A stretch of DNA of 64,000 nt from an uncultured Pelagibacteraceae bacterium (GTDB taxonomy: Bacteria > Pseudomonadota > Alphaproteobacteria > Pelagibacterales > Pelagibacteraceae), in contig CACIVM010000001.1 in NCBI GenBank assembly GCA_902590115.1, positions 1-64,000 of the forward strand. The letters are read 5' to 3'. Made by a program: the position numbers and the translations under genes. The notes beneath the pieces are model-generated. The model was not told the DNA's origin and did no database searches. It saw only the letters and a list, made by a program, of their open reading frames with translations. This document shows, one piece after another, positions 1 to 64,000 of the stretch (position 1 is its first letter; every line of letters starts with the position of its first letter).

Positions 1-1488
1 TGTGTAATTTGTTTTTTAGCTTGTGCGAAAAATGGAGTCATATGGTCATCTTGTTCACCAGATTTTGGTGTACAGGGAGTTGTAGATAGATTTAAGCAAA
101 TTGATCCAAAAGTTCTAATTACAAGTGATTATTATTTTTATAATGGTAAACAAATAAATATCCTGGAAAAAGTTGATGAGATTTTAAAAAAAATTCCCTC
201 AATATTTAAAACGATTGTTTTTCATTACGATAAAAACAATAAAAAAGATGTGAAAGATCATGTTAGTTTTGATGAGACTCTGAAATCAAATTTAGATGAA
301 ATTTTTGAGAAGTTCGAATTTAATCATCCTATTTATATTCTCTATTCAAGTGGCACTACAGGAAAACCAAAATGTATTACACATGGCGCTGGCAACGTTT
401 TGATAGAACACAACAAAGAATTTATGCTACATTGTGACGTTAGAAATGGTGATAGATTATTTTATTACACTACTACTGGATGGATGATGTGGAATTGGTT
501 AGTAGGCGGTTTAGCTACTGGTTCCTCAATATATTTATTTGACGGTTCTCCGGTATATCCTAAAATAGATATTTTGCTCGATTACTGTCAAAACAAAAAA
601 ATTAATCTTTTTGGAGTAAGCGCAAAATATATAGACCATCTTAAAAATGAAAAATATAATAGTAAAAACTTAGACTTAAGCTCAATAAAGATTATTACTT
701 CAACAGGATCACCATTAGCTGACGAAAGTTTTAAATATGTTTACGAAAATATTAAAAAAGATGTTCACTTGGCTTCAATAGCCGGTGGTACAGATTTAGT
801 TGGATGTTTAGTTTTGGGTAATCTTTATTCAAATGTTCACAAAGGAGAGATCCAAGGGCAAAGTTTAGGAATAGAGGTTGATGTTTTCAACGATGATGGC
901 AAAAGCACAAAAGATGGTGAAAAAGGTGAGCTAGTTATTAAACAACCTTTCCCATCAATGCCAATAAAGTTTTGGGATGATGACAACGGAGAAAAATATC
1001 ACAAAGCATACTTTACTAAATTCAAAAATATTTGGCATCATGGTGATTTTATTGAAAGAACTATTAATAACGGTTTTATAATGCGAGGAAGATCAGATGC
1101 CACCTTGAATCCTGGAGGAGTAAGAATTGGAACTGCAGAAATTTATCAACAAGTTGAAGATATAGATTTTATTACTGAAGGTTTAGTTGTAGGTCAAGAT
1201 TTCAAGGATGATATAAGGATAATCCTTTTTGTAACAACTAGAGACAATCAAAAATTAAACGATGAAAAAATAAAATTCGTCAAATCAAAAATAAAAAAAA
1301 ATTGCTCACCTAAACATGTTCCAACATTTGTAATTAAAGCACCAGAAATTCCTAGAACAAAAAGTGGAAAAATTGTCGAATTAGCAGTTAAACAAATAAT
1401 TAATGGTGAAAAAATTAATAATAAAGAGGCTATAGCCAATCCTGATGCTCTTAATTTTTTTGAAAATCTTCCACAACTTAAAGTTTAA
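1..1488 (+). CDS. acetoacetyl-CoA synthetase (acetoacetate-CoA ligase), 5'-truncated by the window edge
   Basis: Frame 1 is open from base 1 (CVICFLACAKNGVIWSSCSPDFGVQGVVDRF...) into the listed ORF at 250; AMP-binding motif YILYSSGTTGKPKCITHG and C-terminal PRTKSGKIVE. Confidence 0.9.
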   Translation, partial: CVICFLACAKNGVIWSSCSPDFGVQGVVDRFKQIDPKVLITSDYYFYNGKQINILEKVDEILKKIPSIFKTIVFHYDKNNKKDVKDHVSFDETLKSNLDEIFEKFEFNHPIYILYSSGTTGKPKCITHGAGNVLIEHNKEFMLHCDVRNGDRLFYYTTTGWMMWNWLVGGLATGSSIYLFDGSPVYPKIDILLDYCQNKKINLFGVSAKYIDHLKNEKYNSKNLDLSSIKIITSTGSPLADESFKYVYENIKKDVHLASIAGGTDLVGCLVLGNLYSNVHKGEIQGQSLGIEVDVFNDDGKSTKDGEKGELVIKQPFPSMPIKFWDDDNGEKYHKAYFTKFKNIWHHGDFIERTINNGFIMRGRSDATLNPGGVRIGTAEIYQQVEDIDFITEGLVVGQDFKDDIRIILFVTTRDNQKLNDEKIKFVKSKIKKNCSPKHVPTFVIKAPEIPRTKSGKIVELAVKQIINGEKINNKEAIANPDALNFFENLPQLKV

Positions 1489-2381
1489 AAAAAACTCGCG
1501 CAATTTTTATGCAACATTGAGTGAAGTTCAATTAATTTATCAAAATTTTTGTTATAGCCCCCTCCGAGAACACCGCATAAAGGAATTTTTTTTGAGTAAA
1601 AATTTTCAATTACCATTTGGTCTCTTTTGTTAACACCTTCATCAGTAATTTTCAGCTTACCTAATCTATCTTCATGATGAATATCAACTCCAGCAATATA
1701 GAAAACAAAATCATAACTGTTTTGATTCAATTTTTTAAGATTATTATTTAAAACATTTAAATATTCATTGTCCTCCATATTATCTTGGAGCTCAATATCA
1801 ATATCACTTTTTGACTTTTTTGCTGGATAGTTAGAGGAACAATGCATACTAAAAGTACAAACGTCTTTATCTTTTTGAAATATTTCTGAGTTACCATTTC
1901 CTTGATGAACATCTAAATCTAAAATTAAAATTCTTTTTACTAATCTCTTCTTTTTTAGATAGTTTGCTGCAACAGCAGTATCATTGAAAACACAATATCC
2001 TGCTCCATAATCAAAAGTAGCATGATGACTTCCACCTGCAGTGTTACAAGCAAGTTTTGCGTCTAAAGCTAATTTACTAGCTAAAACCGTCCCACCTGTT
2101 GCTACAAAAGATCTTCTTACAACACTATCGTTTATAGGAAATCCAATTTTTTTTTGTGCTTTTATATCTAGGGTTTTATTCTTAATATCATTTATATATT
2201 TTAAAGAGTGAGATGTTCTCATAGTTTCTATTGAACATTCTTTGGGTGTGTGAAAATCTCTAACAACATCGTTTTTAAGCAAGTGTTCTGCAAGTGCACC
2301 AAATTTCTTAATTGGAAATTTATTATCATCATTTATTTTCGCTACGTAGTCAGGATGATTAACGATTGGAAGTTGCATCAA
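1485..2381 (-). CDS. histone deacetylase / acetoin utilization superfamily amidohydrolase
   Basis: GGSHHATFDYGAGYCVFND, LDLDVHQGNGN and GVDIHHEDRLG motifs carrying the Zn-ligand pattern. Confidence 0.85.
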   Translation of the reverse strand: MMQLPIVNHPDYVAKINDDNKFPIKKFGALAEHLLKNDVVRDFHTPKECSIETMRTSHSLKYINDIKNKTLDIKAQKKIGFPINDSVVRRSFVATGGTVLASKLALDAKLACNTAGGSHHATFDYGAGYCVFNDTAVAANYLKKKRLVKRILILDLDVHQGNGNSEIFQKDKDVCTFSMHCSSNYPAKKSKSDIDIELQDNMEDNEYLNVLNNNLKKLNQNSYDFVFYIAGVDIHHEDRLGKLKITDEGVNKRDQMVIENFYSKKIPLCGVLGGGYNKNFDKLIELHSMLHKNCASFF

Positions 2382-2384
2382 ATT

Positions 2385-2519
2385 TTAATTATATGCTAGA
2401 TAAATAGAAATTATTAAAGCCCAAAAAAAAGCATAATATAAAATATAGCCCTTTGGTGTGAAGGGCATTTTTTTTAGTCTACGTTTGCCTTTGCCTTTAT
2501 AAGGTTTTGATATTTCCAT
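2385..2519 (-). CDS. small predicted membrane protein (44 aa), not in the ORF track
   Basis: Hand-translated from complement: MEISKPYKGKGKRRLKKMPFTPKGYILYYAFFWALIISIYLAYN*; basic N-terminus plus one hydrophobic segment; fills the gap between thiolase and the HDAC-like gene. Confidence 0.5.
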   Translation of the reverse strand: MEISKPYKGKGKRRLKKMPFTPKGYILYYAFFWALIISIYLAYN

Positions 2520-2522
2520 TGT

Positions 2523-3701
2523 TTATCTCTCAATACACATCGCTATACCCATTCCTCCACCAATGCACAATGTGGCTAAACCTCTCTTCAAATCTCTTTT
2601 GATTAGCTCATGAATTAAGGTCACAAGTATTCTAGTGCCAGAAGCACCTATTGGATGACCTAAGGCTATAGCCCCACCATTAACATTAACTTTTTCTTCA
2701 GATATTCCTAAAGTTTTTATCACCGCAATACTTTGAGCAGCGAATGCCTCGTTTATCTCTAACAAATCTAAATCTTTAATCGACCAACCTGCCAACTCTA
2801 AAGCCTTTTTTGCAGATGGAATTGGACCTGTTCCCATTAAAGCTGGGTCAACTCCACAACTAGCCCAAGATTTTACAGTTACCATTTTTTTTAATCCTCT
2901 TTTTTCTGCATCACTGGAAGACATCAGGGTTACTGCAGCTGCCCCATCATTAATTCCAGAAGCATTACCAGCAGTAACAGAACCATCTTTTTTAAATACA
3001 GGTTTTAATCTTTTCAATGCTTCTAGATTAATCCCATCTCTAGGGTGCTCGTCTGTTTTAAAATTTATTTCAGCTTTTTTAGATTTTATTTTAAAGCTTA
3101 TTATTTCATCATCAAACCTTTTTTCTTTAAGAGCTTTTAATGCTTTCTCTTGAGAGTACAGTGCAAATTTATCTTGTTCTTCTCTAGTAACTTGGAATTT
3201 TGTAGCAACATTTTCTGCCGTTATGCCCATGTGATATCCGTGAAAAGCATCCCACAAACCATCTTTAATCATTGTATCAGTCATTTCAGTATCGCCAAGT
3301 TTTTTTCCATCTCTTAAATGAATTGAGTGAGGAGCCAATGACATATTTTCTTGTCCACCAGCAATAATAATTTTAGAGTCTCCCGATTTTATACTTTGAA
3401 AAGCCGAGGCTACCGATCTTATTCCTGACCCACAAACTTGATTAACTATAAAAGCTGGTTTTTCTTTCGGTATACCAGAATGTATAGCGGCTTGTCGTGC
3501 TGGATTCTGACCAGTTCCGCCAGTTAAAACTTGACCCATAATTACTTCGTCAACTTCTTCTTTCTTTAAATTTGAGCGGTTTACATTTTCAGTTATTACT
3601 GCAGACCCCAGTTCATGGCCAGGAACATTTTTTAGGCTTCTATTCAACGAACCTACAGCAGTTCTGACGGCTGAAGTAATTACTACTGATTTTTGTGTCA
3701 T
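2523..3701 (-). CDS. acetyl-CoA acetyltransferase (thiolase)
   Basis: Thiolase motifs VNQVCGSGIRSV, NVNGGAIALGHPIGASGTRI and CIGGGMGIAM. Confidence 0.95.
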   Translation of the reverse strand: MTQKSVVITSAVRTAVGSLNRSLKNVPGHELGSAVITENVNRSNLKKEEVDEVIMGQVLTGGTGQNPARQAAIHSGIPKEKPAFIVNQVCGSGIRSVASAFQSIKSGDSKIIIAGGQENMSLAPHSIHLRDGKKLGDTEMTDTMIKDGLWDAFHGYHMGITAENVATKFQVTREEQDKFALYSQEKALKALKEKRFDDEIISFKIKSKKAEINFKTDEHPRDGINLEALKRLKPVFKKDGSVTAGNASGINDGAAAVTLMSSSDAEKRGLKKMVTVKSWASCGVDPALMGTGPIPSAKKALELAGWSIKDLDLLEINEAFAAQSIAVIKTLGISEEKVNVNGGAIALGHPIGASGTRILVTLIHELIKRDLKRGLATLCIGGGMGIAMCIER

Positions 3702-3764
3702 TTTATTTAATATATAGATGTTAGACCTTTAAATACAACATTTTCTTTGATAATTGATATTTAA

Positions 3765-3841
3765 GCGCCTGTAGCTCAACTGGATAGAGCGCTTGGCTAC
3801 GGACCAGGAGGTTCTGGGTTCAAATCCTAGCAGGCGCACCA
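3765..3841 (+). tRNA. tRNA-Arg(ACG)
   Basis: Acceptor GCGCCTG/CAGGCGC, anticodon loop CTACGGA flanked by CTTGG/CCAGG, T-arm GGTTCAAATCC, encoded CCA. Confidence 0.93.
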
Positions 3842-3844
3842 AAA

Positions 3845-5035
3845 ATGAAACTAAAAAATTATACTTTTTTTTCAATAATATTACTTGCGATAGTATTAAG
3901 ATTAATCGCTCTACAGTTTTACGGGGATACTAGGCTAGATAACGAATGGGGGATAATACTTAATAACTTAACGTCAAAAGGAGTATTTGGTTTTAGAGAA
4001 GTAAAAGGTGAAATTTTTCCTAATCTTTTTATGCCACCTCTTTACTCATTTTTTTTATATGTTATTCAAATTATAAATCCATTTGTAGAACATTTAGTAG
4101 AGGTAATTCTTTATATACATGTCATTCTTAGCATAATAGCTATTTTTTATTTTTATAGACTTCTAAAAATATTTTTTAATGAAAGTATATCTTTACTTGG
4201 TCTAGCAGCATTTGCTTTTTTTCCCCTTAATGTATTTTCAGTATCACAAATATCTTCAATTACTTTACAAATATTTTTGACGATTTTATTTTTTTTCTAT
4301 TTTATTAGTTTTTTCAAATTTGGAAATAAAAATTATCTTATAAAATTTTCTATTATATCTGCACTATTAATATTACTAAGGGGCGAGTTTATAATGATAT
4401 ATATATTAACTCTTATTTTAATAAGTATTAAAAAAAAAAGTATTAAAGTAATTATTTTGGGTATAAGTATTTCTTTAATTGTTACGTTTCCTTATTTAAT
4501 GAGGAATTATTTAATTTTTGATCAAATTACAATAACCAAATCATTTGGTTATAATTTGTGGAAAGGCAACAATAATTTTTCAAATTCTCAGGGTAATGAG
4601 AAAATTTACAATAATGTCATGCAGGAAAAGATAGAAAATATTAAACCATCAAAAGATTATGATATAAAGATAGATGAGATTTATAAAGAGGAAGGATTTC
4701 AAAATATTAAAGAAAATCCAAAAAAATATATTAAGAATTATTTTAAAAAAATATTTTCTTTCTTATTTGTAGACTTTAATTCTACTTATCCAAACTATTA
4801 TAATTTTCTTCACCTTTTTCCAAAAATAACTTTAAGTATATTGTCTATTATCGCATCGATAAAACTAATCTTTACAAGATCAATATTAAATTACTTTAGT
4901 ATATATTATATTTTCAATGCAGCTTTATTTTCAGTTTTTTTTATACTACCAAGGTATTCTTTAATGATTCTGCCAGCGCAAATTATCATCGCGTGTTATC
5001 TTTTAAAATATTCAAAATTAGATACCAGAAATTAA
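3845..5035 (+). CDS. multi-pass membrane protein, glycosyltransferase family 39 / PMT-like
   Basis: Many hydrophobic helices; early GDTRLDNEWGIILNNL acidic loop and PPLYSFFLY resemble GT-C glycosyltransferases. Confidence 0.6.
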   Translation: MKLKNYTFFSIILLAIVLRLIALQFYGDTRLDNEWGIILNNLTSKGVFGFREVKGEIFPNLFMPPLYSFFLYVIQIINPFVEHLVEVILYIHVILSIIAIFYFYRLLKIFFNESISLLGLAAFAFFPLNVFSVSQISSITLQIFLTILFFFYFISFFKFGNKNYLIKFSIISALLILLRGEFIMIYILTLILISIKKKSIKVIILGISISLIVTFPYLMRNYLIFDQITITKSFGYNLWKGNNNFSNSQGNEKIYNNVMQEKIENIKPSKDYDIKIDEIYKEEGFQNIKENPKKYIKNYFKKIFSFLFVDFNSTYPNYYNFLHLFPKITLSILSIIASIKLIFTRSILNYFSIYYIFNAALFSVFFILPRYSLMILPAQIIIACYLLKYSKLDTRN

Positions 5036-6064
5036 TTCCTCAACAATTTTTCTCGTAGAAAATTTTTGTTTCCAATTAGGATAATGTTTCTTAAATTTTT
5101 TCATATTTGAAATATACCAAATGTGATCGCCAACTCTATTTTGTTTAATAAATCTTCTTTTAATTTTAATCTTTTTTATTTTTTCTACTAAATCTAAAAC
5201 TTCAATTATTGAACAATTTGAAAATCTTCCTCCCCCAATATTATAAACCTCACCTTTTTTTGGTTTTTTGAAAAAATTCCAGAAACATTGTATCAAATCA
5301 GATGAGTGAATGTTGTCTCTGACTTGCTTACCTTTATAACCAATTATTGTATATTTTTTTTTTGTTACAGCAGACTTTACTAAATAAGAGAGAAAACCAT
5401 GGAGTTTTGCTCCTGAGTGATTGGGTCCAGTAATACATCCTGCTCTAAAGCAACCAGTTTTCAAACCAAAATTTTTGCCATATTCTTGAACTAATAAATC
5501 GCCGTAACATTTTGATACTCCAAAAAAACTATGTGTATTGTTATCGATAGACATAGTTTCATCTATACCTCTAAAATACTTATGATTGACCGATAGTTCA
5601 TATCTGTCATGTTTTTCGATTAGTTTTAATTTATTTGGGTTATCTCCATATACTTTATTCGTAGACATAAATATAAAAGTAGAATTTGGACAAAAACGTC
5701 TTGTTAAATCAAGCATATTTAGTGTTCCTTTAGCATTAACATCAAAGTCAATAAGAGGATAATTTTTAGCCCAATCATGTGATGGTTGAGCGGCAGAATG
5801 AATTATTAATTTAATTTTTTTTCTATATCTTTTAAAAATTTTTTCTAATTTTTCATAATTTCTAATATCAACGTTATGATGTCTGAAATACTTATTATTT
5901 TTAAGTAATTTTTTTTTAATCCATGAGGTATCACCATCTTTACCAAAAAAAAATTTTCTAAGATTATTATCAATACCAACTACATCAAAACCTTTATCAG
6001 AAAAAAAATTTACTGATTCGGAGCCAACCAATCCAGAAGAACCTGTAATCAAAACAATACTCAT
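5018..6064 (-). CDS. NAD-dependent epimerase/dehydratase, CDP-paratose 2-epimerase-like
   Basis: N-terminal VLITGSSGLVGSESVNFF, GIDNNLRKFFFGKDGDTSW, later GCFRAGCITGPNHSGAKLHGF. Confidence 0.75.
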   Translation of the reverse strand: MSIVLITGSSGLVGSESVNFFSDKGFDVVGIDNNLRKFFFGKDGDTSWIKKKLLKNNKYFRHHNVDIRNYEKLEKIFKRYRKKIKLIIHSAAQPSHDWAKNYPLIDFDVNAKGTLNMLDLTRRFCPNSTFIFMSTNKVYGDNPNKLKLIEKHDRYELSVNHKYFRGIDETMSIDNNTHSFFGVSKCYGDLLVQEYGKNFGLKTGCFRAGCITGPNHSGAKLHGFLSYLVKSAVTKKKYTIIGYKGKQVRDNIHSSDLIQCFWNFFKKPKKGEVYNIGGGRFSNCSIIEVLDLVEKIKKIKIKRRFIKQNRVGDHIWYISNMKKFKKHYPNWKQKFSTRKIVEELISGI

Positions 6065-7092
6065 TAGAAATATTTTTTCAAAATTTTTTTATTTTTTAGT
6101 ATCCATAAATATATATCTCTTGTTATGATATGTATACTTTTATGAGGTGACCAATTGAATGTTTTCTTTAATTTTGTGTTGTCAGTTACGTAATAAGGAA
6201 TATCATAATCTGAGGTCTTAGGTTTTTTTGAAATTTTAAATTTATTTCCTGTGAGATTTTGAGAGATTATTGTTAATTGTTTTAACGAAACTCTGTTTTT
6301 AAGGCCGCCCCCAATATTAAAAGTTTGATTAAATTTCTTAGAAATTGAATTAATTTGTTTAAGTATTATTTCACAAACATCATCTATATGAATTATATCG
6401 CGAATCTGGTTTCCCAATCCACCATAACCAATATATGACAAATCTTTTTTATAAATATGTCTTGCAATCCAAAGAGAAACAAATCCCTGATCTTGTTTTC
6501 CAAATTGCCAGGGTCCTGAGATTACCCCAAATCTATTAATAATATACTTTATTTTAAAAATGTAACTAAACTCTCTAATCAAATCTTCAGAGGCTTTTTT
6601 GGTTAATCCGTAAATAGATTTAGGTGAATTTGTGCTAAATTTTTCACTAATACTTTTTCTTATTTTAATTTTACTTAATATTTTTTGTTTTCTTATTAAT
6701 TCTCTTAATCTTTTAATCGAGTATACTCTACTCGAGGATAAAAAAATTATTTTTGATTTATCTTTTAAGACTTTTTTTAAAATATTATAGGTACCAATTA
6801 AATTTGTATGTATTACCCTATCAGGATTTTTTCTTGAAATTTCAATTGCAGCCTCTGCACAGCAATCAATTATTATATCAAATTTTTTTAGTCTAAGAAT
6901 TTGTTTCTGATTTTTGATATCTATCTTGTAGTTTTTTATCTTATTTTTTTTAAGTCTTTTTAGGTTAATTTCAGATCCTTTTCTGTATAAATTATCTAAC
7001 GATGAAATTTTTGCATTATTTAACTTATTTTTTAAAAAGATAGCTAGATTTGAGCCAACAAAACCGCATCCCCCTGTAATAAGTATTTTCAT
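6064..7092 (-). CDS. NAD-dependent epimerase/dehydratase (extended SDR)
   Basis: MKILITGGCGFVGSNLAIFL Rossmann motif, YGLTKKASEDL active-site YxxxK, NRFGVISGPWQFG. Confidence 0.8.
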   Translation of the reverse strand: MKILITGGCGFVGSNLAIFLKNKLNNAKISSLDNLYRKGSEINLKRLKKNKIKNYKIDIKNQKQILRLKKFDIIIDCCAEAAIEISRKNPDRVIHTNLIGTYNILKKVLKDKSKIIFLSSSRVYSIKRLRELIRKQKILSKIKIRKSISEKFSTNSPKSIYGLTKKASEDLIREFSYIFKIKYIINRFGVISGPWQFGKQDQGFVSLWIARHIYKKDLSYIGYGGLGNQIRDIIHIDDVCEIILKQINSISKKFNQTFNIGGGLKNRVSLKQLTIISQNLTGNKFKISKKPKTSDYDIPYYVTDNTKLKKTFNWSPHKSIHIITRDIYLWILKNKKILKKYF

Positions 7093-7134
7093 AGGTGTAT
7101 AATTATCATATTAATTGTCATATAAATCGGAATT

Positions 7135-7848
7135 ATGCTTTCAATTTTAATACCAGTAAGGAATGAGTACGAAAATTTAGACAAAATTGAAAGCATTTTT
7201 AGTAAAAAATTTGATGTCACAGACTTTGAGGTCTTAATTATAAATGATTTTAGTACAGATGATACACTCAAGAAAGCTAAGGAATTATCTATAAAAAATA
7301 ATAAATTTAAAACTCTTGATAATAAGGTTAAGGGGTTAGGCGGTGCAATCTGCCAAGGCATAAGAGAGGCAAAAGGCGAATTCACATGTATTATGATGGC
7401 TGATTTTTCAGATAGTTTAGATGACTTAAAAAAATATTTAGATACAATCCGTTCTCAAAATTTAGATGCAGTATTTGGATCAAGATTTATTAAAGGTTCT
7501 AAATTAGTAGATTATCCAAAAAAAAAATTAGTACTTAATAGAATATTTAATTATTTAGTAAAAATTTTATTTTTAAGTAAATATAATGATTTTACTAATG
7601 CTTTTAAGATTTACAAGTCAAACGTTCTAAAAAGTTTTTTACCTTTGATATCGGAAAGTTTTAATATTTTTTTAGAAATTCCCCTGAAGATAATCACACG
7701 AAATTATAATTATATTATTATCCCAATAAGTTGGCAAAATAGATCTAAAGGCGAAGCAAAATTTAATATTAAAGAATTGAGAGCAAAATATCTTTTTACT
7801 TTAATTTATTGTTTTATAGAAAAAATTTTGTTAAAAAAGAAAAAATGA
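7135..7848 (+). CDS. glycosyltransferase family 2
   Basis: LSILIPVRNEYENL, VLIINDFSTDDT, MMADFSDSL typical GT2 motifs. Confidence 0.85.
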   Translation: MLSILIPVRNEYENLDKIESIFSKKFDVTDFEVLIINDFSTDDTLKKAKELSIKNNKFKTLDNKVKGLGGAICQGIREAKGEFTCIMMADFSDSLDDLKKYLDTIRSQNLDAVFGSRFIKGSKLVDYPKKKLVLNRIFNYLVKILFLSKYNDFTNAFKIYKSNVLKSFLPLISESFNIFLEIPLKIITRNYNYIIIPISWQNRSKGEAKFNIKELRAKYLFTLIYCFIEKILLKKKK

Positions 7849-7928
7849 AGATTTCTTTAAAAAATTCTGTTTATCTATTTTTTTTAATTATTATCATAAT
7901 ATTGCTTACATTAACATTTATTTTATAG
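7845..7928 (+). CDS. tiny hydrophobic ORF (27 aa), ATGA-coupled to the GT2 gene
   Basis: MKISLKNSVYLFFLIIIIILLTLTFIL*; start overlaps the upstream stop (ATGA); too short to be sure. Confidence 0.3.
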   Translation: MKISLKNSVYLFFLIIIIILLTLTFIL

Positions 7929-8681
7929 ATAAGCATACAACAATAAAATTATTCCAATAATTAACCTATAAATAACAAAGACAAGAAGGCTGAACTTTTT
8001 AATGAATTTTAAAAAATATTTTATAGTCAAGTACGAAATTATAAATGAACCAATAATTGAAAGTAAATTTAAACTTGTTACCTCATAAACTTTACTTTGA
8101 TAAAGATTAAAAAAACCATAACAACTTACAGCAAAAAGAGTTGGTATTGAAAGTAAGAAGGATATTTTTGCAGACTCGTGCCTATCAAAATTTAAGAATC
8201 TAGCAGCTGTAATTGCAATACCAGATCTACTTACCCCTGGTATAATTGACAAACAATGAACAATACCTATGAACATAGCAGACCCAAAATTAAAATCGGT
8301 TTCAATTTTTTTCTCCATTTTAAATTTATCACTTAAATATAAAAATATTCCAAATCCAAAAGTAGTCCAACCTATAGTTTTAAGATTTCTAAAAATATCA
8401 ACTAAATCAAATTTAATAAATAAAAATCCAAAAATCATCACAGGCAGGGAAGACAAAAAAATCAAATAAAAAAGTTTTTTATATTGTAAAAAATTAAATA
8501 TCTCTTGTCTAAAAAATGTTAAGACTGCTAAAAATGATCCTATATGCAAACTTATGTCGGTTAATAGATTTTTTTGTGATAAGTTTAAAAATTTATTTGC
8601 TATTATTAAATGTGAAGAAGAACTTATGGGTAAAAATTCAGTAACTCCTTGAATTAAAGATAGGATAAATATCTCAAACAT
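7923..8681 (-). CDS. uppP: undecaprenyl-diphosphate phosphatase
   Basis: SLIQGVTEFLPISSSSHLII and SIIPGVSRSGIAITAARFL motifs. Confidence 0.95.
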   Translation of the reverse strand: MFEIFILSLIQGVTEFLPISSSSHLIIANKFLNLSQKNLLTDISLHIGSFLAVLTFFRQEIFNFLQYKKLFYLIFLSSLPVMIFGFLFIKFDLVDIFRNLKTIGWTTFGFGIFLYLSDKFKMEKKIETDFNFGSAMFIGIVHCLSIIPGVSRSGIAITAARFLNFDRHESAKISFLLSIPTLFAVSCYGFFNLYQSKVYEVTSLNLLSIIGSFIISYLTIKYFLKFIKKFSLLVFVIYRLIIGIILLLYAYL

Positions 8682-8730
8682 ACTTAATGTTTATTAAAGA
8701 TTTGATGTAATTCCAAAGGTATAATATATT

Positions 8731-8747
8731 TGCATATTAGATATGCA
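8731..8747. promoter_or_regulatory. candidate operator: inverted repeat TGCATA-TTAGA-TATGCA in the uppP/gltD divergent intergenic region
   Basis: Perfect 6-bp arms, 5-nt spacer, in one of the longest noncoding gaps of the window. Confidence 0.3.
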
Positions 8748-8849
8748 TTAGATAATTCACAATTTGCTTGGTTTTTACATAATTAAGTAAGTAATTGTTA
8801 CCTATTTTTGGTTTAAAATCCCTTTTTTTTATATTATTTATCGTCAGTT

Positions 8850-10292
8850 ATGAACAAAATGTTAAAGTTTATCTCTTTAAATCAGGAAACACCAAAAAAG
8901 AGAGATACAGTTAAAAGAAAAAAAGATTTTAATGAAATATACGATGATTATATTTCTAATAAAGCTAAAGAGCAATCAAGCAGGTGCTCACAATGCGGAG
9001 TTCCTTTTTGCCAAGTTCATTGTCCACTGCAGAACAATATCCCTGACTGGCTTAAGTTAACTGCAGAGGGAAGATTAAAAGAAGCTTACGAAATATCACA
9101 AAGCACAAATAACATGCCCGAAGTTTGTGGAAGGATTTGTCCGCAAGATAGACTTTGCGAGGGAAATTGCGTAATTGAGCAGTCTGGTCATGGAACGGTT
9201 ACAATTGGTTCAGTTGAAAAATATATTACAGATAATGCGTGGAAAAATGGATGGGTTAAACCGGTCAAAGTAAAAAAAGAGCTAAAGGAGAAAATAGCAA
9301 TCATAGGCTCAGGTCCTGCGGGATTAGCTTGTGCTGAGGAATTACGTAAAATAGGTTATCAAGTAACCATTTTTGACAGATATGATAGACCCGGAGGATT
9401 ATTAATTTATGGTATACCAAACTTTAAACTTGAAAAAGATATTGTTCAAAGAAGAACAAAACTTTTAGCAGATAGCGGTATTAAATTCGTCCAAAATTTT
9501 GAAGTAGGAAAAGACACTAGTTTACATAAACTTAAAGAAAAATATGATGCTGTGCTAATAGCAACTGGAGTTTATAAAGCTAGAAATATTGAAATTCCTG
9601 GATCAGACCTTAAAAATATTTTTCCTGCTATGGATTTTTTAACAGCCTCAAATAAAAAGGGATTAGGTGATAAGGTCGAAAATTTTGACAATGGACTACT
9701 AAATGCACAAAACAAAGATGTTGTTGTAATAGGCGGGGGAGATACAGCAATGGATTGTGTAAGAACTGCAACACGACAAAAAGCAAAATCTGTTAAGTGT
9801 TTGTATAGAAGAGATAGAGATAACATGCCAGGTTCGGCTAGAGAGGTAGAAAATGCTATAGAAGAAGGAGTAGAATTTTTATGGTTGTCTAGTCCAAAGG
9901 AATTTATCGGAGAACAAAGTATAAAGGAAATTAAAGTTAATAAAATTAAATTGGGTGAACCAGATCCCTCTGGAAGAAGAAAACCAATTATTCAGGATGG
10001 TTTAGAATTCAAATTAAAGGCAGATATGGTTATAAAGTCTCTAGGCTTTGATCCTGAGAATATTCCAAAATTATTTAATGCAGAAGAGTTGTCTGTTTCT
10101 AGATGGGGTACAATAAAAATCGATATAGATACAATGCAAACAAACATTGACGGCATATTTGCAGCTGGCGATATAGTGAGAGGAGCTTCTTTAGTAGTTT
10201 GGGCTATAAAAGATGGTAGAGATGCTGCAATTCAAATTGAAAAATATCTGAAAAATAAATCGAAAAAAGTTAAGAGTGAAAAAGCTGCATGA
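8850..10292 (+). CDS. gltD: glutamate synthase small subunit (start may be the second Met at 8859)
   Basis: CSQCGVPFCQVHCPLQNNIPDWL Fe-S motif; IIGSGPAGLACAEELRK; GGGDTAMDCVRTA. Confidence 0.95.
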   Translation: MNKMLKFISLNQETPKKRDTVKRKKDFNEIYDDYISNKAKEQSSRCSQCGVPFCQVHCPLQNNIPDWLKLTAEGRLKEAYEISQSTNNMPEVCGRICPQDRLCEGNCVIEQSGHGTVTIGSVEKYITDNAWKNGWVKPVKVKKELKEKIAIIGSGPAGLACAEELRKIGYQVTIFDRYDRPGGLLIYGIPNFKLEKDIVQRRTKLLADSGIKFVQNFEVGKDTSLHKLKEKYDAVLIATGVYKARNIEIPGSDLKNIFPAMDFLTASNKKGLGDKVENFDNGLLNAQNKDVVVIGGGDTAMDCVRTATRQKAKSVKCLYRRDRDNMPGSAREVENAIEEGVEFLWLSSPKEFIGEQSIKEIKVNKIKLGEPDPSGRRKPIIQDGLEFKLKADMVIKSLGFDPENIPKLFNAEELSVSRWGTIKIDIDTMQTNIDGIFAAGDIVRGASLVVWAIKDGRDAAIQIEKYLKNKSKKVKSEKAA

Positions 10293-13200
10293 ACAATAAA
10301 TATTTAAAAAATAAAAAAATATTAGAAGATAATTACAGCTATGATAGAAGTTTTGAACACGATGCATGTGGGGTTGGTCTTATAGCGTCAACAAATGGAG
10401 AAAAATCCAGAAAGATAGTTGAATATGGCATCGAGGCTCTTAAGGCAGTTTGGCATAGAGGCGCAGTCGATGCAGATGGTAAATCTGGTGATGGAGCAGG
10501 TATTAAACTTGAGATTTCTCCAGATTTTTTTAATGAGAAAATAATCTCTACTGGTCATAAACATGACGAGAGTAAGAGAATATGCGTTGGTATGATCTTT
10601 ATGCCTAGAAATAATTACGATCATCAAGAAAAATGTAGGACAATCGTTGAAAATATTTTATTAGCTAATGATTTCTATATCTACGGCTGGCGGCAAGTTC
10701 CAGTTAATCCAAAAGTTTTAGGCCCAACAGCGGAGAATGGAAGACCTGAAATCGCCCAAGTTCTTTTTAGGAAAAATAAAGAAATTGAGACGGATAGTCT
10801 TGAAAGAAATTTGTATGAGATTAGAAAAAGAATTGAAAAAGCAGCGAGAGATGAACAGCTAAAAGATTTCTATATTTGCTCTATGAGCTCAAGGTCAATT
10901 GTATATAAGGGTATGTTTTTAGCTGAAGCTCTATCAGATTTTTATTTAGACTTGAAAAATGAAAAGTTTACCTCAAGATTCGCAATTTTCCATCAAAGAT
11001 ATTCAACCAACACTTTTCCGAGCTGGGATCTTGCGCAACCATTAAGAACTTTAGCACATAATGGGGAAATAAATACTTTAAAGGGCAATGTAAATTGGAT
11101 GAAAATTCATGAACAAGACATGTCTAGTGAACTTTTTGATGACGTCAATAATTTAAAACCAGTTATAATACCGGGAAACTCAGACTCCGCCTCATTAGAT
11201 AATGTATTTGAACTATTAACTCACTCTGGAAAACTGGCACCGTTAATCAAACTTATGATGATCCCAGACGCATGGTCTAAAAGAAGTAAAACAGTTCCCA
11301 AAAACCACCAAGAATTATTTAATTTTTTAAACAGCACTATAGAACCTTGGGACGGGCCTGCTGCAATATGTGCTACTGACGCAAAATGGGTTATAGCTTC
11401 GGTAGATAGAAATGGATTGAGACCTCTTAGATATTCAATCACATCAGATAACTTAATATACGCAGGGTCAGAAACTGGTATGATTAATATACCAGAGGAA
11501 AAAATTATTAAAAAAGGAAGATTGGGTCCAGGAGAAATAATTGCAATTGAGTTAAAAAAAGGCAAGCTTTTTTTAGATAAAGAAATTAAAGATTATCTTT
11601 CAAAAGATTATAAGGATTATAACAAACAAATAATCGATCTTGATAAAAAATTAAAAACTGGAAAAGAAATTATAAATTTTAAAGGTAATGACTTAAGAAG
11701 AAGACAATATATATCTGGATATAGTATTGAAGATTTAGAGATGATACTTCATCCGATGGTAGAGGAAGGCAAAGAGGCTACTGGTTCAATGGGAGACGAT
11801 ACTCCAGTAGCAGTTTTGTCAAGCCATTTCAGACCATTATCACATTATTTTAGGCAAAATTTTAGCCAAGTAACAAATCCTCCAATTGACTCGTTAAGAG
11901 AAAATAAAGTTATGAGTTTAAAAACAAGGTTTGGAAACTTAGGAAACATCCTTGATTTTAGTAATTTGACTGAAGAAAATATTTTCGTCTTAGACAGTCC
12001 AATTCTAACAAACTCTCAATTTAGGAAGTTTAAAAGTCTTTTTTCAAATAAGATTAAATTAATTGATTGCACCTTTGATATTTCAAAAACTTTAAAGTCA
12101 AGACTAGACGAACTTATGAATGAAGCAGAAATTGCAGTGCGCGAAGGAAGTACAAAATTAATTTTAAGTGATAAATCTATTAATGAAAATAAGGCAATTA
12201 TTCCAATGATACTTGCAGTAGGTGCAATTAATTCACATCTTGTTAAAAAAGGTTTGAGGGGTTATTGTTCTATAAATATCGAAACTGCTGAAACTTTAGA
12301 TACACATTCTTTTGCAGTCTTAATTGGTGTAGGAGCTACCACAGTTAATCCATATCTAACGATTGATAGCATTTTTCAACGATTTGAAAAAAAACTATTT
12401 GGAAAATTAGATTTTCTAACTTGTGTTGAGAGATATAAAAAATCAATTGAAAATGGTCTGTTGAAAATTATGTCAAAAATGGGTATCTCAGTAATCAGTT
12501 CTTATCGTGGAGGATCTAATTTTGAAACAGTAGGTTTAAGCAGAGCAATAGTTTCAGATTATTTCCCAGGAATGACCTCAAGAATTTCTGGGATAGGTAT
12601 TAAAGGACTTGAAGAAAAAATTAAATCTCTTCACCAAGACGCTTTTAAGAAAGATGTTTATGTTCTTCCTATTGGAGGTATCTATAAATACAGAAAAACA
12701 GGAGAAAACCATCAATTTCAGGGCAAGTTGATACATACATTGCAACATGCTGTTGGCACAGGTTCTTACGAAAATTACAAGTCTTATTCAAAAGGCATAC
12801 ATGGTTTACCCCCAATAAGTTTAAGAGATTTGCTAGATTTCAAAAAGGAAAAAACTCCTATAGACATATCTCATGTTGAACCTGTAGAAAGTCTTACAAA
12901 AAGATTTGGAAGTGGAAGCATGTCTCACGGAGCATTGTCTGAAGAAGCACACGAAACTTTAGCAATCGGGATGAATCGTATTAAAGGAGCCTCTTGCAGC
13001 GGTGAAGGTGGAGAGGACTCTAGAAGGTTTAAAATTTTAGAAAATGGAGATACGGCTAACTCAAGGGTAAAACAAGTTGCTTCAGCGCGATTTGGAGTAA
13101 CAATAGATTATCTAAATAATTGCAATGAAATTGAAATTAAAATAGCCCAAGGTGCAAAACCTGGCGAGGGTGGACAATTACCAGGTTTTAAAGTTACAAA

Positions 13201-14791
13201 AGATATAGCTAGGTTAAGACACTCAACTCCTGGAGTTACACTTATATCTCCACCACCTCATCATGATATATATTCAATTGAAGACTTGGCTCAACTAATT
13301 TATGACTTAAAGCAAATAAATCCTAGGGCAAGAATTGGAGTAAAATTAGTTGCGTCAACAGGCATTGGAACAATAGCAGCTGGAGTAGCAAAGGCTAAAG
13401 CAGATGTAATTTTAATTTCTGGTCATTCCGGAGGCACAGGTGCTAGTCCACAGACTAGTGTTAAATACGCTGGCATACCGTGGGAAATGGGACTAACCGA
13501 AGCACATCAGATTTTAACATTAAATAATCTAAGACATAAAGTGACTTTACGAACCGATGGTGGTTTAAAAACTGGAAGAGATATAGTTATGGCAGCTATG
13601 ATGGGCGCTGAAGAATTTGGAATGGGGACGTCATCATTAATTGCGATGGGATGTATTATGGTTCGTCAATGTCACTCTAACACTTGTCCCGTAGGAGTTT
13701 GTACACAGGACACTGAGCTGAGAAAAAAATTTGGTGGAACACCAGAAAAAGTAGTTAATTTTTTTAAATTTGTAGCTGAAGAGGTAAGGGAAATTTTAGC
13801 TGAACTTGGCTTTAAAAATTTAGAAGATGTTATCGGTAGAACCGATCTTTTAACACAGGTAAGCCGGGGATCTCCAAATCTAGATGACTTGGATCTTAAC
13901 CCGCTTTTAGTTCAAACAGATCCAGGTGAAAACCCAAGATTTTGTAAAGATAAAATTATTAATAAAGTTCCAGACACTATTGATGAAAAAATATGGAAAG
14001 AGATAAAAAACAAATTTGATGGAGATAATAACATAACTTTTAAAGACAATATAAAAAATACTCAGAGAGCAATTGGAACGAGATTATCTCATTATGTTTA
14101 CGAAAAATACGGTTATAATGAATTAAAAGAGGATAAAATTATTTTGAAATTAACAGGTTCAGCAGGTCAATCATTAGGAGCTTTTTTAGGTAAAGGTATT
14201 AAGATAATTGTGGAAGGCGACGCCAACGATTATGTTGGAAAAGGATTATCTGGTGGAAAAATTATAGTTAAAACAAATAATACTTCAAAATTAAAATCAA
14301 ATGAAAATGTGATTATCGGCAACACAGTTTTTTATGGAGCAACTTCTGGAAAATTGTTTGCCTCTGGTAAAGCTGGAGAGAGGTTTGCTGTTCGAAATTC
14401 AGGAGGTGTGGCTGTGGTTGAAGGTTGTGGTTCGAATGGATGTGAATACATGACTGGCGGAACAGTAATTGTTCTAGGAAAAGTAGGAGATAATTTCGGT
14501 GCTGGCATGACAGGTGGGATGGCATATATCTATGATCCAAAAAATACTTTTGAAAACTATGCTAACCCACAAAGTATTGTTTGGCAAAAACCAGAGACAG
14601 ATTATTGGAAAGATAAATTAAAAAATATATTAATTGAATTCTATAATGAAACTAATTCCAAAATAGCTCGATTAATTTTAGACAACTTTGAGAGGGAATT
14701 AAAAAATTTTAAACAAATTTGTCCAGAGGAAATGCTAGACAAACTTGAAAGTCCTTTTAACAATAAAAATATTAAGTCAAAAACCGCTTAA
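10289..14791 (+). CDS. gltB: glutamate synthase large subunit
   Basis: 1500 aa; DACGVGLIAS N-terminus, HQRYSTNTFPSWDLAQP, EGGEDSRRF, GRDIVMAAMMGAEEFGMGTSSLIAMGC, GGxxxG-rich C-terminal domain; ATGA overlap with gltD. Confidence 0.97.
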   Translation: MNNKYLKNKKILEDNYSYDRSFEHDACGVGLIASTNGEKSRKIVEYGIEALKAVWHRGAVDADGKSGDGAGIKLEISPDFFNEKIISTGHKHDESKRICVGMIFMPRNNYDHQEKCRTIVENILLANDFYIYGWRQVPVNPKVLGPTAENGRPEIAQVLFRKNKEIETDSLERNLYEIRKRIEKAARDEQLKDFYICSMSSRSIVYKGMFLAEALSDFYLDLKNEKFTSRFAIFHQRYSTNTFPSWDLAQPLRTLAHNGEINTLKGNVNWMKIHEQDMSSELFDDVNNLKPVIIPGNSDSASLDNVFELLTHSGKLAPLIKLMMIPDAWSKRSKTVPKNHQELFNFLNSTIEPWDGPAAICATDAKWVIASVDRNGLRPLRYSITSDNLIYAGSETGMINIPEEKIIKKGRLGPGEIIAIELKKGKLFLDKEIKDYLSKDYKDYNKQIIDLDKKLKTGKEIINFKGNDLRRRQYISGYSIEDLEMILHPMVEEGKEATGSMGDDTPVAVLSSHFRPLSHYFRQNFSQVTNPPIDSLRENKVMSLKTRFGNLGNILDFSNLTEENIFVLDSPILTNSQFRKFKSLFSNKIKLIDCTFDISKTLKSRLDELMNEAEIAVREGSTKLILSDKSINENKAIIPMILAVGAINSHLVKKGLRGYCSINIETAETLDTHSFAVLIGVGATTVNPYLTIDSIFQRFEKKLFGKLDFLTCVERYKKSIENGLLKIMSKMGISVISSYRGGSNFETVGLSRAIVSDYFPGMTSRISGIGIKGLEEKIKSLHQDAFKKDVYVLPIGGIYKYRKTGENHQFQGKLIHTLQHAVGTGSYENYKSYSKGIHGLPPISLRDLLDFKKEKTPIDISHVEPVESLTKRFGSGSMSHGALSEEAHETLAIGMNRIKGASCSGEGGEDSRRFKILENGDTANSRVKQVASARFGVTIDYLNNCNEIEIKIAQGAKPGEGGQLPGFKVTKDIARLRHSTPGVTLISPPPHHDIYSIEDLAQLIYDLKQINPRARIGVKLVASTGIGTIAAGVAKAKADVILISGHSGGTGASPQTSVKYAGIPWEMGLTEAHQILTLNNLRHKVTLRTDGGLKTGRDIVMAAMMGAEEFGMGTSSLIAMGCIMVRQCHSNTCPVGVCTQDTELRKKFGGTPEKVVNFFKFVAEEVREILAELGFKNLEDVIGRTDLLTQVSRGSPNLDDLDLNPLLVQTDPGENPRFCKDKIINKVPDTIDEKIWKEIKNKFDGDNNITFKDNIKNTQRAIGTRLSHYVYEKYGYNELKEDKIILKLTGSAGQSLGAFLGKGIKIIVEGDANDYVGKGLSGGKIIVKTNNTSKLKSNENVIIGNTVFYGATSGKLFASGKAGERFAVRNSGGVAVVEGCGSNGCEYMTGGTVIVLGKVGDNFGAGMTGGMAYIYDPKNTFENYANPQSIVWQKPETDYWKDKLKNILIEFYNETNSKIARLILDNFERELKNFKQICPEEMLDKLESPFNNKNIKSKTA

Positions 14792-15660
14792 TGCATAATA
14801 AATTTTTTTTTTTTGGTTTTGGTCAAGTAGGAAGATATTTTTTAGATTACTTACAAAAAAAAAAAAATAAATTTTCATTTAATGTAACTTCTACTTCATC
14901 AACAAAATATAAAAATTTTAAAGGCAAAAAATACATGTCTTTAAAATTTAATGGAAATAAATATGACAAAAGAATATCCAAAATATTATCATCTGTAAAA
15001 TATGTTTTAATTTCAGTACCCCCAAACCATAGAGGTGATTTAGTTCTAAAATATTTTGCAAACGATCTTAATAATAAATCTATAAAAAAAATTATTTATT
15101 TATCTGCTACAAATGTTTATGGAAATCACAATGGTAAATGGGTTAATGAAAAATCAAAATGTAAACCTACTAGCAAACAAGGTATCAACAGATTAAAGGC
15201 TGAAAGCCAATGGAGCAGGTTTTGTAAAAAAAATAAATTAAACTTTAATATTTTAAGAATAGCTGGTATTTATTCAAAAGAATTGAATGCAATAAAAAGA
15301 CTTAAGCAAGGTTCCAAAATATATGTTAGAAAAAAAAACCATTATTTTTCCAGAGTTCATGTAGAAGATATTGCACAAGTAATTTATAAAGTATTCATAA
15401 ACAAAAATATCAACTCTGAAATATTCAATGTAGCTGATGACATGCCTGCGTCCAATGAGACTATTAATAAATATGCTGCAAAAATTCTCAAAATCAGAAA
15501 TCTAAAAGAAATAGATGTCAAAAGATTAAGGGGTAAAATGATTAAAAACTTTTACAAAGATAGTAAAAAAGTAAAAAATTCAAAAATTAAAAGCATTTTA
15601 AAAGTTAACTTAAAATATCCCACATATAAAAAGGGATTATTAAATCTCAGAAACAATTAA
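14791..15660 (+). CDS. NAD-dependent epimerase/dehydratase-like protein
   Basis: MHNKFFFFGFGQVGRYF nucleotide-binding motif, YLSATNVYGNHNGKWVNE. Confidence 0.7.
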   Translation: MHNKFFFFGFGQVGRYFLDYLQKKKNKFSFNVTSTSSTKYKNFKGKKYMSLKFNGNKYDKRISKILSSVKYVLISVPPNHRGDLVLKYFANDLNNKSIKKIIYLSATNVYGNHNGKWVNEKSKCKPTSKQGINRLKAESQWSRFCKKNKLNFNILRIAGIYSKELNAIKRLKQGSKIYVRKKNHYFSRVHVEDIAQVIYKVFINKNINSEIFNVADDMPASNETINKYAAKILKIRNLKEIDVKRLRGKMIKNFYKDSKKVKNSKIKSILKVNLKYPTYKKGLLNLRNN

Positions 15661-16413
15661 CTTTAACTCTTTAATCATCTTTTTTAAATTTTTCTTTTGA
15701 GATAAACTGTGATCACCTTTTCTAATTACAAGCAATTTTTTTTTTGCTTTTGGAAAAATTGATAAAACCTTTCTAGAAAAAGAAACTGGAACAACCTCAT
15801 CATTTTGCCCATGGAACATAGTTACCTTTATCTTAATCTTGATTTTTTTTGTAAATACTTTATTTTTTCTTCCGTCTTTAACCAGCTGATGTGTTATGGG
15901 ATATTCATATTGTTTTTTCTTAAATTTCGAGTCTCCATGTTTTATTATACTTACTCCTTTCTCAATAATCTCTTTTTTAATTTTTTTTGGAAATTTTTTC
16001 CACATCAATCTATCCAAAAATTCTGGAGCAGAACCTATTCCAATAAAACCAATGATTTGTTTTTTAAAATATCTAAACTGATTTAAAGCAATCCAGGCTC
16101 CCATACTTGAACCGATTAAAATAAAATTTTTTTTCTTTACTATTTTTTCAATTGATTTTTTTACATCATTTGACCACTCACTTATATTTCCTTTAGTAAA
16201 AATTCCAGATGACTTACCGTGACCTGAGTATTCTACTGCCAAAAAACCTAGCTTATTTTTTATTGCATAATTTTTAAACGAAAGAGGTTTTTTACCATCT
16301 ATGTCAGACATGAATCCTGGTAAAAAAATTACATATACTTTATTTTTGCTTAAATTATGAGAAATTCTAAGTTTTTTTGTTTTGGATAATCTAAGGTAAT
16401 TATATTTTTTCAT
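15640..16413 (-). CDS. alpha/beta hydrolase
   Basis: VIFLPGFMSDIDG, ILIGSSMGAWIAL nucleophile elbow, C-terminal GDHSLS histidine. Confidence 0.8.
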   Translation of the reverse strand: MKKYNYLRLSKTKKLRISHNLSKNKVYVIFLPGFMSDIDGKKPLSFKNYAIKNKLGFLAVEYSGHGKSSGIFTKGNISEWSNDVKKSIEKIVKKKNFILIGSSMGAWIALNQFRYFKKQIIGFIGIGSAPEFLDRLMWKKFPKKIKKEIIEKGVSIIKHGDSKFKKKQYEYPITHQLVKDGRKNKVFTKKIKIKIKVTMFHGQNDEVVPVSFSRKVLSIFPKAKKKLLVIRKGDHSLSQKKNLKKMIKELKLIVSEI

Positions 16414-16455
16414 CTACTTACTCTCCTAGTTGTCTGATAATGTAACATTATACTT

Positions 16456-17613
16456 ATGTCGTCAAAAATCAAAGTTTTACAAGTCATACCTAGATTAGGA
16501 TATGGGGGCGCAGAGACAGGTTGTTATGATTTAGCTCATTATTTGTATGAGCAAAATTGTAAGTCAATAATTGTGACTAGCGGTGGTGAACTGTTAAAAT
16601 ATGTTAAAAAAGATAAAGTAAAAATTATTAGATTACCTGTTCACTCCAAAAACCCAATATTAATTTTTTTAAACACTTTAGTTTTAATCTTTTTACAAAT
16701 TATTTATAATGTAGATGTTGTCCATGCTAGAAGTCGAGCTCCAGCATGGTCTTGTTATTGGGCTTGTTTGATAACAAGACGAAAATTTGTAACAACTTTT
16801 CATGGAACATATTTAATCAGCAATGCTATAAAAAAATATTATAATAGTGTCATGCTTAAATCAAAGTTGATAATTGCAGGTTCGAATTTTATTTTTAATC
16901 ATATAAATAAAAATTACGAAAATTATTTAAATGTCAAAAATAAATTAATGGTGATATTTAGAGGAATTAATCTTGAATATTTTAATAAAAAAAATATTTC
17001 TATTAAAAACATTGAAAAAATTAAAGTAGCTTGGGGCATCAACGATAATAGTTTTAAAATTTTACTTCCTGGAAGACTATCCCAGTGGAAAGGACAGGAT
17101 ATTTTCATAGAAGCTCTAAATATTTTAATAGAAGATTTTAACAAAAGTGATTTTCAAGCAATAATTTTGGGCTCTGATCAAGGTAGAAATGTTTACTCAA
17201 AAAAACTTAAGAGTTTAGTCGATAGATATAATTTAAACAAAAAGATAAAATTCGTAAACCATTGTAATAATATGCCAGTTGCTTATGTCATCTCTGATCT
17301 TATTGTTTCTTCGTCAACAAGACCGGAGGCATTTGGTAGAATAGCGGTAGAGGCCCAAGCAATGCAAAAACCAATAGTAGCAAGCAATATAGGAGGATCT
17401 ACTGAAACGATATTGGATAAAAAAACTGGGTTTTTATATAAATTTGATGATCCGCGAGAGTTAGCCAAAGCTATTAATGAAGTTATGGAGCTAGATAAAG
17501 ATACATTGAATTCTATTGGAAACGAGGGTAGAAAAAACGTGTCGAAAAAATTTGATGTTGAAAAAATGTGTAGAACAACTTTCATAGAGTATAAAAAATT
17601 GTTAAATATTTGA
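16456..17613 (+). CDS. glycosyltransferase family 4 / group 1
   Basis: VIPRLGYGGAETGCYDLAHYL, ILLPGRLSQWKGQDIFIEAL, RPEAFGRIAVEAQAMQKPIVASNIGG. Confidence 0.88.
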   Translation: MSSKIKVLQVIPRLGYGGAETGCYDLAHYLYEQNCKSIIVTSGGELLKYVKKDKVKIIRLPVHSKNPILIFLNTLVLIFLQIIYNVDVVHARSRAPAWSCYWACLITRRKFVTTFHGTYLISNAIKKYYNSVMLKSKLIIAGSNFIFNHINKNYENYLNVKNKLMVIFRGINLEYFNKKNISIKNIEKIKVAWGINDNSFKILLPGRLSQWKGQDIFIEALNILIEDFNKSDFQAIILGSDQGRNVYSKKLKSLVDRYNLNKKIKFVNHCNNMPVAYVISDLIVSSSTRPEAFGRIAVEAQAMQKPIVASNIGGSTETILDKKTGFLYKFDDPRELAKAINEVMELDKDTLNSIGNEGRKNVSKKFDVEKMCRTTFIEYKKLLNI

Positions 17614-19533
17614 ATGCCTGAAATACAATTATTAAACGGAAAAAAAATCTCCTTTGATATTTCAATTGATGGTTTTGAATTGTCAAAAAAAATTAGCAAA
17701 TCAATTGAAAAAGAAGCTCTTGTGATGGAGGTTGATGGTGTACTTAAAGATCTTAGTTATAAAATAAAAAAAAGTAGTAAGGTAAAATTTATCACATCTA
17801 AAGATAAAGAGGGCATCGAGGTTATTCGACATGACGCAGCTCATATAATGGCTATGGCCGTTCAGGAACTTTTTACAGATACCCAAGTTACAATTGGACC
17901 GGTAATAGAAAATGGTTTTTTTTACGATTTTTCAAGAAAAAAACCTTTTACTAGTGAAGATTTAAAAAAGATTGAAAAAAAAATGTCTGAAATAGTTGAT
18001 AGAAATGTAAAAACTAAAAGAGAAGTTTGGAAAAGAGAAGAGGCAATAAAACATTTCAAAAAAATTGGAGAAAATTACAAAGCTGAAATAATTGAGAGTA
18101 TTCCAAGCGATGAAGAGCTATCTATTTATCACCACGGAGATACTTGGTATGATTTGTGTAGAGGACCTCACCTTGCTTCCTCTGGAAAAATTGGTAAAGC
18201 TTTTAAACTTACTAAAGTAGCAGGTGCCTACTGGCGAGGAGACTCCAACAATGAGATGCTTCAAAGAATTTACGGAACATGTTGGTCCTCAAAAAAAGAG
18301 TTAGAAGAATACTTAAAAAGGTTAGAAGAGGCCGAAAAAAGAGATCATAGAAAGCTTGGTAAAGAAATGGATTTGTTTCACTTCAGAGAAGAAAGTCCGG
18401 GGTCGGTCTTTTGGCATGAAAAGGGATGGATTTTATTTCAGAGACTAATAGAATTTATGAGAATAAAACAAAGATTGGCTGGTTATAAAGAGATAAATAC
18501 ACCAGAGCTATTAGATAAGTCTTTATGGGAAAAATCTGGTCACTGGGATAAATTTGGTGAGCATATGTTTACTTCAGATACCCCGGACAACAAAACCTTT
18601 GCAGTCAAACCAATGAATTGTCCTGGGTGCGTACAAATTTTTAATCAAGGTCTGAAGAGCTATAGAGATTTACCTCTGAAACTATCAGAGTTTGGAAAAG
18701 TGCATAGATATGAACCTTCAGGTGCCCTGCACGGCTTATTAAGAGTAAGAGCGTTTACACAAGATGATGCTCATATTTTTTGCACAGAGGAGCAAATTAC
18801 CAACGAATGTCTATTGGTAACAAATCTTATAATAGAAATTTATAAAAGCTTAGGGTTTGAGAATATTATACTTAAATATTCTGATAGGCCTGCAAAAAGA
18901 GTAGGAGATGACAAAGTTTGGGATAAATCTGAAGCTGCGCTTTTATCTGCGATCAAAAAATCAAAATTAGATTATACTATAAATAAAGGAGAAGGAGCTT
19001 TTTATGGTCCAAAAATTGAATTTGTTTTAAGAGACGCTATAGGTAGAGACTGGCAATGTGGAACTTTGCAAGTTGATTTAAATCTGCCAGGAAGACTCGG
19101 TGCAAATTATGTAGACAAAGGTGGCGGAAAAAAAGTTCCAGTAATGCTCCACAGAGCTTTATTCGGATCTTTGGAGAGATTTATAGGTATATTAATTGAA
19201 CATTATGCTGGAAAGTTACCGTTATGGTTGTCCCCAACACAAGTAATAGTGCTTCCAATTTCTGAGGAAAACAATTCATATGCAAAAAAGGTATTTGAAG
19301 ATCTATTTAAAGAGGGTATAAAATGTGAAGTGGATTTAAAAAATCAGAAAATAAATTATAAAATAAGAGAGCACTCTTTGGCAAAAGTTCCGGTAATCTT
19401 GGTTTGTGGTAAGAAAGAACAATCTAATGATAGCGTCACAGTAAGACGCCTAGGATCAGAAAAACAAGAAACAATTAAGTTTAAAAAATTTTTAGAAAAT
19501 ATGATTAAATCAAATAAGCTTCCGTTAAATTAA
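17614..19533 (+). CDS. thrS: threonyl-tRNA synthetase
   Basis: TGS domain, HDAAHIMAMAVQELF, GPVIENGFFYDF, CRGPHL, KPMNCPGCVQIF, VPVMLHRALFGSLERFIGILIEHYAG. Confidence 0.97.
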   Translation: MPEIQLLNGKKISFDISIDGFELSKKISKSIEKEALVMEVDGVLKDLSYKIKKSSKVKFITSKDKEGIEVIRHDAAHIMAMAVQELFTDTQVTIGPVIENGFFYDFSRKKPFTSEDLKKIEKKMSEIVDRNVKTKREVWKREEAIKHFKKIGENYKAEIIESIPSDEELSIYHHGDTWYDLCRGPHLASSGKIGKAFKLTKVAGAYWRGDSNNEMLQRIYGTCWSSKKELEEYLKRLEEAEKRDHRKLGKEMDLFHFREESPGSVFWHEKGWILFQRLIEFMRIKQRLAGYKEINTPELLDKSLWEKSGHWDKFGEHMFTSDTPDNKTFAVKPMNCPGCVQIFNQGLKSYRDLPLKLSEFGKVHRYEPSGALHGLLRVRAFTQDDAHIFCTEEQITNECLLVTNLIIEIYKSLGFENIILKYSDRPAKRVGDDKVWDKSEAALLSAIKKSKLDYTINKGEGAFYGPKIEFVLRDAIGRDWQCGTLQVDLNLPGRLGANYVDKGGGKKVPVMLHRALFGSLERFIGILIEHYAGKLPLWLSPTQVIVLPISEENNSYAKKVFEDLFKEGIKCEVDLKNQKINYKIREHSLAKVPVILVCGKKEQSNDSVTVRRLGSEKQETIKFKKFLENMIKSNKLPLN

Positions 19534-20079
19534 GTGTCAAATTTAAAACAAAATTATTTTCAAAGGAGATCTAAACCTCAAGGTCCAAAGGCCAACGAAA
19601 GAATAAGAGCATTAGACGTTCAAGTAATTGGTAGCGAAGGAAATAACCTAGGTGTTTTTCCAATTAATAAAGCAATTGAACTAGCAAAAAACGAGGGCTT
19701 AGATTTAATAGAGATATCTCCAAATGCAAACCCGCCAGTTTGTAAAATAATGGATATGGGCAAGTTTAAATACGATCAACAAAAAAAAGCTAATCTAGCC
19801 AAAAAAAAGCAAAAAATTGTCTCCTTGAAAGAAATTAAATTAAGACCTGGAACAGAAATACACGATTACAATTTTAAAATTAAAAATGCAAAAAAATTTA
19901 TAACTAAGGGTGATAAAGTAAAATTTACTGTAAAGTTTAAAGGACGAGAAATGCAGCATGTTGAACTAGGTAAAAATTTAATGAATAGAATTATAGAAGA
20001 TTTAAAAGAAATTGGAAAAGTAGAGACACAGCCTAAATTCGAGGGGCGACAAATGATTATGATCATTCAGCCCAATTAA
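19534..20079 (+). CDS. infC: translation initiation factor IF-3 (GTG start as listed)
   Basis: [45 protein letters not shown]. Confidence 0.95.
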
Positions 20080-20137
20080 TATAAGTTATTATCACCTTGT
20101 CAAAATTAATTTAAGTCTATATAAAACCGTTAAATTT

Positions 20138-20344
20138 ATGCCAAAATTAAAAACAAAAAGTTCAGCAAAAAAAAGATTTAAGCTTACCGCTTCAGGAAAA
20201 GTAAAGATGCCCCAAGCGAATAAGAGACATGGCATGATTAAGAGAACAAATTCACAGATAAGAAAACAAAGAGGCACAACAATTATGAGCAAGCAGGACT
20301 CAAAAATTGTTAAATCATACATGCCCTACAATTTAAGAGGATAG
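20138..20344 (+). CDS. rpmI: 50S ribosomal protein L35
   Basis: [23 protein letters not shown]. Confidence 0.96.
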
Positions 20345-20345
20345 A

Positions 20346-20702
20346 ATGGCTAGGACTAAACGCGGGGTCATAAGTAAAGCTAAACATAAGAAAGTTTTCA
20401 AAGCTGTAAAAGGCCAGTTTGGAAGAAGAAAAAATACTATCAGGGTAGCTCGTCAAGCAATGGAAAAAGCTATGCAATATGCATACAGGGATCGAAGGGC
20501 AAAAAAAAGAGAATTTAGATCGTTATGGATACAGAGAATAAATGCTGGAGTTAGATCTGAGGGCCTAACTTATTCCAAATTCATTAATGCCTTATCTAAG
20601 TCAAAAATTAAATTAGATAGAAAGGTATTAGCTGAATTAGCATATAATAACCCAGAAGCCTTTAAATCAATTGTTAAAAAAGTTCAATCCTCTCTTAACT
20701 AA
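20346..20702 (+). CDS. rplT: 50S ribosomal protein L20
   Basis: [68 protein letters not shown]. Confidence 0.97.
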
Positions 20703-20748
20703 TTAAGTTCTTTGATTTATCCTGTAAGTAAAAAAAGAATCAAAATTT

Positions 20749-21816
20749 ATGAGTGATTTAAATATTATTGTAGAAAGTTTTGAAAAAAAATTCTCTAATA
20801 TCAAAAGTAAAGAAGAACTTCAAAATTTAAAGTCAGAATTTTTTGGAAAAAATGGTTTAATTTCATCTGAATTTAAAAAGATGAATACACTTAATCCAGA
20901 GGATAGAAAAACATTTGCAAAAAGTCTAAACGATATTAAAAATCAAATTACACATCAGATAGAAAAAAGATTTAAAGATTTTGAAAATCAGACTATAAAT
21001 GAAAAATTGAAAAGTGAAAAAGTGGATGTCACCCTACCAACTAAAATAACACATAATGGAAAGATTCATCCAGTTTCACAGGTTATTGATGAAATTTCTT
21101 CAATCTTTTCAGAAATAGGATTTTCTGTTGCTGAAGGACCAGATGTAGAGTCTGAATATAATAATTTCACAGCACTTAATACTCCCGAAAATCATCCTGC
21201 AAGAGATATGCATGATACATTTTATCTCGATAAAAATAAAAAAACCCTTTTAAGAACACACACTTCACCTGTTCAAATAAGGACTATGTCAAATGGCAAA
21301 CCACCATTCAAAATAATAGTCCCAGGCAGAACTTATAGGTGTGACAGTGATCAGACTCATGCACCTATGTTTCATCAATTAGAAGGTCTTCATATAGATA
21401 AGAACATAACAATGGGACATCTTAAGGGATGCTTAAATTATTTTATAAGAGAATTTTTTGAAGTTAAAAAAATTAAAATGAGATTCAGGCCTAGTCATTT
21501 TCCTTTTACTGAACCCTCAGCAGAAGTTGATATAGGCTACAAAGTTGAAAACGACAAAATTGTAATAGGTGAAGGAGACAAATGGTTAGAGATACTAGGC
21601 TGTGGTATGGTACACCCAAATGTTTTAAAGAATACAAATGTCGATCCGAGTAAATTTCAAGGATTTGCTTTTGGCATGGGGATAGATCGTCTTGCAATGT
21701 TAAAATATGGCATAAACGATTTGCGAGCTTTCTTTGAAACAGATTATAGATGGTTAAATCATTTTGGTTTTGATCCTTTAGACATTCCTACAAATTATAG
21801 AGGATTAAGCCGATGA
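20749..21816 (+). CDS. pheS: phenylalanyl-tRNA synthetase alpha subunit
   Basis: [54 protein letters not shown]. Confidence 0.97.
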
Positions 21817-24212
21817 TTTTGACAATTTCCTGGTTAAAAAATCATTTAAAAACTTCAGCTAGCTTAGATGATATTATTGACAAACTTACAAAAATTGGGC
21901 TTGAGGTTGAAGGAATAAAAGATAGTTCAGGAGCTATCTCAGAATTCAAAATTGCAAAAATTTTAAAAACTGAAAATCATCCGAATGCTGATAAACTCAA
22001 AATTTGTGATGTTAGCATTGGGGGGTCTTTAGTAGTAAAAGTTGTATGTGGGGCCAAGAATGCTAGAAGCGGATTAATAACTGTCTATGCACCTCCAGGT
22101 GCAATAATCCCAAAGACAAAAATGAAGTTGAAGGTTGCTAAAATTAGAGGCGTAGAGTCCAAAGGTATGCTTTGTTCTGAAAGCGAACTAAATTTATCTA
22201 ATGAGAACGCTGGTATTATAGAGCTCAAGAATAAGGATGTAAAAATAGGGAAAAGTTTTTTCAAAAGTCCTGGAGAAAAAGCAATAGATCTTTCGATCAC
22301 TCCTAACCGCCCAGATTGTTTGGGTGTGAGAGGTATAGCCAGAGACTTAGCTGCTGCGGGAGTAGGCAGATTAATAAAATTGAAGACAAGTAAATTTAAG
22401 CAAGTAAGTAATCAAAGTATTAAAGTCTCTATAACTAAAGAAAAAAACCAAGGTTGCCAAGCATTTGCAAGCTGTCTTATTAAAGGAGTAAAAAATCAAG
22501 AAAGCCCTAAATGGTTAAAAGATAAAATTCAATCTTTAGGACTTAAGCCTATTTCAGCTATTGTTGATATTACCAATTACGTTATGTTTGATTTAAATAG
22601 ACCTTTACACGCTTATGATGCAGACAAAATTAATAAAGAAATTATAGTGAGAAACTCAAAAGACGGCGAGTCATTTTCTGCTTTAGATGATAAAAAATAT
22701 ATTCTAAAAAAAGATATGTGTGTTATCGCAGACAAAAGCGGTGTATTGGGTCTAGGAGGTATAATTGGTGGCACTAGATCGAGTACAGAATTAGAAACTA
22801 AAAATATTTTGTTAGAATCAGCTTATTTTAACCCAGCATCTATTCGAAAAACCGCAAAAACTCTAAGTATTGAAACAGATGCAAAGTATAGATTTGAGAG
22901 AGGTATAGACCCAAATTCCATGATTGATGGGTTAAAATTAGCCACAGAATTAATCTTAAAAATATGTGGTGGAGTGGCAAGTAAATTTTCTATTTCTGGA
23001 AAAAAAAATTATAAAAACAAGTCTATAAATCTTAATTCTGAGAAATTTAAGAAAGTAATAGGCCTAACTATACGAGAGAGCGAAACTAAGAAAATTTTAG
23101 GGAATCTCGGATTTAATACTAAATCTAGTAAGAAAATTTTTAAAGTTAAGATACCTACTTGGAGACCAGATGTAAGTCAAGATATAGATTTAGTAGAAGA
23201 ATTAATCCGTATCAAAGGATTTGATAAAATTGATTTCATAGAACCTGAAAAAATGAGAACTAAAGAAACACTAAACTTCCATCAGAAATTATTTCATTTA
23301 AGTCAAAGATGTGTTTCAAACAAAGGGTATCATGAGGCTGTGACATGGTCTTTTACTGATCAAAAAATTGATGAATTAATTAATGATGATAAAAATTTTA
23401 TTTCTATATTAAACCCTATTTCGAAGGACCTAAACGTTTTAAGAAGATCAATTTTTTCAAATTTACTTTTTTACTTAAAAAAAAATCATGATAGAGGCTT
23501 CCAGGATATTGCTTTATTTGAGATTGGTCCAATTTTTTATGGAAAAAAACCTGGAGATCAACAAATTGTGATTGGAGCTGTAAAATCCGGGCAATTGAAT
23601 AAAAAAAGTTGGTCAGAAAAAACAAGAAATGTAGACATATTCGATATGAAAACAGATGTAATTAAAACTTTAAAAGAGATAGGAATAAAGGAAGATGAAA
23701 TGTTTGTAAGCGATAAAACAAAAAATTGTTACCACCCAGGAAGATCTGGATCTGTCAATTTAAATTCAATGAACGGTCCTATTATTGCTCGATTTGGCGA
23801 GATCCATCCATCTATAATTTCAAAACTAGATTTTAAAGAAAAAAATATTTACGGATTTGAAATATTCTTAAAAAATATTCCAGAACCAGAGAAAAAGTTA
23901 AGAATTTCCAAAGAAAATTATGTTTTTTCTGATTTTCAAATTTCCGAAAGAGACTTTGCTTTTGTCCTAGACAAAAATTATCAAGTAGGGAAATTAGATA
24001 AGATTATCAGAAATTTAGATAAAAATATAAAATCGGTAGACATTTTTGATGTTTTTCAAGGGGGAAATTTACCAGATAATAAAAAATCAATAGCTATTAA
24101 TGTTTCAATACAGTCAGATAAAAAAACCCTTTCAGACAATGATCTAAACCAAATTAGTGAAAAGATTATTAAGGAAGTTGAAAATAAAACCGGCGGAAAT
24201 ATTAGGTCATAA
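21813..24212 (+). CDS. pheT: phenylalanyl-tRNA synthetase beta subunit
   Basis: [30 protein letters not shown], tRNA-binding domain, [26 protein letters not shown]-terminal anticodon-binding fold. Confidence 0.97.
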
Positions 24213-26023
24213 TGTCAGATATAGATAGAATACGTAATTTCTCAATAATTGCGCATATTGATCATGGAAAATCAACTATTGCTGATAGAATAATTCATAA
24301 ATGTGGTGGTCTGACTGAGAGGGAAATGAAACAACAAGTTCTTGACTCAATGGATATTGAGCGAGAAAGAGGAATAACGATAAAGGCGCAAACCGTAAAG
24401 CTAAATTACAAGTCTAAAGACGGTAAAACATATACACTAAATATAATTGATACACCTGGCCATGTAGATTTTGGTTATGAGGTAAGCAGGTCTTTATCTG
24501 CTTGTGAAGGATCTTTGTTGATTGTAGATAGTACACAAGGTGTAGAGGCTCAAACATTAGCAAATGTATATCAAGCTCTAGAAATTGATCATGAGGTTAT
24601 ACCAATTCTAAATAAAATAGATTTACCAGCCTCAGATATTGATAAAACAAAAAAAGAGATAGAAGATGTAGTTGGTATCGACACATCAGGTGCTATTCCA
24701 TGCTCTGGAAAAACTGGAGAGGGAGTTAATGATATTTTAGAGTCAATCATAAACAATTTGCCACCTCCAAAAGGAAATAAAAACGAAAAGCTAAAATGTC
24801 TTTTGGTCGATAGTTGGTATGACAGTTATCTAGGAGTTGTAATCTTAGTAAGGGTAATTGATGGTAAAATTAAAAAGAATATGAAAGTAAAATTAATGTC
24901 AAATAATCAAGATTACGAAATAGAAAAAGTTGGTGTATTTACACCTAAACCAATAGATATTCAGGAGCTTAACTCAGGTGAAATAGGATTTATAATTACT
25001 GGAATAAAATCATTATCCGAAACAAAAGTTGGAGACACAATTTGTGATGCAAATGATCCTATAACTAAACCTTTACCAGGATTTAAACCTAGTAAGCCCG
25101 TGGTATTCTGTGGACTATTTCCAGTTGATAGCTCTGAGTTTCAAAAACTCAAAGATGGTTTAGCAAAACTAAAGTTAAATGACGCAAGTTTCTCTTACGA
25201 ACCTGAGTCCTCAAGTGCACTTGGTTTAGGTTTTAGATGTGGATTTTTAGGTTTGCTCCACCTGGAAATTATTACAGAGAGGTTGGAGAGAGAATTTGAT
25301 GTAAATTTAATCACCACAACTCCAGGGGTAATTTATAAAGTATATAAAAATAACGGAGAAACCATAAATTTACAAAATCCTACTAACATGCCAGACCCTT
25401 CGCAAATCGCTAAGATTGAAGAGCCTTGGATCAAGTCTACCATCATAACGCCTGACGAATATTTAGGATCTATTATAAAAATTTGCCAAGACAAAAGAGG
25501 GATACAAACTAACTTAAGTTATTCAGGTAAACGAGCTGTTTTGTCCTACGACCTTCCTTTAAATGAAGTCGTATTTGATTTTAACGATCGTCTTAAGTCG
25601 GTTTCAAGCGGATATGCAAGTTTTGATTATGAAATTTCTGATTACAAGGAAGGAGCACTTGTGAAGCTTGGAATACTTGTAAATGGAGAGCCTGTTGATG
25701 CATTAGCAATGATAATACATAAAGATTTTGCTCAGAAGACCGGACGTCAAGTATGTGAAAAATTAAAAGATTTAATTCCAAGGCACAATTTTATGATACC
25801 TGTACAAGCGGCAATAGGTGGCAAAATTATAGCAAGAGAGTCAATTAAAGGTTTTAAAAAAGATGTTTTAACAAAGATACATGGTGGAGGAGCCATGGAT
25901 AGAAAAAGAAAATTACTTGAGAAACAAAAAAAAGGTAAGGCCAGAGCAAAACAATTTGGGAAAGTTGAAATACCCCAAGAAGCTTTTATCGGAGTATTAA
26001 AAATAAATAAGGAGAATAATTGA
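24212..26023 (+). CDS. lepA: elongation factor 4
   Basis: [59 protein letters not shown]. Confidence 0.97.
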
Positions 26024-26874
26024 GTATTTTCAAGGAAAGCATTCTTGTCCTAGGGGGTACTGGATTTATTGGAAGAAATTTAATTAAATCGCTAAAAAAA
26101 AAATACAAAATTAGCTCGATATCATTAAATCAAATTTTAAAAGAAAAAAAATGTAGTGGTGTAAAGTATAAAAGATTGGATTTAAGAAAGAAGAATAATA
26201 TTAAAAAGATAAAAAAAAATTACGATTATATTATAAATTGCTTAAGCTTTAACAGAAATCAAAAAATATTTAATTTTTTTTTAAAATTTAAACCACAAAA
26301 ATTTATACACATCGGCTGCTCCGGTGAATACGGAAAAATTAAAGTGCCATTTAAAGAAAGCGACAAATGTTTACCAAAAACAAATTATGGATTATCTAAA
26401 CTATTTGATACAATGTATTTATTAAATCTTTATAAAAATTTTAAATTTCCTGTTGTTATAGTTAGGTTATTTAATGTCTATGGAAAAGATCAAGGCAGGT
26501 ATATAATCTCAGAAATAGTGTCAAATTGTAAAAAAAATAATGTTATCAATTTAGCTAATGGCAGTCAAACTAGAGATTTTTGTCACATAAATGATATTTC
26601 AAAAGCAGTAAATTTAATTATTCGCAGCAAAAATAAGAGATTGATTGGTAAAATACTTAATATTTCAACTGGAAAAGAAACTTCCATAAGGAGTCTATCA
26701 AGAATTATCTTAAGAAAAGTTAAAAAAGGAAAAATTAATTTTATAAAAAGGGATTTAGATAAGAATAGTATTTTAAGAAGCAGGGCGGACATAAAATTAT
26801 CAAAGAAACTTCTAAATTGGAGACCTAAAATAGATATCTTAAGAGGAATCGACTTAACAATTTATGGAAAATAA
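26020..26874 (+). CDS. NAD-dependent epimerase/dehydratase (TTG start as listed)
   Basis: [52 protein letters not shown]. Confidence 0.8.
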
Positions 26875-27889
26875 AAAAAATCTATACATAATTTCTAATG
26901 AGAAAATTTCCAAGATTAACGGAGAGTATTTTTGTGATAATTTAGATATGAAATCTACGTCAGAAGGATTAGATCAAGAATACGATGTTCATATTATTGC
27001 GAGGTATTCTAAAACAGATAGATCTCATAGAATTAAGATGAAAAATATTAAAATATCTAAAACTTTACCGGATTTTTTAAAAAATGTTTGCAATTTTAAT
27101 AAACTAAAAAAAAATAAATTTTTAATCATCTCAATTACGCCATATACTTTTCTTGCTAATGTAATTTTAAGATTATTAGGAAATAAACCATTTGTATACT
27201 TAAGGAGTGATGGTTATGGGGAATATAAGTCTATTCTTGGTTTTTTAGGTCCCATATTTTATCATTTTATGTTTGAAATTACTGCGAAAATATCAAATTT
27301 TATAAGTTGTAGAGAGCATATTCTTAGAGGTAACAAAGGTAAAGTAATTTACCCATCTCAGTTAAATTCGACTTGGTTTTTAGATATAAAGACAATTAAC
27401 ATTAAAGAAACTAAACTTTTGTATGTGGGAAGAGTAAAAAAAGAAAAAGGAATTTTTTCATTAGTTAATCTTTTAAAAGATAAAAAAGATATTAGCCTAA
27501 CTATAGTGGGAGAAGAAAAAAATCAAAAAAATATTATACAAGAAAATGTTAAAGTTTACGAGATAGAGGATGACACAAAAAATTTGATAAAATTTTATGA
27601 TGATCATAATATATTCGTACTACCATCATTTACAGAGGGTCACCCCATGGTAGTATTAGAGTCCCTTGCAAGACTAAGACCAGTGATCATTTTTGAGGAT
27701 ATTGAACATATTATTGAGAATAAAAAAGGCATTTTTGTATCCAAAAGAGATAAAGAAAGCTTCTTTAAAAAAATTGAGTATATCAAAAACAATATAAATA
27801 AAATTCAAGAAGAGATGAAAAAAAATAAGCTACCTAAAAATGAGGAATTTATTAGAGACTTAGCTCGATCTATTTCTAACTTGAATTAA
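26864..27889 (+). CDS. glycosyltransferase group 1 family
   Basis: [47 protein letters not shown]. Confidence 0.8.
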
Positions 27890-27895
27890 AGAAAA

Positions 27896-27985
27896 GGAGA
27901 GGTGGCCGAGTGGTTGAAGGCGCACGCTTGGAAAGCGTGTAAACGGGAAACCGTTTCGAGGGTTCGAATCCCTCTCTCTCCGCCA
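27896..27985 (+). tRNA. tRNA-Ser(GGA)
   Basis: Acceptor GGAGAGG/TCTCTCC, anticodon stem CACGC/GCGTG with loop TTGGAAA, long variable arm, T-arm GGTTCGAATCC, encoded CCA. Confidence 0.94.
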
Positions 27986-27991
27986 TAGAGT

Positions 27992-28522
27992 ATGAAAAAT
28001 ATTATTGAAAGATACCCAGTAAAATATCCAGTTTACTTTAAATATGAAAACAAAATATTTAGTATTGAACCGAAAATATTATGCAAAAAGTATAATTGTC
28101 ACAAACTTATAAAAATACATAAAGATGAATTCAAGTACATTTATAAAAATAAAAAATTATTAACGCATTTTAATATTCAAGATAATGGGCACAGACCTAA
28201 AAAAAATTACTTGATAGTAAAAATTATTAAACCAGGTTACTTAAGTAAAAAAATAAACAAACCACCTATTTTAGATCTTAGAGAAACCTATTTAGCAAAA
28301 TGTTTTTACTCAAAAAGTTATGTTTCGTATAATCAACTAAAAGATGAAATTTTCAAACATAGCATGAATAATATCAAATCAGTTAAAGATCTTAAAAAAA
28401 TTATTTTAAAAAGATATAGGTTTAGTCTTGCAGATATTTCGAGTTCAAAAAAAATATCTTTAGGCGTCGCAATTACAAAATTACAGTTAATTAAAAGATT
28501 TAAAGAAATTAAATTATTTTGA
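27992..28522 (+). CDS. uncharacterized basic protein (176 aa)
   Basis: Complete ORF directly downstream of tRNA-Ser; no recognised motif. Confidence 0.6.
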
Positions 28523-28524
28523 TG

Positions 28525-29199
28525 TCAAAAATTTTTATTCTTATAAAGAATATCTTGAAAGTGGAAACTTGGAAAAGTAAATTTTTTAATTATATAAAAA
28601 TTATTTTTTTTTAAATAATTTCCTGCCTTTTCTTTTCGTTTGTAAAGATTAAATAATTGTTTTTCTATCATTATAAATTGTATATTTTTGATTTTTTTTC
28701 CTAAGCCTCGTAATACTTCATACTCGTGACCTTCCACATCTATTTTAATAAAGCAGTTTTTTAAATCTTCCTCTTTTAAAAATTTTTCAATCCTTTTTGT
28801 TTTTAAAATTATTTTTTTTTCAATAGGATTTTTTGAATTTAACAAAAAGTTTTTAAAAATAGTATAAAAATTTTTTTTATTTATAGTTTCAAAAGTAGAT
28901 GTCGAGGATAATTTATTCAATTTAAAAACTCTTTTTTTGTTCATATTGCTCACAGCTTGATTAAAAAGTTTTATTCTAGAATTAGATTTAAATTTGTGTT
29001 TTAAAATTTCAAATGGAATTGATTGAGGTTCAAAAGCCAAAATTTTTCTTATTTTTTTTTTTTTAATGAAATAGTCTAAAAACTCACCTTTATGACTTCC
29101 AACATCTACTAATGTAACAATCTTAAATTTTTTACAGTAATAAAATACACGGTTTAGGTGAATTTTATTTAAAGTATTAAATATTTTTTCAAAAATCAT
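28525..29199 (-). CDS. FkbM family methyltransferase
   Basis: VTLVDVGSHKGEFLDYF, ILAFEPQ, CFIKIDVEGHEYEVLRG. Confidence 0.87.
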   Translation of the reverse strand: MIFEKIFNTLNKIHLNRVFYYCKKFKIVTLVDVGSHKGEFLDYFIKKKKIRKILAFEPQSIPFEILKHKFKSNSRIKLFNQAVSNMNKKRVFKLNKLSSTSTFETINKKNFYTIFKNFLLNSKNPIEKKIILKTKRIEKFLKEEDLKNCFIKIDVEGHEYEVLRGLGKKIKNIQFIMIEKQLFNLYKRKEKAGNYLKKNNFYIIKKFTFPSFHFQDILYKNKNF

Positions 29200-29277
29200 T
29201 TTAAATCAAATTTTTATTTATCAACATATAACTAATATAGGATTTAATTTTTTAACACGAATCAATTAAAATACAAA

Positions 29278-29309
29278 TGAGGTAACAGAGGGAGACTTAT
29301 GTTACCTCA
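29278..29309 (-). terminator. candidate intrinsic terminator after the TauE/SafE-like gene
   Basis: Perfect 9-bp stem TGAGGTAAC...GTTACCTCA, 14-nt loop, followed on the minus strand by TTTGTATTTTAATT. Confidence 0.45.
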
Positions 29310-29317
29310 CTCTCTAA

Positions 29318-30031
29318 TCATCTCAAATTGCTAAAAAATATATAAACTCCATAAATAAGAGTAAATAGGTTCAAAATTTTATAAAATAAAATGTTTTTTA
29401 TTTTTTTAAAAATAAACTGTGAGGTAAAATAAATAAGTATCGGGATCCATAAAAATTGTAAGTATTCAAAATTCATTCTTACAAAAAAAACATTCACAAC
29501 TAGGATTTGAAAGGAGGCAAATAGAAAGTATCCTGTTGCAATATTATTTCTTATTAAAAATTTATCCTTATTAACGTTTGAAGCTATTATGGACAACAAA
29601 GTACCGCCTAAATTACTTAAACCATGAACAAGCCCCAGCATTATCAACGCAATATTAAGATTTTTTATCTTAAATCTTTCTTTTCTTAAATTCATCAAAT
29701 TGATTATTGAGAAAGTAATCAAAACAAAGGATATAAAAAATAAAAAATTAATATTTTCTAAAAGATAATTTACAATTATAAGACCTAAAATTAATGTTGG
29801 AATACTGTATTTTAAAATTTGTAAACCAAAACCCAACATTTTATCTTTGTTAAAAATAATTTGTAGTACACTTATTAAGATTGAATAAGGTAATAAAATA
29901 TTTAAAACTTCAAAATAATTATATCCTAAAAGCAAAAAGGTAGGTGTTCCAAGCAACAACAATCCAACTCCAAAGATTGATTGGATTAAAGAAAATAAAC
30001 TTATAAATAAAACTTCGATTAATAGCATCAA
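29318..30031 (-). CDS. TauE/SafE family sulfite exporter-like membrane protein
   Basis: About eight TM segments; ALIMLGLVHGLSNLGGTLLSIIAS resembles the family repeat. Confidence 0.7.
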   Translation of the reverse strand: MMLLIEVLFISLFSLIQSIFGVGLLLLGTPTFLLLGYNYFEVLNILLPYSILISVLQIIFNKDKMLGFGLQILKYSIPTLILGLIIVNYLLENINFLFFISFVLITFSIINLMNLRKERFKIKNLNIALIMLGLVHGLSNLGGTLLSIIASNVNKDKFLIRNNIATGYFLFASFQILVVNVFFVRMNFEYLQFLWIPILIYFTSQFIFKKIKNILFYKILNLFTLIYGVYIFFSNLR

Positions 30032-30060
30032 AATTATTGATATATCTAATTTATAAATAA

Positions 30061-30774
30061 TTACAAGATTTCAATACAGGCTTGTCTAGTTCCAAATGCA
30101 ATAAATTTATACTCACTTTCATTTAATGTATCGTTCAAAGCTTTAAACTCTGACTCTCTCCAATGAGGATAACTATGAAGTTGGTCGAATAAAATTATAG
30201 TGCCTTTTTTTAAAAAAGGTTTCATAGTTTTTATGGCAAAAGCAGTTGAATTATAAGTATCCATATCAAAATGAATAAATACAATTTTATCTTTTTTTCC
30301 ATCAAGAAAATTAGGTAAAGTATTTTCAATCCAACCGTCAATCAGCTTTGCATTTTTTTTAACATTAGGTAATTTTTTGTTCAGATTAAAAGTACCTTTC
30401 GGCATAAAAACTGAACTCATCCAATCATCTTTTAATCCGATGAATGAGTCAAAACCATAAATTATAGCATTTGATTTATTTAATTTCTCCGCAAAAAAAT
30501 TCAAAGAAAGTGCTTTCCAAACTCCAAATTCAATAAATAAATCCCCGTCATCCCTTTTTTTTATTGCTTCATTAATAGCAAAACCTCTTATTGATTCATC
30601 GTCTGAAAAAACATAACTTTTTTTAAAATGTTCTTTAAAATGATTGTAACAATCTTTTGCTAGCTCTTCATAATGTATATCAACTGGACTTTTTGGTTGA
30701 AGGCTTATTTTAGCTTTATCACTAAAAAAATTAATCATTTTTTTGTAAAAATATAAAAATATTTTTTTAATCAT
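30061..30774 (-). CDS. TylF/MycF-like class I SAM-dependent methyltransferase
   Basis: GDLFIEFGVWKALSLNFFAEKL, IYGFDSFIGLKDDW, KDKIVFIHFDMDTYNSTAFAIKTMKPFLKKGTIILFDQL. Confidence 0.78.
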   Translation of the reverse strand: MIKKIFLYFYKKMINFFSDKAKISLQPKSPVDIHYEELAKDCYNHFKEHFKKSYVFSDDESIRGFAINEAIKKRDDGDLFIEFGVWKALSLNFFAEKLNKSNAIIYGFDSFIGLKDDWMSSVFMPKGTFNLNKKLPNVKKNAKLIDGWIENTLPNFLDGKKDKIVFIHFDMDTYNSTAFAIKTMKPFLKKGTIILFDQLHSYPHWRESEFKALNDTLNESEYKFIAFGTRQACIEIL

Positions 30775-31553
30775 GTTACTGAACCTCTCCGTTTGAAAAT
30801 TCTTAAAATTTTAAGAATTTTTTCTACTAGAACATTTAAAAACTTGTAAAAAATTCCGTTATTAATTTTTAATATTGCCTGGTTAAATGTGATTATTCTT
30901 ATGGAATTTTTCTCTATAAAGTTACTAAATTTTTTGAAATCTTCTTCATCCCATCCATTTATATGTATTTGGGTTGATTGTATGCCAAAAGGCAAAATTA
31001 ATAATTTGTAGAAAAGCTGAGGAAAAAAATTAAGTCCCATCTTAGTGTAAGGCATTAATCCATATCCATCTATAATATTAATTATGCCACATTCTTTCAA
31101 AACTTTAAGAGTATTAAAATCATATGTATGATTAGGCGCAAAAAAGGATCTAACTTTAATTTTCTCTTCATTGAATTTTTTTAAAGCTTTTTCAACTTTT
31201 TCTTTTTGCTCTTCATAACTCAAACCATAAAATTCGGAATTACCACCATAGCCAAATATATCTTTTTTTTTTACCACCTGTTTGTACACGTGTGAGTATC
31301 CATGAATTGAAATTTCCCATCCTTTATCACTCCAACTTTTCACCTTTTTCCAGAAGCTCTCGTTTTCTGGAAATAATTTGAGAGAGGTGTCCTGGTTATC
31401 CGCTATAATACCCATGATTGGTTTTATGTTGTGCTTGTCAAACAAAGTTTCACACTTATCCATCATATCCCAGTTCATATTTTTAGCTATATCGTCAAGT
31501 CTAATTACTAAACCAGTATTTTGAGAAATAAATTTTTTTATGTTATTAAGCAT
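30771..31553 (-). CDS. polysaccharide deacetylase-like protein (DUF2334-like)
   Basis: LVIRLDDIAKNMNWDMMDKCE, WEISIHGYSHVY, RSFFAPNHTYDFNTLKVL. Confidence 0.72.
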   Translation of the reverse strand: MLNNIKKFISQNTGLVIRLDDIAKNMNWDMMDKCETLFDKHNIKPIMGIIADNQDTSLKLFPENESFWKKVKSWSDKGWEISIHGYSHVYKQVVKKKDIFGYGGNSEFYGLSYEEQKEKVEKALKKFNEEKIKVRSFFAPNHTYDFNTLKVLKECGIINIIDGYGLMPYTKMGLNFFPQLFYKLLILPFGIQSTQIHINGWDEEDFKKFSNFIEKNSIRIITFNQAILKINNGIFYKFLNVLVEKILKILRIFKRRGSVT

Positions 31554-31624
31554 ATTAAATTAAGGTCTTTTAATATAACAAAAAAAAATATTTATTAAAA
31601 GAGAAGAGAATAATTTTAAAAGAA

Positions 31625-32716
31625 ATGTCTTTAAGACTGCTAAAAACAAAAATAAAAGATTACAACAAGATTAAATCTCTGTTTAAAAGAAATAATCTGA
31701 ATTTTATGAGTAAAGATACTTGGCTCAATTTTCGTAATAATCCATTTTTAAAAGAAAATAAAAAAATCGACTTAGGTTGGAAATTTGAGTCAGGAAATAA
31801 AATTGTAGGGCATATCGGATATTATCCAACTATATATAGATATAACAGTAAAAAAATAATTTGCTCCATTTTACATGGTTGGGCTGTCGATGAAAAATAT
31901 AGATCAATATCGGTTATTCTTTTGAAAAAATATCTAAATCAAAAAGGAAAAGATTTATTTTTAGGAACTACTTTTAATAGTCATACGGGGCAAATTATGG
32001 AGTCTTTAGGGATAAATCAAGTTCCAATCGAAGGTTTAGACAAATCATCAATTTTAATTTTGAACCCAAAAAATTTTTTAGAAATGTATTTTCAAAAAAA
32101 AAAAATATTACTTAAAAGCTTTTTCATAAATATAATTTCTAAAATAACCAAAATTTTTTTATGGAGAAATATTAATAGGTGGAAAAATTATGAGGTGAAT
32201 CATGTTGTGAAAAGAACTAAAAATTTTGATAAGAAATTTAAACACTTCTGGGATAATTACTTGAGAGAAAATAAGCAAAGTTTGCAAGTCGATCGTGATA
32301 TAAAGTGGCAAAATTGGATTATGAAAAAAAAACTTATTAGTAACCAGATTATAATTTTTGTAATTTCGAAAAATAGCAAAATAGAGGGATACAGCGCATG
32401 CTTAATAGAAAAAAAAGGTAAATATAGAATATATAAACTTCTAGACCTTCTAACTTTGAAAAAAAGTAAAGAGCTCGAATTTGATTTGGTTTTAAAAAAC
32501 CTAAAGCAAGCTAATGATATTAATTGTGATTATTTTGAGTATAGGAACACATCAGAGTCAAAGCTCAAAGTTTTGGAAAATTTTTCAGCAATTCAAATTA
32601 AGTTGAAACAAAATAATTTTTACTATAAAGCAAGCAATAGTAAATTAAATAAAATCTTTGACACAAATAAAAATTGGGACCCTTGTAGCCTAGACGGAGA
32701 TATTTTGATAAGATAA
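31625..32716 (+). CDS. GNAT-like acyltransferase
   Basis: IVGHIGYYPTIYRYNSKKIICSILHGWAVDEKYRSISVILLKKYL resembles the GNAT core. Confidence 0.6.
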   Translation: MSLRLLKTKIKDYNKIKSLFKRNNLNFMSKDTWLNFRNNPFLKENKKIDLGWKFESGNKIVGHIGYYPTIYRYNSKKIICSILHGWAVDEKYRSISVILLKKYLNQKGKDLFLGTTFNSHTGQIMESLGINQVPIEGLDKSSILILNPKNFLEMYFQKKKILLKSFFINIISKITKIFLWRNINRWKNYEVNHVVKRTKNFDKKFKHFWDNYLRENKQSLQVDRDIKWQNWIMKKKLISNQIIIFVISKNSKIEGYSACLIEKKGKYRIYKLLDLLTLKKSKELEFDLVLKNLKQANDINCDYFEYRNTSESKLKVLENFSAIQIKLKQNNFYYKASNSKLNKIFDTNKNWDPCSLDGDILIR

Positions 32717-32720
32717 ATAT

Positions 32721-33011
32721 ATGAATGCAACAGAAATAATCAAAGAATCAATTAAAAAAATTAATTTACAATTAAAAAAAAAGGATAAAATAGTTTATGA
32801 CAAAAACTATCAAATATTCGGACCTAAAAGCAAGTTAGACTCTTTAATTATAGTTAATTTGTTTATTGAAATAGAAAATAATATAAAAAAGCAATCAAAA
32901 AAAGAAATAAATTTATTTAGTGATAATTTTTTTGAGAGAGGTTTTAAATTTAAATACTTCATTAGTAACTTAGAGAAAGATATTAACAAGAAAATAAAAA
33001 AAATTAAATGA
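32721..33011 (+). CDS. discrete acyl carrier protein
   Basis: KLDSLIIVNLFIEIENNI with canonical DSL phosphopantetheine site (Ser41, codon 32841-32843); 96 aa, directly in the FkbH operon. Confidence 0.75.
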   Translation: MNATEIIKESIKKINLQLKKKDKIVYDKNYQIFGPKSKLDSLIIVNLFIEIENNIKKQSKKEINLFSDNFFERGFKFKYFISNLEKDINKKIKKIK

Positions 33012-33934
33012 TGTTACAAAAACATAAAAATTTTAATTCTATCGTATCCAAAGTGATTACTCAGTCTAGCACACAAAAAAAAAAAATTGAAAGATTAATA
33101 AGTAAACAAAACAAGATTTATTTTGATAGGGCTGAAGATTTTTCAAAAAAATTTATCAAGTATTTAAAAAATGAAAAAGTTCCACTTAAATATGCCATAA
33201 ATTCTTACTTAAAGCTCTGTTTTGATATGTTTGAAAGTCACAAATACTTCATGAAATATAATAGGTATCCTTTAGCTGACGAAAAAGATGCGTATAAAAA
33301 AGTTTACGATAATATAAAAGTAATGAAAAGTTACATGTTTGGTGTGGCGATATCACAATTTTTATGGTCCACGCATTATGCCATGTACTCATTTTTTATA
33401 AAAAATATTACTAAATCTAACCTCAAAATTAAAAATTATTTAGAGGTTGGCTCTGGACATGGACTATTTTTCTTAAAAGCTTTAGAGAATTTAAGAGAAG
33501 ATACTAAATTTGATATTGTTGATATTAGTTCAACATCTATTAAAATTACCAAATCAGTAATTAACTTTTTTTATAAAGGGGAAAGAGACATTAATTATTA
33601 TAAAAAAAATGTTTTTGATTATAAGCCTAATGAAAAATATGATTTTATTACACTTGGTGAAGTTTTGGAACATGTTAATAATCCAAAGAAACTATTAAAA
33701 CAGTTACATTTTTTATTAAATCCAAATGGAAGAGTGTACATGTCAACTTGTGTTGACTGTCCAAGTATTGATCATATTTATCACTTTAAATCTATCGGCG
33801 AAATAGAACAACTTATTAAAAAATCAGGCTTTAAGATAGTAAGAAGAAATATTCTGCCGGTTGAGGAAAAACCGATGAAAGAAATTGTAAAAAATAAAAT
33901 TACAATCAATTATTGTGCATTACTTAAAAAATAA
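33008..33934 (+). CDS. class I SAM-dependent methyltransferase
   Basis: YLEVGSGHGLFFLKALENL, DFITLGEVLEHVNNPKKLLKQLHFLLNPNGRVYMST; overlaps the ACP stop. Confidence 0.85.
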   Translation: MMLQKHKNFNSIVSKVITQSSTQKKKIERLISKQNKIYFDRAEDFSKKFIKYLKNEKVPLKYAINSYLKLCFDMFESHKYFMKYNRYPLADEKDAYKKVYDNIKVMKSYMFGVAISQFLWSTHYAMYSFFIKNITKSNLKIKNYLEVGSGHGLFFLKALENLREDTKFDIVDISSTSIKITKSVINFFYKGERDINYYKKNVFDYKPNEKYDFITLGEVLEHVNNPKKLLKQLHFLLNPNGRVYMSTCVDCPSIDHIYHFKSIGEIEQLIKKSGFKIVRRNILPVEEKPMKEIVKNKITINYCALLKK

Positions 33935-33937
33935 TAT

Positions 33938-35596
33938 ATGAAAAAAAATATAAGCTTTTTATCAAGCTTCAATATTCAAAATTTACATAATTATTTGATA
34001 TCAAACCTAGAGAAAGATATATACAGTATAAAAAAACCAGAGTTTGGGTCATTTTACGATATCGCCTTCAAAAATATAAAAAGTAAAAAAAACGACTATC
34101 TCTGTGTAGTTTGGACTCAGATAGAATATTTAGTCAGGGGTTTTAATAAACTAATTTTTTATCAAAATATAGATTTAAGAGAATTAATAAAAGAAACAGA
34201 CCAATATATAAATATTTTAAAACAACTGGCGAAAAAAAATGATCATGTTTTAGTTTTTTCATGGGTGTTACCCGATAATGAAACTGGAAAATTTTTAAGA
34301 GATTTCACTGACTCAAATGGCTTAATTAAAAATGTTAATTTTTTAAATTTAAAAATTGCAAATGAGCTAAGAGATATTAAAAATATTTACTTAATTAATT
34401 CTGACAAAATCATAAGTAAAAATAATTCTGACTTTAATCCAAAATATTGGTATTCGGCTAAAATTCCATATTCTCAAAAAGTTTTTCAGCATGCAGCTTA
34501 TGAAATTTCAAATATTTTAAATTTGTTTTTAGGTAAGAATATTAAGCTAATAATTCTTGATTTGGATAATACGATTTGGGGTGGAAATTTAGGAGATTTA
34601 GGTTGGGAAAAGATTACTCTAGGAGGTCACAGTATGCTTGGGGAGGCATTTAGAGATTTTCAAAAAAAACTCAAATCATTAACTAATCTAGGTGTTCAAT
34701 TGGCAATAAGCAGCAAAAATGATGAGAAGAATGTTTTAGAAGCTTTAGAAAGAAATGAGGAAATGGTTTTAAAAACAAAAGATTTTGTGACTTGGAAAAT
34801 AAATTGGGAAGATAAAGCAAAAAATATAAAAGAGATAATAAAAGAATTAAATTTGTCTCAAGAAAATATTTTATTTTTAGACGACAATATTAGAGAGAGA
34901 ATGAGAGTTAAAAGTTCTCTTAAGAAAGTCCAGGTACCTGATTTACCGAATGACCCTTGTAATTTTTCAAAGTTTCTCTCAGAAAAAGGTTACTTTAACT
35001 TTAACACTACTATTACACTAGAGGATCATAACAGACTTAAATTTTACAAAGATGAATTCAAAAGAAAGAAAAATAAAGAAAATTTTATATCAGAGGATAG
35101 TTGGCTAAAATCTCTACAAACAAAAATAACTTTTCAAAAAATTAATGAAAATAATAAAGATAGAATTGTGCAGCTCCTGTCTAGAGTTAATCAAATGAAT
35201 TTAACTACTAGGCGGATTACTCATAAAGAATTGGATAAATTGAAAAAAAATAAAAAGAATCAATTGCTGTCATGTACATTAAAAGACAAATATGGTGAAA
35301 TGGGTATTGTAGGTTTTTTTAATATTGAAATTAATAATGATAAGTGTCTAGTTAAAGACTTATTGTTAAGTTGTAGAGCTTTTGGCAGAAGTGTAGAACA
35401 AAGTATGATCCTGAAAATAATCGAGATTTTAAAAACAAAAAAAATCAACTTATTAGAACTTAAGTATATTAAGACAAAAAAAAATAAACCATGTCTTACT
35501 TTTCTAAAAAAGAATTTTAATGAGGTTAAAAAGAATACGTTTCAATTAAAAAATTTTAAAAATTTTAGGATACCAAAGTATATTTCTATTAACTAA
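33938..35596 (+). CDS. FkbH-like HAD phosphatase/acyl-transfer protein
   Basis: LIILDLDNTIWGGNLGDLGWEKITLG (DxDxT), AISSKND, NILFLDDN, C-terminal GNAT-like region LLSRVNQMNLTTRR...CRAFGRSVEQ. Confidence 0.88.
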   Translation: MKKNISFLSSFNIQNLHNYLISNLEKDIYSIKKPEFGSFYDIAFKNIKSKKNDYLCVVWTQIEYLVRGFNKLIFYQNIDLRELIKETDQYINILKQLAKKNDHVLVFSWVLPDNETGKFLRDFTDSNGLIKNVNFLNLKIANELRDIKNIYLINSDKIISKNNSDFNPKYWYSAKIPYSQKVFQHAAYEISNILNLFLGKNIKLIILDLDNTIWGGNLGDLGWEKITLGGHSMLGEAFRDFQKKLKSLTNLGVQLAISSKNDEKNVLEALERNEEMVLKTKDFVTWKINWEDKAKNIKEIIKELNLSQENILFLDDNIRERMRVKSSLKKVQVPDLPNDPCNFSKFLSEKGYFNFNTTITLEDHNRLKFYKDEFKRKKNKENFISEDSWLKSLQTKITFQKINENNKDRIVQLLSRVNQMNLTTRRITHKELDKLKKNKKNQLLSCTLKDKYGEMGIVGFFNIEINNDKCLVKDLLLSCRAFGRSVEQSMILKIIEILKTKKINLLELKYIKTKKNKPCLTFLKKNFNEVKKNTFQLKNFKNFRIPKYISIN

Positions 35597-36332
35597 ACCT
35601 TTTACAACTTTTTACTTTTAATTTGGCAGTTTTTTGAATTCTTTCTATTGTTTTTTTTATATCCATAACAATAGTTTTTTTCTTAGGACCATAAGCATGA
35701 ATTAAATTTTTTTTAGATAAAATTATAGCAACATGACCTTTCCAGAAAATTAAATCATTTTTTTTTAATTTTTTTAAATCAATTTCTCTCTTTACATATT
35801 TTTCTTGATCTTTCGCATCTCTAGGGAAAAAAATTTGATTAAAATTAAAAAATATTTGAACTAAACCAGAACAGTCAATACCTTTATAAGATTTGCCACC
35901 CCATTTATATTCAACATTTTTAAATATTAAAATTTTTTTAAATATATCTTTTTCTTTAAATTTAATTGGTTTGATATCTTTTTTATTAACCCAACCTTTC
36001 TCAAATTTATAATAACCTAGCTTTTTGTTAGTTACCTTAATCATAGATCCAAAAGATAATTTTAAGCTTATTTTTTTTTTATTTGGGTTTTTATAAATAT
36101 TTGCTTTAAGTTTATAAATTTTATGACTAGGTGTGATTAAATTAGAATATTTTTTCTTTTTAACAAAGCCAATATATCCATCACTTTTTATTTTTATTTT
36201 ATACCAAGATCTTTTTTGGCTTAAGATTTTAAAATGATCTCCATAAATCATTTGTGTAACTATTTCAGATTTTCTTGATGCCTTTTTATGTAAATTTGTT
36301 GTAACAAAATTATTTGTGAACGTTTTAGTCAT
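35589..36332 (-). CDS. SH3-domain plus NlpC/P60 family cell-wall hydrolase
   Basis: Bacterial SH3-like repeats then YKWGGKSYKGIDCSGLVQ, KNDLIFWKGHVAIIL. Confidence 0.82.
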   Translation of the reverse strand: MTKTFTNNFVTTNLHKKASRKSEIVTQMIYGDHFKILSQKRSWYKIKIKSDGYIGFVKKKKYSNLITPSHKIYKLKANIYKNPNKKKISLKLSFGSMIKVTNKKLGYYKFEKGWVNKKDIKPIKFKEKDIFKKILIFKNVEYKWGGKSYKGIDCSGLVQIFFNFNQIFFPRDAKDQEKYVKREIDLKKLKKNDLIFWKGHVAIILSKKNLIHAYGPKKKTIVMDIKKTIERIQKTAKLKVKSCKRFS

Positions 36333-37695
36333 TTATCTTAATCTTATTTTTTATTAGATACAAAAAAATTAAAGATGGGATAACCATTATAGCAGTGATG
36401 ATGAAAAATATTCCCCAATCACCATTTAACCAATCTACTAATGCCCCTGAGGATGCAGCAAGCGTAGTTCTTCCAGCTGTTCCAATAGAAGCAAGTAATG
36501 CATACTGAGTGGCTGTATAGTTTCGATCCACAAGCATTGATATAAATGCTACAAAAGCAACTGTTGCAAAAGCTGCAGCAATATCATCAAATATAACAGC
36601 AACAGCAAAAAGTAACTCAGACTTACCACTCCAAGCTAAAATAGAAAATAATAAATTAGTAGATGCCATTAAAATTCCTGAAACAAACATTGCTGTAATA
36701 ACTCCGGATCTAATAGCAAACAATCCTCCTAATAGAGTAAAAACTACAGTAGTAACCCAACCTAGACCTTTGGAATAAAGAGCAATATCTGTTTTAGTGA
36801 ATCCTATTTCTTTATAAAATATTACGGACATTCTACCTAAAAAAGCTTCACCAATTTTAAATAAAAAAACGAATCCAAGAATAGCGATTGCAATTTTTAA
36901 ACCATTTTTTTTAAAGAAACTAACAATAGGACTTACTACGGTGCTTGTTATCCATACTGTGGATCTAGTTAAAAAATTTTGTGAATTAAATTTTATAGAT
37001 AACACTCTGTCATTTTCTGTCTGAGCTCTTTCTCTATCAGTTTGTATTTCTTTTACAAATAGAAGTAGTGCATTGCAAAGTATTATGATTAAACATAAAA
37101 TTAAAAAAGTAATTTGCCAGTAATTTAAAAATCCCATTGATTGAAAAAAATCTGCAGTTTTTAAAGAGATAACTCCTCCCAATTTATAACCTGTCCACCA
37201 ACCAACAACTGCCATGGCAGCTCCTGCTTGCATCGATTTTCCCTCATTCTCTCCAATTTGCTCAATACGAAGAGCGTCTACTGTTATATCTTGCGTTGCA
37301 GAGGCTGTAGCTATAACTAGACCAATCAAAATTACTAATGCTAAATTTTTTGTAGGATCAATAAAACTCCACATTACCAGACTAGTTAAAATTATTGATT
37401 GCATAGCAATTATCCAGGCTTTTCTATGTCCAATTTTTTTTGTTAACCATGGTATTTGTAATCTATCGATTAATGGTGCCCATAAATAATTAAAAGCATA
37501 AACGCCGAAAATTAAACCTGCCCATCCAATAGTGCTTCTGCTAAGATTATTTTCTTGTAACCAAATACTTAAACTACTTCCAATTATTACCCAAGGGAAA
37601 CCACTTATTGCGCCCAATAAAAGAATTTTGAGCATTCGTTTATCAAAATAAATTGAAAAGCTTTCAGATAGAGTGATTTTTTTTTGTATGTCCAT
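36325..37695 (-). CDS. ampG: AmpG-like MFS muropeptide permease
   Basis: ISGFPWVIIGSSLSIWLQENNLSRSTIGWAGLIFGVYAFNYLWAPLIDR, ATASATQDITVDALRIE. Confidence 0.85.
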   Translation of the reverse strand: MDIQKKITLSESFSIYFDKRMLKILLLGAISGFPWVIIGSSLSIWLQENNLSRSTIGWAGLIFGVYAFNYLWAPLIDRLQIPWLTKKIGHRKAWIIAMQSIILTSLVMWSFIDPTKNLALVILIGLVIATASATQDITVDALRIEQIGENEGKSMQAGAAMAVVGWWTGYKLGGVISLKTADFFQSMGFLNYWQITFLILCLIIILCNALLLFVKEIQTDRERAQTENDRVLSIKFNSQNFLTRSTVWITSTVVSPIVSFFKKNGLKIAIAILGFVFLFKIGEAFLGRMSVIFYKEIGFTKTDIALYSKGLGWVTTVVFTLLGGLFAIRSGVITAMFVSGILMASTNLLFSILAWSGKSELLFAVAVIFDDIAAAFATVAFVAFISMLVDRNYTATQYALLASIGTAGRTTLAASSGALVDWLNGDWGIFFIITAIMVIPSLIFLYLIKNKIKIND

Positions 37696-37707
37696 AATTA
37701 AGATAAA

Positions 37708-39156
37708 TCAATTTCTCCAAAAAGAAGGAAAAAATAATACTAATACTGCAAATAGTTCTAATCTTCCCAACAGCATTCCAAAACATAGAATCCACTTCGA
37801 AATATCAGGTATAGATTTATAATTTCCATTAGGCCCTATAATTTCCCCTAAGCCTGGTCCTACATTAGAGATTGCACTGGCAGCTCCGGAAATAGAGGTA
37901 AGCAAATCAAGCCCCGTTAAAGATAATAATAATGATATGAAAAAAAATATAAACAAAAAAGAAAATATAAAAATAATTACTGAATTGATAAAATTATCAG
38001 ATATTTTTTGATTATTATATTTTATAATATTGATACTATTTGGATAAATTAATTTTTTTATTTGATTAATTAAAAATAAAAATAGCATCTGGAATCTAAA
38101 TATTTTTATTCCACATGCGGTAGATCCAGCACAACCACCTATAAACATTAATAAGATAAAAAATATGAGAGAAAAATTTCCCCATAAGCTAAAATCATCA
38201 GTTACATATCCAGTACCAGATAAAATAGAAACAACATTAAATGATGAAATTCTAATTTTATCTAATATTGAGCTACTATCGTTAATTAAAAATAGGTAAA
38301 AAAACATAATTAGAATTGATATACATAACAAATAGATAAGACCTTTTATTTGAACATCCTGAATGAAAATTTTTCTATTTCCTTTTATAAATTTTAAATA
38401 AGCAATAAAAGGTATACTGCCTAGAATAATAAAAATACTTGCAATAATTTCAATATTGGAATTTTTGAAAAATCCAATAGACTGATTATGAGTTGAAAAT
38501 CCGCCGGTAGCAATAGTAGTCATTGAATGCGCAATACTATCAAAAAAACTCATACCACATATTAAATAAAAGAACCCACATACCGCAGTTAACATTAAAT
38601 AGATCAAAATTATTATTGTAGCAACTTCGATGGTTCTTGGGAGAATTTTTTCAGTAGAGTCCGGACCTTCCATCTTAAAAAGCTGCATTCCACCAACGCT
38701 TAGTAATGGTAGTATTGTAATGGCCATAACCACTATTCCAACCCCCCCTAACCATTGCATTAATGCTCTCCAAATTAAAATACTTTTTGGTGCGTTATCC
38801 AAGTCAGTTATGATTGTAGCTCCAGTGGTTGTAATGCCCGACATACTCTCAAAGAACGCTTCGCTGATAGAGAAGTTTATTGGTGATAGTAAAAAAGGTA
38901 AACTTCCAAATATAGCTATTGTTGTCCATGCGAAACTTGAAAAAAGAAATGTTTGTTGTAAGTTTAATTTAAAATCTTTTTCTAAATTAGCTAAAATAAA
39001 TAATATACCTAAAAAAACAGTTATTAGGGATGCTGAAAAAAAGCTGTGACTATTCTCCTTATAAAAAATCTGTACTCCGTAAGGTATTAACATAAAAAAC
39101 CCTAAAATTACCAAAAGAATACCAATGAGAAAAAAAACCGTTTTATTTGCAATCAT
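37708..39156 (-). CDS. trkH: TrkH family potassium uptake protein
   Basis: ESMSGITTTGATIITDLDNAPKSILIWRALMQWLGGVGIVVMAITILPLLSVGGMQLFKME. Confidence 0.92.
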   Translation of the reverse strand: MIANKTVFFLIGILLVILGFFMLIPYGVQIFYKENSHSFFSASLITVFLGILFILANLEKDFKLNLQQTFLFSSFAWTTIAIFGSLPFLLSPINFSISEAFFESMSGITTTGATIITDLDNAPKSILIWRALMQWLGGVGIVVMAITILPLLSVGGMQLFKMEGPDSTEKILPRTIEVATIIILIYLMLTAVCGFFYLICGMSFFDSIAHSMTTIATGGFSTHNQSIGFFKNSNIEIIASIFIILGSIPFIAYLKFIKGNRKIFIQDVQIKGLIYLLCISILIMFFYLFLINDSSSILDKIRISSFNVVSILSGTGYVTDDFSLWGNFSLIFFILLMFIGGCAGSTACGIKIFRFQMLFLFLINQIKKLIYPNSINIIKYNNQKISDNFINSVIIFIFSFLFIFFFISLLLSLTGLDLLTSISGAASAISNVGPGLGEIIGPNGNYKSIPDISKWILCFGMLLGRLELFAVLVLFFPSFWRN

Positions 39157-39249
39157 AGAAATTAAGATTATTTAAATAGTAAGAAAATTCAACTTAATAT
39201 CTTGTATTTTAAAGTGTATTTTGTATATAAAATTTAATAAACCATTAAT

Positions 39250-40812
39250 ATGCTTGATAAAAACCTTTTACAATCAACATCATCATGGCCTTTTGTTGAA
39301 ATCAGGAAACTTCTTAAAGATAGAAAAGATCAGATAAATAAAAAAAAAAAAATTATTTTCCAAACTGGTTATGGACCTAGTGGTTTACCACATATTGGTA
39401 CATTTGGTGAAGTAGCTAGAACTACGATGATGATAAATGCTTTAAGTCATTTAGAAAAAATTGACAATGAATTAATCACATTTTCTGACGATATGGATGG
39501 TCTAAGAAAAATACCTGACAATGTACCTAACAAAGATTTATTAAAAGAAAATCTTGGAAAACCTTTAACTTCTATTCCTGATCCATTTAATAAATATTCA
39601 AGTTTTGGAGAACATAATAATGAATTATTAAAAAAATTTTTAAAAAAATTTAATTTTGAATTTAACTTTAAAAGTTCAACTGAAAATTATACAACGGGTA
39701 TTTTTAACAACTCTTTAATTAGAGTTTCAGAAAAGTACGAAGAAATTATGAACTTGATTTTACCTACATTAAGATCTGAAAGAAAAAAAACTTATAGTCC
39801 GTATTTACCTTTGTGTCCTGAAACAGGAAAAGTGTTGGAAATTCCACTTATTGAAATAGACAATAAGAGTCATAAAGCCATCTTTGACAATAATGGAAAA
39901 AAATTCGAGACAAGTATAATTGATGGAAAATGTAAGCTTCAATGGAAAGTTGATTGGGCAATGAGATGGTTTACTTTTGATGTCGATTTTGAAATGTACG
40001 GTAAAGATTTGAGTGAAAGTGCAATATTATCTAGTAAAATTTGTAAAATATTAGGCAAGAAACCACCCAATGGTTTTGCTTATGAATTATTTCTAGATGA
40101 AAAAGGAGAAAAAATTTCAAAATCAAAAGGCAACGGCATTACAATAGAGCAGTGGCTCAAATATGCGTCTCCAGAAAGTTTGACATTATATATGTATCAA
40201 AATCCAAGAAGGGCTAAAAAACTATATTCTGAGGTTGTGCCAAAAGCAGTAGACGACTACTTAGAGCTCACAGAAAAATTTGAAAGTCAAAATACTAAAG
40301 ACAAATTACTAAACCCGGTTTGGCATGTACACAACGGAAATCCACCTAAAGAAAAATTTATAATGACTTTTTCAATGCTTCTTAACCTAGCGAGCTCAAG
40401 TAATGCTGATGATAAGAAAACATTATGGAAGTTTATAAATAGGTTTCATAAAAATATTAGCCCAAATAATTATCCTATGCTTGATAGTCTAACAAATTAC
40501 GCTATAGATTACTTTAGAGATAAAATTAAACCAGAAAAAAAATATAAGAAACCAAGTAATGAAGAAAAAAAATCACTTTTAAATCTAGCAGAAGCGATTG
40601 ACTCTGTAAGTCAATCCTCCTCACCCGAAGATATTCAAACTGTGGTATACTCAGTTGGTAAAAAGAATGGTTATGAAAAAAATTTAAGAGATTGGTTCAA
40701 ATTAATTTATAAAGTTCTCTTTGGTGACAATGACGGGCCTAGAATGGGTTTTTTTATAAGTTATTTTGGAATAAAAGAGACTGTGAAATTAATAAAGGAC
40801 AAAGTAAATTAA
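39250..40812 (+). CDS. lysS: lysyl-tRNA synthetase, class I
   Basis: FQTGYGPSGLPHIGTFGEVARTTMM, class I KISKSKGNGITIEQWL (KMSKS-like). Confidence 0.95.
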   Translation: MLDKNLLQSTSSWPFVEIRKLLKDRKDQINKKKKIIFQTGYGPSGLPHIGTFGEVARTTMMINALSHLEKIDNELITFSDDMDGLRKIPDNVPNKDLLKENLGKPLTSIPDPFNKYSSFGEHNNELLKKFLKKFNFEFNFKSSTENYTTGIFNNSLIRVSEKYEEIMNLILPTLRSERKKTYSPYLPLCPETGKVLEIPLIEIDNKSHKAIFDNNGKKFETSIIDGKCKLQWKVDWAMRWFTFDVDFEMYGKDLSESAILSSKICKILGKKPPNGFAYELFLDEKGEKISKSKGNGITIEQWLKYASPESLTLYMYQNPRRAKKLYSEVVPKAVDDYLELTEKFESQNTKDKLLNPVWHVHNGNPPKEKFIMTFSMLLNLASSSNADDKKTLWKFINRFHKNISPNNYPMLDSLTNYAIDYFRDKIKPEKKYKKPSNEEKKSLLNLAEAIDSVSQSSSPEDIQTVVYSVGKKNGYEKNLRDWFKLIYKVLFGDNDGPRMGFFISYFGIKETVKLIKDKVN

Positions 40813-41867
40813 TGTTTTCATTTTTAAGACCTTTCATATTTAATTTAGATCCAGAAACTGCCCATGATCTTGCCATTAAATCACTTAAAGTGGATTTAAT
40901 TCCAGAGGTTTTTTATAAAACTGAAGGAGAAGATTTACTTAAAATAAATGTATTGCATAAAACTTTTAAAAATCCTGTAGGTCTTGCAGCTGGTTTTGAT
41001 AAGAGTGCAGAAGTTTATAATTCCTTGTTCAAGTTAGGTTTTGGATTTGTAGAAGTGGGCACAATTACTCCAAAAAGACAATTTGGTAATCCCAAACCTA
41101 GAGTATTCAGATTAGAGAAAGATAAGGCTTTAATTAATAGGTTAGGATTTAACAATGATGGGGTAGAAGAAGTTCAAAAAAGACTTCAAAGAAATCAACC
41201 TAATGGAGTCTTAGGTATAAATGTTGGACCAAATAAAAGCACAAAAAATAAAGACGATGACTATATTTATTGTTTAAAAAGAATACATCAATATGCGGAT
41301 TATATTACAATAAATATTTCTTCACCAAATACAGAAAATTTAAGAAAGTTTCATCAAAAAGAAAATTTTACTCACCTGCTCAAAAAAATAGATAAAGTTA
41401 GAAATGAAAATAAAATAAAAAAGCCTGTTTTGATAAAAATCTCACCAGATATAGATGAAAACGATATTGGTCATTTAATTGAGATCTCGTTACAATTTGA
41501 TATAGAGGGTATTATAATATCAAATACTTCAGATATTAATCGTGAAAATTTGATTGATAAAAAAAAGTCAGAGCCTGGTGGTCTTTCAGGTAAACCAATC
41601 AACGAGCTGTCAAATCGACTGATAAAAAAATTCTTTACCGAGTCCAAAGGTAAATTAACAATAATCGGAGTAGGTGGAGTTGACTCAGGGCGTTGTGTAT
41701 TTGAAAAAATTATTTCAGGAGCTAGTCTTGTACAATTATATACTGGTATGGTTTATAAAGGCCCTGGTATTGTAAAAGCTATAAAATCAGAGTTAATAAA
41801 TATTTTAAGAAGGGAAAAAGTTACTAAAATTTCTGATATTATAGGATCAGGTGCTAAGAATAGCTAA
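40812..41867 (+). CDS. pyrD: dihydroorotate dehydrogenase (quinone type)
   Basis: FKNPVGLAAGFDKSAEVYN, GFGFVEVGTITPKRQFGNPKPRVFRLEKDKALINRLGFNNDG. Confidence 0.96.
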   Translation: MFSFLRPFIFNLDPETAHDLAIKSLKVDLIPEVFYKTEGEDLLKINVLHKTFKNPVGLAAGFDKSAEVYNSLFKLGFGFVEVGTITPKRQFGNPKPRVFRLEKDKALINRLGFNNDGVEEVQKRLQRNQPNGVLGINVGPNKSTKNKDDDYIYCLKRIHQYADYITINISSPNTENLRKFHQKENFTHLLKKIDKVRNENKIKKPVLIKISPDIDENDIGHLIEISLQFDIEGIIISNTSDINRENLIDKKKSEPGGLSGKPINELSNRLIKKFFTESKGKLTIIGVGGVDSGRCVFEKIISGASLVQLYTGMVYKGPGIVKAIKSELINILRREKVTKISDIIGSGAKNS

Positions 41868-41879
41868 AAAAATAAAAAC

Positions 41880-41908
41880 TTGACCTGCCAACTTGCATTA
41901 CATATATA
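41880..41908 (+). promoter_or_regulatory. sigma70-type promoter for rpmB: TTGACC - 17 nt - TATATA
   Basis: TTGACC at 41880-41885, 17-nt spacer, TATATA at 41903-41908, rpmB ATG at 41921. Confidence 0.65.
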
Positions 41909-41920
41909 AGTTAAGAATTT

Positions 41921-42202
41921 ATGACAAAAAAATGTGAATTAACCGGTGTTTCTCCTTTAAAAGGTCACAACGTTAGTCATGCTAACAATAAAACTAAAAG
42001 ACGTTTTTTTCCGAATTTGAAAAAGATTGTTTTTAGAAGTGATAGGCTTAAAAAAAATATAAGACTTAATGTTACAAATGCTGCGCTTAGAACAGTTGAT
42101 TTTAAAGGCGGCTTAGATAAATTTTTACTTAATGCGAAAAGAAAAAAATTATCAGATAGGGTCAAAAAAATAAAAATTGCCTTACATGATAATAACAAAT
42201 GA
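41921..42202 (+). CDS. rpmB: 50S ribosomal protein L28
   Basis: MTKKCELTGVSPLKGHNVSHANNKTKRRFFPNLKKIVFRS. Confidence 0.95.
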   Translation: MTKKCELTGVSPLKGHNVSHANNKTKRRFFPNLKKIVFRSDRLKKNIRLNVTNAALRTVDFKGGLDKFLLNAKRKKLSDRVKKIKIALHDNNK

Positions 42203-42774
42203 ATTTACAAAAAAAACTACTAATTTTTCTTTCATTATCAATGGGAATAGTAGTTGTTACTTCAAATTATTTAGTTCAATTTCCATTTAATTATTTAAAT
42301 TTAGGTGAGATTTTAACTTTTGGAGCTTTTAGTTACCCAATAACATTTCTAATTACTGATTTAGCCAATAGGGCGTTTGGACAACAAATTGCAAGGAAAA
42401 TTGTTTATATTGGATTTGTAATTGGAATTTTATTGACACTTTTCGTCTCAACAAATTTCAAAGATATTATTTCAATTAGAATTGCCATAGGATCTGGTTT
42501 TGCTTTTTTTATAGCGCAAAATTTAGATATAAAAGTTTTTGATATTTTTAGAAAAAATAAAATTTGGTATCTAGCGCCATTCATTTCTTCCACTATAGGA
42601 TCAATAGCTGATACTTTTCTTTTTTTCTCAATAGCATTTTACAATACTGGTATACCGTGGATAACACTTGCAGTTGGTGATCTACTTGTTAAGTTTTTAA
42701 TCGCTCTGATTATGTTGATACCTTTCAGAATTTTTGTTAAAAAATACTTAATTTCTTTTAATCAAGTAACTTAA
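42199..42774 (+). CDS. yhhQ: VUT/YhhQ family queuosine precursor transporter
   Basis: [28 protein letters not shown]; six TM helices. Confidence 0.85.
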
Positions 42775-44576
42775 GCTGAATTTTTTCTCTCTGAAAATAA
42801 ATCAGATAGTTGATTTATCATTACGTCACCTAAGTCTTGAACATCAGTTATTTTAATAGCTTTATTGTAGTATCTGGTAACATCATGGCCTATTCCAATT
42901 GCAAGTAGTTCTAAATTTGTTTTATTTTCAATCCATTTTACGATATTTTTCAAATTTGTTTCTAAAAAGTCACTTGAATTGGTTGACAAAGTCGAGTCAT
43001 CTACTGGTGCTCCATCAGAAATGACCATCAAAATTTTTCTTTCTTCCTTCCTTGTGATCATTTTATTGTAGGCCCAATTGAGTGCTTCCCCGTCGATGTT
43101 TTCTTTTAATAAACCCTCTTTAAGCATAAGACCCATATTTTTCTTAGCTAATCTCCAAGGTGTGTCAGCAGATTTATAAATAATGTGTCTTAAATCGTTT
43201 AAACGTCCTGGAAATGTAGGTTTATTGTTATTCATCCATAACTCTCTACTTGAACCACCTTTCCAGTGCTTTGTTGTGAAGCCTAAAATTTCAACTTTTA
43301 CAGAGCATCTTTCTAAAGTTCTTGATAATATATCAGCGCAAATTGCAGCCACTGAAATTGGCTTACCTCTCATTGAACCAGAATTATCAATTAAAATTGT
43401 CACAAGTGTATCTTTAAAATCAATTTCTCTCTCTTTTTTAAAAGATAGTGAATTAAACGGATCAACAATTATTCTTGTTAATCTTGAAGAGTCTAAAATT
43501 CCTTCATCTAAATCAAAATTCCAAGATCTATTTTGTTTTGCCAAAAGTTTTCTTTGTAGTTTATTTGCTAATTTAGAAATGAATGTTTTGAGATTTAATA
43601 ATTGTTGATCTAAGTTTTGTCTTAGCCTATTTAACTCCTCGTCACTTTCGAGGTCTTCCGCTTTAATTACCTCGTCAAACTCTTTGGTAAAAACCTTATA
43701 TTTCAGATCATCAAAGCTATTTCTTCCCTCCCTCTTGTTATCAGAGCCTGTGATGGTTTCCTCAATTTCTACATCCTCAGCTTCTTTATGAACATCTTTA
43801 CTATTATCCTTTTTCTCAGCTAGAGACGTATCCATGGCCATTTCTTTATAATTTTCATCTTTTAAATCCTCATTTTCAGCATCTCCAATATTCTCACTTT
43901 TATGATTATTTTTTTCAATACTCTCATTTTTTTTCTCATTTTTTTCTGATAATTCTTCAAATTGTAAATTTTTAATTATATTTGATATTAATGAATTAAA
44001 TTTTGCTTGATTATTAATCAAATTATTTAAATTATTTATTTCATTTTTCAAAGCACCATCAAAATTTTTTTTTATTTTTTTCAATTTTTGTTGAGTATAA
44101 TTTTGTTTTTTTTTTCCAACAATTTTCTCTCGTAAATAATTTTCAAATACTTCGTAAATTAATTTTTCTTGATTATTTTCCGTTTGATCAAATTTTTTCT
44201 TTTCATAAAATTTTTGTAAATTATTTTTAATTCCTTTAAAATTAAGCATTCCTATTTTTTCACATCTTATTTTTTCAGCAATTTTATAAAGTTTTTTGTT
44301 TATATTTCCATCTGGTTCAAAATTCTTAAGAATTTTATTATTACTATACCTAAGTTTTAGCGACTCAGAGTCAGCATGTGCTCTTGTCTTCAAATATTCA
44401 GATTGTTTGTTTATATTTTCAAGATTAGGTAAATTTATAATTTTATTATTAGAGGAAATATCACTTGAGTCTCCAAAATTTATTTCAATGTCGTTTCTGT
44501 TTGATATTGTTTTTATAGTAGAAGTAATTGCTGTTTTAAATTTTTCTATATGATCTTGTTTTTTTTGCACTTTCAA
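42771..44576 (-). CDS. cobT: CobT-like VWA protein (cobaltochelatase subunit family)
   Basis: Acidic middle region, [50 protein letters not shown]. Confidence 0.92.
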
Positions 44577-45550
44577 ATTTTTAGGTTAACTGAAGACTCG
44601 GGTAAATCTTCACCAAAACATCTTTGATAATACTCTGATATTATTTTTTTCTCAATCTCATCGCATTTATTGAGAAAGGTTAATCTGAAAGAATATCCAG
44701 CATCCTTAAAAATTTTTGTATTTTCTGCCCAATGTAAAACTGTTCTCGGACTCATAACAGTAGAAATATCTCCATTAACAAATCCTTTTCTTGTAAGTTC
44801 TGCGACTTTTATCATACAAGTGATTAATTCTTTCCCATCCTTATTATTGAAAGATTTATTTTTTGATAAAATTATTTCGAACTCTTTTTCAAAAGACAAA
44901 TAGTTTAAAGTTGATACAATATTCCATCTGTCCATCTGTCCTTGATTGATTTGTTGAGTTCCATGATATAATCCAGTGGTATCACCTAATCCTACAGTAT
45001 TTGTTGTAGCAAACATTCTAAAGCAGTCGTGCTGCTCTAATACTTTATTTTTATCTAATAGTGTAAAATTTCCATCACTTTCTAAAACTCTTTGTATTAC
45101 GAACATTACATCAGGTCTTCCAGCATCATATTCATCGAAGACAAGCGCTATTGGATTTTGTATTGACCATGGTAAAATTCCTTCCTTGAATTCTGTGATT
45201 TGTTTACCATCTTTTAGTTTAATCGAGTCTTTACCTATTAAATCGATCCTACTTATGTGGCTATCTAAATTAACTCTAACACAGGGCCAGTTTAATCTTG
45301 CTGCGACTTGCTCTATATGTGTCGATTTCCCTGTCCCGTGGTATCCTTGGATTAAAACTCTTTTGTTATGCGCAAAGCCTGCAAGTATCGCTAAAGTTGT
45401 ATCTTTATCAAATTTATAATCCTCATCTAATTTAGGGACATACTCATTTTTTTTGGAGAAACCTTTTACTTCCATTTCTGTATTAAATCCAAAAATTTTA
45501 CTTACTGAAATTTTTGTGTCAGGTTTAGCTATAAAATTTGTGTTACTCAT
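44573..45550 (-). CDS. cobS: CobS-like AAA+ ATPase
   Basis: [65 protein letters not shown]. Confidence 0.94.
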
Positions 45551-46062
45551 TTTTTTCCAATTTTTGCTCTAAGTTCGCTATAAGCTAAAGTTATTTTTTT
45601 TAACTTATCTTCATATTTTTTACTACCCTGATTTTTATCAGGATGAAATTTCTTTACAAGTAATTTAAATCTTTTTTGGATTTCATCCATTTTTGCATCG
45701 TAATTTAATTCCATTATATCAAATGCATCTTTTTCCGCCTTAGATATTTTTGAATTCTTAAAATTTTTGAAATCAGATGAACCAAATATGTTCAGTTTAT
45801 CCTCTAAAGCATTATTCCATAAAATATTAAAAAAATTGTCCGAAGACGAAAAACTTTTAGTTAATTTATGCCATGTTACATCAGATTTAATGAAATATTC
45901 TATTTCATCTTGCGACATATTTTCAAAATAGTTCCATTTTTTATTAAATTCTCTTACATGTTCAAGGCAAAGAAGCCTAAATTTCTTGCTATTATCTTTC
46001 TCCAAAGGAGCTCTATATTTTCCTATCTCTTTACAATTTTCCCAATCACATATAATTTTCAT
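45547..46062 (-). CDS. J-domain (DnaJ-like) protein, C-terminal J domain
   Basis: C-terminal KKFHPDKNQGSKKYEDKLKKITLAYSEL (HPD motif); N-terminal CDWENC...CLEH. Confidence 0.85.
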   Translation of the reverse strand: MKIICDWENCKEIGKYRAPLEKDNSKKFRLLCLEHVREFNKKWNYFENMSQDEIEYFIKSDVTWHKLTKSFSSSDNFFNILWNNALEDKLNIFGSSDFKNFKNSKISKAEKDAFDIMELNYDAKMDEIQKRFKLLVKKFHPDKNQGSKKYEDKLKKITLAYSELRAKIGKK

Positions 46063-46094
46063 ATTAACCTCTTTTATATATAATAAATCTAATT

Positions 46095-46349
46095 ATGGAA
46101 ATTTATTTTGATACTATTAAAAAAAAACTAACAAAAAATTTAGAAATTGAAAAAATTGATATAATTGATAACTCTTATTTACATAAGAATCACAAAAGCT
46201 TCAGTCCAGAAAAATTTCATTTAAAAATCATCATAAAGTCAAATTTCTTAAAAAATATCTCAAAAATTTTAGCACATAAGAAAGTTATGTCCGTGTTAAA
46301 GAAGGATTTAAATAACAAGATACACGCTTTAGAAATTTTAATTATTTAA
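46095..46349 (+). CDS. bolA: BolA family protein
   Basis: 84 aa; HKSFSPEKFHLKIIIKSNFLKNISKILAHKKVMSVLKKDLNNKIHALEI. Confidence 0.82.
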   Translation: MEIYFDTIKKKLTKNLEIEKIDIIDNSYLHKNHKSFSPEKFHLKIIIKSNFLKNISKILAHKKVMSVLKKDLNNKIHALEILII

Positions 46350-47438
46350 ATTTTTTAAAATATTCCTAATTTTGTCAGTTGAAAATATATATCTACCTGG
46401 AATTGTCGTCTTCCCTATATCTTTTAAAAGTATTAAACTAATTTTTTCATTATAGTTTTTTTTATCATTTTTCATAAATTTAATCAGATTATTTAAATTT
46501 TTAAAATCTTTAAATTTATTAACATAATTTATGAGACTATTTTTCTTATAAATTTCAATAATATTATTTAAAGTATCGTCATTACAAATTTTTAAATGAT
46601 TTGATACTTTAGTTGCTATAACCATACCTATTAGAACTGCCTCACCATGATTATATTTTTGTAAGTATCTATCGTAACTTTCTATCGCATGGGCAAAAGT
46701 ATGGCCAAAATTTAATTTCATTCTTAAGCTTGACTCTTTAAAATCTCTATCAACAAAACTTAATTTTATTAAACAACTTTTTTTAATTGCGTAATTTACT
46801 TTTTTCATTTTTTTTTTAAAGATAATGTCTTTTGAGTTAGTTTTTAACCAGTTAAAAAAAATTTTATCTTTTATAATTGCATGTTTGAGAATTTCTGCGT
46901 AACCACAAATCATTTGTTTTTGTGGCAGAGATAACAAAAAATTTGTATCGATTAAAACAAACTTAGGGTTATAAAAAGAACCGATAAGATTTTTACCTTG
47001 GGGTGAGTTAATTCCTGTTTTTCCTCCAATAGCAGAGTCGACCTGAGCTAAAAGAGTTGTTGGGATATTTATAAAATTTATTCCTCTTTTGAAAATACTA
47101 GCTATAAAACCTGCAATATCTCCTACAATACCTCCACCAACTGAAATAATTAAATCCGACCTGCTAAAATTTTTTATTATTAATTTATCTAGTATACTTT
47201 TAGCAAGACTAAGTGATTTATTTTTTTCTGTTGGTCTTACTTTTATTTTGATAATATTATAATTATTAATCTTATTTTTTAATTTATTTAAAAGTTTGAT
47301 TGGAACACCATTATCGTAAATAATTGCTATTTTTTTAGCTTTAGGACAAAAATGTTTAATTTTCTTTTTAAGCAAAACAAAATTATTATTGCCTAGATAT
47401 ATAGGATATTTTTTTGAATTTATTTTAGTTGTTTTCAT
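46338..47438 (-). CDS. aroB: 3-dehydroquinate synthase
   Basis: ISVGGGIVGDIAGFIASIFKRGINFINIPTTLLAQVDSAIGGKTGIN. Confidence 0.96.
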   Translation of the reverse strand: MKTTKINSKKYPIYLGNNNFVLLKKKIKHFCPKAKKIAIIYDNGVPIKLLNKLKNKINNYNIIKIKVRPTEKNKSLSLAKSILDKLIIKNFSRSDLIISVGGGIVGDIAGFIASIFKRGINFINIPTTLLAQVDSAIGGKTGINSPQGKNLIGSFYNPKFVLIDTNFLLSLPQKQMICGYAEILKHAIIKDKIFFNWLKTNSKDIIFKKKMKKVNYAIKKSCLIKLSFVDRDFKESSLRMKLNFGHTFAHAIESYDRYLQKYNHGEAVLIGMVIATKVSNHLKICNDDTLNNIIEIYKKNSLINYVNKFKDFKNLNNLIKFMKNDKKNYNEKISLILLKDIGKTTIPGRYIFSTDKIRNILKNLNN

Positions 47439-47934
47439 ATATTGTTAGAATATTTTCAATAGTATCATTTTTACTCAACTTATCGCAGTCAATCCTAAAG
47501 TTTGCAAGATTATAAATTTTTTTTCTTCTGTTGTAAATTTTTGCTATAACATTACCCGATTTATCATTTCTAATTAATGGCCTTAAATTCAATTTATTGT
47601 TCCTTTCTAAAATTAATTTAACACTAAGATTAAGCCAGAAACTCATTGTATTTTTAAGAACTTTTTTTCGAATGTCATCATTTATAAAAGCTCCACCACC
47701 TAATGATATAACACAATTTTTTTTATTTAATTGTTCAAGCGAAATAAATTTTTCTACCTTTCTAAAATATTTTTCACCCTTAGAAGCAAATATTTTGCTA
47801 ACACTTATTTTCTCTTTTTTTTCAATTAAAGAATCAATGTCAATGAAAGTAAAATTAAGCCTTTTTGCAAGACCTTTTCCCACGGTAGATTTGCCTACAC
47901 CCATCATTCCAGTTAAAACAAGGCTTTTTTTCAA
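47425..47934 (-). CDS. aroK: shikimate kinase
   Basis: LTGMMGVGKSTVGKGLAKRLNFTFIDIDSLIE, ISLGGGAF. Confidence 0.94.
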   Translation of the reverse strand: MKKSLVLTGMMGVGKSTVGKGLAKRLNFTFIDIDSLIEKKEKISVSKIFASKGEKYFRKVEKFISLEQLNKKNCVISLGGGAFINDDIRKKVLKNTMSFWLNLSVKLILERNNKLNLRPLIRNDKSGNVIAKIYNRRKKIYNLANFRIDCDKLSKNDTIENILTIYENN

Positions 47935-48001
47935 TATTATTCCTAATTAAAAAATTGATTTATCACAAATTTGTCTTATTTTTTCAGTTTAAATATATTT
48001 T

Positions 48002-48190
48002 TTGACTATGCAACTTAAATTCAAACAGCAATTAAACGTTACTCAATTAATTTTAAGAGGGATTGTAAAACTTACCCTTTTGTTAGTTTTCTTATCGTTA
48101 TTAGTTTTTTTACTAGAGAAAATTAATTTTCCATCTCCCAAGCAAAATTATAAAATTGATATATCGAATGAGATTATCAAACTTAAATAA
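48002..48190 (+). CDS. small single-TM protein
   Basis: 62 aa with one strong TM segment (LTLLLVFLSLLVFLL); overlaps the next ORF. Confidence 0.5.
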   Translation: MTMQLKFKQQLNVTQLILRGIVKLTLLLVFLSLLVFLLEKINFPSPKQNYKIDISNEIIKLK

Positions 48191-49907
48191 AATTTTACTT
48201 TTTTTAATACCTTTTCTTTTTATTAAAACCGTATATTCAGAGGAAACTGTAGATATTTGGAAAAAAAAGGATCGCGACACTAAAAATAATTCTCTTAATC
48301 AAGAGAATATAAAAAAATCTAAAGATAGAATCATTATATCTAATGATAGAAATCTTGAGACTAATATAAAAGTTTTAGATAATTTGTCATTATCAACAAC
48401 AGATGTAAAATTATATGGTTTATACGATCCAGATCGAAATAATTTTGATTTAAACATGTGGTCAGGGTCTGATGGATCGAACATTAAGAATATAATAAAA
48501 AGAATAGATAACCTTGTACTATCATCGACTGCAGAAAAAATATTTCTAAATACAATGCTTTCTTACTCTTACTTACCAAAAAATATATCAGAAAGTGAAT
48601 TTTTAAATGTAAAGATCAATTGGTTAATTAAAAATAAAAAGGATGAAATACTTGAAAATTTTTTAGATAGGAATGCTGAATTTGATAATAAAAAAAAAGT
48701 TATTCAATATTTGGTTGATAGGAACATTGCCAATTCAAATCTAAAGCTTGGATGTGAAAAAGCAACATACATAGGTAAAGAAATAAAAGACTCATATTTA
48801 GAAAAATTTAAGATTTACTGTTTAGTTTTAAACAAAAAAAATAACCAGGCTCAACTTCTTTATGATATTTTAAAAGAGCAAGATCAATCTGATAAATATT
48901 TTGATGAAAAAATAAACTTTCTTTTAGGAGTGACTGACGAGGTAAGTAATCAAATAAAAGATGACACTCTATTAAATTTTTATCTAGCAAGTGTTACTGT
49001 GAAAGATTTTAAGTATGAACCGACTAAAAAAACAAAAAAAAGTATATGGGAATACATGGACTCTGCAAATTTAATTAATATAGATAATCTTGAAGATAAA
49101 GAAAAAATTAGAGATCTTGAGACCGCTGCCAAAAGCAACCAAATAAATAAAGACAAGATATTTAAAATTTATAGAAAAATACAATTTGATATTGATACAT
49201 TAATTAATGCAGAAAATGATTATAGAGTGTTAGATGGTATAGATAGTAGAGCTTTAATCTATCAAAAATTCCTTTTATCGGATAATATTGAAAATAAATT
49301 AAAATATTTGTTTTTACTAAAAGACTTATTTAAAAAAGATAATTTATCAAATGTATATACAAAATTTCTAAGTGATAATTTGAAAAGTTTGAATACGGAT
49401 GAAATACCAGACTCATACAAAAATATTGTAAAAAGACACATAATCTCAGAAAAAGATATTAAACTTGGTAAGATAAAATACGATGACAAAATATTACACA
49501 GATCAAGGGTATTAAGACATTTTACCTTAGAGAAAAATCCTATAAAAAAAACACAGAAAGACTTTGATAACGTTTATAAAAAAATTAAGAGAAATAAAAA
49601 TTATTTTTTTTCAGCTAAAGATCTTGCTCTAGTCGAGTCGCTAAAGTATGATGGAATTGAAATTCCAAAGGAAATTAACTTTAAAAAAATATCAGATAAA
49701 TACAGTGTTCCAGATAATTTACTAGATCTAGTAAAAAATAATGAAAAAGGCTTTTTAGCACTAAAAATTGTTGAAATTATTGGAGAAGATGAGGTAACAA
49801 ATTTGGACCCTGAAACTATATATTTTATAACCCATCTTCTTAATAAAACAAACCTAATTGAGTTTAGAAATGAAATTTTGTCTTCTGCTTTACCATTAAG
49901 AACTTAA
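48168..49907 (+). CDS. uncharacterized secreted protein, helix-rich (listed start 48156; ATG at 48168 preferred)
   Basis: MRLSNLNKILLFLIPFLFIKTVYSEE signal peptide-like N-terminus; about 580 aa, no recognised domain. Confidence 0.75.
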   Translation: MRLSNLNKILLFLIPFLFIKTVYSEETVDIWKKKDRDTKNNSLNQENIKKSKDRIIISNDRNLETNIKVLDNLSLSTTDVKLYGLYDPDRNNFDLNMWSGSDGSNIKNIIKRIDNLVLSSTAEKIFLNTMLSYSYLPKNISESEFLNVKINWLIKNKKDEILENFLDRNAEFDNKKKVIQYLVDRNIANSNLKLGCEKATYIGKEIKDSYLEKFKIYCLVLNKKNNQAQLLYDILKEQDQSDKYFDEKINFLLGVTDEVSNQIKDDTLLNFYLASVTVKDFKYEPTKKTKKSIWEYMDSANLINIDNLEDKEKIRDLETAAKSNQINKDKIFKIYRKIQFDIDTLINAENDYRVLDGIDSRALIYQKFLLSDNIENKLKYLFLLKDLFKKDNLSNVYTKFLSDNLKSLNTDEIPDSYKNIVKRHIISEKDIKLGKIKYDDKILHRSRVLRHFTLEKNPIKKTQKDFDNVYKKIKRNKNYFFSAKDLALVESLKYDGIEIPKEINFKKISDKYSVPDNLLDLVKNNEKGFLALKIVEIIGEDEVTNLDPETIYFITHLLNKTNLIEFRNEILSSALPLRT

Positions 49908-49925
49908 TTGTGTTATTAATCTATA

Positions 49926-50450
49926 ATGACTGTAAAAAAAATATTAATTATCCCTGATCCTATTTTGAGAAAAAAATCTGAGCCGGTAAAAAAAGTTGAT
50001 AAAGATATCCAAAATTTAATGGATGATATGCTTGAAACAATGTACAGCGCACCAGGGATAGGGCTAGCAGCAATTCAAATTGGCGTGCCTAAAAGAATTG
50101 TAGTTATGGATTTATCAAAAGAGGATGAAAAAAAAACACCATTTTATTTTATTAATCCTGAATTAGTCTGGAAGTCAAAAAGTAAAGCTACTTACGAAGA
50201 GGGATGTCTTTCTATTCCTAACCAATTCGCGAAAATTCAGAGACCAGAAAAATGTAAAATTAATTTTTTAGATTACAACGGTAAAGAAAAATCAATAGAA
50301 GCTGATGGATTACTGGCAACATGTATACAACATGAAATTGATCACCTCAACGGAGTACTATTCATAGATTATTTATCGAAATTAAAAAAAAATATGATTA
50401 TGAAAAAATTGATGAAGGAACAGAAAGAAATTGATAGAATTGTAGTTTAA
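49926..50450 (+). CDS. def: peptide deformylase
   Basis: PGIGLAAIQIGVPKRIVV, EEGCLSIPNQ, QHEIDHLNGVLFIDYLS. Confidence 0.97.
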   Translation: MTVKKILIIPDPILRKKSEPVKKVDKDIQNLMDDMLETMYSAPGIGLAAIQIGVPKRIVVMDLSKEDEKKTPFYFINPELVWKSKSKATYEEGCLSIPNQFAKIQRPEKCKINFLDYNGKEKSIEADGLLATCIQHEIDHLNGVLFIDYLSKLKKNMIMKKLMKEQKEIDRIVV

Positions 50451-50451
50451 C

Positions 50452-51372
50452 ATGTCGTTAAAAATTATTTTTATGGGAACACCAAAGTTCTCAATTAAGT
50501 CTTTGGAAAGTATTTTTAACTCAAAACATAAAATTCTGACTGTATATTCGCAACCTCCAAAAAAAAAATTACGTGGGCATAAAGTCATTTCCTCTCCGAT
50601 ACACAAACTGTCCGAAAAACTTGGTTTGAGTGTAAGAACACCAACAAGCTTAGGAAATGATAGAGAATATAATTTTATATTAAATAATAAACCTAATGTT
50701 GTTGTTGTAGTTGCATACGGAAAAATAATACCTAAAAAAATTTTGGACATTCCTGAGATTTTATTTATAAATGTACATGCTTCACTACTCCCTAAATTTA
50801 GAGGTGCTTCACCAATAAATAGAGCTATACTTAATCTAGAGAAAGAGACCGGAATAACAATTATGAAAATTAAAGAAAAATTAGACAGTGGACCCTATAT
50901 GAAACAAGTTAAAGTACAAATTAACTCTGACACAACTGCTGGTGATTTAGAGGAAAAACTTTCAGAAATTGGTGCAAAAAGTTTAATTGAAAGTTTGGAA
51001 GTTATAGAAAATGGTAAGCACAAGTTTATTGAACAGGACGAGCAAAAAGCCACTTATGCTCCAAAGATAAAAAAAGAGGAGACAAGAATAAATTGGTTAT
51101 TAGATGCAGAAAAAATTATAGGGCAAATAAATGCATTTAACCCTCAACCAGGCGCATGGTTTTTTTATGCTAACAAAAGAATTAAAGTTTTAGATGCAAT
51201 TAGTGTAAATAAAATTGGAAAGCCCGGTGAAGTGTTAGATGATAAACTTACAATCTCTTGCAAAAAAAACTCAATAAAAATTTTAAAACTTCAAAAAGAA
51301 GGAAAAAGTTCAATGGTTACTGAGGACTTTTTATTAGGAAATAAAATAAAAAAGGGAGAGATTTTGGGTTGA
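50452..51372 (+). CDS. fmt: methionyl-tRNA formyltransferase
   Basis: IIFMGTPKFSIKSLESI, NVHASLLPKFRGASPINRAIL. Confidence 0.96.
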   Translation: MSLKIIFMGTPKFSIKSLESIFNSKHKILTVYSQPPKKKLRGHKVISSPIHKLSEKLGLSVRTPTSLGNDREYNFILNNKPNVVVVVAYGKIIPKKILDIPEILFINVHASLLPKFRGASPINRAILNLEKETGITIMKIKEKLDSGPYMKQVKVQINSDTTAGDLEEKLSEIGAKSLIESLEVIENGKHKFIEQDEQKATYAPKIKKEETRINWLLDAEKIIGQINAFNPQPGAWFFYANKRIKVLDAISVNKIGKPGEVLDDKLTISCKKNSIKILKLQKEGKSSMVTEDFLLGNKIKKGEILG

Positions 51373-52112
51373 TCAATAATTATCAATTAATAATTGAGTA
51401 TGATGGCACGAATTATGTTGGTTGGCAGTCACAGAAGAATGGTAAAGCTATACAAGACAGGGTTCAGAACTCGATTAAGAAATTACTTAAAGAAAAAGTT
51501 AAATTGATTGGTTCTGGAAGAACTGATGCTGGTGTTCATGCTATTAAACAGTATGCAAATTTTTTTACAAAAAAAAAGATTAAAGATAAGTATAAATTTT
51601 TAGAATCAATTAATTTTTTTCTCAAAGACTCTTTGATATCTGTTTTAGATATTATTAAAAAAAATAAAAGCTTTCATTCAAGATTTAGCGCAAAGAAAAG
51701 AATTTATAAGTATATAATAATTAATAGAAGAGCTAATCTATCAATTAATAAAAATAAATCATGGCTCGTAAAAAAAAAATTAAACATTGATTGGATAAAA
51801 CGGGGATCAAAAATATTAGTAGGGACTCATGATTTCACCACTTTTCGTTCATCAAATTGTGGAGCTAATTCTCCAATTAAAAAGATTGATAATATTAAGA
51901 TAGAAAAATATAATGAGCAAATTACTTTAACATTTATTTCAAAATCGTTTCTAAAACAGCAAGTTAGATCGATGGTAGGCTGCCTTAAATATTTGGGTGA
52001 AGGTAAATGGAGTCTAGGAAAATTTAGGAAAGTTTTAAAGAGTAAAAACAGATCTAATTGTGCACCACCAGCTCCAGCGTGTGGGTTATATTTATTTGAT
52101 GTAATATACTAA
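51369..52112 (+). CDS. truA: tRNA pseudouridine(38-40) synthase (TTG start)
   Basis: IEYDGTNYVGWQSQKNGKAIQ, GSGRTDAGVHAIKQ, FLKQQVRSMVGCLKYLGEGKW. Confidence 0.95.
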   Translation: MINNYQLIIEYDGTNYVGWQSQKNGKAIQDRVQNSIKKLLKEKVKLIGSGRTDAGVHAIKQYANFFTKKKIKDKYKFLESINFFLKDSLISVLDIIKKNKSFHSRFSAKKRIYKYIIINRRANLSINKNKSWLVKKKLNIDWIKRGSKILVGTHDFTTFRSSNCGANSPIKKIDNIKIEKYNEQITLTFISKSFLKQQVRSMVGCLKYLGEGKWSLGKFRKVLKSKNRSNCAPPAPACGLYLFDVIY

Positions 52113-52117
52113 TTTTT

Positions 52118-52567
52118 TTATTTTTTTCTCTTTATTCTCCATCTAGACTCTTCTCTTACAATAAAACCAACACACTTTTTGGACCCACATTTACAAGGAT
52201 AATCTTTATAATCTTTATCAAAACCAAATCCGTAGTCATAAGTTAGCTCATCATTTTTTTTTATATTTTTGATAGCATAAACAAAAATTTTAAATCCAGT
52301 ACCACTTACCTCACAATTAGGTTCACATGAGTGATTTATTAATCTAGCTGTATTAAACTTAAAATCACCATCCAGATCATATTTTTTATTAATATTGAAT
52401 AAATAAATATCTTTGTCGTTATCAAATTTTGGATCTTTTTCAGTTTTTTTTACGGATATAATTTTACCTTTATATTCGATTATTTTGGTTCCATTTTTAA
52501 TGTCTTTAGCAGCATACAATCCTTTTTTATCAATTGTCGATTTTTTGATTTTATATAATTTTCCCAT
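52118..52567 (-). CDS. SET domain-containing protein-lysine methyltransferase
   Basis: ARLINHSCEPNCE, NDELTYDYGFG and post-SET CKCGSKKCVGF. Confidence 0.9.
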   Translation of the reverse strand: MGKLYKIKKSTIDKKGLYAAKDIKNGTKIIEYKGKIISVKKTEKDPKFDNDKDIYLFNINKKYDLDGDFKFNTARLINHSCEPNCEVSGTGFKIFVYAIKNIKKNDELTYDYGFGFDKDYKDYPCKCGSKKCVGFIVREESRWRIKRKK

Positions 52568-52568
52568 T

Positions 52569-53495
52569 CTAGTATTCTGATAAAGATTTTATATGTGCCT
52601 CGCTACTTTCTACTAAAGCTTTTAAATTATATCCACCCTCTAAAATTGAAACGACTTTACCTTTACAATAATCCTTAGAAGACTCTATTGTTCTTCGAGT
52701 AATTTCATAAAAATCATTAGATTTTAAACCAAAATTTGAAAGTGGATCATCTTTATGTGCATCAAATCCAGCTGAAAAAATTATAAACTCAGGTTTGAAC
52801 TGATTTAACTTTTGGATTACATGCTCGTACGCCAAGAAGTACTGTTCAGAGTTTGTTCCTGCTGGAAGGGGGATATTAAAAATATTGTTAAAGTTTCCTC
52901 TCTCATTATTTAAGCCTGTGCCAGGAAACAAAGGATGTTGGTGTGTTGAACAATATAAAACTTTTGGATTACCATAAAAAATGTTTTGAGTTCCGTTTCC
53001 ATGATGAACATCAAAATCAACTATAGCAACTTTATTTAGCTTATATTTTTCTATGAGGTAATTGGCACCAACAGCTGCATTGTTGAATACACAAAATCCC
53101 ATTGCTTTTTTTGACTCCGCATGATGGCCTGGTGGTCTAACAGCACAAAATGCGTTTTTGATTTTTTTTAAATTTATAAGGTCAATTGCATTTATTATCG
53201 ATGAAACTGCATCATAAGCTGCGTCTCTACTTCCAGGAGATAAAACAGTATCACCATCTAAAAATATTTGGCCTTTTTGAGGAAAACTCTCTTCAACTTT
53301 GCTCAAATAGTCTTTATCGTGTGTCATTTGTAAATATTTATGATCAAATTTATTTACTTGTATAAAATCTAAATTTAAATTTTTCTTTCTTTTAAGATTT
53401 TCTAATATTGAATTTATCCTATATTTATTTTCTGGATGATAATTACCAGTATCGTGCAAAAGAGATTTATTAGAAAACAAAAGTCCTGTTTTCAA
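52569..53495 (-). CDS. histone deacetylase superfamily amidohydrolase (second paralogue in window)
   Basis: AVRPPGHHAESKKAMGFCVFNNAAVGA, VAIVDFDVHHGNGTQNIFY, FSAGFDAHKDDPL. Confidence 0.92.
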   Translation of the reverse strand: MKTGLLFSNKSLLHDTGNYHPENKYRINSILENLKRKKNLNLDFIQVNKFDHKYLQMTHDKDYLSKVEESFPQKGQIFLDGDTVLSPGSRDAAYDAVSSIINAIDLINLKKIKNAFCAVRPPGHHAESKKAMGFCVFNNAAVGANYLIEKYKLNKVAIVDFDVHHGNGTQNIFYGNPKVLYCSTHQHPLFPGTGLNNERGNFNNIFNIPLPAGTNSEQYFLAYEHVIQKLNQFKPEFIIFSAGFDAHKDDPLSNFGLKSNDFYEITRRTIESSKDYCKGKVVSILEGGYNLKALVESSEAHIKSLSEY

Positions 53496-54649
53496 CTAAA
53501 GTATTCCTCTAAAAATTTTAGATAAATTTTTTTCAAATTTCTAAGATCCTTTATTGATACGCACTCATCAACTTTATGCATTGTTTTGTTTACCAGTCCA
53601 AACTCAAGGCATGGCGCAATTTTCTTTATAAAACGAGCATCCGATGTGCCACCGGTTGTTGAAAAAATTGGATTAATTTTTGTTATATCTTTGATTACTT
53701 TCTTAGCTAAAAAAATATTTTTGCTAGGTTTAGTCAAAAAAGCTTCACCATTTTCTAAATAATTGATTTTAAATTTGCATTTGTTTTTTTTTGAAATATT
53801 TTTTATTATTTGGTTTATCTTCTTTTTCAATTTTGATGCTGATTGTAAATTGTTATATCTTACATTAAACTGAGTTTTTGCTGAAGATGGAATAACATTA
53901 TGTGCTTTATTGTCTACATACAAACTAGTAAATTCTAAATTAGAAGGTTGAAAATTTTTATTTCCATTATCAAATTTTTCGTTTTTAAGCTTAGAACAAA
54001 TTTTTACTAAGGTGCTAATAGGATTATTGGAAAGATGAGGATATGCTATATGTCCTTGTGTTCCAAACACTTCAAGATCAGCGGTAAGACTTCCTCTCCT
54101 GCCAATTTTTATCATTTGACCTAACTTTTTGGGATTGGTTGGCTCCCCAACAATACAAAAACTTATTTTCTCTCTCCTTTTTTTTAAATATTCTACCACG
54201 CTTTTAGTTCCATTGGTCGCATATCCTTCTTCATCGCCCGTGATTAATAAACTAATAGATCCTTTAGGTTTTTTATTCTTTTTTAGATATAGGCTCACAG
54301 CAGAAATAAAACATGCAATTGAGCTTTTCATATCGTTTGCACCTCTTCCAATTAAATAACCTTTTTTAATTTTTGGTTTAAATGGATTGACTGTCCAGTC
54401 TTTAAAATTTCCTGGCGGCACAACATCGGTATGTCCTGCATAACATAAATTTGGATTATTTTTACCAATTCTCGCATATAAATTTTTAATTGGTTTACCT
54501 TTCCCTTTTTTGAATATCAAAATTTTACATTTGAAACCTAAAGATTTTAATCTTTTTGAGAGAAAGTTTATCGCTCCTGCATCGATTGGGGTTACACTAG
54601 GAAATTTAATAAGTTGCTTCGAAAGTGTTAATTCGTTGATAATTTCCAT
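53492..54649 (-). CDS. dapE: succinyl-diaminopimelate desuccinylase
   Basis: CYAGHTDVVPPGNFKDWTVNPF, GRGANDMKSSIACFISA, TGDEEGYATNGTKSVVEYL. Confidence 0.94.
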   Translation of the reverse strand: MEIINELTLSKQLIKFPSVTPIDAGAINFLSKRLKSLGFKCKILIFKKGKGKPIKNLYARIGKNNPNLCYAGHTDVVPPGNFKDWTVNPFKPKIKKGYLIGRGANDMKSSIACFISAVSLYLKKNKKPKGSISLLITGDEEGYATNGTKSVVEYLKKRREKISFCIVGEPTNPKKLGQMIKIGRRGSLTADLEVFGTQGHIAYPHLSNNPISTLVKICSKLKNEKFDNGNKNFQPSNLEFTSLYVDNKAHNVIPSSAKTQFNVRYNNLQSASKLKKKINQIIKNISKKNKCKFKINYLENGEAFLTKPSKNIFLAKKVIKDITKINPIFSTTGGTSDARFIKKIAPCLEFGLVNKTMHKVDECVSIKDLRNLKKIYLKFLEEYFS

Positions 54650-55477
54650 TTAATCTCTCAATAAATCATTTATTGATGTTTTGCTTCTAGTTTTTTCATC
54701 AACTTTTTTTACAATTACCGCACAATATAAATTAGCACCACTAGAATCTTTTTGATTAGACAAACTACCCGGCACTACAACAGAATAAGCAGGAACCTTA
54801 CCGTAACTTATTTTACCGGTTGCTCTATCTACAATTTTTGTTGAGGCTCCGATATAGACACCCATAGAGATAACCGCTCCCTCTTCTACTAACACTCCCT
54901 CAGCTATTTCAGATCTCGCACCTATGAAACAATTGTCTTCAATAATGACTGGTTCTGCTTGAAGAGGTTCTAGTACGCCACCTATACCAGCTCCTCCTGA
55001 AATATGGCAATTTTTTCCAATTTGTGCACAGGATCCAACTGATGCCCAGGTATCAATCATAGTACCCTCATCCACATACGCGCCAAGATTAACAAAGCAA
55101 GGCATAAGAACAACATTTTTCCCTATATACGATCCTTTTCTTACTACTCCATTAGGGACATGTCTGTATCCTGCTTTTTTCCAATCATCTTCTTTCCAAG
55201 AAACAGATTTTCCAGGTACTTTGTCATACCAAGTCGTGTAAGGTCCTTTTGACATTGTCATTCTACTTGTTTTAAAACTAAGTAAAATTGCCTTTTTTAC
55301 CCACTGATTAACTATCCAATTTCCGTCTTTTTTTTCCGCGACTCTTAGTTTACCGTTATCTGTTAATGAAATAGTTTGATTAATTGCCTCTATTATTTCT
55401 TTATCAGCATTTTCATTTAGCTTTTCTTTTACACTAAATGCTTTATTTATAATTTTTTCAAGTTCCTTATTTATCAT
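54650..55477 (-). CDS. dapD: 2,3,4,5-tetrahydropyridine-2,6-dicarboxylate N-succinyltransferase
   Basis: Left-handed beta-helix hexapeptides; [43 protein letters not shown]. Confidence 0.96.
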
Positions 55478-56129
55478 TTACCTCCTTTAAAAACATGGAC
55501 AGTTTTTTTGTTTTATAATTTATAAAATCGGAATCAGAAAATTCTGCTGCCCATGGCTCATCATTTATTATCCAAACTGTTTTCATACCTAATTCATAAG
55601 CAGGTTTTAAATTCCGTGCAATATCCTCTATAAATATACTATATTGTGGCTCAATTTTGTATTTTTCTATTATTTTTTTGTAAGTTTTTATTGATGGCTT
55701 GGGAATAAAGTCTGCACTTACAATGTCAAAAATGCCGTCAAAATGTCTATCGATTCCTAATCGTTTTATGACATTTTTAGCATGTTTACGTGAGCCGTTT
55801 GTAAATATTATTTTTTTTCCGTTAATTTTTCCAATTTCTTCACCTAAAAGTTTATCTTCTTTAAGAAAATTTAAATCGATATCATGAACAAACTCTAAAA
55901 ATTCATTTGCATCGATTTTATGATTTTTAATCATGCCATTAAGAGTAGTATTATATTCAACAAAATAATTTTTTTGAATTTTTTTGGCCTCTTCTCTGCT
56001 TATATTAAGTTTGGATGAGATATAATCAGACATTCTCTTATCAACTTGATCAAAAACTTTTGTAGCTCCTGAATATAATGTATTATCAAGATCAAAAAGC
56101 CAATATTTTATATCTTTAAGTTCTCTCAT
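55467..56129 (-). CDS. HAD family hydrolase, pyrimidine 5'-nucleotidase type
   Basis: [55 protein letters not shown]. Confidence 0.88.
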
Positions 56130-56995
56130 GCCCTAATCAAAGTACCAGACCCTTGATCTGAAAAAATTTCAAAAAGAATAGATCTTGGTTTTCTTCCGTC
56201 TAGTATTACAACTCCTTTTACACCATTTTCAACTGCATCAATACAATTTCTTATTTTTGGAAGCATTCCTCCTTGAACAATATTTAATTTTACCAAATTT
56301 TCAATATCGTAAGGCTTTATTTCGGTAATTAAGTCTTTTCGATCATCATAGACACCTTCGACATTTGTCATCAGCAATAGTCTTCTTGATTGAAGTTTTT
56401 TTGCTAGGGCATTAGCAGCGGTATCTCCATTAATATTATATGTATTTTTATTTTTATCTAAACCAAGAGGTGCAATAATTGGGATTTTCTTGAGATCAAT
56501 TATTTTTTTTATCAGTTTTGTATTAATTTCATTTGGTACACCCACATATCCTAGCTCTTTATTATCTGGTAAGACTTTAATTATATTATTAGATTTAGTA
56601 TGTATTGAAACTGCGTTAGTGCCTAAACTTTTAAGTGATTTGACAATATCATTGTTGAAGTCAATAAGTACTTCCTCAACAATTTTAATTACTTTATCAT
56701 TTGTTACTCTTAAACCATTAATAAACTTGGAATCAATATTTTGCTTTTTAAGCTCTCTCTCTATTCTTGGACCTCCTCCGTGAACAACGACAATTGATAA
56801 GCCTAATTTATTAAGTATACTTATATCTTCAATAAAGTTGTTAAATATATCTCTATCTATTAAAACGTTTCCGCCATATTTTATTACAATTATCTCATCT
56901 TTATATTTTTCAATATATTTTGGAACACTTTTTATGTCAGGAGCATCTTTAGGCCAAAAATTTTTTATTTTTTCTAAATTATAATTTTTGTCCAT
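56126..56995 (-). CDS. argB: acetylglutamate kinase
   Basis: IVIKYGGNVLID, IVVVHGGGPRIERELKK, NINGDTAANALAKKL, GGMLPKIRNCIDAVENG. Confidence 0.96.
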   Translation of the reverse strand: MDKNYNLEKIKNFWPKDAPDIKSVPKYIEKYKDEIIVIKYGGNVLIDRDIFNNFIEDISILNKLGLSIVVVHGGGPRIERELKKQNIDSKFINGLRVTNDKVIKIVEEVLIDFNNDIVKSLKSLGTNAVSIHTKSNNIIKVLPDNKELGYVGVPNEINTKLIKKIIDLKKIPIIAPLGLDKNKNTYNINGDTAANALAKKLQSRRLLLMTNVEGVYDDRKDLITEIKPYDIENLVKLNIVQGGMLPKIRNCIDAVENGVKGVVILDGRKPRSILFEIFSDQGSGTLIRA

Positions 56996-58684
56996 TTAAT
57001 TAGTTTTAACTTTTGTTTTTCTCATAATTACCCATTGTTGTGCAATAGTTAAAACATTATTCACGGTCCAATAAACCACCAAGCCTGATGGAAATGGAGC
57101 TAGTATGATAGTTAAAAAAAGTGGGAAGAATGCAAATATTTTTGCTTGTATTGGATCAGCTGGTGCTGGATTTAATTTTTGTTGGGCATACATTGTAAGT
57201 CCCATTAGTATGGGCCAGATACCAATTATTAAAAATCCTGGAGGGCTCCAAGGTATTAATCCAAATAAATTAAATATTGTAGTGGGATCCTTAGCTGACA
57301 AATCTTGTATCCAACCAAAAAATGGTTGGTGCCTCATCTCTAAAGATATAAATAACATTTTGTAAATCGCAAAAAAGAATGGAATTTGAATTAAAATTGG
57401 TAAACATCCCGAGGCAGGATTAATTTTCTCTTTTCTATATAATGCCATCATTTCTTGTTGTAATTTTACTTTATCATCTTTGTGTAACTCTTTAAGCCTT
57501 ATCATTTCAGGCTGCAAAGCTTTCATTTTTGCCATTGACCTAAATGAGTAGTTTGCAAGAGGGAAGAAAATAATTCTTATTGCCAAAGTTATCAAAACTA
57601 TCGCGATCCCAAAATTTCCAGATAGTTTAAATAAATAATCTATAACAAAAAACAGAGGTTTAGTGAAAAAGTAAAACCAACCCCAATCAATTGTTAAATC
57701 AAATTTTTCAATTTCCTCACTTTTTGCATATCCATCTACAGTATCTACCTCTTTTGCAGCTACAAACAATCTTACTTCGTTATCTGAAGTTGTAGATGGA
57801 TTAATTTTGACCGGTGAGTTTAAAATATAATTCGCTTTATAAATATCTTTATATAAAAAAGTTGATTTAAAATTTTGATCTTTAGGTGGCACTATAGCAG
57901 TGATCCAGTATTTGTCGGTTATACCTAGCCATCCATTTGCCGCATTTCTTGAAATTTTTCTGTCTTCAATTTCACTATAGCTGTCTTCTTTAAGCTCTCC
58001 ATCGAATACACCTATAAAACCCTCATGAAGTATATAGAACCCTTGAACGTCATCAGGTTTTTTATTTCTAGTTATTTGCGCATATGGAAATAATTCTACA
58101 ATTTCATTTGTTTTGTTAATAATGCTTTGATTAATTTTGAATAAATATTTTTCATCTAACTCAATTTTTTTTTGAAAAACTAATCCTTGGTCATTGTTCC
58201 ACTCTAAAATTATAGGTTGTTTATCAGTGAGAATTCTGTTCCCTTTAACTTTCCACTCAGTATCAATTGTAGGTACTTTAATCTTGTTTCCTATACTAGT
58301 CCAGCCCGTTTCAATAAAATATCCGTCAATAGTATCTTTTGGATTTAAAAATATTACTTTTTCTTCTGAACCAAGTTTTTTTTGATATTTTTTAAATGAT
58401 AGGTCATCAAAGATCGCACCTTTCAATGAGATTGAACCAGTTATATTTTCATTATCAATATTTACTCTATTAACTTGAGCTAAAGCGTCTTTTCTTGTAA
58501 TTGCTTTATTTAAAAAATTCTCATTAATATCTGGTGTAATATCCTCGGAGGAGTTTTGTGTCACTCCCTTTTTAATTTGTTGAGTAGTGTCTTGATTTTG
58601 TCTTGGCGTTTCAAAAAATGCACCCCAGAAAAGCAATACTGACATCGACAAAGCTATTGCGACGAAAACGTTCTTATTATCCAT
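56996..58684 (-). CDS. yidC: membrane protein insertase (start corrected to MDNKNVF; ORF track extends to 58714)
   Basis: MDNKNVFVAIALSMSVLLFWGAFF, periplasmic domain, PLANYSFRSMAKMKALQPEMIRLKELHKDDKVKLQQEMMALYRKEKINPASGCLPILIQIPFFFAIYKML. Confidence 0.95.
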   Translation of the reverse strand: MDNKNVFVAIALSMSVLLFWGAFFETPRQNQDTTQQIKKGVTQNSSEDITPDINENFLNKAITRKDALAQVNRVNIDNENITGSISLKGAIFDDLSFKKYQKKLGSEEKVIFLNPKDTIDGYFIETGWTSIGNKIKVPTIDTEWKVKGNRILTDKQPIILEWNNDQGLVFQKKIELDEKYLFKINQSIINKTNEIVELFPYAQITRNKKPDDVQGFYILHEGFIGVFDGELKEDSYSEIEDRKISRNAANGWLGITDKYWITAIVPPKDQNFKSTFLYKDIYKANYILNSPVKINPSTTSDNEVRLFVAAKEVDTVDGYAKSEEIEKFDLTIDWGWFYFFTKPLFFVIDYLFKLSGNFGIAIVLITLAIRIIFFPLANYSFRSMAKMKALQPEMIRLKELHKDDKVKLQQEMMALYRKEKINPASGCLPILIQIPFFFAIYKMLFISLEMRHQPFFGWIQDLSAKDPTTIFNLFGLIPWSPPGFLIIGIWPILMGLTMYAQQKLNPAPADPIQAKIFAFFPLFLTIILAPFPSGLVVYWTVNNVLTIAQQWVIMRKTKVKTN

Positions 58685-58925
58685 TTTTTTTCTCTTTCCT
58701 CGAATTAGGAACAAAATCTAACCCATCTCTGCCCCCTAATATTTTTATAGGATGACAACTTAGAATTCTTTTTGATCCCAAAATAAATCCTTTGATGAAA
58801 CCATGTTTTTCCAGAGCTTCGATGAAATATTCGGAACATGTTGGTAAAAATCTGCATCTATTACCTAAAATAGGAGAAATGAGAAATTTATAAAACTTTA
58901 TTATTAAAATTAAAACTTTTTTCAT
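58677..58925 (-). CDS. yidD: membrane protein insertion efficiency factor
   Basis: FYKFLISPILGNRCRFLPTCSEYFIEALEKHG. Confidence 0.95.
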   Translation of the reverse strand: MKKVLILIIKFYKFLISPILGNRCRFLPTCSEYFIEALEKHGFIKGFILGSKRILSCHPIKILGGRDGLDFVPNSRKEKKNG

Positions 58926-58926
58926 T

Positions 58927-59274
58927 TTATTTTTTTAATCTATTAAAACTCTCCTCCATTAATGGCATTAGCACATTTTGTTTTTGAGCATAAGCATTAG
59001 ACTTACCAAAAACTATATAAGTGTAATCCTTGTTAATTGCACCCTTTTTTTTTGAAAATTTTTGAACTATTGCTTTTAATTTTCTTTTTATTTTATTTCT
59101 CTTAACTGAATTACCAATTTTCTTTTTCATTACGAAGCTTATGTTTAAACGATCTACTTTTGGCTGTATTACGCTTTTTTTAGCAAAGATTAAAAAAAAA
59201 TCAGTATTTATTTTTTTTCCTTTAAGAACTTTTCTAAAATGTTCACTTTTTTTTAAACTTTCAAGTTTTACCAT
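58927..59274 (-). CDS. rnpA: ribonuclease P protein component (start corrected to MVKLESLKKSEHF)
   Basis: SLKKSEHFRKVLKGKK, MKKKIGNSVKRNKIKRKLKAIV; upstream 30 codons of the listed ORF lie inside rpmH in another frame. Confidence 0.88.
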   Translation of the reverse strand: MVKLESLKKSEHFRKVLKGKKINTDFFLIFAKKSVIQPKVDRLNISFVMKKKIGNSVKRNKIKRKLKAIVQKFSKKKGAINKDYTYIVFGKSNAYAQKQNVLMPLMEESFNRLKK

Positions 59275-59275
59275 T

Positions 59276-59410
59276 TTAGGTAGAAATTTTTTTTCTTCCT
59301 TTTGACCTTCTTCTGGAAATAAGCTTTCTACCGCCTTTTGTAGACATTCTAGACCTGAACCCATGTCTTCTTTTTCTTACTAATCTACTTGGTTGGTAAG
59401 TTCTTTTCAT
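59276..59410 (-). CDS. rpmH: 50S ribosomal protein L34 (absent from ORF track)
   Basis: Hand translation: [44 protein letters not shown]. Confidence 0.97.
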
Positions 59411-59467
59411 AAAATAATTTTAGTTATATATTTAATAATATCACTATTGTACAGTTAAAATCTATAC

Positions 59468-60187
59468 ATGAGTAAAAAAATTAAAGTCTTGTTAGCCACA
59501 TTTTACATAATCAGTCTAGGATTGATACTTTATGCTGTTTTCAGTTTAATCGATATAACTAGAATTGGAGATTATGAATATCTCAGAGACAAAACTCAAA
59601 TTTTGATTGAATTAAAAAATCAAAATTTTTTAATTTTCTTTATTTTATTTTTTTTATTTTCTGTTATATGGGTTTTATTACTTGGCTTTGGATCGCCCAT
59701 TGCTCTAATTTCAGGTTTTATTTTTGGTAAAATATTAGGTACAATTTTAATTATTTTCAGTTTCACCATAGGATGTACATTATTATACACACTGGCAAAG
59801 ATTTATTTTAGAGATTTGATTATAAAGTATTTACCGAAAAAAATTCATAATATGAAAAATATATTTAATAAAAACGAATTAGTTTATTTTTTACTTTTTA
59901 GATTTTTTGGAGGAGGAGGAGTGCCTTTTGGAATTCAAAATATTTTGCCAGTTATATTTGATATGAAGATAAAAAATTATTTTTATTCAAGTTTTTTAGG
60001 ACTTATCCCATCAGTTTTCATAATTAATTCTTTAGGAGAGGGAATAGAAATAATAATTGAAAATGAAAAAGTTCCTACATACTATGAAATTATAACAGAC
60101 CCTAATATTTATTTTCCACTTTTAGGATTTGCAGTTCTTTTAATAATATCCTTTTTTGCAAAAAAAAAATTTTTTAATGAAAAATAA
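59468..60187 (+). CDS. TVP38/TMEM64 (SNARE-associated/DedA-like) membrane protein
   Basis: GSPIALISGFIFGKILGTILI, FRFFGGGGVPFGIQNILPVIFDMKIKNYFYSSFLGLIPSVFI. Confidence 0.82.
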   Translation: MSKKIKVLLATFYIISLGLILYAVFSLIDITRIGDYEYLRDKTQILIELKNQNFLIFFILFFLFSVIWVLLLGFGSPIALISGFIFGKILGTILIIFSFTIGCTLLYTLAKIYFRDLIIKYLPKKIHNMKNIFNKNELVYFLLFRFFGGGGVPFGIQNILPVIFDMKIKNYFYSSFLGLIPSVFIINSLGEGIEIIIENEKVPTYYEIITDPNIYFPLLGFAVLLIISFFAKKKFFNEK

Positions 60188-61886
60188 TCTTCTTTCAGAT
60201 CCAAGTCCTTACTTACAGCAACATAAAGATAACCCAGTTAATTGGCAAAGATGGGATAAAAGTGTTTTAGATATAGCCAGAAATGAGAAGAAACCTATTC
60301 TCTTAAGCGTAGGCTATGCAAGCTGTCATTGGTGTCATGTTATGGCTCATGAAAGTTTTGAGGACAACGAAACTGCAAAAATAATGAATGAAAATTTTAT
60401 AAATATAAAAGTTGATCGAGAAGAAAGACCAGACATAGATTTTGTTTTTCAAAGTTCTTTTCAACTTTTCAATCAAACTAATGGAGGATGGCCATTAACA
60501 ATGTTCTTAGATGAAAATGCTGTCCCTTTCACAGGAGGAACATTTTTTCCCAAAGATGATAAACATGGATTACCATCATTCAAAAAAGTATTATTATCAG
60601 TAAGTGAAGCTTATAAAAACCAAAGAAAAAAAATAATTGCTCAAGCAAATTTGATAAAACAGTCATTATTATTGAGAAAAAATCCTGTTATCAATCAAGA
60701 TTTAGAACCATTTTTAGAAAAAATATTAAATAATTTAGATGACGTTAAAGGTGGTTTTAAAGGTTCTCCAAAGTTTCCAAATTTTGTTGTATTTGATACT
60801 TTAATCCATTTTTATAAAAAGACCAAAAAAAAAGTTTATTTGAAACATACTAAAAAATTAATTAAGAATCTTTGCTCCGGAGGTATATACGATCATGTTG
60901 AAGGAGGTATATCTAGATACACAGTTGATGAAAATTGGCTTATCCCTCATTTTGAAAAAATGCTTTACGATAACGCACAATTTATTTCATTATTATCAAA
61001 TTTTTGTTTAGAGGAAAGAGATGACTATTTTTTAAAGAAAATAGAACATACAATTTCATTCATAAATAAAAACTTTATAAATAAAGAAAACAATCTTTTA
61101 GGTTCAGCGATGGACGCTGATAGTGAGGGAGAAGAAGGTAAATATTATGTGTTTAACTACAATGAAATTAAAAAAATAAAAGATATTTCAAAATATTTCG
61201 ATATAAATCCTGAGGGTAATTGGGAAGGTAAAATTATTTTAAAAGAACTGTCAAAACCAACCAATGAAGTAATAAATCAATTAAAAGAAATAAGAATTAA
61301 GAGAAAAAAACCTTTTTTTGATAAAAAAGTGCAAACAGATTTAAATGCTTTGTGGATTAAAGCTTTAATTGATGCAAATAAGGTATTGCCAGAAAATCAA
61401 TATTTATCCTTAGCTGAAAATTTTTCTAACTCAATTGAGGCTAAAATAGAAAATAATTGTGTCTACCACAGCTATTCTAAAAAGATTGTATTTATAGAGG
61501 ATTATGCTTTTTTAATTAATGCATTACTAGATTTATATGAAAGTACGTATAACATAAACTATAAAAAAAAAGCTATTAAACTCTGTGAGCAAAGTATAGA
61601 AAAATTTTATTTAAAAGATCAAAAAATTTTTCAAAAAAACTTACTTGATAATAATGATCTTTTTTATAATCCCATAGATATTAGTGATAGTACCATTGCT
61701 AATGGCAATTCGATAATGCTAATAAATTTATGCAAATTAGGATTTAAAAAAGAATCAACCGAGCTAGCTAATAGCTTACAAGGATATTTGAACACTTATA
61801 ACAGCTTGATGACAAGCAGCTTAAAATCTTTAGATTTTTTTTACTCATTTGTAGAAAATAATGTTTGTACTGATAAAGGTTGTTAA
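60177..61886 (+). CDS. thioredoxin domain-containing protein, YyaL/DUF255 family (start corrected to MKNNLLSDPSPYL)
   Basis: LLSDPSPYLQQHKDNPVNWQRW, SVGYASCHWCHVMAHESFED, KVDREERPDID. Confidence 0.9.
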   Translation: MKNNLLSDPSPYLQQHKDNPVNWQRWDKSVLDIARNEKKPILLSVGYASCHWCHVMAHESFEDNETAKIMNENFINIKVDREERPDIDFVFQSSFQLFNQTNGGWPLTMFLDENAVPFTGGTFFPKDDKHGLPSFKKVLLSVSEAYKNQRKKIIAQANLIKQSLLLRKNPVINQDLEPFLEKILNNLDDVKGGFKGSPKFPNFVVFDTLIHFYKKTKKKVYLKHTKKLIKNLCSGGIYDHVEGGISRYTVDENWLIPHFEKMLYDNAQFISLLSNFCLEERDDYFLKKIEHTISFINKNFINKENNLLGSAMDADSEGEEGKYYVFNYNEIKKIKDISKYFDINPEGNWEGKIILKELSKPTNEVINQLKEIRIKRKKPFFDKKVQTDLNALWIKALIDANKVLPENQYLSLAENFSNSIEAKIENNCVYHSYSKKIVFIEDYAFLINALLDLYESTYNINYKKKAIKLCEQSIEKFYLKDQKIFQKNLLDNNDLFYNPIDISDSTIANGNSIMLINLCKLGFKKESTELANSLQGYLNTYNSLMTSSLKSLDFFYSFVENNVCTDKGC

Positions 61887-62006
61887 AAAATGGGGTTAAT
61901 AATAAATTTCTCTCACTAAATAGATCTTCCACTAATAATAGAATTTATTAAGACACTTGCATATTCCACAAGCACGAAGTAATAATATAGTAATGCAGGA
62001 GCAATC

Positions 62007-62195
62007 ATGGGAATACACTATGACTATAAATCTACACGTGGTGAGAAGGCAATGAAAAAGGAGGCTAAAAGAAAAGCCCGTTTAGAACAACGACGTGCAA
62101 AAAGAAGTTCAGGAGAAAAAGCTTCCTCTGACAAAATGCACGATATCAACAAACCCATTACACTTGAAGATTTAACAAATCCAGATAAAAGCTAG
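62007..62195 (+). CDS. small highly charged protein (62 aa)
   Basis: Good RBS-like AGGAGCAATC before ATG; lysine/arginine-rich protein. Confidence 0.6.
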   Translation: MGIHYDYKSTRGEKAMKKEAKRKARLEQRRAKRSSGEKASSDKMHDINKPITLEDLTNPDKS

Positions 62196-62200
62196 AAAGT

Positions 62201-62329
62201 ATGAAGTCTTTTAAATCAAAAGACTTAATAAATAAAAGCCGCGAGATTGCTTTAAAAGAAAATTTAAGAAAAAGAAAAAAATTAAAAAAAATTAATAAAA
62301 AAAAAAACAATGGCAGTGTTATCAGATAA
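62201..62329 (+). CDS. small basic ORF (42 aa), not in ORF track
   Basis: [42 protein letters not shown]; starts 5 nt after the 62-aa ORF and overlaps dcd. Confidence 0.45.
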
Positions 62330-62864
62330 GTGGATTAAAAATATGGCAAAAACTCACCGTATGATAAGACCATTTATTGATAAACAAAAAAGAAAAGGTA
62401 AAATTTCATTTGGATTGTCATCCTATGGATACGACGCAAGAGTATCAAGCGAGTTTAAAATCTTTACAAATGTTAATTCAGGGGTTGTTGATCCTAAAGT
62501 TTTTAAAAAAGATAGTTTTGTTACAAAAAAAGGAAAAGAGTGTATAATTCCACCTAATTCTTTTGCATTAGCGAGAACTGTAGAGTATTTCAAAATTCCT
62601 GAAAATGTATTAGTGATTTGCTTGGGCAAGTCGACTTATGCTAGGTGTGGAATTATAGTAAATGTTACCCCACTAGAACCAGGATGGGAGGGCCATGTAA
62701 CTTTGGAATTTTCTAATACTACTCCACTTCCAGCAAAAATTTACGCAAATGAGGGAGTCGCGCAATTTGTTTTTATAAAAGGGAATGAAAAACCTCTTGT
62801 TAGTTATGCTAAAAGGAAGGGCAAATATATGAAACAAAAAGGCGTTACTCTTCCAAAAATTTAA
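62310..62864 (+). CDS. dcd: dCTP deaminase
   Basis: [68 protein letters not shown]. Confidence 0.96.
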
Positions 62865-62867
62865 AAA

Positions 62868-64000
62868 GTGCAAAAACTGTTAATAAAAGGCGGAAAAAAA
62901 TTATCTGGAAGCATTTCAATTTCTGGATCAAAAAATGCAACTTTACCAATCTTAGCAAGTACAATCTTTTCTAAAAGAATTACGTTAAGTAACGTGCCTA
63001 TGGTCAAAGACATTTTTACTATGGCACAGCTTTTAGAATTTATAGGATTAAAAATTTTTCTTAATAAGAAAAATAATTCATTGAAAATTTTTAACAAAAA
63101 ACGAAACTTAAATACCTTAGCTCCGTATAAACTTGTCAAAACTATGCGGGCTGGTATTTTGGTTTTAGGACCATTGCTTGCAAAGTATAGATCAGCAAAA
63201 ATTTCGTTACCTGGAGGTTGTGCCATAGGCACTAGACCAGTAGACTTACATTTATTTGCTCTTAAAAAGTTAGGTGCTAAATTCAAAATAAAAAATGGAT
63301 ATATTTTTGCAACAGCAAAATCAGGTTTAAAAGGTAATAAAATAAATTTTCCAAAAATATCAGTCGGCGCTACTGAAAATGCAGTATTAGCCGGTTTTTG
63401 GGCAAAAGGTAGAACTGTATTAACTAATTGCGCAATAGAGCCAGAGATAATCGATTTAATAAATTTTCTAAAAAAACTTGGAGGCAAAATTAAAGTTGTT
63501 AAAAGGAAAATTGTAATTGATGGAGTTAATACAGTAAAAAATATTTCTTATCGTATAATGTTTGATCGTATTGAGCTTGGTACATATATGATAGCGGGTG
63601 CTTTAGCGGGAAATAAACTAATTTTAAATAAAGTTGATCCAAAAATAATAAAAACTGAGATAAAATTTCTTAAAAAAATGGGAGTGAAATTATTAATAAA
63701 AAAAGATAAAGTCGTATTAACTAAATCAAAAAATTTGAGAAGTATAAGTTTAAAAACTAATCCTTACCCTGGATTTCCCACAGACTTACAGGCTCAAATG
63801 ATGGTATTAATGACCAAAGCTAAAGGGGTATCCAAAATTCAAGAAACTATTTTTGAGAATAGATTTATGCATGTGCCTGAATTAAGAAGAATGGGAGCAA
63901 TAATTAAGATTAATAAAAATATCGCAGAAATACATGGTCCTACAAGATTGTCAGGAGCAGAGATAATGGCGACTGACCTGAGAGCATCTGTTTGTCTAGT
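62868..64000 (+). CDS. murA: UDP-N-acetylglucosamine 1-carboxyvinyltransferase, 3'-truncated by window edge (not in ORF track)
   Basis: GTG start; LLIKGGKKLSGSISISGSKNATLPILAST, LPGGCAIGTRPVDLHLFALKKLGA (catalytic Cys loop), ISVGATENAVLAG. Confidence 0.95.
   Translation, partial: MQKLLIKGGKKLSGSISISGSKNATLPILASTIFSKRITLSNVPMVKDIFTMAQLLEFIGLKIFLNKKNNSLKIFNKKRNLNTLAPYKLVKTMRAGILVLGPLLAKYRSAKISLPGGCAIGTRPVDLHLFALKKLGAKFKIKNGYIFATAKSGLKGNKINFPKISVGATENAVLAGFWAKGRTVLTNCAIEPEIIDLINFLKKLGGKIKVVKRKIVIDGVNTVKNISYRIMFDRIELGTYMIAGALAGNKLILNKVDPKIIKTEIKFLKKMGVKLLIKKDKVVLTKSKNLRSISLKTNPYPGFPTDLQAQMMVLMTKAKGVSKIQETIFENRFMHVPELRRMGAIIKINKNIAEIHGPTRLSGAEIMATDLRASVCL

Follow-up and report, generated by a model that had tools for sequence, protein, structure and literature searches.

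Within the 64,000-nucleotide stretch of Pelagibacteraceae DNA analysed here (the window), a compact locus may be a cassette for ACP-dependent acyl exchange on an amino sugar of the cell surface, a reading of the gene content to which we give an even chance. According to this model, FkbH would transfer the three-carbon glyceroyl unit of the glycolytic intermediate 1,3-bisphosphoglycerate onto a stand-alone ACP, where the FkbH-linked methyltransferase, perhaps together with a second, TylF-like one, would O-methylate it. A cytoplasmic DUF2334 deacetylase would free the amine of an amino-sugar precursor by taking off its N-acetyl group, and a tandem-GNAT protein would pass the ACP-borne (O-methyl)glyceroyl group to that amine. 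A variable surface glycan of the SAR11 cell would thereby come to contain an N-(O-methyl)glyceroyl amino sugar. From the parts present we infer all of the catalytic steps, which sugar is the substrate, when methylation occurs and that the ACP is the donor to the GNAT protein.

Gene content, motifs, the GNAT fold and the gene pairings (FkbH-ACP, GNAT-ACP, GNAT/ACP-deacetylase and methyltransferase-FkbH) were computed here. The cassette lies in a hypervariable slot between lepA and NlpC/AmpG (24212..37695). Four genes on the + strand, all with open frames, encode the tandem-GNAT acyltransferase (31625..32716; 363 aa), the stand-alone ACP (32721..33011; 96 aa), a SAM methyltransferase (33008..33934; 308 aa) and FkbH (33938..35596; 552 aa). 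They are spaced by 4 nt, −4 nt (an ATGA overlap) and 3 nt, in agreement with the tight packing reported in the initial annotation. The boundary of the cassette had, however, been drawn too narrowly around these four genes. A DUF2334/NodB-type deacetylase gene (30771..31553, − strand; 260 aa) and a TylF/Methyltransf_24-like O-methyltransferase gene (30061..30774, − strand; 237 aa), which overlap each other by 4 nt, abut the quartet and had been missed. The deacetylase gene adjoins the GNAT gene in divergent orientation, and the 71-bp intergenic region (31554..31624) is presumably a shared promoter region. The GC content is low, about 0.25 for the cassette and 0.18 for the ACP gene. This, and the uniqueness of the quartet, would fit horizontally acquired DNA that is decaying or non-functional, but with open frames, intact catalytic motifs and translational coupling all kept we consider decay extremely unlikely.

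FkbH matches TIGR01686 with 250 bits (cut-off 147) and PDB 3slr with an E-value of 4e-40. The protein comprises an N-terminal region, a HAD-IIIC domain and a C-terminal transferase-like region; its motifs DLDNT (208–212), SKN (259–261) and DD (315–316) are conserved across relatives and intact, as had been noted for DLDNT. Formation of glyceryl-ACP from 1,3-bisphosphoglycerate by FkbH and a stand-alone ACP has been proposed for tetronate/PKS pathways (PMC7489565), and the window FkbH is predicted from its sequence to make glyceroyl-ACP from the same compound. An ACP gene is located within 1.3 kb of FkbH in all 18 evaluable Pelagibacterales FkbH loci, and the pattern is also present in annotated regions of Paroceanicella, Maritalea, Rahnella and Niveispirillum. 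FkbH with a discrete ACP and no PKS, the arrangement described initially, is thus a recurrent one in glycan islands. FkbH matches in G018, G019 and G052 were discarded as short, frame-broken or partial.

The ACP contains a phosphopantetheine site, KLDSL, with Ser41 as the serine, and its AF2 model (pLDDT 85) is helical, Asp40-Ser41 opening helix 41–59. No Pfam model, PF00550 (PP-binding) included, matched the window ACP. Its best two Foldseek matches are carrier proteins but not significant (E 0.33 and 2.1), and a Pfam carrier-protein match is reached by members of its family, e.g. the relative in L021 (21.5 vs 20.8 bits). The site, the helical model and the family matches together uphold the assignment as a discrete carrier protein with an intact LDSL site. 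Profile comparison showed long and short ACPs to be weakly related. An ACPS-type PPTase was not found in the assembly, which is 64% complete. These last points, and the missing family and fold matches of the window ACP itself, count against the model.

The cassette methyltransferase matches Methyltransf_23 (PF13489; 66 bits) and is a member of an FkbH-associated family. It is not an FkbM-type O-methyltransferase, the kind named in the initial annotation for PKS/tetronate pathways; the FkbM-type gene is a separate one at 28525-29199. Among 397 genomes of the family, two contain this methyltransferase family, both together with FkbH: the window genome and G751, where the nearest homologue (41–42%, full length) lies beside FkbH-ACP. 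Homologues were absent from the other 395. Weaker relatives adjoin FkbH in L016, L021 and the Paroceanicella locus L059. The position of the closest homologue within an FkbH-ACP cassette bears out the earlier grouping of the methyltransferase with FkbH. The TylF-like protein (PF13578, 40 bits; PF05711, 30 bits) has homologues beside GNAT-ACP in L034 and near FkbH-ACP in L084, and a second methylation step is a possible role for it.

No Pfam or NCBIfam family model matched the GNAT protein. Its AF2 model (pLDDT 73, pTM 0.72) is a tandem GNAT of NMT/Eis-like fold, the best Foldseek match is NMT (E 2.7e-12) and the C-terminal DGD is conserved. The fold is common to N-myristoyltransferase and the Eis acyltransferases, from which the window protein differs in sequence (11–14% identity), in the lack of a CoA/peptide context and in its adjacent ACP gene. 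In all four complete Pelagibacteraceae cases the ACP gene lies directly downstream of GNAT, so that the suggested tie between the GNAT-like protein and the ACP is supported by adjacency, and in three of the four DUF2334 lies beside GNAT. The family also adjoins Polysacc_deac_1 genes at three Bacteroidota loci; these Bacteroidota relatives have no ACP neighbour, a point against the model. Plasmids and viral contigs yielded no relatives of the GNAT protein. Matches in G147, G267, G197 and G200 were discarded as short, frame-broken or partial, and the idea that a 171-aa ORF preceding ACP-FkbH in L018 is a GNAT fragment was rejected, this ORF matching the C-terminal end of a MaoC-like protein from L088. 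An AprA-like methyltransferase is encoded beside GNAT-ACP in L033 and L035. The link to a PKS loading module hinted at by this gene was dropped, as no PKS parts lie alongside.

The deacetylase matches PF10096 (129 bits) and PF01522 (32 bits), both above cut-off, with the metal-binding DD and HxxxH conserved; the assembly has one other polysaccharide-deacetylase gene. Because there is no space for a signal peptide ahead of motif 1 it is probably cytoplasmic, and it is probably the partner which exposes the amine for acylation. DUF2334 has GNAT/ACP neighbours in L033 and L035 and ACP/KASIII neighbours in L137 and L161. Alternatively, the GNAT protein might esterify a sugar hydroxyl with glyceroyl, DUF2334 being an unrelated trimming enzyme. 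MBOAT/AlgJ-like proteins, normally ester makers, are indeed paired with FkbH-ACP or acyl-AMP ligase-ACP at the same slot elsewhere. However, the GNAT fold usually acylates amines and the deacetylase-GNAT adjacency recurs in both Pelagibacteraceae and Bacteroidota, and we regard O-acylation as unlikely.

In relatives, the lepA–NlpC/AmpG slot is 0.9–12.5 kb long. Among 53 complete, unselected slots (two loci picked for content were left out), four contain an ACP, each with a loading enzyme; DUF2334 occurs in two slots, both among these four. The exact GNAT-ACP-methyltransferase-FkbH quartet has no second occurrence outside the window, and we therefore view it as a composite of a DUF2334-GNAT-ACP unit and a methyltransferase-FkbH unit. 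Hence the expected co-occurrence of the four families without a PKS holds for the pairings FkbH-ACP, GNAT-ACP and methyltransferase-FkbH, which recur, and not for the full set. At the same slot, G063 has DUF2334-KASIII-methyltransferase-ACP-GNAT (294 aa) and G030 has KASIII-KR-ACP-264 aa with a divergent DUF2334; no assignment to GNAT was reached for the 264-aa protein in L161. In a sister genus, G269 and G621 contain ACP-FkbH-310 aa-(VOC)-tandem-GNAT cassettes, whose GNATs are distant profile relatives of the window protein, a C-terminal GDGD included. Profile comparison gave no support for the 310-aa ‘IFDDTD’ protein (L058, L082) as a NodB relative, leaving a motif resemblance only, and this too counts against the model. 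Sister-genome cassettes at the same slot appear to use other acyl groups and other transferases.

Since the GNAT-ACP-DUF2334 unit exists without FkbH in G265, G054 and G063, the window ACP could bear a different acyl group, with FkbH as a passenger. The locus would then consist of two independent neighbours. DUF2334, GNAT and ACP would carry out a modification whose acyl group is loaded by other enzymes (e.g. fatty-acid enzymes), and the methyltransferase and FkbH would form a glyceroyl module of their own, making use of this ACP or of a different one. G265 and G054 would fit, as would G269, where a GNAT-ACP pair lies about 38 kb from a distinct ACP-FkbH cassette. We nevertheless consider such independence fairly unlikely, because in the window four co-directional genes at −4 to +4 nt share a single ACP, while all other evaluable FkbH genes of the order lie beside an ACP gene of their own. 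The initial proposal that an ACP-bound C3 unit decorates a surface sugar gains from the recurrent pairings; it had been built on a quartet that proved unique, and with the deacetylase omitted.

Methoxymalonyl-ACP and tetronate units are likewise supplied by a core of FkbH, ACP and O-methyltransferase (PMC7489565, PMC3679948), and the cassette might serve a small diffusible metabolite of tetronate- or methoxymalonyl-like type, made with the help of a PKS or FabH-like enzyme whose gene is absent from the incomplete assembly. A KASIII gene near FkbH in G751 would be in line with this. The operons for methoxymalonyl-ACP or glycerate utilisation (FK520, tetromadurin) share with the window FkbH, a stand-alone ACP and, in the methoxymalonyl case, an O-methyltransferase, but in place of a PKS, FabH-like enzyme or dehydrogenases the window has a deacetylase and a tandem GNAT. 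No FkbI-/FkbK-type dehydrogenases were among the Pfam-scanned cassette neighbours. In the assembly (64% complete genome), the KS model returned no PKS ketosynthase; its matches were confined to one FabF-like gene, which lies on a different contig, and a thiolase that matched weakly. The initial remark had been that the window has no KS/AT domain. Given these results and the location in a hypervariable glycan slot, a diffusible product is very unlikely.

The proposed N-acylation has precedents, and ‘undescribed system’, as the locus was first called, is too strong. Campylobacter jejuni O-methylglyceroyl-amide glycans are known from a locus that includes an FkbH gene (PMC3068675, PMC7099621), among them Pse with a 5-N-(2,3-di-O-methylglyceroyl) group, for which prior deacetylation by Cj1295 was proposed (PMC3068675). 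This flagellin locus (Cj1295; FkbH-domain Cj1302) thus resembles the window in its FkbH gene, in deacetylation proposed to precede acylation and in an O-methylated glyceroyl on a sugar amine, the putative window product. It differs in its flagellin target, in that no tandem GNAT has been reported there (PMC3068675, PMC7099621) and in that Cj1295 is aminopeptidase-like (DUF4910/DUF2172 type), whereas the window deacetylase is a NodB-fold DUF2334. Cj1295-type DUF4910, an AAC(3)-type acyltransferase and FkbH-ACP co-occur in SAR11 L018 and L084; the window slot has neither DUF4910/DUF2172 nor AAC(3) partners. In Pseudomonas syringae, ACP-borne acyl groups are transferred to amino sugars of a surface glycan (PMC3927599). 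The viosamine island (vioS KASIII, vioR reductase, acp, vioB acyltransferase, vioM methyltransferase) has a dedicated ACP, a methyltransferase and an ACP-built acyl group destined for an amino-sugar nitrogen, as proposed for the window. L161 and L137 have KASIII/KR/ACP cassettes at the lepA–NlpC/AmpG slot that resemble this island. The island differs from the window in that its acyl group is 3-hydroxybutyryl, loading is by KASIII, the amine stems from an aminotransferase and transfer is by VioB; KASIII and ketoreductase beside ACP are absent in the window and present in L161. ACP-dependent N-acylation of surface amino sugars is accordingly of a known kind, and the window’s combination of parts appears to be unreported.

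With slightly less than even confidence, we extend this to the SAR11 lepA–ampG slot and an rRNA-linked region, which may host combinatorial ACP-based surface acylation. One small ACP would be combined with any of several loading enzymes (FkbH, KASIII alone or together with KR, acyl-AMP ligase) and with transferases that are likewise exchangeable (tandem GNAT plus DUF2334, MBOAT/AlgJ-like, AAC(3)-like), producing fast-changing, plausibly anti-phage acyl decorations, with the window as the deacetylate-then-methylglyceroylate member. If so, SAR11 cells, which are highly abundant in the sea and have few genes, devote about 4–6 kb of a variable island to one acyl change on a surface sugar, and FkbH chemistry would extend beyond polyketides to glycan decoration in marine plankton. 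For the C. jejuni flagellar glycan, where a transfer of glyceroyl from ACP to an amine has been suggested but is poorly understood, the locus would provide enzymes open to testing. It would also yield predicted chemotypes for the opaque surface variation of SAR11, bearing on phage-host specificity.

Plasmid loci of Niveispirillum (FkbH-ACP-WcbI-SDR) and Paroceanicella (ACP-FkbH-methyltransferase) also combine FkbH with ACP and show no PKS among the annotated genes nearby. A WcbI acyltransferase and a methyltransferase are the respective neighbours; neither locus has the tandem GNAT or deacetylase of the window. Plasmid matches to FkbH occur in Streptomyces and Sinorhizobium as well.

The four tightly packed + strand ORFs reported in the initial annotation (GNAT, 31625-32716; ACP, 32721-33011; methyltransferase, 33008-33934; FkbH, 33938-35596) were confirmed, with spacings of +4, −4 and +3 nt. 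The FkbH identity of the last product is certain: it scored 250 bits against TIGR01686 in the NCBIfam profile search, has a PDB relative in 3slr, and the DLDNT motif previously noted is intact together with SKN and DD, all being common to nine relatives in the alignment. The discrete carrier protein (96 aa) does have the LDSL site and gave a confident, helical AF2 model; a Pfam scan returned no match for this protein itself and PP-binding matches for members of its aligned family. The methyltransferase belongs to Methyltransf_23 and not to the FkbM type. An FkbM-type gene (28525-29199, − strand) and a gene for a multi-helix membrane protein (29318-30031, − strand) are present in the same island, apparently outside the ACP cassette. 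The 363-aa GNAT matched nothing in Pfam or NCBIfam; its AF2 model, built from four homologues, is a tandem GNAT (pLDDT 73), with N-myristoyltransferases and Eis-like acetyltransferases as nearest folds in Foldseek. Abutting the cassette and divergent from it is a DUF2334 deacetylase gene (30771-31553); this gene in turn overlaps one for a TylF-like methyltransferase (30061-30774).

The genome assembly comprises 0.73 Mb and is 64% complete. It was assigned to SAR11 because close homologues of the cassette GNAT occur in single-cell genomes and MAGs of named Pelagibacteraceae. The cassette is flanked by lepA-GT on one side and NlpC-AmpG-TrkH on the other. Among relatives this slot varies between 0.9 and 12.5 kb in length and differs in its glycan genes; it is therefore a hypervariable surface island. 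An ACPS-type phosphopantetheinyl transferase, required by both the fatty-acid ACP and the cassette ACP, was not detected in this assembly, which lacks about a third of the genome. A second glycan patch (3845-8681), read from ORF translations alone, encodes a membrane glycosyltransferase-like protein, two SDRs, a GT2 and a UppP-like protein.

The exact quartet was not found again in the sampled genomes. GNAT homologues with 24-31% identity directly precede an ACP gene in genomes G265, G269 and G054; DUF2334 adjoins the pair in G265 and G054, both without FkbH, and a TylF-like gene in G269, where FkbH is 38 kb away. Three Bacteroidota homologues have no ACP, but Polysacc_deac_1 genes alongside. 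In FkbH-free relatives the window-type ACP could bear a different acyl group. AprA-like methyltransferase genes (apratoxin PKS loading module MT2 plus winged-helix; L033:4030-5145, L035:7753-8778, L083:9774-10799) adjoin GNAT-ACP or FkbH-ACP in SAR11, and may determine which acyl group is used where a cassette has no FkbH.

The FkbH closest to that of the window (40% over 536 aa) is from G269. This sister-genus genome and G621 share the order ACP-FkbH-310 aa-(VOC, G621 only)-365/370 aa. Profile comparison relates the 365/370-aa protein distantly to the window GNAT (71% hhalign probability across 109 columns), the HMM match extending through the C-terminal DGD. The 310-aa protein showed NodB-like motifs by eye, for which profile comparison gave no support. 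For the cassette methyltransferase, the only good homologue among 397 family genomes is within an FkbH-ACP cassette (G751); weaker relatives occur beside FkbH in loci L016 and L021 and on a Paroceanicella plasmid.

Other contents of the window's own slot are DUF2334-KASIII-MT-ACP-GNAT (294 aa) in G063, KASIII-KR-ACP-264 aa with divergent DUF2334 in G030, and FkbH-ACP-MT-MBOAT in G048. The lepA-ampG slots of G088 and G020 (L144 and L186) hold acyl-AMP ligase-ACP-MBOAT (+AlgJ-like), with the ligase as a third type of loading enzyme for a discrete ACP in surface acylation. Out of 53 complete slots, chosen without regard to content, four contain an ACP, each with a loading enzyme, and both DUF2334-bearing slots are among these four (hypergeometric 0.004, only indicative since related genomes were counted as independent).

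C. jejuni flagellin bears 5-N-(2,3-di-O-methylglyceroyl) pseudaminic acid, which requires Cj1295; this protein is proposed to cleave the 5-acetamido group, allowing its replacement by a methylglyceroyl (PMC3068675); the flagellin locus includes the FkbH-domain gene cj1302 (PMC7099621). In the viosamine island of P. syringae, 3-hydroxybutyryl is made by KASIII and a reductase with an ACP and is placed on a sugar amine (PMC3927599). The window fits this logic with other parts. In the mechanism that we infer at every catalytic step, DUF2334 would expose an amine, FkbH would charge the ACP, the methyltransferase(s) would methylate and the tandem GNAT would transfer the acyl group. Transfer might instead be O-acylation, since cassettes at this slot are also found with MBOAT partners. 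We conclude that the cassette is probably a variant form of the ACP-dependent systems that decorate surface amino sugars with acyl groups. The initial proposal of an ACP-bound C3 unit, methylated and passed by the GNAT to a surface sugar or small molecule, is supported in part. The gene combination appears unreported within the literature searched; its chemistry can be predicted and put to the test, and what stands out more is the combinatorial slot. A Cj1295-type solution is found within SAR11 in loci L018 and L084, where a DUF4910-type protein and AAC(3) accompany FkbH-ACP; our reading of Cj1295 as DUF4910/DUF2172 type is taken from its 'aminopeptidase-like' description and length.

FkbH is present in 20 of the 397 family genomes. 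All 18 FkbH loci of the order with readable flanks have an ACP gene no more than 1.3 kb away, a count leaving aside three loci at contig ends or adjoining masked sequence. The partners of the pair differ: AAC(3)-like acyltransferases, MBOAT with AlgJ-like proteins, small GNATs, MaoC-like proteins and SDRs. On the Paroceanicella profunda plasmid pD4M1C (L059, 10985-14687), ACP-FkbH-methyltransferase-VOC is followed by MprF, and PKS genes are absent from the 25-kb region; the G621 cassette likewise includes a VOC gene. In two g54 (sister-genus) genomes, a 23S rRNA gene (L083:173-4798; L088:215-2967), with no 5S found nearby, lies just upstream of FkbH-ACP cassettes beginning after 5.0 and 3.2 kb, respectively. 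The cassettes of L085 and L089 are preceded by the same spurious rRNA ORFs, and the arrangement is consistent with a hypervariable region linked to the rRNA genes.
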